DNA of 27,258 nucleotides, taken from positions 1 to 27,258 of the forward strand of contig CAKRJM010000005.1 of the NCBI GenBank assembly GCA_934351765.1, given 5' to 3'. Position 1 is the stretch's first letter. Every line of letters starts with the position of its first letter. A program made the position numbers and the translations under genes. The notes beneath the pieces were generated by a model. That model saw only the letters and a program-made list of their open reading frames with translations. It did not search any database and was not told the DNA's origin. Positions 1-27,258 of the stretch are shown piece after piece. The DNA comes from an uncultured Lachnospiraceae bacterium. Lineage in GTDB: Bacteria > Bacillota > Clostridia > Lachnospirales > Lachnospiraceae.

Positions 1-135
1 GACGTAGGTGCGGTAAAGGCAGCAACCGATGCAGGCGCAGCGGCAGCAGAGCGCGTAGGCGAGCTGGTATCGATTCATGTGATCCCCAGACCTCATGAGG
101 AGGTTGAGGCAATCCTGCCTTCTCTGAACCGGTAA
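1..135 (+). CDS. Bacterial microcompartment shell protein, EutM/PduA type (3' end only)
   Basis: The open frame from base 1 gives the last 44 residues of a BMC-domain shell protein; the start lies outside the window. Visible are the typical end of the domain, with an [20 protein letters not shown] stretch followed by EEVEAILP. In the family this hexameric protein tiles the facets of the ethanolamine or propanediol microcompartment, and its central pore passes small metabolites. The VIPRPH motif and the short tail after it fit the single-domain EutM/PduA class better than EutL or EutS. The next gene, eutT, starts 91 bases later and is probably in the same operon; the gap holds only the eutT ribosome-binding site. 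The exact paralogue cannot be decided from the C-terminus alone. Confidence 0.9.
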
Positions 136-226
136 TCATTCTGCACAGCGAAATCGAGCTGGGTGCTGAAACATGATTATGATTTATGGAACCGCAAAAA
201 CGAAGAGAAGGAGGCAGTGAAGGATC

Positions 227-1045
227 ATGAAAGTGATTACAGAAGCAGTACTCCGCAATGAACTGCGGGCGGAGATTCCGGAAACGTATACGATTCCGGA
301 GGGAAAGATCTTATCTCCTGCCGCCAGAGAATATCTTCAGCAGTGTAAGGTGAAAATCCTTGATGGAAGGAAAAAGGCAGCCGCGCCTGCGTCCGTACCG
401 AAGGCAGCGGAGGAACCGGCCGATGCTTCGAAGCGTGAGCAGCCTGTGAGCAGCGAAAAGTCTGACGGAGCCGTACCGGTAAAGCCGAAATACCAGGATT
501 TTGAGACCGGAGCGTATTATTTTGAGAAGCCGGAGCATATGACTCAGCTTTTCGGAAACTATCTTGTGGTAAAGGATCACAAGCGGATCTATTTCCGTGG
601 AAAACTGGACAGTCTGGAAAGCCTGTTCATCGTCAACCAGACGATCCTGGAGGAGATGGGTGAGCCGAAGACGCTGGTAGATGATCTTCAGGACGTTCTG
701 GCGAGTATCCGTGAGATCATGCGCTGTGATGTCCTGGACGAGCCGTTCCGGCGAGATTACATGATCGGTCTCAGCCATAAGGAGCTGCGGGAGCATTCTC
801 ACAATCCGATGAAGTATTATAAGATTAAGCAGATGCTTCTTCCGGATCATACCCTGGGAAAGACCTATGCCCTGTTAAATCAGCTTCGGAGCGCGGTGCG
901 TGAGACTGAGGTGGCAGCGGCGGCAGCTTTCCATGAAGGAAAGAGCTATACCAGGGAGGATATCATCGAGGAGCTGAACCGGATGTCCAGCGCCATGCAT
1001 ATCCTGATGTGCAAGTATCTGGCAGGCGAATACAAAACAGATTAA
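227..1045 (+). CDS. eutT: Ethanolamine utilisation cob(I)alamin adenosyltransferase EutT
   Basis: 272 residues. EutT transfers the adenosyl group of ATP to cobalamin, making the coenzyme B12 needed by ethanolamine ammonia-lyase (EutBC). The N-terminus (about residues 2-46) has the EutT pattern ITE-x-x-LR, then ILSPAAREYL; residues 48-88 are a low-complexity Ala/Pro/Glu/Lys linker; the C-terminal two thirds carry the helical adenosyltransferase domain with IMRCDVLDEPF, HSHNPMKYY, LLNQLRSAVRETEVAAAAAF and LNRMSSAMHILM. The HX11CCX2C metal-binding motif known from Salmonella EutT is not seen; the linker sits in its place. Start chosen at 227; AGAAGGAGG (206-214) lies 12 bases upstream, rather far, with AAGGA closer. 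Followed 15 bases later by pduL. Confidence 0.88.
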   Translation: MKVITEAVLRNELRAEIPETYTIPEGKILSPAAREYLQQCKVKILDGRKKAAAPASVPKAAEEPADASKREQPVSSEKSDGAVPVKPKYQDFETGAYYFEKPEHMTQLFGNYLVVKDHKRIYFRGKLDSLESLFIVNQTILEEMGEPKTLVDDLQDVLASIREIMRCDVLDEPFRRDYMIGLSHKELREHSHNPMKYYKIKQMLLPDHTLGKTYALLNQLRSAVRETEVAAAAAFHEGKSYTREDIIEELNRMSSAMHILMCKYLAGEYKTD

Positions 1046-1060
1046 ACAGAGGTATAAAGC

Positions 1061-1675
1061 ATGAAACAGCTCATAGAAAAGGTTCTGGATGCGCTGACAG
1101 ATGCCGGTCTTGTCGAGGTTGAGGTTTCGGCAAGACATGTTCATCTGACACAGGAGGATCTGGAGCGCCTGTTTGGGAAAGGGGCAGAGCTTCATCCGAA
1201 GCGTCCGCTTTCCCAGCCGGGACAGTTTCTCAGTGAGGAACGGGTAACGATCCGCGGACCGAAGGGAGAAAAGACCCGTGTAGCCGTTCTTGGACCGGTG
1301 CGGAAAGCAACTCAGGTAGAGCTTTCCAGGAGCGACTGTGTGGCACTTGGCGTAAAGGCTCCCATCCGGGAATCCGGTGATGTAAAAGGCTCCGCGCCCA
1401 TGACGGTCGTGGGACCGGAGGGAACCATCGAGATTTCGGAGGGAACCATCATCGCCCACAACCACATTCATGTTCCTGAGGAGACCGCAAAACGGCTGGG
1501 ACTGGCAGACAAGGAGCGGGTAAGTGTCCGGATCCTGACAGACCGGCCGGTGGTGTTTGAGGATGTGATCATCCGCGTCAGCGACAGGTTTACATTTAAG
1601 ATGCATGTGGACTTTGACGAGGCGAATGCAGCGGAGGTAAGCGGGTTTACACTGGGTCAGATTATCCGCCATTAA
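1061..1675 (+). CDS. pduL: Phosphate propanoyltransferase/phosphotransacetylase PduL (EutD-like)
   Basis: 204 residues, the usual PduL size. The enzyme converts acetyl-CoA or propionyl-CoA plus phosphate to acyl-phosphate and free CoA, recycling CoA inside the microcompartment. Family motifs are clear: VSARHVHLT near residue 21, PLSQPGQFLSEERVTIRGPKG, the zinc-binding AHNHIHV, and FKMHVDFDEANAA near the end. It is the PduL type and not the Pta-like EutD of enteric bacteria. The first 15 residues (MKQLIEKVLDALTDA) form an amphipathic helix like the encapsulation peptides that target cargo to the shell. Start has AGAGG eight bases upstream. It lies between eutT and eutJ with short gaps, so co-transcribed; in this context acetyl-CoA is the likely substrate. 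Confidence 0.93.
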   Translation: MKQLIEKVLDALTDAGLVEVEVSARHVHLTQEDLERLFGKGAELHPKRPLSQPGQFLSEERVTIRGPKGEKTRVAVLGPVRKATQVELSRSDCVALGVKAPIRESGDVKGSAPMTVVGPEGTIEISEGTIIAHNHIHVPEETAKRLGLADKERVSVRILTDRPVVFEDVIIRVSDRFTFKMHVDFDEANAAEVSGFTLGQIIRH

Positions 1676-1697
1676 GAAACAGACAAGGGGAGTTACT

Positions 1698-2522
1698 ATG
1701 GATATCAAAGCAGTGGAAGCATTCATGAAACAGGTAGGAGAGTCCGAAACAAAGACCTTTCCCCATACGGGCAGGTTAAAGACCGGACTGGATCTGGGAA
1801 CTGCCTGCATCGTTTTAGTAGTTCTGGACGAAGAAAATCGTCCGGTGGCCTGTGAGAAGCAGGCGGCCAGAGTTCTGCGGGACGGTGTGGTGGTCGATTA
1901 TTCCGGCGCGCTGAGGATCGTAAAAGAGCTGAAGGAAAAGCTGGAGGAACGGCTGGGGCAGGAGCTTGTCGAGTGCGCCATTGCCATGCCCGCCGGTACG
2001 GAGAGCAGCATAAAGACCCATCAGTATGTGGCAGAGGGAGCGGGGTTTGAGGTTACGGCAGTCCTCGATGAGCCTTCCTCCGCCAACGCGGTCTACAAGA
2101 TCGACAACGGCGTGATTGTTGATGTGGGCGGCGGAACGACGGGGCTTGCGGTGATTCATGACGGAAGAGTGGTACAGGTAGAGGACGAACCCACCGGGGG
2201 AACGCACCTCTCCCTGGTACTGGCCGGCAATTACCATATTCCCTTTGAAGAGGCGGAGCAGATTAAGCAGGATTACAGCCGGCATAAGGAAATTCTTCCG
2301 GTGCTGAAGCCGGTCGCGGAAAAGATTGCTTCGATCATTCGCCGCTATGTAAGCGGAAAGGATGTGGATACGATCTACCTGTGCGGCGGAACCTGCTGTC
2401 TGACCGGCATTGAGAAGATTATTGAAAAGGAAACCGGAATCCGGACAATCAAACCGGAGAATCCGTTCCTTGTGACTCCGGCCGGGATTGCCATGAACTG
2501 TGTCCTGGAACCGGAGAGATAG
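1698..2522 (+). CDS. eutJ: Ethanolamine utilisation protein EutJ, Hsp70/actin-like ATPase
   Basis: 274 residues, normal for EutJ. The family has the actin/Hsp70 ATPase fold without a substrate-binding domain and is thought to act as a chaperone or reactivation factor in the eut pathway; its precise job is not settled. Nucleotide-binding elements are visible: phosphate loop 1 LKTGLDLGTACIVLVVLD (from about residue 28), the VDVGGGTTGLAVI phosphate 2 loop (about residue 140) and the adenosine motif LCGGTCCLTGIE (about residue 228). Start has AAGGGGAG seven bases upstream. Sits 22 bases after pduL and 70 bases before the next eut gene. Confidence 0.92.
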   Translation: MDIKAVEAFMKQVGESETKTFPHTGRLKTGLDLGTACIVLVVLDEENRPVACEKQAARVLRDGVVVDYSGALRIVKELKEKLEERLGQELVECAIAMPAGTESSIKTHQYVAEGAGFEVTAVLDEPSSANAVYKIDNGVIVDVGGGTTGLAVIHDGRVVQVEDEPTGGTHLSLVLAGNYHIPFEEAEQIKQDYSRHKEILPVLKPVAEKIASIIRRYVSGKDVDTIYLCGGTCCLTGIEKIIEKETGIRTIKPENPFLVTPAGIAMNCVLEPER

Positions 2523-2592
2523 GAATGACTGGTAAGGGCAGGATCGGCATAAGTACGATTGCAGCGGAAAATGAGAGAAAGGAGGGGAGCAC

Positions 2593-3360
2593 ATGGACAA
2601 AGACGCGTTGGTGAGCGAAATCTGCCGCAGAGTGGAAGAAAAGCTTCAGGCGCTGGAAACCGGCACAGAGCCGGAGAACGAGGAAGAAAAGAAAGGAAAG
2701 CGAAAGCTTCTTCTTCTGACCGAGGAGCATGGGGATGCGTGTCATGAGTTTCTGAAAAACAGGGAGCTTGGAGCCTGTTTCCATGTAGAATGTGCGCTGT
2801 TGGCGGACAATCAGTGCAGGATCGATGACTACGAGGGCATTGTGGTATATACATTATCGGTCGGTGCACTGGCGAAGCTGGCAGCCGGAATCGTGGACAA
2901 TGGATTTACCGGCCTGTTTGCAGAGGCACTGTTAAAGGGAAAGAAGATTTGGCTGGTAAAAGAGGGCATTGAGCTGTGTTCATATAAAGAAACGGCAGCA
3001 CCTGCATATTATAGGCTCATGGAGGAAAAGCTGGAATTCTTAAAGGAAGCCGGCATTATCGTTGCCGCGCAGGATCAGATCCCCGGACTGATTACCGGAA
3101 GCGGGGCAGTTTGCCCGGAGGTACGATGTGCCCAGGCAGAATGCAGTAAAAATGCAGAAAAAGAAACAGATACAGCAGATGCGGGAAAAACCGGAAAAAC
3201 GGCGGTGCTTTCCAAAAAAATCATAACAGAGCGGGATATTGTTCTTCTTGCACAGGAAAAGACTGTGAAGGTCATTGTAGGAGAGCATGCAATTCTTACG
3301 GATCTTGCGAAAGAGTATGCCGCAAAGCATAAGATCGAGATCAGCAGGGATCCTGCTTAG
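2593..3360 (+). CDS. Gram-positive ethanolamine utilisation protein of unknown function (TIGR02536-like)
   Basis: 255 residues. From its position between eutJ and eutN and its sequence I place it in the eut-associated family found in Firmicutes but not in enteric eut operons (TIGR02536); the reaction is unknown. Seen: an N-terminal amphipathic helix (MDKDALVSEICRRVEEKLQ) resembling shell-targeting peptides; a charged Glu/Lys-rich linker to about residue 37; a central alpha/beta, flavoprotein-like domain (KLLLLTEEHGDAC, then a DDYEGIVVYTLSVGALAKLAAGI segment); a Cys-bearing linker; and a C-terminal module at 209-251 starting KIITERDIV and containing ILTDLAKEYAAKHKIEI. That tail resembles the first 46 residues of EutT in this operon. 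Start preceded by AAAGGAGGGG. The longer C-terminal part may be an added domain. Confidence 0.75.
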   Translation: MDKDALVSEICRRVEEKLQALETGTEPENEEEKKGKRKLLLLTEEHGDACHEFLKNRELGACFHVECALLADNQCRIDDYEGIVVYTLSVGALAKLAAGIVDNGFTGLFAEALLKGKKIWLVKEGIELCSYKETAAPAYYRLMEEKLEFLKEAGIIVAAQDQIPGLITGSGAVCPEVRCAQAECSKNAEKETDTADAGKTGKTAVLSKKIITERDIVLLAQEKTVKVIVGEHAILTDLAKEYAAKHKIEISRDPA

Positions 3361-3375
3361 AAAGGGCGGAGAACC

Positions 3376-3651
3376 ATGAAAACAGGAAAAGTGATTGGAA
3401 ATATCTGGGCAACAAGGAAGGAAGAGAAACTTGCAGGCCTGAAGCTCCTGGTGGTTCAGCCCATCAATCTCCTGAATGAAGCACCCATTGAGACGCCTGT
3501 TGTGGCTGCCGATATCATCGGGGCCGGTGTCGGAGAAAAGGTGCTTTATGTTGGCGGAAGCTCTGCGCGTGGCGCAGCCGGAAGCATGGATATTCCGGTT
3601 GACGCTACCATCGTGGGGATCGTAGACAATCAGGAGATCGTGGACGTATAA
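3376..3651 (+). CDS. eutN: Microcompartment vertex protein EutN/CcmL
   Basis: 91 residues, standard for EutN/CcmL. The family forms pentamers that cap the vertices of polyhedral microcompartments. Family features are the start MKTGKVIGNIWATRKEEKL, LKLLVVQPINL, VVAADIIGAGVGEKVLYVGGSSAR and the closing IVGIVDNQEIV. Start has AAAGGGCGGAG just upstream. It follows the previous gene by 15 bases and precedes eutH by 25, fitting one transcript. Together with the hexameric shell protein at the left edge it shows that the locus builds a closed shell and is not merely a catabolic operon. Confidence 0.95.
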   Translation: MKTGKVIGNIWATRKEEKLAGLKLLVVQPINLLNEAPIETPVVAADIIGAGVGEKVLYVGGSSARGAAGSMDIPVDATIVGIVDNQEIVDV

Positions 3652-3676
3652 AAATAACAGAGACAGGAGGAGGAAT

Positions 3677-4927
3677 ATGTTTCAGGAATTGCTTGATAAT
3701 ATTACAAACATTGATGTCCTGACAGGGAGTTTGAAAGAGTGGATTTCCAATCTTTCCATCAATTCAGTCATCATGTTCATTATGATGATTTTCATGATCG
3801 TAGGTGCGATTGACAAAATCCGCGGAAACAAACACGGATATGGTGAAAAGTTTGAAGAGGGATTTAATGCCATGGGGCCTCTGGCTCTGGCAATGGCGGG
3901 CGTTGTGGCAGCAGCACCGGTTCTGGCGATTATCCTAAAGCCGATTATCGTTCCGATCTATAAGCTGCTGGGCGCTGATCCCTCCATGTTTGCAACGACA
4001 CTGCTGGCATGCGACATGGGCGGTTATCCGCTGGCTATGGAGCTTTCCTCCAATCAGGCAGTCGGAAACTATGCCGGCCTGATTCTCGGAACCATGATGG
4101 GACCGACACTGGTATTTACGATCCCCGTTGCACTGTCGATTATTAAGAAGAAAGACCGGCCGTATCTTGGTGCAGGTGTTCTTGCCGGTATGATCACGAT
4201 TCCCATCGGCTGTATCGTCGGGGGTCTTGTCATGAACATGACCCAGTACAAGATCGGTATTGGGACGATCCTTGTAAACCTGATCCCGGTTATCATTATT
4301 GCAGGTCTTATTGTTCTCGGCCTCTGGTTCAAGCCGGGAAAGATGATCAATGGCTTTAATAAATTCGGTACCGGTGTTACGGTGGTGATCACGATTCTTA
4401 CCATGATCGCGGTATTTGAGTATCAGACCGGAATCAAGCTTCCGTTATTCAATATTATGGTAGAGCCTGACGCAGCCGGAACAATCCCGTTGGAGTCCGG
4501 ACTTTTAACCTGCGGCCAGATTGCCATTGTTCTGATCGGTGCATTCCCCATGGTACTGTGGATCACAAGAACCTTCGGAAAAGCGCTGAACGCACTGGGA
4601 AGAAAATTCGGCATGGACGAGAATGGCTCTGCCGGTCTTGTTGCAACACTGGCAAACAACATCGCCATGTTCAATATCATGGATCAGATGAATGCAAAGG
4701 GCAAGCTGCTCAACGTGGCATTTGCAGTAAGTGCGGCATTTGTATTCGGTGATCATCTTGGATTTACCGCAGGCGTAAACTCCGAAATGATTTTCCCGGT
4801 TATCGTAGGCAAGCTGGTGGCAGGTATCACCGCACTGCTTCTTGCAAACCTTCTTTCTCCCAAGCTGCTCTCCAAGGTAGAGGCGGCTGCTGAAAAAGAG
4901 GATAAGGACGGCAAGGAAGAAGCGTAA
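3677..4927 (+). CDS. eutH: Ethanolamine permease EutH
   Basis: 416 residues, typical EutH length. EutH is an inner-membrane protein that takes up ethanolamine when little of the uncharged form is present, as at low pH. The protein is almost wholly hydrophobic with about ten to eleven predicted membrane segments; recognisable stretches include GYGEKFEEGFNAMGPLALAM, LACDMGGYPLAMELS and ANNIAMFNIMDQMNAKGKLL, followed by FGDHLGFTAG, and the tail after the last helix is charged (EAAAEKEDKDGKEEA). Start chosen at the ATG preceded by AGGAGGAGG. Presence of EutH in the eut operon makes ethanolamine, and not propanediol or choline, the likely substrate of this microcompartment. Confidence 0.95.
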   Translation: MFQELLDNITNIDVLTGSLKEWISNLSINSVIMFIMMIFMIVGAIDKIRGNKHGYGEKFEEGFNAMGPLALAMAGVVAAAPVLAIILKPIIVPIYKLLGADPSMFATTLLACDMGGYPLAMELSSNQAVGNYAGLILGTMMGPTLVFTIPVALSIIKKKDRPYLGAGVLAGMITIPIGCIVGGLVMNMTQYKIGIGTILVNLIPVIIIAGLIVLGLWFKPGKMINGFNKFGTGVTVVITILTMIAVFEYQTGIKLPLFNIMVEPDAAGTIPLESGLLTCGQIAIVLIGAFPMVLWITRTFGKALNALGRKFGMDENGSAGLVATLANNIAMFNIMDQMNAKGKLLNVAFAVSAAFVFGDHLGFTAGVNSEMIFPVIVGKLVAGITALLLANLLSPKLLSKVEAAAEKEDKDGKEEA

Positions 4928-4948
4928 ACAGGCAGAAAGGAGAACGAC

Positions 4949-5383
4949 ATGAACGTAAGTGAAGAACTGATCCGCCAGGTCATTCAGAAGGTTCTTGAGG
5001 AGTCTGCGCAGGCAGGCACCGCAAAAGAGAGCTTTGAAAAACAGAAGGATCCCAGCGGAATTATTAAGATCAAGACGGATACCGTGAAGTGTGAGCCGTT
5101 CAAACAGGACGGCGTGGCGCTGAAGGATGTGGTGACACTGGAAGAAGCCCCCAGAATGGGCTGCGGCATCATGGAGCTGGATCATACAAGCTTTGAGTGG
5201 ACTCTGACCTATGATGAATATGATATGGTAATTGACGGCGTGCTGGAGATCGAGATTGATGGCCGAGTGGTAACCGGAAATCCCGGAGATATTATTTATA
5301 TTCCGAAGGATTCCCATATCCATTTCCAGACACCTGAAAAGACGAGATATGCATACTTTGTTTATCCCGCAGACTGGCAGTAG
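4949..5383 (+). CDS. eutQ: Ethanolamine utilisation protein EutQ, cupin-type (acetate kinase)
   Basis: 144 residues, shorter than the roughly 230-residue enteric EutQ, as is common in Firmicutes. It carries the EutQ cupin: MGCGIMELDHTSFEWTLTYDE, then YDMVIDGVLEIEIDGRVV and GDIIYIPKDSHIHF, about residues 70-135. Salmonella EutQ has been reported to have acetate kinase activity and to be needed for shell assembly; I infer the same here, so that with PduL it would give ATP from acetyl-phosphate. The first 19 residues (MNVSEELIRQVIQKVLEES) form an amphipathic helix like those of PduL and the 2593 gene. Start has AAAGGAG eight bases upstream. Last gene of the operon, followed eight bases later by a terminator stem. 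Confidence 0.9.
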   Translation: MNVSEELIRQVIQKVLEESAQAGTAKESFEKQKDPSGIIKIKTDTVKCEPFKQDGVALKDVVTLEEAPRMGCGIMELDHTSFEWTLTYDEYDMVIDGVLEIEIDGRVVTGNPGDIIYIPKDSHIHFQTPEKTRYAYFVYPADWQ

Positions 5384-5392
5384 GCTGTCATA

Positions 5393-5446
5393 CCCCCCAA
5401 ACGCTTCGGCATATGATGAAAGAACGAAGCATTTGGGGGATTTTTT
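5393..5446 (+). terminator. Rho-independent terminator of the eut operon, overlapping the next gene's ribosome-binding site
   Basis: CCCCCCAAACGCTTCG (5393-5408) pairs with CGAAGCATTTGGGGG (5425-5439) with a single C-A mismatch, loop 5409-5424, followed by A and six T (5441-5446). The T-run touches the ATG of the next gene at 5447, and the GGGGGA of the descending arm is the only Shine-Dalgarno-like sequence for that gene. Confidence 0.92.
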
Positions 5447-6307
5447 ATGAAGCGGCATATGGAACTGCTGATGGGGATATTGCTTTTACTGGCAGTGTTC
5501 GCCTTTACCGGCCCGTTTCCCGTCTGGGAGATGGCCGGAAAACAGACAAACGGCATTCCCGTGGAAAACGGGAGAGAACAGGAGGTGGAAAACCAGAAAG
5601 AGAACGGAAGTGAAAACCGCAGAGAAGACGGGAGTGAAAGCAGTGGGGAAACCGGCGGAGCTGCGGTGGAAAACCGGGGAGAGAGCGGAGAAGCTGAAAG
5701 CAAAAACAGCGGAGATTCGCAGAAAGTCATAGTCCTTGACCCTGGCCATGGCGGTTCCGATCCGGGAAAGATCGGTGTATCCGGGACAAAGGAAAAGGAT
5801 ATCAATCTTTCTGTTACATATAAAGCAAAGGAGCTTCTGGAGCAGAACGGGATTACTGTGATACTCACAAGAGAGGCGGATCAGAGCCTTTCCGACGCCT
5901 CCGCGAAAAACAAAAAGCTCTCGGATCTGGAAGAACGCTGCCGGATCATCAACGAAAGCGGAGCGGCCTTTGCTGTAAGTATCCATCAGAACAGCTACAG
6001 CGATCCGTCTGTCCGCGGCTCCCAGGTCTTTTATTACAAAAGCTCCGCAGAAGGAAAAAAACTGGCGGAAGCGCTCCAGACCGTGTTCAACGATACCATC
6101 AGCCGGGAGAAGAACCGCCGGATCAAGGAAAATACCTCCTACTATCTTCTCATTCATGTCAAATGCCCCATCGTCATCGCCGAGTGCGGGTTTCTGAGCA
6201 ATCCGGACGAAGAACAGAAGCTGTCCGACGACGCGTATCAGGATCAGGTGGCAGAAGCACTGGCGAAGGGGATACTGGAGTATCTGGGGAAGGCAGCAGG
6301 GGAATAA
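5447..6307 (+). CDS. cwlD: N-acetylmuramoyl-L-alanine amidase, CwlD-like (Amidase_3)
   Basis: 286 residues. Amidase_3 zinc enzymes cleave the bond between muramic acid and L-alanine; CwlD does this in the spore cortex, the first step of muramic-delta-lactam formation. Residues 6-22 are a membrane or signal segment; 40-92 are a degenerate hydrophilic linker rich in Glu, Asn, Gly and Ser; the catalytic domain runs from about 93 to 282. Zinc ligands are visible as His101 in LDPGHGG, Glu116 in TKEKDIN and the His of VSIHQNS; the catalytic Glu is in IAECGFLSN. No cell-wall binding repeats. CwlD is favoured over a vegetative amidase because of the single N-terminal helix and bare domain, but this is an inference. 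ATG 5447 abuts the terminator T-run; internal starts at 5459 and 5471 have no better ribosome-binding site. Confidence 0.82.
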   Translation: MKRHMELLMGILLLLAVFAFTGPFPVWEMAGKQTNGIPVENGREQEVENQKENGSENRREDGSESSGETGGAAVENRGESGEAESKNSGDSQKVIVLDPGHGGSDPGKIGVSGTKEKDINLSVTYKAKELLEQNGITVILTREADQSLSDASAKNKKLSDLEERCRIINESGAAFAVSIHQNSYSDPSVRGSQVFYYKSSAEGKKLAEALQTVFNDTISREKNRRIKENTSYYLLIHVKCPIVIAECGFLSNPDEEQKLSDDAYQDQVAEALAKGILEYLGKAAGE

Positions 6308-6323
6308 AAGAAAATATGCTGAT

Positions 6324-6341
6324 AAATTCACGTGTGAATTT
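6324..6341. promoter_or_regulatory. Palindromic operator of the Phd-type antitoxin
   Basis: AAATTCAC (6324-6331) and GTGAATTT (6334-6341) are perfect inverted repeats around a GT centre, one base before the predicted -35 element. Phd-family antitoxins bind palindromes in their own promoter, so this is a likely autoregulation site; the assignment is inferred from position. Confidence 0.55.
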
Positions 6342-6342
6342 G

Positions 6343-6371
6343 TTGCTGTTTATGGAAATGGGGAGTACAAT
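6343..6371 (+). promoter_or_regulatory. Promoter of the antitoxin gene
   Basis: TTGCTG (6343-6348), a 17-base spacer and TACAAT (6366-6371), 20 bases before the chosen start codon at 6392. It overlaps the flank of the operator palindrome. Prediction from consensus only. Confidence 0.5.
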
Positions 6372-6391
6372 AAAGGAAAGGAGGAATGATT

Positions 6392-6649
6392 ATGCCAAAT
6401 ATAAAACCAATTTCCGATCTGAGAAATTATACCGATGTATTAAAAGAAGTCGATAGCACAAGCCGGGTATACCTGACAAGAAACGGCCATGGTGAATATG
6501 GGATTCTTACGATGGAAGAAATTGACGAACTGGATCGCTGTAAAGCAGCTTATGCGCTTCTTCTGAAATTACAGAAAGCAGAAGAAAGAGCCGAAGCCGA
6601 GGGCTGGATCGATGCCGATGAGCTGGAAAAAGAACTGGGGGCAGGGTGA
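6392..6649 (+). CDS. Type II antitoxin, Phd/YefM (prevent-host-death) family
   Basis: 85 residues from the ATG at 6392. Phd proteins bind DNA through their N-terminal fold and neutralise a RelE/ParE or Doc toxin through the C-terminus. Seen: PNIKPISDLRNYTDVLKEVD, then VYLTRNGHGEYGILTMEEID, both typical of the domain, and a charged C-terminal helix ending IDADELEKELGAG. AGGAGG (6379-6384) lies seven bases before 6392, which favours this start over the in-frame ATG at 6386. The gene has its own promoter and palindrome. Its stop overlaps by four bases the start of a very short toxin-like frame (GTGA), the usual antitoxin-toxin coupling, but the toxin is cut short. Confidence 0.85.
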   Translation: MPNIKPISDLRNYTDVLKEVDSTSRVYLTRNGHGEYGILTMEEIDELDRCKAAYALLLKLQKAEERAEAEGWIDADELEKELGAG

Positions 6650-6750
6650 ATTTGACTTACAGATTAAAATATTCCCCAGATGGCCGTCTGTGGAAGCTTT
6701 TTCGGATTCCGCTGAGAACACAGGAGAGCCTTGATTTCTGGGGAGAATAG
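6646..6750 (+). pseudogene. Remnant of a RelE/ParE-type toxin, N-terminal fragment
   Basis: A GTG-initiated frame of 34 codons overlaps the antitoxin stop by four bases. Its first residues (VNLTYRLKYSPDGR) resemble the first beta strand and helix start of RelE/ParE toxins, which are about 90-110 residues long. The reading frame then ends at TAG 6748-6750, and neither other + frame downstream continues toxin-like sequence; a convergent membrane-protein gene begins 11 bases later. I read this as a toxin truncated by deletion. The similarity is short, so a chance frame remains possible. Confidence 0.45.
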
Positions 6751-6760
6751 CCGCAGGTGT

Positions 6761-7279
6761 TCACTTCCCCAGATATACCATCAAAAGCCCCAGAAAGATA
6801 CAGCCCTGTGCAGCGCTGTTGATTCCCTGTTCGATCCAGTTGGATTTTGGATCGGAACTGTCCAGCTTTTTCGCACACCGGATCATCAGTCCCATTCCAA
6901 TGAATCCGGCCAGGAAAAACAGCCCCTGCGGCAGATGAAAAACGGCATGAACGGCACCGGAAAGCGAGCCGGCTCCGGTGAATGCAGAAAAGAAAAGTCC
7001 GGCGATGACGCCAAGCAGTCCCAGCGGCATAGCGATGCGCATCTGGACAAACAGCGGCCAGATATTCTTCTTCTGCACCGCGGCAATCAATTTCCAGATC
7101 ACCTTCAAAGCGCCGGACAGAAACATGACGGCGGCACACACCTCTACAAACAGACTCTTTACGATCATTCCCAGAAGAATACCGGTTCCCGCGAAAAATA
7201 ATACCGGAAGCGCGTCCATAAGCGCCATCGGAACCGTGAATCCCTCCGGGATCGTATCCTTAGTCATTGTCTTTTTCAT
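6761..7279 (-). CDS. Hypothetical integral membrane protein
   Basis: 172 residues on the minus strand with about five hydrophobic segments (for example MALMDALPVLFFAGTGILLG, MIVKSLFVEVCAAVMFLSGA and SGAVHAVFHLPQGLFFLAGF). I do not recognise a named family and assign no function. The start at 7279 has AGAAGGA eight bases upstream on the minus strand; the in-frame Met five codons in is less well placed. It stands alone: its 3' end converges on the toxin remnant and its 5' side faces a gene-free region with copy A of the structured repeat. Residues after the last helix are short, so the protein has almost no soluble part except a loop rich in Lys, Asp and Ser near residue 140. Confidence 0.75.
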   Translation of the reverse strand: MKKTMTKDTIPEGFTVPMALMDALPVLFFAGTGILLGMIVKSLFVEVCAAVMFLSGALKVIWKLIAAVQKKNIWPLFVQMRIAMPLGLLGVIAGLFFSAFTGAGSLSGAVHAVFHLPQGLFFLAGFIGMGLMIRCAKKLDSSDPKSNWIEQGINSAAQGCIFLGLLMVYLGK

Positions 7280-7353
7280 AAATAATGTTCCTTCTATGAT
7301 TTGATCCCATATAGTTTACCGAAAAAAAGAGGAGATGTCAAAAGCGGAGGTTG

Positions 7354-7633
7354 TCATATCGCAGATATACGCCGCCCCGGCATATTACTGCTCCGGGAGA
7401 CCGCTCTCGCTTAACCCTCGCGGCCAGCGGCACATAACCTTCGCCGGCCGCTTTCATTCCGGCTCAGGAAGTGCCGGGGCTCGGGACGTCCCCTTCGCAG
7501 TTAATATGACCGTGGCGGCTGTGCAAACAGCACATAAAGGAAATTTGATTTAGTCCATCTTACTTTGTGCATAGTGACAATCTCAATTCCTGTCCTTATT
7601 GTCCGCCACCGGCGGCAGGGAAGATTTTATAGA
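7354..7633 (+). ncRNA. Structured repeat element, copy A (candidate non-coding RNA)
   Basis: About 280 bases matching copy B at 13472-13756 in the same orientation. The outer helix pairs 7371-7391 with 7497-7519 (GCCGCC with GGCGGC, CATATTACTGC with GCAG-T-TAATATG, one C-T mismatch and one bulged A). Right after it CTGT-GCAA-ACAG forms a GNRA-loop hairpin (7519-7530). A second helix pairs GCACA (7530-7534) with TGTGC (7566-7570), competing for one base with the hairpin. A third pairs GACAAT (7576-7581) with ATTGTC (7598-7603). The enclosed 7392-7496 differs strongly from copy B apart from a shared CGGCACATA; the 3' part (7519-7633) is well conserved. Strand is inferred. A 72-codon frame at 7335-7553 overlaps it, but its start and frame are not kept in copy B. 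It lies in a gene-free region of 522 bases. Confidence 0.62.
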
Positions 7634-7801
7634 TGGAAGAAAACAAAGCCGAGTTTCGAAGTAAATCTGGCCACGGAAACAAAAGACAGATACCGACGAT
7701 TCCCCGGAAACGCAGCGCGACTCCCGTAAGAAACGGCGGTATCGGACTGTGGAAGCAGAGTGGGCTCGAGTCTTCAGAATCTTTCGCCTGTCCTCACACG
7801 C
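7634..7801. other. Rest of the gene-free region between copy A and the LysR gene
   Basis: No gene is supported here. The only structure noted is an inverted repeat, GATACCG (7689-7695) with CGGTATC (7737-7743). Bases 7745-7772 (CTGTGGAAG then GGGCTCGAG) weakly resemble the right arm of the hairpin found after copy B, so the repeat unit may extend this far; this is tentative. Confidence 0.4.
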
Positions 7802-8689
7802 CTACCACCCCATCAGCCCATTCTCTCTCGCATATGCTCTTGCCTGCTCCTGAAACTGTCTCAGAACCCGCAGATTGCTTTTATCTGTGAAAGTGTTTGT
7901 GATCATATAGGTGATTCGTTCCGGCGGCGGGCTTTCCAGCTCATAGATCTGGATAGGATAGCTTTTCATCAATTCTTTTGCGTTCTGCTCCTGAAGAATC
8001 GCCCAGTAATCGGTGTGATTCAGAAAATTTCTCATAACATCTAAGGAATCAACGGCGAAGGCATACTGGCCGGAGCCGAAGGCAGCCTGATGCCAGATGT
8101 CGAAATCATTATTCCAGACCCAGTGAATCTCCTTGGAGGGATCCAGGTCGGAGACAGAGATCTTTTTCACCGGTCCGGGGTGCTCCGCATAGCGGACGAT
8201 CCGGTAGGACTGGCGGAAGATTGGTTCGCACAGCACATGGGGATTGTCGATGACGTAGCCGACAAAGGCGATATCCAGCTCCTTGTTGGTGATCATCTGA
8301 TAGGCGGTGGTGGACTGATGGCTTTCCAGGATCATTCTGGTTCCGCTGATACGGATCTGCCGGAGGCAGATGTCAGTGACAAAGGGAACCTTCAGACTGT
8401 CGATGGAGGCGATCCGCAGGGTGTTGGAGATGGTTTCCGTCTCCTGGAAAAGCTCCTGCTGGCAGGTCAGAAGCTTCCGGGCGTTTTTTAAAAACATCTG
8501 GCCCTTATAGGTGATTTCCACCGATTTTTTCCCCGGTGTACGCCGGATCAGTTCAAAGCCCAGTTCCTCCTCCAGGGTTTTGATCCGGTTGGAGACGGCA
8601 GGCTGGGTCTTGTAGACGCGTTCGGCGGTGTGAGAGATATTTAAGGTTTCACATAAAATTACGAAGGTTTCCAGCTGCTGATAATCCAT
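7802..8689 (-). CDS. LysR-family transcriptional regulator
   Basis: 295 residues. LysR regulators bind DNA with an N-terminal winged helix and sense a small co-inducer with a C-terminal periplasmic-binding-like domain. Seen: MDYQQLETFVILCETLNISH, then TAERVYKTQPAVSNRIKTLE and ELGFELIRRTPGKKSVEIT (helix-turn-helix region, residues 1-60), and an effector domain with DIAFVGYVID. The start at 8689 is chosen because it gives the canonical LysR beginning and has AGAGAGG six bases upstream; an upstream Met at 8719 would add ten non-family residues. It is divergent from the NhaC-type gene across 204 bases that contain a perfect palindrome, so it probably controls the 8894-13370 unit in response to its substrate. 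Confidence 0.9.
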   Translation of the reverse strand: MDYQQLETFVILCETLNISHTAERVYKTQPAVSNRIKTLEEELGFELIRRTPGKKSVEITYKGQMFLKNARKLLTCQQELFQETETISNTLRIASIDSLKVPFVTDICLRQIRISGTRMILESHQSTTAYQMITNKELDIAFVGYVIDNPHVLCEPIFRQSYRIVRYAEHPGPVKKISVSDLDPSKEIHWVWNNDFDIWHQAAFGSGQYAFAVDSLDVMRNFLNHTDYWAILQEQNAKELMKSYPIQIYELESPPPERITYMITNTFTDKSNLRVLRQFQEQARAYARENGLMGW

Positions 8690-8745
8690 TTTAGACCTCT
8701 CTTTCCTGTCATGATACAAACCGTGAAAATCTATACAGGCAATTC

Positions 8746-8770
8746 AAAATATAAATGACATTTATATTTT
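8746..8770. promoter_or_regulatory. Perfect palindrome in the divergent LysR/transporter region
   Basis: AAAATATAAATG (8746-8757) and CATTTATATTTT (8759-8770) are perfect inverted repeats around one A. The site lies 17 bases upstream of the predicted -35 of the transporter promoter and 57 bases from the regulator start, a position typical for a LysR activation or autoregulation site. Confidence 0.65.
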
Positions 8771-8787
8771 ATAGAAAAATAATCAAT

Positions 8788-8817
8788 TTGTCAAAAGCAT
8801 TGCAGGCATAGTATACT
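8788..8817 (+). promoter_or_regulatory. Promoter of the transporter/aminotransferase unit
   Basis: TTGTCA (8788-8793), 18-base spacer, TATACT (8812-8817); about 76 bases before the start codon. It is just downstream of the palindrome. Consensus-based prediction. Confidence 0.6.
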
Positions 8818-8893
8818 TTTTCTATGAAACAAACTGTGCAGCGGCCGCACAGAACAAGAGGATGAAGACATATCCGGAATGGAGGTATTGTTT

Positions 8894-10255
8894 ATGGAAA
8901 AGAAGAGGATGGAGTTTTACGGAGGGATCTTTGGCGCGATCCTGCCGTTTCTTGTGATGGTAGCCATCATGATCACTCTGACGGTTACGAAAAATAACGG
9001 ATTAAAATGCTTCTGGGTTGCCGGTCTTGCCGCACTCTGCGTAAGCTTTCTCATGGCAAAGAACAAAAAAGAGGTTCATTCAATCGCTATTGATTCCCTG
9101 AGAGACCCCATGTTTTCCACCATGGTCATTATTTTCCTGCTGGCTGGCGTGCTTTCCTACATGCTCCGTGACAGCGGCCTGATCAATGGTCTGATCTGGC
9201 TTTGTACATCGCTTCATATCAACGCCGGTCTTCTTCCGGCTGCAACGTTCTTAATTTCGGTTGTCATTTCAACAGCCTGCGGAACCCAGGGCGGAACGAT
9301 CAGTACCGTAACACCGATCATGTTTCCACTGGCAGTACAGATGGGCTGCAATCCGGCGGTTATGCTGGGAGCCATCATCGGCGGCGCCATGTTCGGCGAC
9401 AATCTGGCTCCGATCTCTGATACGACCATTGCTTCTTCCGGCGCTTTTCATGCAAATGTAAAGCAGGTGGTTCAGTCCCGCCTGAAATACTCCCTGATTG
9501 CCGGAGTGATCGCGCTGGTGCTGTTCGTGATCTTCGGGCTTACGACGACCTCCGCTCATACGGCGGCTTATACTGCAGATCCGTCCTCAGCCATGACGCT
9601 GATCATGCTCATCATTCCCGTTGTCATGATCATCATGATGCTCCGGGGCGCAGAACTGGTTCCGGTTCTTCTGGTCTGCAACATCATGGCATTTGCCTTT
9701 AATGTAATCTTCGGTTTTGTTCCGCTGGCGACCATGATTACCACGGACAGCCCCATCGTAAGAGGCATGGAGGGCATGACCGGCGTTATCTTCTTTACCG
9801 TCTGGATCATGATCCAGAACGGATACCTGAAAGCAGCAGGCGTCTTTGAGGTTCTGATCGAAAAGCTTGGAAACATCTGCAAGAGCGCACGTAGTGCCGA
9901 ACTGATCTCCATGCTGGTGATTGTAGTTACCATTATGATGACCGCTTCCGGTACGGTTACCATTGTGGTTTCCGGCCCGGTTGTATATGAGCTTTTTAAG
10001 AAATTCAATATCGACCGTCACCGCGGTGCCAACTTCCTGGACGGCACTGCCTGTGGTGCAGGTGCGATCCTTCCCTGGAACAATTCGGTGCTGATCATGC
10101 TGGGCCTTGCCGTAGCAACGGAGCTGATCCCGGCTGATTATTCGCCCTTAAATTTCTTCCCGTTCTGTTTCTATTCCTTTGCACTGCTGGGCGTATACCT
10201 GATCTGTGCATTGACCGGCCTGTTTCGGAAGGAAGACGAGAAGAATTATCAGTAG
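8894..10255 (+). CDS. NhaC-family sodium-coupled antiporter
   Basis: 453 residues with about twelve membrane segments. The NhaC family includes Na+/H+ antiporters and the malate/Na+-lactate antiporter MleN, so the cargo may be an organic acid and not only protons. Family stretches: FLLAGVLSYMLRDSGLINGL, STACGTQGGTISTVTPIMFP, LGAIIGGAMFGDNLAPISDT and LDGTACGAGAILPWNNSVLI. Start at 8894 is chosen over 8879 because GGAGG (8881-8885) lies eight bases before it. First gene of a four-gene unit with two aminotransferases and an RraA-like aldolase; that context argues for uptake or exchange of an amino or hydroxy acid. Substrate unknown. Confidence 0.85.
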   Translation: MEKKRMEFYGGIFGAILPFLVMVAIMITLTVTKNNGLKCFWVAGLAALCVSFLMAKNKKEVHSIAIDSLRDPMFSTMVIIFLLAGVLSYMLRDSGLINGLIWLCTSLHINAGLLPAATFLISVVISTACGTQGGTISTVTPIMFPLAVQMGCNPAVMLGAIIGGAMFGDNLAPISDTTIASSGAFHANVKQVVQSRLKYSLIAGVIALVLFVIFGLTTTSAHTAAYTADPSSAMTLIMLIIPVVMIIMMLRGAELVPVLLVCNIMAFAFNVIFGFVPLATMITTDSPIVRGMEGMTGVIFFTVWIMIQNGYLKAAGVFEVLIEKLGNICKSARSAELISMLVIVVTIMMTASGTVTIVVSGPVVYELFKKFNIDRHRGANFLDGTACGAGAILPWNNSVLIMLGLAVATELIPADYSPLNFFPFCFYSFALLGVYLICALTGLFRKEDEKNYQ

Positions 10256-10295
10256 CATACCGTGAAAGGAACGTATAAAAGTGAGGGGAAGAATC

Positions 10296-11501
10296 ATGAA
10301 ACGAACATATCTGGACAGTGCGGCCACCAATCTGGTGGATCCGCGGGTCCTCGGCATGGCAAGGCAGTTTGTGGATCTGTACAGTGATCCGGAATTGACC
10401 ACGGCAGATGTATTCCGCATGCAGAAGCAGTCTCTGGCTGATGCAAGAAAGACCGTGGCTGAATTTTTAGGATGCGATGCGTCCGAGATTGCGCTTATGC
10501 AGAGTACCTCCCATTCGCTGGGAAGCCTGGCGGTCTCCATACCGCTTAAAAAGGGTGATAATGTTCTGGTCTGCGATCTGGAGTATCAGGCTTCGGTGGT
10601 TACCTGGCAGGCCGAGGCAGAGCGGAAGGGCTTTGAGGTGCGGCAGGTAAAAACCTCCGGAGGAAGGATCACCGCCGAGGATTTTGAAAAATACATTGAT
10701 GAACACACAAAGGTGATTCTGCTGGCGGCGGTGCAGGAGATCAACGGCTACCGTGCCGATGTGAAAAGGATCGGAGATCTGGCTCATAAACACGGAATCC
10801 TATATATTGTTGACGGGATTCAGGAAGCTGGTGCACTCCGGGTCAATGTGAAGGATCTGGGCATGGATATTTACTGTGCCGGCGGAAAGAAATGGCTGGG
10901 AAATCCGTTCGGAATGGGCTTCCTTTATATCCGAAAGGAGCTGCTGGACACGCTGAAGCCGCCGTATTATTCCTATTATGATATTCAGGTTCCGGCCAAA
11001 TTCGGGGATTATCTGGGATATCTGGAGGATCCGAGACGGCACCCCTTTGATGATTATGATCTGGTGGAGGATGCTTCGGTGTTTGAGACCGGCGGTTATG
11101 GGAATTTCCTCGGAGCCATGGGCTTAAACGAGGCGGTTCATGTGCTGATGGATATCGGCATGGATAAGGTCGAGGCTCATAATCTGGAGCTGAACCGTTA
11201 TCTGTATGACAATTTACATGCCATGGGACTGAACATGCAGAGCTCCGGGGAGGAAGCACATATGTCCTCCATCGTGGTATTTAACCTGGACGAATTGAAA
11301 AATAACTGCGTAGACCGGGAGCGGGAACTTCTCCGGTTCCTGCGGGAGCGGAATATTTTCGTGACACTGCGCTGCTCCACAGGGCTTGGCGGGATCCGGG
11401 TTTCGTTCCATCATTACACAACAAAGGAAGAGATTGATACGTTTTTAGACGCCGTAAGAGAATTTCTTGCGGATGGGCAGGAAAAGAGGGAAAGATCATG
11501 A
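10296..11501 (+). CDS. Class V aminotransferase (cysteine desulfurase-like fold)
   Basis: 401 residues. PLP enzyme of the class V group, which includes desulfurases, serine-glyoxylate aminotransferases and isopenicillin-N epimerase-like proteins. Seen: MKRTYLDSAATNLVDPRVLG at the start, LMQSTSHSLG, DLEYQASVVTWQ, YIVDGIQEAGALRVNV (PLP Asp), and the Schiff-base lysine in YCAGGKKWLGNPFG; the C-terminal domain ends LRCSTGLGGIRVSFHHYTT. There is no obvious Cys-containing desulfurase loop like that of IscS or NifS, so an aminotransferase, lyase or epimerase role is more likely. Start at 10296 is chosen over the upstream GTG at 10281 because GAGGGGAAG lies just before the ATG. Its last four bases (ATGA) overlap the next gene, indicating translational coupling. 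Confidence 0.82.
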   Translation: MKRTYLDSAATNLVDPRVLGMARQFVDLYSDPELTTADVFRMQKQSLADARKTVAEFLGCDASEIALMQSTSHSLGSLAVSIPLKKGDNVLVCDLEYQASVVTWQAEAERKGFEVRQVKTSGGRITAEDFEKYIDEHTKVILLAAVQEINGYRADVKRIGDLAHKHGILYIVDGIQEAGALRVNVKDLGMDIYCAGGKKWLGNPFGMGFLYIRKELLDTLKPPYYSYYDIQVPAKFGDYLGYLEDPRRHPFDDYDLVEDASVFETGGYGNFLGAMGLNEAVHVLMDIGMDKVEAHNLELNRYLYDNLHAMGLNMQSSGEEAHMSSIVVFNLDELKNNCVDRERELLRFLRERNIFVTLRCSTGLGGIRVSFHHYTTKEEIDTFLDAVREFLADGQEKRERS

Positions 11502-12196
11502 CAAAGCAGCCTGGTATGAGAATTGATTTATCATTTGAACGTCCGGCAAAGGAGATCGTGGAGCAGTTCCGCGATGTTCCGGCAGCTAATATTTCTGATG
11601 TCTGCGGACGTCTGTTCGGAATGGACGCACGGTTAAAGCCCATGGGAAAATGCAAGAAGATCTGCGGTGTGGCCTTGACGGTCAAGGCCGCCATTGCTGA
11701 CAACGGCATGTTCCATAAGGCCATGTCCATGGCACAGCCCGGTGATATCATCGTAGTGAATGCCTGCGGCGATACCAATCACAGCGTCTGCGGAGACGTG
11801 ATGTACCGCTATGCACAGACGAAGCAGATTGCCGGATTTGTGGTGGACGGAAGCGTGCGAGATGTGGATTATCTGCAGGAGCATGACTTCCCGGTGTACG
11901 CCGTTGGAACAACGCCCCGTGGGCCGTATAAGCATGCGCTGGGTGAGATCAACACGGATATTGCCTGCGGCGGCCAGGTGGTTCATGCTGGAGATCTCAT
12001 TGTCGGTGACGAGGACGGCCTTGTGGTTGTCCGCCGGGAGGACTGCGAAGCCGTTCTGGAAAAGCTGAAGGCGCAGTTCGACAAGGAAGCACTGATGACG
12101 AAGCTCATCGAAAGCGGAACCTGGGATACGGACTCGCCGATCCTGAAGGATCTGAACAGCCAGTTTGAGAAGCTTCATTTTGAAATCAACCAGTAA
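11498..12196 (+). CDS. RraA-like protein, putative 4-hydroxy-(4-methyl-)2-oxoglutarate aldolase / oxaloacetate decarboxylase
   Basis: 232 residues, RraA/HMG-aldolase family. Members of this divalent-metal group cleave 4-hydroxy-4-methyl-2-oxoglutarate or 4-carboxy-4-hydroxy-2-oxoadipate to pyruvate and a second oxo acid, or decarboxylate oxaloacetate; true RraA only inhibits RNase E. Seen: ANISDVCGRLFGMDARLKPM, GVALTVKAA, AQPGDIIVVNACGDTNHSVC and the signature AGFVVDGSVRDVDYL with the Arg-Asp pair of catalytic members; then GDEDGLVVVRRED. Overlaps the class V gene by four bases and is followed 13 bases later by a second aminotransferase. Flanking by two aminotransferases fits an aldolase acting on a 2-oxo acid made by transamination. 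Substrate not known. Confidence 0.82.
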   Translation: MTKQPGMRIDLSFERPAKEIVEQFRDVPAANISDVCGRLFGMDARLKPMGKCKKICGVALTVKAAIADNGMFHKAMSMAQPGDIIVVNACGDTNHSVCGDVMYRYAQTKQIAGFVVDGSVRDVDYLQEHDFPVYAVGTTPRGPYKHALGEINTDIACGGQVVHAGDLIVGDEDGLVVVRREDCEAVLEKLKAQFDKEALMTKLIESGTWDTDSPILKDLNSQFEKLHFEINQ

Positions 12197-12209
12197 GGGG
12201 GAAAAGACG

Positions 12210-13370
12210 ATGTTGGAGATCAACCATATTTTAGAGAAGGTTCCCGGCTCTGCGTCGGTGAACCTCATGGCAAAGGTAAAGGAACTGAAGGCACAGGGCG
12301 AGGACATCATCGGACTGGCAGGCGGCGAGCCGGATTTTGATACGCCGGACCGGATCCGTCTGAAAGCGGTCCAGTCCCTGACCGAGGGAAGAACTCATTA
12401 TGCGGTCGGAATCGGTCTGCCGGAGCTTCGTTCCGCTATTGCGGAGAAGTTGGAGAAGGAAAACAAGATCTGTGTCGGTGCCGACCAGATCGCGGTGACA
12501 CCGGGAGGAAAGTACGCCATCTATCTGGCGCTTGCGGCAGTGACAAACCCCGGCGACGAGGTTATGATCCTGAATCCGGCGTGGGTATCCTACGCACCGC
12601 TGGTGCGGATCTGCGGCGCAGTGCCGACGGCGGCCACCCTCAGCTATGAGACAAATTATGAGATCACCGAGGAAGCGCTGGAGCAGGCTTACACGGAAAA
12701 GACAAAGGCGGTCATCGTAAACTGCCCCAACAATCCCACCGGAAAGATCCTCTCCGAAAAAGAGGCGGATGTGCTGGAGGCCTTTGTGAAAAAGCATGAT
12801 GTGTATCTCATTTCCGATGAGGTGTATGAGCGGATCGTCTATGGAGATGCCGTAAACGTAAGCCCTGCGAGCCATGCCGATATCGCAGATCATGTGATCA
12901 CATGCAACGGATTTTCCAAGTCGGTGGCCATGACCGGCTGGAGACTGGGCTATCTGGCAGCACCGAAGCATCTGATGAAGGCCATCACCATCATGCATTC
13001 TCATACCATCACCGGCTGCAGCACCTTTATTCAGGACGCAGCTGTGGAAGCCTTCCGGTGCGGCGCGGAAATCGAAGCTATGAGAAAGCGGTATGAGATC
13101 CGCCGGGATCAGTTCATTAGCGCCCTCAACGAAATTCCGGGCGTAAACGCAAGATTTCCCGAAGGCGCATTCTACGCCTGGGTCAAGATCGAAAAGGACG
13201 GCATGAACTCCTTCGAAACCGCCGATTATCTCCTGGAAAAATGCGGCGTAATCGGCATGCCCGGTGAAGCCTACGGCTCCGGAGCCGAGCACTGCCTCCG
13301 CTTCTCCTTCGCCAACTCCGACGACGAACTGAAAGAAGCCGCAAAACGAATCAAGCAGGCACTCCTTTAA
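12210..13370 (+). CDS. Class I/II pyridoxal-phosphate aminotransferase (aspartate aminotransferase-like)
   Basis: 386 residues. Fold-type I aminotransferase of the AspC/PatA-like group. Seen: IIGLAGGEPDFDTPDRIR, THYAVGIGLPELRSAIAEKL, VIVNCPNNPTGKILS, YLISDEVYERIVYG (PLP Asp and Tyr), the Schiff-base lysine in CNGFSKSVAMTGWRLGYLA, and the substrate-carboxylate Arg region in GSGAEHCLRFSFANSD. Start at 12210 has AAGGGGGA upstream; a longer frame from 12165 overlaps the previous gene and adds non-family residues. Last gene of the LysR-controlled unit, with a terminator 37 bases after it. Amino donor and acceptor cannot be told from sequence; pyruvate or glyoxylate from the aldolase would be logical acceptors. 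Confidence 0.9.
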   Translation: MLEINHILEKVPGSASVNLMAKVKELKAQGEDIIGLAGGEPDFDTPDRIRLKAVQSLTEGRTHYAVGIGLPELRSAIAEKLEKENKICVGADQIAVTPGGKYAIYLALAAVTNPGDEVMILNPAWVSYAPLVRICGAVPTAATLSYETNYEITEEALEQAYTEKTKAVIVNCPNNPTGKILSEKEADVLEAFVKKHDVYLISDEVYERIVYGDAVNVSPASHADIADHVITCNGFSKSVAMTGWRLGYLAAPKHLMKAITIMHSHTITGCSTFIQDAAVEAFRCGAEIEAMRKRYEIRRDQFISALNEIPGVNARFPEGAFYAWVKIEKDGMNSFETADYLLEKCGVIGMPGEAYGSGAEHCLRFSFANSDDELKEAAKRIKQALL

Positions 13371-13406
13371 AATAGAATAGAAGAAACCATTTTCAAAACA
13401 GTTCAG

Positions 13407-13441
13407 AAAAGCCGGCCGTTAAACAATGAAGGTCGGCTTTT
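13407..13441 (+). terminator. Terminator after the aminotransferase unit
   Basis: AAAAGCCGGCC (13407-13417) pairs with GGTCGGCTTTT (13431-13441), eleven pairs with one G-T, loop of 13 bases. The T-run is the end of the stem; after it comes CGGCTGTT. The A-run/T-run symmetry may let it act in both directions. Confidence 0.75.
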
Positions 13442-13471
13442 CGGCTGTTAAGTAAACGTTGGCACTTTCTT

Positions 13472-13756
13472 TCATATTAAAGTATTGACGCCGCCCCGGC
13501 ATATCACTGCTTTGAAGTATTTCCCTTCGCGGCCCACCCAGGCCAGCCAACCGGCACATACTCTAGTTGCCTCTGTCTGGCCTGGGCAGTGGATCCGCGA
13601 AAGAGTGCAGATATATCCCATTCGCGGTAGATATGACCGGGGCGGCTGTGCAAACAGTATATAGAGAAAAATTTAGTCCATCTCACTTTATACATAGCGA
13701 CAACCTTAATTCCTGTCCCTTATTGTTCATCACCGGCAGCAGGGAAGATTTATAGA
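13472..13756 (+). ncRNA. Structured repeat element, copy B (candidate non-coding RNA)
   Basis: About 285 bases matching copy A at 7354-7633. The outer helix pairs 13490-13510 with 13624-13646 without mismatch in the GC part (GCCGCCCCGG with CCGGGGCGGC, one bulged A), then CATATC with GATATG and CTGC with GCGG. Then CTGT-GCAA-ACAG, as in copy A. The second helix is GTATA (13657-13661) with TATAC (13689-13693). Relative to copy A (GCACA with TGTGC) two pairs have changed on both sides; in the outer helix T-A became C-G (7386/7503 versus 13505/13630). The enclosed domain has its own helix, CCCAGGCCAG with CTGGCCTGGG, and the shared CGGCACATA. It lies between a terminator and the tsaC promoter in a gene-free region of 568 bases. 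No clear own promoter was found; a 62-codon frame at 13567-13755 is not convincing. Confidence 0.62.
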
Positions 13757-13781
13757 CGTTTAGATTTCCAGACAACTTCGA

Positions 13782-13846
13782 GAGCCTGTCCCTGCTTCCA
13801 CAGAGGCAACTTTAATATGTGCCACCTGTGGAAGTTGGGCAGGCTC
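13782..13846. other. Long imperfect hairpin between repeat copy B and tsaC
   Basis: GAGCCTGTCC (13782-13791) pairs with GGGCAGGCTC (13837-13846, one T-G), and CTTCCACAG (13795-13803) with CTGTGGAAG (13826-13834), with GGCA/TGCC near the loop: more than 20 pairs in all. There is no T-run after it on either strand, so it is not a classical terminator. It starts 25 bases after repeat copy B and may belong to it. Confidence 0.7.
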
Positions 13847-13902
13847 AAGTAAGTCCCTGAAAAAATAAAGCTTAAATCCCCCCTCCGCCGAAAAATATCT
13901 CC

Positions 13903-13931
13903 TTTTCATTTTCTCTCCAAAATGTTATACT
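13903..13931 (+). promoter_or_regulatory. Promoter of tsaC, very close to the start codon
   Basis: TTTTCA (13903-13908), 17-base spacer, TATACT (13926-13931). The start codon at 13939 is only seven bases after the -10 element, so the transcript would begin at or next to the ATG. Confidence 0.55.
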
Positions 13932-13938
13932 AGAAATT

Positions 13939-15000
13939 ATGATGAAAACAAAAATTATACAAATCGATGAAAACAATATCAATAATGCCGCGGCGGAGGA
14001 AGCCGGAAGGATTCTGGCGGAGGGCGGTCTGGTGGCGTTCCCGACGGAAACCGTTTACGGGCTTGGCGCAGACGGCTTAAACGAGACGGCGGCAAGGCGG
14101 ATCTATGCGGCCAAGGGACGCCCGTCGGATAACCCGCTGATCCTTCATATTACGTCCATGGAAGAGCTGGTGCCGCTGGTGCGGGAGATCCCGGAGACAG
14201 CAAAAGCGCTGGCAGAGGCGTTCTGGCCCGGGCCAATGACCATGATCTTTCAGAAAAGCGACCTCGGTCCTTACGGAACGACCGGCGGCCTTGATACCGT
14301 GGCGGTACGGATGCCCAGCCACCCGGTGGCGCGGGCAGTGATAAAGGCGGCGGGAACGCCCATTGCGGCTCCCAGTGCAAACACCTCCGGACGGCCCAGT
14401 CCTACGAAGGCCTCCCATGTGGTTGAGGACATGGACGGAAAGATCGATATGATCGTAGATGGCGGCGAGGTGGGAATCGGTCTGGAGTCGACCATTATTG
14501 ATGTGTCTGAGGATACGCCGACGATCTTACGGCCGGGGTATATTACAAAAGAAATGCTGGAACAGGTTATTGGCGGGGTAGCGCTTGACCGGGCGAGCCT
14601 GGGACAGATGGCGCCGGGGGTTCATCCGAAGGCACCGGGCATGAAATATCGCCATTATGCGCCGAAGGCAGAGCTGACGATTTACCGCGGAAGCGTTCCT
14701 GCGGCGGCAAGAGCCATAAACGAGGCGCTCCGGGCGGCGGCCGCAGAGGGAAAGCGGGCCGGAGTGATCTGTACCGAGGAGTCTGCCGGGCTTTATGAGG
14801 CCCCGGTGAAGAAGATCATCGGAACAAGAACGCAGCCGGAGACCATTGCCCATAATTTATATGATGTGCTCCGGGCCTTTGATGAGGAGGCCGTGGACTG
14901 TATCTTTTCGGAGAGCTTTGATGACAGTCCCTTAAGCGGCGCGATCATGAACCGGCTGACTAAGGCGGCAGGTCATCGGATTATAGAATGTCGGGAGTGA
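13939..15000 (+). CDS. tsaC: L-threonylcarbamoyladenylate synthase (TsaC/Sua5/YwlC)
   Basis: 353 residues: the long Sua5/YwlC form with the YrdC catalytic domain (about 10-210) and a C-terminal Sua5 domain. It makes threonylcarbamoyl-AMP from threonine, bicarbonate and ATP, the first step of the t6A37 modification of ANN-decoding tRNAs. Seen: GGLVAFPTETVYGLGADG, KGRPSDNPLILHI, FWPGPMTMIF, VAVRMPSHPVARAVI, PIAAPSANTSGRPSPT, STIIDVS, the linker motif APGMKYRHYAPKAEL and a terminal SGAIMNRLTKAA. No Shine-Dalgarno sequence precedes the ATG at 13939 (or the next Met at 13942), and the promoter is immediately upstream, consistent with leaderless translation. Four bases separate it from the YwlE-like gene, as in the ywlC-ywlE order of Bacillus. 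Confidence 0.95.
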   Translation: MMKTKIIQIDENNINNAAAEEAGRILAEGGLVAFPTETVYGLGADGLNETAARRIYAAKGRPSDNPLILHITSMEELVPLVREIPETAKALAEAFWPGPMTMIFQKSDLGPYGTTGGLDTVAVRMPSHPVARAVIKAAGTPIAAPSANTSGRPSPTKASHVVEDMDGKIDMIVDGGEVGIGLESTIIDVSEDTPTILRPGYITKEMLEQVIGGVALDRASLGQMAPGVHPKAPGMKYRHYAPKAELTIYRGSVPAAARAINEALRAAAAEGKRAGVICTEESAGLYEAPVKKIIGTRTQPETIAHNLYDVLRAFDEEAVDCIFSESFDDSPLSGAIMNRLTKAAGHRIIECRE

Positions 15001-15004
15001 GGAG

Positions 15005-15457
15005 ATGGGCAGGGTAAAAAAGGTTTTATTTGTCTGTACGGCCAATACCTGTCTCAGCAACATGGCGGCGGCAGTATTTGAGGGTGTCCGCGGAGGACGG
15101 GAGATCCAGGTGGCTTCCAGAGGCCTGGTGGTTCTGTTCCCGGAGCCCATTAACCAGAAAGCAGTGGCGATCTTAAAAAGCCATCAGCTGGAGCTTCTTG
15201 ATGAGGCGGCAAGGCCTTTGACCCGCGAGGATCTGATCCCCGGAACGGTGATCTTGACCATGACCCGCGCGGAGAAGCAGCAGGTAAAGGAATTGTTTCC
15301 GGAGAATCCCAATGTGTTTACCCTTCGGGAATTCACCGGGCAGGAGGGCGATATCACAGAGCCCATGGGCGGCAGTCTGGCCGACTACGGAGCCTGTTAT
15401 GAGCATATAGACCTTCTGGTAAAGGTTGCGGCAGAAATTATTTTTAAGGAGGAGTAG
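15005..15457 (+). CDS. Low-molecular-weight phosphatase homologue (YwlE-like), probably catalytically impaired
   Basis: 150 residues, normal for the family. YwlE-type proteins are protein-arginine phosphatases; others act on phosphotyrosine. The P-loop, normally CTGNTCRSPMAE, reads CTANTCLSNMAA here: the nucleophile Cys11 and Thr15 are kept, but the phosphate-binding Arg is Leu17, Gly is Ala13 and Pro is Asn19. The general-acid loop, normally DPFGGS, reads EPMGGS with Glu119 in place of Asp. The rest of the fold (VASRGL, VILTMTRAEKQQV, VFTLREF) is preserved and the frame is intact. I infer a protein that can fold but is unlikely to be a normal phosphatase. It lies between tsaC and rpiB, five bases after the former, so the position is the conserved ywlE slot. 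Confidence 0.85.
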   Translation: MGRVKKVLFVCTANTCLSNMAAAVFEGVRGGREIQVASRGLVVLFPEPINQKAVAILKSHQLELLDEAARPLTREDLIPGTVILTMTRAEKQQVKELFPENPNVFTLREFTGQEGDITEPMGGSLADYGACYEHIDLLVKVAAEIIFKEE

Positions 15458-15461
15458 AAAC

Positions 15462-15890
15462 ATGATAGCACTTGGCTGTGATCACGGCGGTTATGAATTA
15501 AAACAGGAAGTGATCGCTTATCTGGAGAAAAACGGACTGGAATATAAGGACTTCGGCTGCTACAGCACCGAGGCCGTGGATTATCCGGTTTATGCAAAGC
15601 TGGTGGCGAAAGCCATTCAGAGCGGCGAATGTGAAAAGGGAATCCTGATCTGCGGTACCGGAATCGGAATCTCCATCACCGCAAATAAATTTAAGGGGAT
15701 CCGGGCGGCGCTCTGCTCCGACTGCTTCTCTGCGGAAGCGACAAGACTTCATAATGATGCAAACATCGTTGCCATGGGAGCGCGTGTAGTCGGCCCCGGA
15801 CTGGCGGTCAAGATCATTGATACCTTTTTAAATACACCCTTCTCCGGCGAGGAACGCCATAAGAGAAGGATCGCACAGATCGAGGACTGA
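15462..15890 (+). CDS. rpiB: Ribose 5-phosphate isomerase B
   Basis: 142 residues, RpiB/LacAB family. Interconverts ribulose 5-phosphate and ribose 5-phosphate in the pentose phosphate pathway. Motifs: MIALGCDHGGYELKQ at the start, DFGCYSTEAVDYPVYA, GILICGTGIGISITANKFKG (phosphate and base region), and ALCSDCFSAEATRLHNDANI followed by VAMGARVVG. The active-site Cys of RpiB is seen in LICGTGIG. Start at 15462 is fixed by AAGGAGGAG (15447-15455); the longer frame from 15426 overlaps the preceding gene. Four bases after the YwlE-like stop. Same order as ywlE-rpiB (ywlF) in Bacillus. Confidence 0.95.
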   Translation: MIALGCDHGGYELKQEVIAYLEKNGLEYKDFGCYSTEAVDYPVYAKLVAKAIQSGECEKGILICGTGIGISITANKFKGIRAALCSDCFSAEATRLHNDANIVAMGARVVGPGLAVKIIDTFLNTPFSGEERHKRRIAQIED

Positions 15891-15906
15891 GTCCTCCGGA
15901 GGCAGT

Positions 15907-16395
15907 ATGTCTGGAAAACGACAGGATTATATTTCGTGGGACGAGTATTTCATGGGCGTGGCAGAGCTTTCCGCCATGCGTTCCAAGGATCCGGGGACAC
16001 AGGTGGGCGCCTGTATCGTGAGCCAGGATAACAAGATCCTTTCCATGGGTTACAACGGCTTTCCCAAGGGCTGCCCTGATGATGAGTTCCCCTGGGAGCG
16101 GGAGGGCGCAGACCCCTATGAAACAAAGTATTTTTACAGCACCCACAGCGAGCTCAATGCCATTCTGAATTATCGCGGCGGCAGCCTGGAGGGAAGCAAG
16201 ATCTATGTGACGCTGTTTCCCTGTAACGAATGTGCGAAGGCCATTATCCAGAGTGGTATTAAAACGATTATTTATGCAGATGATAAGTATGCAGATACGG
16301 CGGCCGTGCGGGCGTCCAAGCGGATGCTTCGGTCGGCTGGAATTGAGATCGTCCGGTATCAGCGCTCGGGCAGAAGCTTGAATGTACAGGTATAA
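15907..16395 (+). CDS. comEB: dCMP deaminase, ComEB-like
   Basis: 162 residues, cytidine/deoxycytidylate deaminase family. Deaminates dCMP to dUMP, feeding thymidylate synthesis; ComEB also lies in the competence operon of Bacillus. Zinc site: His and catalytic Glu in HSELNAILNY, Cys pair in FPCNECAKAI. N-terminal SGKRQDYISWDEYFMGVAEL, DPGTQVGACIVSQDNKILSM and GYNGFPKGC are typical. Start at 15907 has CGGAGG seven bases upstream. It follows rpiB by 16 bases and ends just before the atp promoter. A role in general nucleotide supply is more likely than competence given this neighbourhood. Confidence 0.93.
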   Translation: MSGKRQDYISWDEYFMGVAELSAMRSKDPGTQVGACIVSQDNKILSMGYNGFPKGCPDDEFPWEREGADPYETKYFYSTHSELNAILNYRGGSLEGSKIYVTLFPCNECAKAIIQSGIKTIIYADDKYADTAAVRASKRMLRSAGIEIVRYQRSGRSLNVQV

Positions 16396-16436
16396 CCAGT
16401 ATATCAAATTGGTATACAATTGTCATAATTTGTCCA

Positions 16437-16465
16437 TTGAACCGAAATTTTGATGGTGCTATAAT
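16437..16465 (+). promoter_or_regulatory. Main promoter of the atp operon
   Basis: TTGAAC (16437-16442), 17-base spacer and a perfect TATAAT (16460-16465), 18 bases before the atpZ start. An inverted repeat, CAAATT (16405-16410) with AATTTG (16427-16432), lies just upstream and could be regulatory. Confidence 0.8.
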
Positions 16466-16483
16466 CATTGGAATGGTGAAGCC

Positions 16484-16768
16484 ATGAAAAAAAATCACAG
16501 AGAGCTGGTCAAGGCGCTGGGTCTGGTGAGCCAGCTTGGTATTACCATGGTAACTCCGGTTGTCCTTTGTGTGGCGGTCGGAATCTGGATGGATCATAAG
16601 TTTTCCATTCATACGACTCTGATCTGGCTGATCCTGGGAGTCCTGGCGGGCGCAAGAAGTGCCTACCTCATGGCAAAAAAATCGGTAACGCCGGGGGAAG
16701 AGGAAACGCTGGAGCAGGAGCTGCGGGAAAAGGACAAGAAGAAAAAAGGAGAGAAACAGGATGCTTAG
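16484..16768 (+). CDS. atpZ: ATP synthase accessory protein AtpZ/AtpI-like
   Basis: 94 residues. Small two-helix membrane protein of the F0F1-ATPase-associated AtpZ family, which in alkaliphilic Bacillus has been linked to Mg2+/Ca2+ supply and c-ring assembly together with AtpI. Seen: ELVKALGLVSQLGITMVTPV with a first membrane segment (about 15-38), a short VGIWMDHKF turn, a second segment (about 46-64) and a strongly charged tail rich in Glu and Lys. First gene of the atp operon, 18 bases after the -10 element; its ribosome-binding site (GGTGAAG) is weak. Its last eight bases overlap atpI. Confidence 0.8.
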   Translation: MKKNHRELVKALGLVSQLGITMVTPVVLCVAVGIWMDHKFSIHTTLIWLILGVLAGARSAYLMAKKSVTPGEEETLEQELREKDKKKKGEKQDA

Positions 16769-17174
16769 ATACACAGGCCGGGTGGTAAGGGAGGTCCTTC
16801 TGGGGATTCTGCTCTGGGGAGTCATCGGAACCATCGCGGTGCTGATCTTATGGGGCTTCCGTGACGGAGTCCTTCCCGGCTTTCTTCTCGGAACTGCCAT
16901 GGCGGCAGCTTATTTTGTCCATATGAGCATAACTCTGGAAACCTCCGTTGATATGATGGAGGAGGGTGCTGCGAAAAACCACGCCATGCGTGCCTGGATC
17001 ATCCGGGTGGCAGTCGGTGCGGTGATTCTTATTTTAGCCTGGAGATCCGGCTGGTTTCATATGCTGGCGATCCTGGCGGGTCTGTTTACCCTGAAGCTGG
17101 GGGTATATACAAGGCCGTTTATTCATAAGGCTTTCTGCCGGTTCGGGAAAGACGAGCCTGAGGCTGAAAGATAG
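16761..17174 (+). CDS. atpI: ATP synthase subunit I (AtpI family)
   Basis: 137 residues with four predicted membrane helices (about 12-32, 35-56, 74-91, 95-112). AtpI proteins assist assembly of the c-ring. Recognisable: LLGILLWGVIGTIAVLILWG and VLPGFLLGTAMAAAYFVHMS. Sequence conservation in this family is poor, so the call rests on size, topology and position between atpZ and atpB. The start overlaps atpZ by eight bases, with AAAGGAGAG upstream inside atpZ. Confidence 0.75.
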   Translation: MLRYTGRVVREVLLGILLWGVIGTIAVLILWGFRDGVLPGFLLGTAMAAAYFVHMSITLETSVDMMEEGAAKNHAMRAWIIRVAVGAVILILAWRSGWFHMLAILAGLFTLKLGVYTRPFIHKAFCRFGKDEPEAER

Positions 17175-17210
17175 ATGCACAACCTACTTCAATGAGAAAG
17201 GGGTGAGAGC

Positions 17211-17906
17211 ATGAGAATGATTTTATGTGAAGCGGATTTCGCGATTCACGGACTGGTGAGCTACCAGCTGTTTGGTCATACGTTCTGGCTGACAACGACC
17301 CATATCTCCATGATCATTGTGACCGTGGTACTTTTAATCTTTGCATTTGCAGCTAACCGCTGCATGAAGAAGGCAAAGGAAGTTCCCACCGGATTTCAGA
17401 ATGTGGTGGAGACCATTGTGGAAATGCTGGACAAAATGGTCAGGACAAATATGAAACAGCCGAAGAAATTCATGAATTATCTGGGAACGCTGTTTCTGTT
17501 CATCCTGATCTGTAACTTATCCGGTCTGCTGGGCCTTCGGGGGCCGACCGCGGATTACGGCGTTACGCTCTGTCTGGGTCTGATCACGTTTTTCATGATC
17601 CAGTACAACGGGATCAAATGCCAGGGCTTCGGCCTTGTCAAGGGTCTGTTTGAGCCGATCCCGCTGTTTTTCCCGATCAACCTGATCGGCGAGATCGCAA
17701 CACCGATATCATTGTCATTGCGTCTGTTTGCCAATATGCTGGCCGGAACCATCATAATGGCATTGTGGTATGGAATCATACCGGTAGTGATTGCAAAGCT
17801 GGGTATTCCGGCGTTTCTGCACGCCTATCTGGATCTGTTTTCCGGCTGTATCCAGACCTATGTATTCTGCATGCTGACCATGGTTTATGTGGATGATAAG
17901 ATGTAG
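17211..17906 (+). CDS. atpB: ATP synthase F0 subunit a
   Basis: 231 residues, five to six membrane helices. Subunit a forms the two half-channels by which ions reach the c-ring. The essential Arg is in IATPISLSLRLFANMLAGTI (about residue 170), and PLFFPINLIGEIATPIS precedes it; the C-terminal helix is YLDLFSGCIQTYVFCMLTMV. Start at 17211 preceded by AAAGGGGTGAG. The family does not clearly separate Na+ from H+ use by this subunit; the c subunit is more telling here. Confidence 0.95.
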   Translation: MRMILCEADFAIHGLVSYQLFGHTFWLTTTHISMIIVTVVLLIFAFAANRCMKKAKEVPTGFQNVVETIVEMLDKMVRTNMKQPKKFMNYLGTLFLFILICNLSGLLGLRGPTADYGVTLCLGLITFFMIQYNGIKCQGFGLVKGLFEPIPLFFPINLIGEIATPISLSLRLFANMLAGTIIMALWYGIIPVVIAKLGIPAFLHAYLDLFSGCIQTYVFCMLTMVYVDDKM

Positions 17907-17930
17907 AAAACGGAACCCGGAAGGTTATGA

Positions 17931-18212
<282 letters not shown>

Positions 18213-18249
18213 ATAGCAGAGACTGTATATTAAGAAAGGAGGCAGAACA

Positions 18250-18800
18250 TTGGGAACCATAATGGCAGCAGGAAACATGCTGATCGCCAGCGGGGATTAT
18301 GAACGGATCCTCGGGCTGGATCCCCAGCTGATCCATGATGCGGTCCTGCTCGGGATCAATATCTTTATCCTGTTTTTTGCCTTATCCTATCTGCTTTTCA
18401 ATCCGGTCCGGAGTATGCTGGAAAAGCGTACCGAGAAGATCAAGGATGAACTGGAAAGTGCTGCTGCGGATCAGAAAACGGCAGCCGGCTTAAAGACCGA
18501 ATACGAAGCAAAGTTAAAAGAGGTCGATAAGGAGGCTGAGGCGATTCTTTCGGATGCAAGAAAGAAGGCGGCAAAGCGGCAGGAGGAGATCATCGAGGAG
18601 GCCAAGGCTGAGTCTGCACGGATCATCGAGCAGGCGGGCCGTGAGGCAGAGCTGGAGAAGAAGAAGGCTCTTGACGAGATGAAACAGGAAATGATCGCCA
18701 TTGCATCCATGATGGCAGGCAAGGCGGTCGCAGCGTCCATGAATGAGAAGACACAGAGTGAGCTGATCGACAGGACGTTAAAGGAAATAGGTGAGGAAAC

Positions 18801-18813
<13 letters not shown>
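18250..18813 (+). CDS. atpF: ATP synthase F0 subunit b
   Basis: 187 residues. One membrane helix near the N-terminus (about 32-52, LLGINIFILFFALSYLLF) and a long charged, coiled-coil helix that forms the peripheral stalk (about 60-170). The initiation codon is TTG at 18250: AGGAGG (18237-18242) is seven bases before it and 19 before the next ATG at 18262. Only 37 bases follow atpE. Its last 13 bases overlap the start of atpH, so the two are translationally coupled. Confidence 0.93.
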
Positions 18814-20890
<2,077 letters not shown>

Positions 20891-20894
20891 TCCT

Positions 20895-21761
20895 ATGGCG
20901 ACAATGCGCGAAATCAAGAGAAGAAAGGCCAGTATCCAGAGCACCCAGCAGATCACCAATGCCATGAAGCTGGTGTCTACGGTGAAGCTGCAGAAGTCCA
21001 GAGCCAAGGCGGAAAATACCCGCCCGTACTTTGATGTGACCTATGCGACTGTGTGCTCCATTCTGGCCCATACTCAGAACCTGCGCCACCCTTATCTCAT
21101 CAAGGGCGCCTCGGAAAAACAGGCGGTCATTGCCATTACCTCCAACAGAGGTCTGGCAGGCGGCTATAATTCCAATATCGTGAAGGCTGTCATGGGAGGA
21201 ATCCGTCCGGAGAGAGCAAGTCTTTATGCCATTGGACGGAAGGGAAAGGATGCCCTGACCCGCCGTGGCTTTGCCCTGACGGAGGATTATTCCGATGTGA
21301 TCGAGGAGCCGTCCTATGCAGACGCAGCCGCCATCGGAAAGCAGGTTCTGGAGGCCTATAAAAAGGGCGAAGTGGGAGAGATCTATCTTGCCTACACCTC
21401 CTTTAAAAATACGGTGAGCCATGAACCGAAGCTGATCAAGCTTCTTCCCATAGAGCTTTCGGATGAGGAGATCCAGTCCGGCCAGACAAAGGCCGACGGA
21501 GACTGCCCGATGAATTTTGACGGAGATGAGGACGAGGTTCTGGATGCCCTGATCCCCGGCTATGTATACAACCTGATTTATGGCGGTATGCTGGAATCGA
21601 TCGCCAGCGAAAACGGAGCCAGAATGCAGGCCATGGATTCTGCGACCAGCAATGCGGAGGAGATGATCGACAAGCTTTCCCTCCAGTACAACCGTGCAAG
21701 ACAGTCTTCCATTACCCAGGAGCTGACGGAGATCATTGCAGGTGCAGATGCGCTGGATTAA
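20895..21761 (+). CDS. atpG: ATP synthase F1 subunit gamma
   Basis: 288 residues, full length. Central rotor shaft. N-terminal helix MATMREIKRRKASIQSTQQI followed by TNAMKLVST, the conserved ITSNRGLAGGYNSNI, and the C-terminal helix MQAMDSATSNAEEMIDKLSL with YNRARQSSITQELTEI. Starts four bases after atpA. An acidic insert near residues 195-210 (QTKADGDCPMNFDGDEDEV) is somewhat longer than in the best known homologues. Confidence 0.97.
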   Translation: MATMREIKRRKASIQSTQQITNAMKLVSTVKLQKSRAKAENTRPYFDVTYATVCSILAHTQNLRHPYLIKGASEKQAVIAITSNRGLAGGYNSNIVKAVMGGIRPERASLYAIGRKGKDALTRRGFALTEDYSDVIEEPSYADAAAIGKQVLEAYKKGEVGEIYLAYTSFKNTVSHEPKLIKLLPIELSDEEIQSGQTKADGDCPMNFDGDEDEVLDALIPGYVYNLIYGGMLESIASENGARMQAMDSATSNAEEMIDKLSLQYNRARQSSITQELTEIIAGADALD

Positions 21762-21786
21762 CAAAGGCGCAAGGAAAAAATTATAA

Positions 21787-23193
<1,407 letters not shown>

Positions 23194-23205
23194 GGGGGTG
23201 TTCAG

Positions 23206-23613
23206 GTGGCGGAAGAAAAAGTATTTGATCTGGAAGTGATCACTCCGGACAGAGTATTCTGTCGGGAAAAGGCTGTGATGGTGGAGATGAATACCAAGGA
23301 GGGACAGCTCGGTATCTATAAGGAGCATGTTCCCACCACCTGTATCCTCTCCCCCGGAGTTCTGACGATCCATCTTGGCGGCGGCGAGACGAAAAAAGCG
23401 GCGCTCCACGGCGGATTTGCAGAGATTATGAAGGATAAAGTAACCGTGCTTGCCGAGGCCGCGGAGTGGCCCGACGAGATTGATGTGAACCGGGCACAGG
23501 CCGCCAAGGAGCGTGCTGAGAGCCGAATCCAGGGACATGCTGAGAATGTGGATATTGCCAGAGCCGAAATGGCACTGCGCAGAGCACTGACACGTCTGAA
23601 GACGGTTAAATAA
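23206..23613 (+). CDS. atpC: ATP synthase F1 subunit epsilon
   Basis: 135 residues. N-terminal beta-sandwich (FDLEVITPDRVFCREKAVMV, then EGQLGIYKEHVPTT and a LHGGFAEIMKDKVTVLAEAA stretch) and a C-terminal helical hairpin (about 90-133) that can inhibit ATP hydrolysis. The start codon is GTG at 23206, with AAGGGGGTG upstream. Last gene of the atp operon; a hairpin follows 32 bases later. Confidence 0.95.
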   Translation: MAEEKVFDLEVITPDRVFCREKAVMVEMNTKEGQLGIYKEHVPTTCILSPGVLTIHLGGGETKKAALHGGFAEIMKDKVTVLAEAAEWPDEIDVNRAQAAKERAESRIQGHAENVDIARAEMALRRALTRLKTVK

Positions 23614-23645
23614 ATCTTCAAAAGAAAGCAGAAATCGTAAGAAAG

Positions 23646-23696
23646 CGGGAAGCGCAGATCCGGATAGATTACCTCTTCGGGCTGTACTTCCCGTTT
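23646..23696 (+). terminator. Hairpin after atpC, probable weak terminator
   Basis: CGGGAAG (23646-23652) pairs with CTTCCCG (23687-23693), with inner pairs CAG/CTG and CCG/CGG, then only three T. The short T-run makes partial read-through into nth likely. Confidence 0.5.
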
Positions 23697-23749
23697 GATA
23701 TGGGCCATAACGGATCGGCCTTCTGAAATTTTACAAAGGAGACAAAGCC

Positions 23750-24421
23750 ATGACGAAACAGGAACTTGCCATTGAGGTGATCAGGCGGCTGGAAAAGGAA
23801 TATCCCGATGCAGACTGTACGCTGGACTATAACGAAGCCTGGAAGCTTCTGGTAAGCGTCCGGCTGGCAGCGCAGTGTACCGATGCGCGGGTCAATGTGG
23901 TGGTGGAAGACTTATATAAGAAGTTTCCCAACGTGGATGCCCTGGCGGCAGCGTCTCCGGAGGAGATTGAAAGGATCATCCGTCCCTGCGGGCTGGGAAA
24001 GAGCAAGGCGCGGGATATCAGTGCCTGCATGCGGATGCTGAAGGAGGACTATGGCGGAAAGGTGCCGGAGGATTTTGAGGCTCTCTTAAAGCTGCCCGGG
24101 GTGGGCAGAAAAAGTGCAAACCTGATCATGGGTGATGTGTTCGGAAAGCCGGCCATCGTCACCGATACCCACTGTATCCGTCTCTGTAACCGCATCGGCC
24201 TGGTGGACGGGATCAAGGATCCTAAAAAAGTAGAAATGGCATTGTGGAAGATCATTCCGCCGGAAAAGGGCAGCGATTTCTGCCACCGGCTGGTGAACCA
24301 CGGAAGAGAAGTCTGTACGGCGCGGACAACACCTCACTGTGAGCGGTGCTGTCTTGCCGATATCTGCAGATATGCACAGGAAGAAAAATCAGGGAAAACG
24401 GAGAAGCAGGATGGAGCTTGA
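23750..24421 (+). CDS. nth: Endonuclease III (DNA glycosylase/AP lyase)
   Basis: 223 residues. Removes oxidised pyrimidines and nicks abasic sites in base excision repair. Helix-hairpin-helix LLKLPGVGRKSANLIMG with the catalytic Lys (about residue 120), the catalytic Asp in VTDTHCIRLCNRIG, and a C-terminal four-Cys cluster in CTARTTPHCERCCLADIC. The first Cys spacing is seven residues where the E. coli pattern (CX6CX2CX5C) has six; the other spacings are kept, so a [4Fe-4S] cluster is still likely. Start has AAAGGAG upstream. Its stop overlaps the start of the following regulator by 11 bases. Confidence 0.95.
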   Translation: MTKQELAIEVIRRLEKEYPDADCTLDYNEAWKLLVSVRLAAQCTDARVNVVVEDLYKKFPNVDALAAASPEEIERIIRPCGLGKSKARDISACMRMLKEDYGGKVPEDFEALLKLPGVGRKSANLIMGDVFGKPAIVTDTHCIRLCNRIGLVDGIKDPKKVEMALWKIIPPEKGSDFCHRLVNHGREVCTARTTPHCERCCLADICRYAQEEKSGKTEKQDGA

Positions 24422-25127
24422 GATGTTCAGTAAAATAACAGGTGAACGGGCCGTTGATGAGATCTTGGATCAGATCATTGAAAAGATCCGGAACGGGACA
24501 CTGAAAAAGGGAGATGCGCTTCCGTCGGAGCGTACCATGGCCCAGCTTCTCGGTGTATCGAGACCGCTGGTGCGGGAGGCACTCCGCTCACTGGAATTTA
24601 TGGGAGTTGTGACCTCGGTACGGGGCGGCGCCAATTATATTTCCGAGGATCTGGACAACTGTCTGATCCGTCCGCTCTCTACCCTGTTCCGCCTGAAAAA
24701 CAGCAGCGCCCGCCAGACCCAGCAGCTGCGCGCCGCCCTGGAGCGGGAGACGGCCTGTCTGGCTGCGGAAAACTGCAGTGAGGTAGAGGCGGCAGAGCTT
24801 CAGCTGATCCTGGCGAAGCTGGATGCGTCCGATGACGAGAAAATGCGCGCCAATCTGGACCGTGATCTTCATATCCGGATCGGCCAGATCGCCGGAAATC
24901 CTATGATTTTCAGTGTCATCAGTGCTTCCAACCAGCTCATTGAAAATATGATCACCGGAATCCGCGCCCATATCATGAAAAAGAAAAATTCCAGTGCCGA
25001 TGTGGATGAACAGCACCGCCGCCTGGTAGCCGCCATTGTATCCCATCAGCCGGAGGCGGCAAGAGCCTGTATGGAGGAGCATATGAAGAGCATAGCTGCG
25101 TACATCGAAGAGATGGAAGCGGAATAA
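24411..25127 (+). CDS. GntR-family transcriptional regulator, FadR subfamily
   Basis: 238 residues from 24411. N-terminal winged helix (IIEKIRNGTLKKGDALPSER, TMAQLLGVSRPLVREALRSL, then FMGVVTSVRGGANYIS) and a C-terminal FCD domain with helical metal- or ligand-binding pattern (LRAALERETACLAAENCSEV, LDRDLHIRIGQIAGNPMIFS, DEQHRRLVAAIVSHQPEAAR). FadR-type regulators usually sense organic acids or sugars acids; the ligand here is unknown. Start 24411 has GGAG about eight bases upstream; 24423 is a close alternative with GGAG six bases before it. Overlaps nth by 11 bases, so they share a transcript although no functional link is evident. Confidence 0.88.
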   Translation: MELEMFSKITGERAVDEILDQIIEKIRNGTLKKGDALPSERTMAQLLGVSRPLVREALRSLEFMGVVTSVRGGANYISEDLDNCLIRPLSTLFRLKNSSARQTQQLRAALERETACLAAENCSEVEAAELQLILAKLDASDDEKMRANLDRDLHIRIGQIAGNPMIFSVISASNQLIENMITGIRAHIMKKKNSSADVDEQHRRLVAAIVSHQPEAARACMEEHMKSIAAYIEEMEAE

Positions 25128-25133
25128 CAGGCT

Positions 25134-25157
25134 GCGCCCGGAAATATTTCCGGGCGC
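25134..25157. terminator. Perfect 24-base palindrome after the GntR-type gene
   Basis: GCGCCCGGAAAT and ATTTCCGGGCGC form an uninterrupted inverted repeat starting six bases after the stop codon. In RNA it would give a stem of about ten pairs with a tiny loop. There is no T-run, only TAAATATATATT, so termination is likely but not certain. Confidence 0.55.
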
Positions 25158-25302
25158 TAAATATATATTGCATAAAAAACAGAAGTGTGATATAGTGATA
25201 AAAATGATTCGCGGGAATCTCATTCTGAGATCTCGTTTCCAGGTCGTTCGACCAAACTATTCCAGAAGCAAAAAACAGAATAAATTCAGGGAAAAGCCGG
25301 AA

Positions 25303-25331
25303 TTGTTTTTTTGCGGTTTTCTGGTTATAAT
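25303..25331 (+). promoter_or_regulatory. Promoter of the Rpn-like gene
   Basis: TTGTTT (25303-25308), 17-base spacer, TATAAT (25326-25331), 86 bases before the start codon. Upstream lie two short palindromes, ATCTCA-TTC-TGAGAT (25217-25231) and GGTCG-TT-CGACC (25242-25253), of unknown meaning. Confidence 0.6.
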
Positions 25332-25417
25332 GGAGAAAAAGAACGGTTTCAAAAGACTTGTTACTGCCAGTAAACCTCCATTGCACAGAATGTTCCCTGA
25401 AAGAGAGGAGCAGGTGC

Positions 25418-26464
25418 ATGGACAAAGAAACAAGAAACGGACAGCCGTATGCAGGCGCCATTAAGAACACCAAAAGCAAAGACAATGGGGCGAAGCTGGT
25501 CTTTGATGACCCGACGCTGTGTGCACAGTTTTTACGGGGCTACACGGACATTGACCTGTTAAAGCAGGTACAGCCGGAGGATATTGAAGATGTATCGGAA
25601 CGATTCCTTCCCATGTTTCAAGAAGGGCGGGATTCCGACTGTGTTAAAAAAATCCGTCTGAAAGACACATCGCTGTTTCTTATTGTGATTATTGAACATC
25701 AGTCATCAGTCCATTATGATACAGCGTTTCGGTTACTGCGGTATATGGTGATGGTGCTTACGGATTATGGCGCCGAGCAGGAGCAGAAACAGCCGGGAAT
25801 CACAAGCCGGAAAGAATTTCAGTATCCGCCGATATTGCCGCTGGTATTTTATGACGGGCCGGGAAACTGGACTGCTGTCCGCAATTTTAAGGAACGGGTA
25901 CAGTTGAATGAAGTACTGGGAGACTATATTCCTGATTTTCAGTATATTGTAGTTCCACTGTCCGGGTTTACCAATCAGGAACTTATTGAAAAACGCGATG
26001 AACTTGCGTTGTTTATGCTGGTGGATAAACTGCGGAACAGTGCTGATTTCAGCCAGCTTCAGGATATTCCGGAAGCGTATCTGGAGGAAATCAGCAAAAA
26101 CAGCCCTGATTATATGCTGAAGCTGTTGGGTCGGATCTTTACGGTACTGCTGTATCGGTTGAATATCCCGGGAGAGGAAATTGAGAAATTTACAAATAAG
26201 ATCGAACGGAGGGAGATCAATATGCTGTTTGCGAACTTTGAAGCATATGACGTACAGGAGACCCGCAGGATCAGCAGGGCAGAAGGAAAGGCGGAAGGAG
26301 TTTTGGAGTTTTTGCAGGATCTGGGCACAGTTCCTGATGAGTTAAGAAAACGAATTCTGGAAGAACAGGACATGGACAAGCTTGGCCGGTGGCTGAAGCT
26401 GGCGGCCAGAGCGAAGAGCGTTGAACAGTTTGCGGAAGAAATCAGGAATGAGCAGAATAAATAA
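25418..26464 (+). CDS. Rpn/YhgA-like PD-(D/E)XK nuclease (putative transposase family)
   Basis: 348 residues. Rpn proteins are PD-(D/E)XK DNA endonucleases that raise RecA-independent recombination in E. coli; they were formerly called transposase_31 and are usually multicopy in Clostridia. Seen: the N-terminal DDPTLCAQFLRGYTDIDLL, then SDCVKKIRLKDTSLFLIVII and EHQSS (nuclease core with the acidic Asp and E-x-Q), YPPILPLVFYDGPGNWTAV, and a C-terminal variable part with RISRAEGKAEGVLEFLQDL. Start at 25418 is chosen because AGGAG (25406-25410) lies seven bases before it; the longer frame from 25358 lacks a site. No terminal inverted repeats or target duplications were seen around it, so I do not annotate an insertion sequence. 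Confidence 0.87.
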   Translation: MDKETRNGQPYAGAIKNTKSKDNGAKLVFDDPTLCAQFLRGYTDIDLLKQVQPEDIEDVSERFLPMFQEGRDSDCVKKIRLKDTSLFLIVIIEHQSSVHYDTAFRLLRYMVMVLTDYGAEQEQKQPGITSRKEFQYPPILPLVFYDGPGNWTAVRNFKERVQLNEVLGDYIPDFQYIVVPLSGFTNQELIEKRDELALFMLVDKLRNSADFSQLQDIPEAYLEEISKNSPDYMLKLLGRIFTVLLYRLNIPGEEIEKFTNKIERREINMLFANFEAYDVQETRRISRAEGKAEGVLEFLQDLGTVPDELRKRILEEQDMDKLGRWLKLAARAKSVEQFAEEIRNEQNK

Positions 26465-26494
26465 AGTCCTGAATCGAAAAGAAGGTAGAAAACG

Positions 26495-27258
26495 ATGACA
26501 AGGATAACGATCGATCTGAGCCGCTGCATCGGCTGTGGCGCATGTGCAAAGGACTGTCTTATGGCAAATCTGAAGCTGGAGGGAGGCGCTGTGACTGTGG
26601 GAGAACGGTGCATTCTCTGCGGTCACTGTGTGGCAGTCTGTCCGAAGAATGCGGTCAGTCTTTCCGGCTGTGCCATGGAGGAAGTGGAAGAGTATGATCC
26701 GGAGACCTTTACGGTGGAACCGGGGCAGTTTCTTCATGCGGTGAAATTCCGGAGAAGTATCCGGCAGTTTCAGAAGACCATGGTTTCGGACGAGGCGAGA
26801 GACCGGATTCTGGAGACTGGCCGGTATACAGCAACGGCGGCGAACCGCCAGGACAACCGGTTGATCTGGGTGCAGAAGGAGCTTGATGAATTAAAGGAAA
26901 CACTGTGGGAGGAGCTTCCCGGTGTGATTCCGCTGTTTGAAAAAGAGGCGCCTGCCATGGCTGCACGGTTTTCGGAATTTTCGAAAGCGCACGCGGCGGA
27001 CGGAAAGGATTCTCTGTTTTTCGGAGCGCCGGTGCTGCTGGCAATCCAGGGACAATCGGAGCTGGACGCCGGACTGGCGGCGGCAAACATGGAGATGATG
27101 GCAGTCTGTGAGGGCTGCGGCGTGTTGTACAGCGGTTATTTAACCAGGATCATCAACCGGTCTCCGGCACTGCGGGAATGGTTGGAACTGGGAGATCGGG
27201 ATCTTTCCATCTGTATGCTTATTGGTTATCCGGCGGTCCGCTATTTCCGGACTGCGCC
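26495..27258 (+). CDS. Ferredoxin-nitroreductase fusion protein (3' end missing)
   Basis: 254 codons to the window edge, frame still open. The N-terminus carries two [4Fe-4S] motifs, CIGCGACAKDC and CILCGHCVAVCPKNAV (residues about 10-52), followed by a nitroreductase FMN domain with FRRSIRQFQ (about 88) and AANRQDNRLIWVQ. Such fusions reduce small electron acceptors, nitro groups or flavins with ferredoxin electrons; true substrates are rarely known. GAAGGT lies about eight bases before the ATG. It starts 31 bases after the Rpn-like gene but has its own ribosome-binding site; a functional link is not evident. Confidence 0.88.
   Translation, partial: MTRITIDLSRCIGCGACAKDCLMANLKLEGGAVTVGERCILCGHCVAVCPKNAVSLSGCAMEEVEEYDPETFTVEPGQFLHAVKFRRSIRQFQKTMVSDEARDRILETGRYTATAANRQDNRLIWVQKELDELKETLWEELPGVIPLFEKEAPAMAARFSEFSKAHAADGKDSLFFGAPVLLAIQGQSELDAGLAAANMEMMAVCEGCGVLYSGYLTRIINRSPALREWLELGDRDLSICMLIGYPAVRYFRTA

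Follow-up and report, generated by a model that had tools for sequence, protein, structure and literature searches.

A probable new family of composite palindromic repeats represented by two covarying intergenic elements in a Lachnospiraceae genome

Introduction

The window analyzed here is a stretch of 27,258 nucleotides from an uncultured Lachnospiraceae bacterium (GenBank assembly GCA_934351765.1, contig CAKRJM010000005.1), in which two similar, hairpin-rich sequences lie between genes. An earlier note on this DNA proposed the pair as a candidate new non-coding RNA, leaving open whether it might be a regulatory RNA, a catalytic RNA or a mobile element. The question raised by the locus is what maintains the folding of these sequences, and whether they are copies of a dedicated RNA or of something that spreads. 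We conclude that they are probably copies of a new family of composite, non-coding, interspersed palindromic repeats similar to BOX, ERIC and MITE elements, and not a dedicated non-coding RNA.

Results

Copies A and B share a frame of hairpins

Copy A (7354-7633) and copy B (13472-13756) have the same orientation, lie 6.1 kb apart and are both located between long reading frames; BLAST within the window and our frame calls agreed with the earlier note on the spacing, the orientation and the gene-free sites. The two sequences match over 24 nt at 96% identity in the 5' arm and over 146 nt at 83% identity from the 3' arm on, as examined by BLAST within the window and also by MAFFT. No long reading frame common to A and B was seen by eye in the six-frame translations. 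A third hairpin follows both copies on the 3' side (A 7666-7759, B 13782-13846). Since this tail hairpin is present after both A and B, the repeat may reach ~360-400 nt if it is counted, so that the extent of ~280 nt given before describes the shared frame but possibly not the whole repeat. The features are as follows.

7371-7391, + strand: copy A, 5' arm of the outer helix, pairing with 7497-7519 at 20 of 21 positions
7392-7496, + strand: copy A, inner module, homologous to a dispersed module of genome G141 (covariance model R1 and alignment to locus L059)
7497-7519, + strand: copy A, 3' arm of the outer helix, pairing with 7371-7391
7519-7530, + strand: copy A, CTGT-GCAA-ACAG hairpin, identical in sequence in B
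7530-7570, + strand: copy A, GCACA/TGTGC helix (7530-7534/7566-7570) with conserved loop, two double changes relative to B
7571-7633, + strand: copy A, conserved 3' part of the shared frame (A/B alignment), folding not unusual
7666-7759, + strand: copy A, probable tail hairpin TCTGGCCACGG...CTGTGGAAGCAGA, from comparison with B (fold z −1.51, weak)
7802-13370: gene block between A and B, comprising a LysR regulator (− strand) and a Na+/H+ antiporter-family transporter, a class-V aminotransferase, an RraA-like protein and a class-I/II aminotransferase (+ strand)
13490-13510, + strand: copy B, 5' arm of the outer helix, 21 of 21 positions pairing with 13624-13646
13511-13623, + strand: copy B, inner domain with no detectable relation to that of A (shuffles; no R1 match at E ≤ 10)
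13624-13646, + strand: copy B, 3' arm of the outer helix, pairing with 13490-13510
13646-13657, + strand: copy B, CTGT-GCAA-ACAG hairpin, identical in sequence in A
13657-13693, + strand: copy B, GTATA/TATAC helix with conserved loop (A/B comparison, column shuffles)
13694-13756, + strand: copy B, conserved 3' part of the shared frame (A/B alignment)
13782-13846, + strand: copy B, strong tail hairpin (fold z −6.80), loop complementary to the inner domain

The outer helix, described before as about 20 pairs with a T-A to C-G and a T-A to T-G change, was confirmed with 20 of 21 positions paired in A and 21 of 21 in B; note that its pair lists were set by hand, with the bulge placed one step apart in the two copies. 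Between A and B it carries one T-A to C-G double change and one T-A to T-G change, and the single mismatch in A is paired in B. The CTGT-GCAA-ACAG hairpin with its GNRA loop was likewise found in both copies. The following helix, read previously as GCACA/TGTGC in A and GTATA/TATAC in B (13657-13661/13689-13693), indeed has two pairs changed on both sides. When the columns of the A/B alignment were shuffled 2000 times, only 4 shuffles contained any 5-bp Watson-Crick helix with at least two double changes.

The outer helix together with the inner domain is more stable than dinucleotide shuffles in both copies (z −4.07 for A and −6.95 for B), with corresponding values of −2.73 for the whole of A (7354-7640) and −7.07 for B plus its tail (13472-13860). 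The 3' part (7520-7640 and 13647-13763) is conserved in sequence but folds no better than shuffles (z −1.03 for A and +0.62 for B), and the tail hairpin is thermodynamically unusual in B (z −6.80) but not in A (z −1.51). The loop of the B tail (13800-13823) is complementary at 21 of 24 positions to 13553-13576 of the B inner domain, which was reached in none of 1000 shuffles. A kissing interaction between these loops was nevertheless dropped as a general mechanism, given that A has no counterpart (700 of 1000 shuffles).

One frame carries different inner modules, and one module sits in different frames

The earlier note regarded the enclosed domain as diverged in sequence but keeping CGGCACATA, as if this were a sign of homology. 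The best local alignment between the two inner domains is this 9-mer, and 145 of 1000 shuffles equaled or beat its score, indicating that the similarity is within chance. The inner module of A is related to sequences elsewhere. Specifically, it is 75% identical over 111 nt to a copy in non-coding DNA of G141, which is a distant Lachnospiraceae genome relative to the window (one of its proteins has named relatives in Hespellia, Muricomes/Hungatella and Mediterraneibacter, among others, at 71-74% identity), and none of 1000 shuffles reached the score of the alignment between the A module and G141 copy L059. Furthermore, a covariance model (R1) trained on 11 G141 copies but on neither A nor B scored A 7375-7522 at 57.5 bits (E = 6e-13) and did not recognize B at E ≤ 10, which suggests that the B inner domain is another module or one diverged past recognition. 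The modules are thus combined differently, A and B having a common frame with unlike inner domains, and A and G141 a common inner module with unlike frames. One frame with two inner domains and one module in different stems together constitute the behavior of a composite repeat.

The module is dispersed in G141. R1 gave 41 matches in this genome at E ≤ 0.1, 25 of them at E ≤ 2.3e-25. In the remaining 11 genomes examined, a genus mate of G141 and ten that atpD places near the window, it gave none; 150 candidates were scored in each of the 12 genomes. The 16 weaker matches include truncated copies and 67-nt short forms lacking the branched core, and one core sits in different stems among the G141 copies and A. 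The genomes nearest to the window by atpD, G395 (84% identity) and G033 (82%), are both without the module. With a G141 copy as query, 15 BLAST matches were found in G141 and none in one other searched genome of the same genus. Short palindromes at G141 loci L063, L065, L070, L075 and L080 consist of the outer arms of the module without the branched core; it is possible that they are deletion forms or an older, simpler repeat. Three of the 25 strong copies (L036, L045 and L053) are on contig C4 of G141 (62,204 bases), which is possibly a plasmid or mobile region, and 22 are on the 2.9-Mb contig C1.

In larger sets, which overlap and in which at most two candidates were scored per genome, so that absence is not proven, A matched G141 (twice, by its inner domain only) and G326 among 397 Lachnospiraceae genomes, the G141 copy matched G141 alone among 392 genomes of the order, and B matched none of 344 genomes in a search that had no known positive as control. 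The G326 match covers 24 nt with no similarity beyond and was taken as chance. Among 61 relatives, A had one weak 32-nt match (G431, E = 0.006). Against annotated plasmid records, A gave seven partial matches, the best covering 50 nt at 82% identity (E = 0.002, Novosphingobium); its module gave two partial matches in annotated phage records, B gave none there, and further searches of annotated records yielded no match. In one of these two phage-record matches of the module, 25 nt (7452-7476) are 96% identical to a Salmonella stretch annotated as GcvB RNA (E = 0.09), which was taken as chance. Exact scans with words of the frame returned 0, 3, 1 and 0 stretches in viral contigs, where similarity ended at or near the word, and 10 stretches in genome contigs, none of which matched A or B by BLAST at E ≤ 0.01; all were regarded as chance. 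Scans of viral contigs with words of the module gave one match in phage-like coding surroundings, also read as chance, and 0 and 0 thereafter. We found no description of such repeats from Lachnospiraceae in the open-license literature.

In comparison with Rfam, the window contains no match at gathering score. Relaxing the threshold to E ≤ 10 for A and B brought up only models of snoRNAs and microRNAs, all scoring well short of gathering, and 15 G141 loci yielded nothing at E ≤ 0.5. The view that no known RNA family can be assigned is thus upheld by the search of the window, both copies and these loci. The element resembles structured RNA families of Rfam in its covarying multi-helix fold and differs from them in having no match there.

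The fold of the module covaries strongly and favors neither strand clearly

Covariation was examined in 26 sequences, namely the 25 strong G141 copies and A; five weaker copies that had been fetched and 11 matches that had not were excluded. In this set, 93.6% of cells pair and 26 of 43 pairs are doubly changed, with 67 double-change cells observed against 13.8 expected. None of 500 shuffles reached the figures of the module, and a sliding-partner control gave at most 12 doubly changed pairs. Note that the alignment was fitted to a structure derived from 11 of the same sequences, so that the level of covariation is flattering, although the controls are far off. When 12 sequences were aligned separately by MAFFT and RNAalifold derived a structure from that alignment, 20 of 42 pairs were doubly changed. 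The earlier note had asked for covariation in an alignment of many copies, and it is strong. Double changes are concentrated in two helices, affecting 14 of the 16 pairs of the outer stem (helix 1) and 6 of the 8 in the apical hairpin. Most copies retain certain loop stretches, TTCG and AGRAAGT among them.

If the RNA of the + strand alone were under selection, G-T mismatches would be kept and A-C mismatches would not. Summed across the pairs, G-T accounts for 63 cells in 15 pair columns and A-C for 44 cells in 16. The outer helix has 19 A-C cells against 5 G-T cells, while the inner helices have 58 G-T cells, 38 of them from two columns, against 25 A-C cells, 13 of them from one column. Since G-T and A-C mismatches are tolerated alike, neither strand of the module stands out clearly. 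The earlier argument that paired changes reflect selection on RNA folding therefore holds for a conserved, covarying fold, without one strand being singled out.

A promoter-like site on the + strand (7273-7300) lies ~70 nt upstream of the A 5' arm, and four promoter-like sites were found on both strands of 7200-7900 against 0.7 expected; no + strand promoter-like site was found between 13300 and B. Terminator-like sites are absent at A (0.8 expected), and one weak site is inside the B tail hairpin (0.6 expected).

The G141 copies lie mostly behind gene ends

By a simple longest-frame rule, 15 of the 25 strong G141 copies are between convergent, 9 between codirectional and 1 between divergent genes. 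The control comprised gaps of at least 150 nt, called by a similar rule in 240 kb of G141 sampled at twelve places, of which 14 of 53 were convergent and 18 of 53 divergent. Copies thus show a convergent excess (Fisher, p = 0.006) and a divergent deficit (p = 0.004). The convergent fraction of the control was 0.16 to 0.24 under three other frame and gap settings; note that genes in G141 were called heuristically and that false ones may be among the small frames. The copies between codirectional genes are found in both orientations (6 and 3 of the 25).

An end word, GAGTTATAGGA, lies beside part of the copies. It was found at 13 sites in G141 against 3 for the reversed control, several of these sites lacking a full core, and an exact inverted partner was found at 0 of 13 sites within the site's own 3-kb locus, imperfect partners being seen by eye only. 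No terminal inverted repeats were recognized at A or B. With a cross-copy fraction below 0.05, flanking direct repeats were found at 2 of 25 copies (L045 and L050), which is about the chance rate, and flanking inverted repeats at 5 of 25 (L040, L047, L049, L050 and L056). The one clear, uninterrupted flanking direct repeat, of 16 nt, is that of L050, located behind dnaB. The dnaB gap of a genus mate (G400) lacks the full module and holds a hairpin-like sequence of its own, part of which resembles the module arms by eye, and is not a clean empty site. The sole transposase remnant seen beside a copy is at L016 (1558-2253, − strand); it is weakly IS1182-like, scoring 21.2 bits against a cut-off of 270. 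Its C-terminal codons run into the module copy (tail GTSTAPALPES).

The gene block between A and B

A CwlD-like amidase gene directly precedes Sua5 in all ten G395-group genomes (G395 and G401-G409) and in none of 4 more distant genomes. In the window, the amidase (5447-6307) and Sua5 (13939-15000) are 7.6 kb apart, the extra DNA being 6308-13938. The two genes adjoin in the relatives and are apart here, so that the block was gained and is flanked by A and B as direct repeats. The block is cargo between the repeats and not part of them. The transporter had no match at E ≤ 1e-90 in 61 relatives, in a search where no positive control matched, and its relatives in a protein collection are up to 94% identical. 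An empty-site test for B by means of the aminotransferase did not succeed, as this gene adjoins Sua5 in 0 of 14 genomes. In the surroundings, a small Phd/YefM-like antitoxin frame (6386-6649) scores below the Pfam cut-off and has no obvious toxin adjoining, and 227-5383 is an ethanolamine-utilization-like gene run, in which EutH was confirmed by Pfam and the other names were read from the frames.

It is very improbable that the block with the LysR regulator, transporter and aminotransferases is a small genomic island for which A and B serve as attachment or recombination sites: the block is flanked by direct repeats, 6308-13938 is extra relative to all ten G395-group genomes and the transporter is unmatched in the 61 relatives, but A and B differ by 17% in their aligned 146 nt and have unrelated inner domains, no integrase is among the five block genes scanned, the extra DNA reaches 1 kb to the left of A, and the module is dispersed elsewhere without this cargo.

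Discussion

The results above are best accounted for if A and B belong to a family of composite palindromic repeats. The frame common to both (outer helix, GCAA hairpin and conserved 3' part) carries exchangeable inner modules at its helix tip, as was found for A: in G141, the A module occurs within stems of quite another kind. The module would spread through genomes as a non-autonomous element, its folded single strand or cruciform being handled, probably, by a transposase supplied in trans. Most G141 copies stand behind the ends of genes, many of them between two convergent ones, and RNAs transcribed across them in either direction could fold there into long hairpins; at most, these hairpins may act as bidirectional 3'-end or termination structures. 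We infer the mobility; of 25 copies, one has a clear flanking duplication, and neither exact terminal inverted repeats nor a transposase were identified. Further points count against the repeat reading. Only two copies of the A/B frame were seen, both in the window, and loops are conserved in most copies, which a parasite need not show.

Known repeats provide parallels. The BOX repeats of Streptococcus (PMC3049150) are also intergenic, dispersed and hairpin-forming, with flanking and exchangeable inner modules, are confined to a few related genomes and show an excess between convergent genes, BOX-type repeats of S. pneumoniae being over-represented there; in Streptococcus suis, two BOX families have different flanking modules around the same inner module type. 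The likeness drawn here is one of architecture. The module here is ~110 nt long and has different frames in two distant genomes, and boxB modules are described as forming tandem arrays (PMC3049150). ERIC/IRU, RUP, Correia/NEMIS and YPAL, MITE-like repeats of ~100-200 bp, are described as dispersed long stem-loops (PMC2229807), as are the present copies, which are mostly intergenic; in contrast to such repeats, target duplications are not regular here, and no exact terminal inverted repeat was found, although an end word lies beside some copies. Intrinsic terminators are similar in being hairpins behind stop codons, many of them between convergent genes, but the module is far larger and branched, and the stem plus T-run pattern is absent at A and present as one weak site in the B tail hairpin.

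A new class of structured RNA, either a small RNA or a cis-acting 3'-end element whose one-strand fold is selected and whose dispersal is secondary, seems rather unlikely to us. Such a class would fit the strong covariation, the loop sequences conserved in most copies, the stability of the outer helix with the inner domain (z −4.07 and −6.95), the 75% identity over 111 nt between the A module and a non-coding G141 copy and the promoter-like site ~70 nt before A (7273-7300, + strand). An overall strand bias in wobbles is absent, however, the G-T excess of the inner helices resting on few columns, and the inner domains of A and B are unrelated, no + strand promoter-like site lies between 13300 and B, and copies between codirectional genes point either way (6 and 3 of 25). 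The proposal of a new non-coding RNA is therefore borne out as regards the covarying fold and the lack of an Rfam match, but the dispersed and truncated copies, the convergent sites and the tolerance of mismatches speak against it. Of the three readings put forward before, the mobile element is the best supported.

An unlikely, more specific idea is that the inner module is a self-contained structured unit and homes to the tips of existing DNA hairpins: it would land in the loop of a terminator or another repeat, whose arms would then close it; this would account for one core in many unrelated stems and for the difference between A and B at a shared helix tip.

We assign a still lower probability to palindromes matched by DNA template switching, that is, quasi-palindrome correction with no selection on RNA or transposition. 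In the cited text, this process is proposed both as a source of hairpin stems and as a means of keeping them, with compensatory changes (PMC8794818), and the outermost arms do vary from copy to copy while still pairing, with 14 of 16 helix 1 pairs doubly changed. Template switching should, however, erase internal loops, yet TTCG and AGRAAGT are kept in most copies, and it leaves the dispersal unexplained; moreover, the evidence for its maintaining short stems is called circumstantial in the same text (PMC8794818).

Returning to the composite repeat, its folding is clearly maintained, the reason possibly being transposition, 3'-end function or palindrome repair, and the set of copies might serve to separate selection for folding from palindrome repair by template switching. 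The case is also a warning that even strong covariation does not by itself make a repeat a functional RNA. If our reading is correct, Lachnospiraceae would harbor a repeat family that covaries with unusual clarity and exchanges modules between distant genomes.
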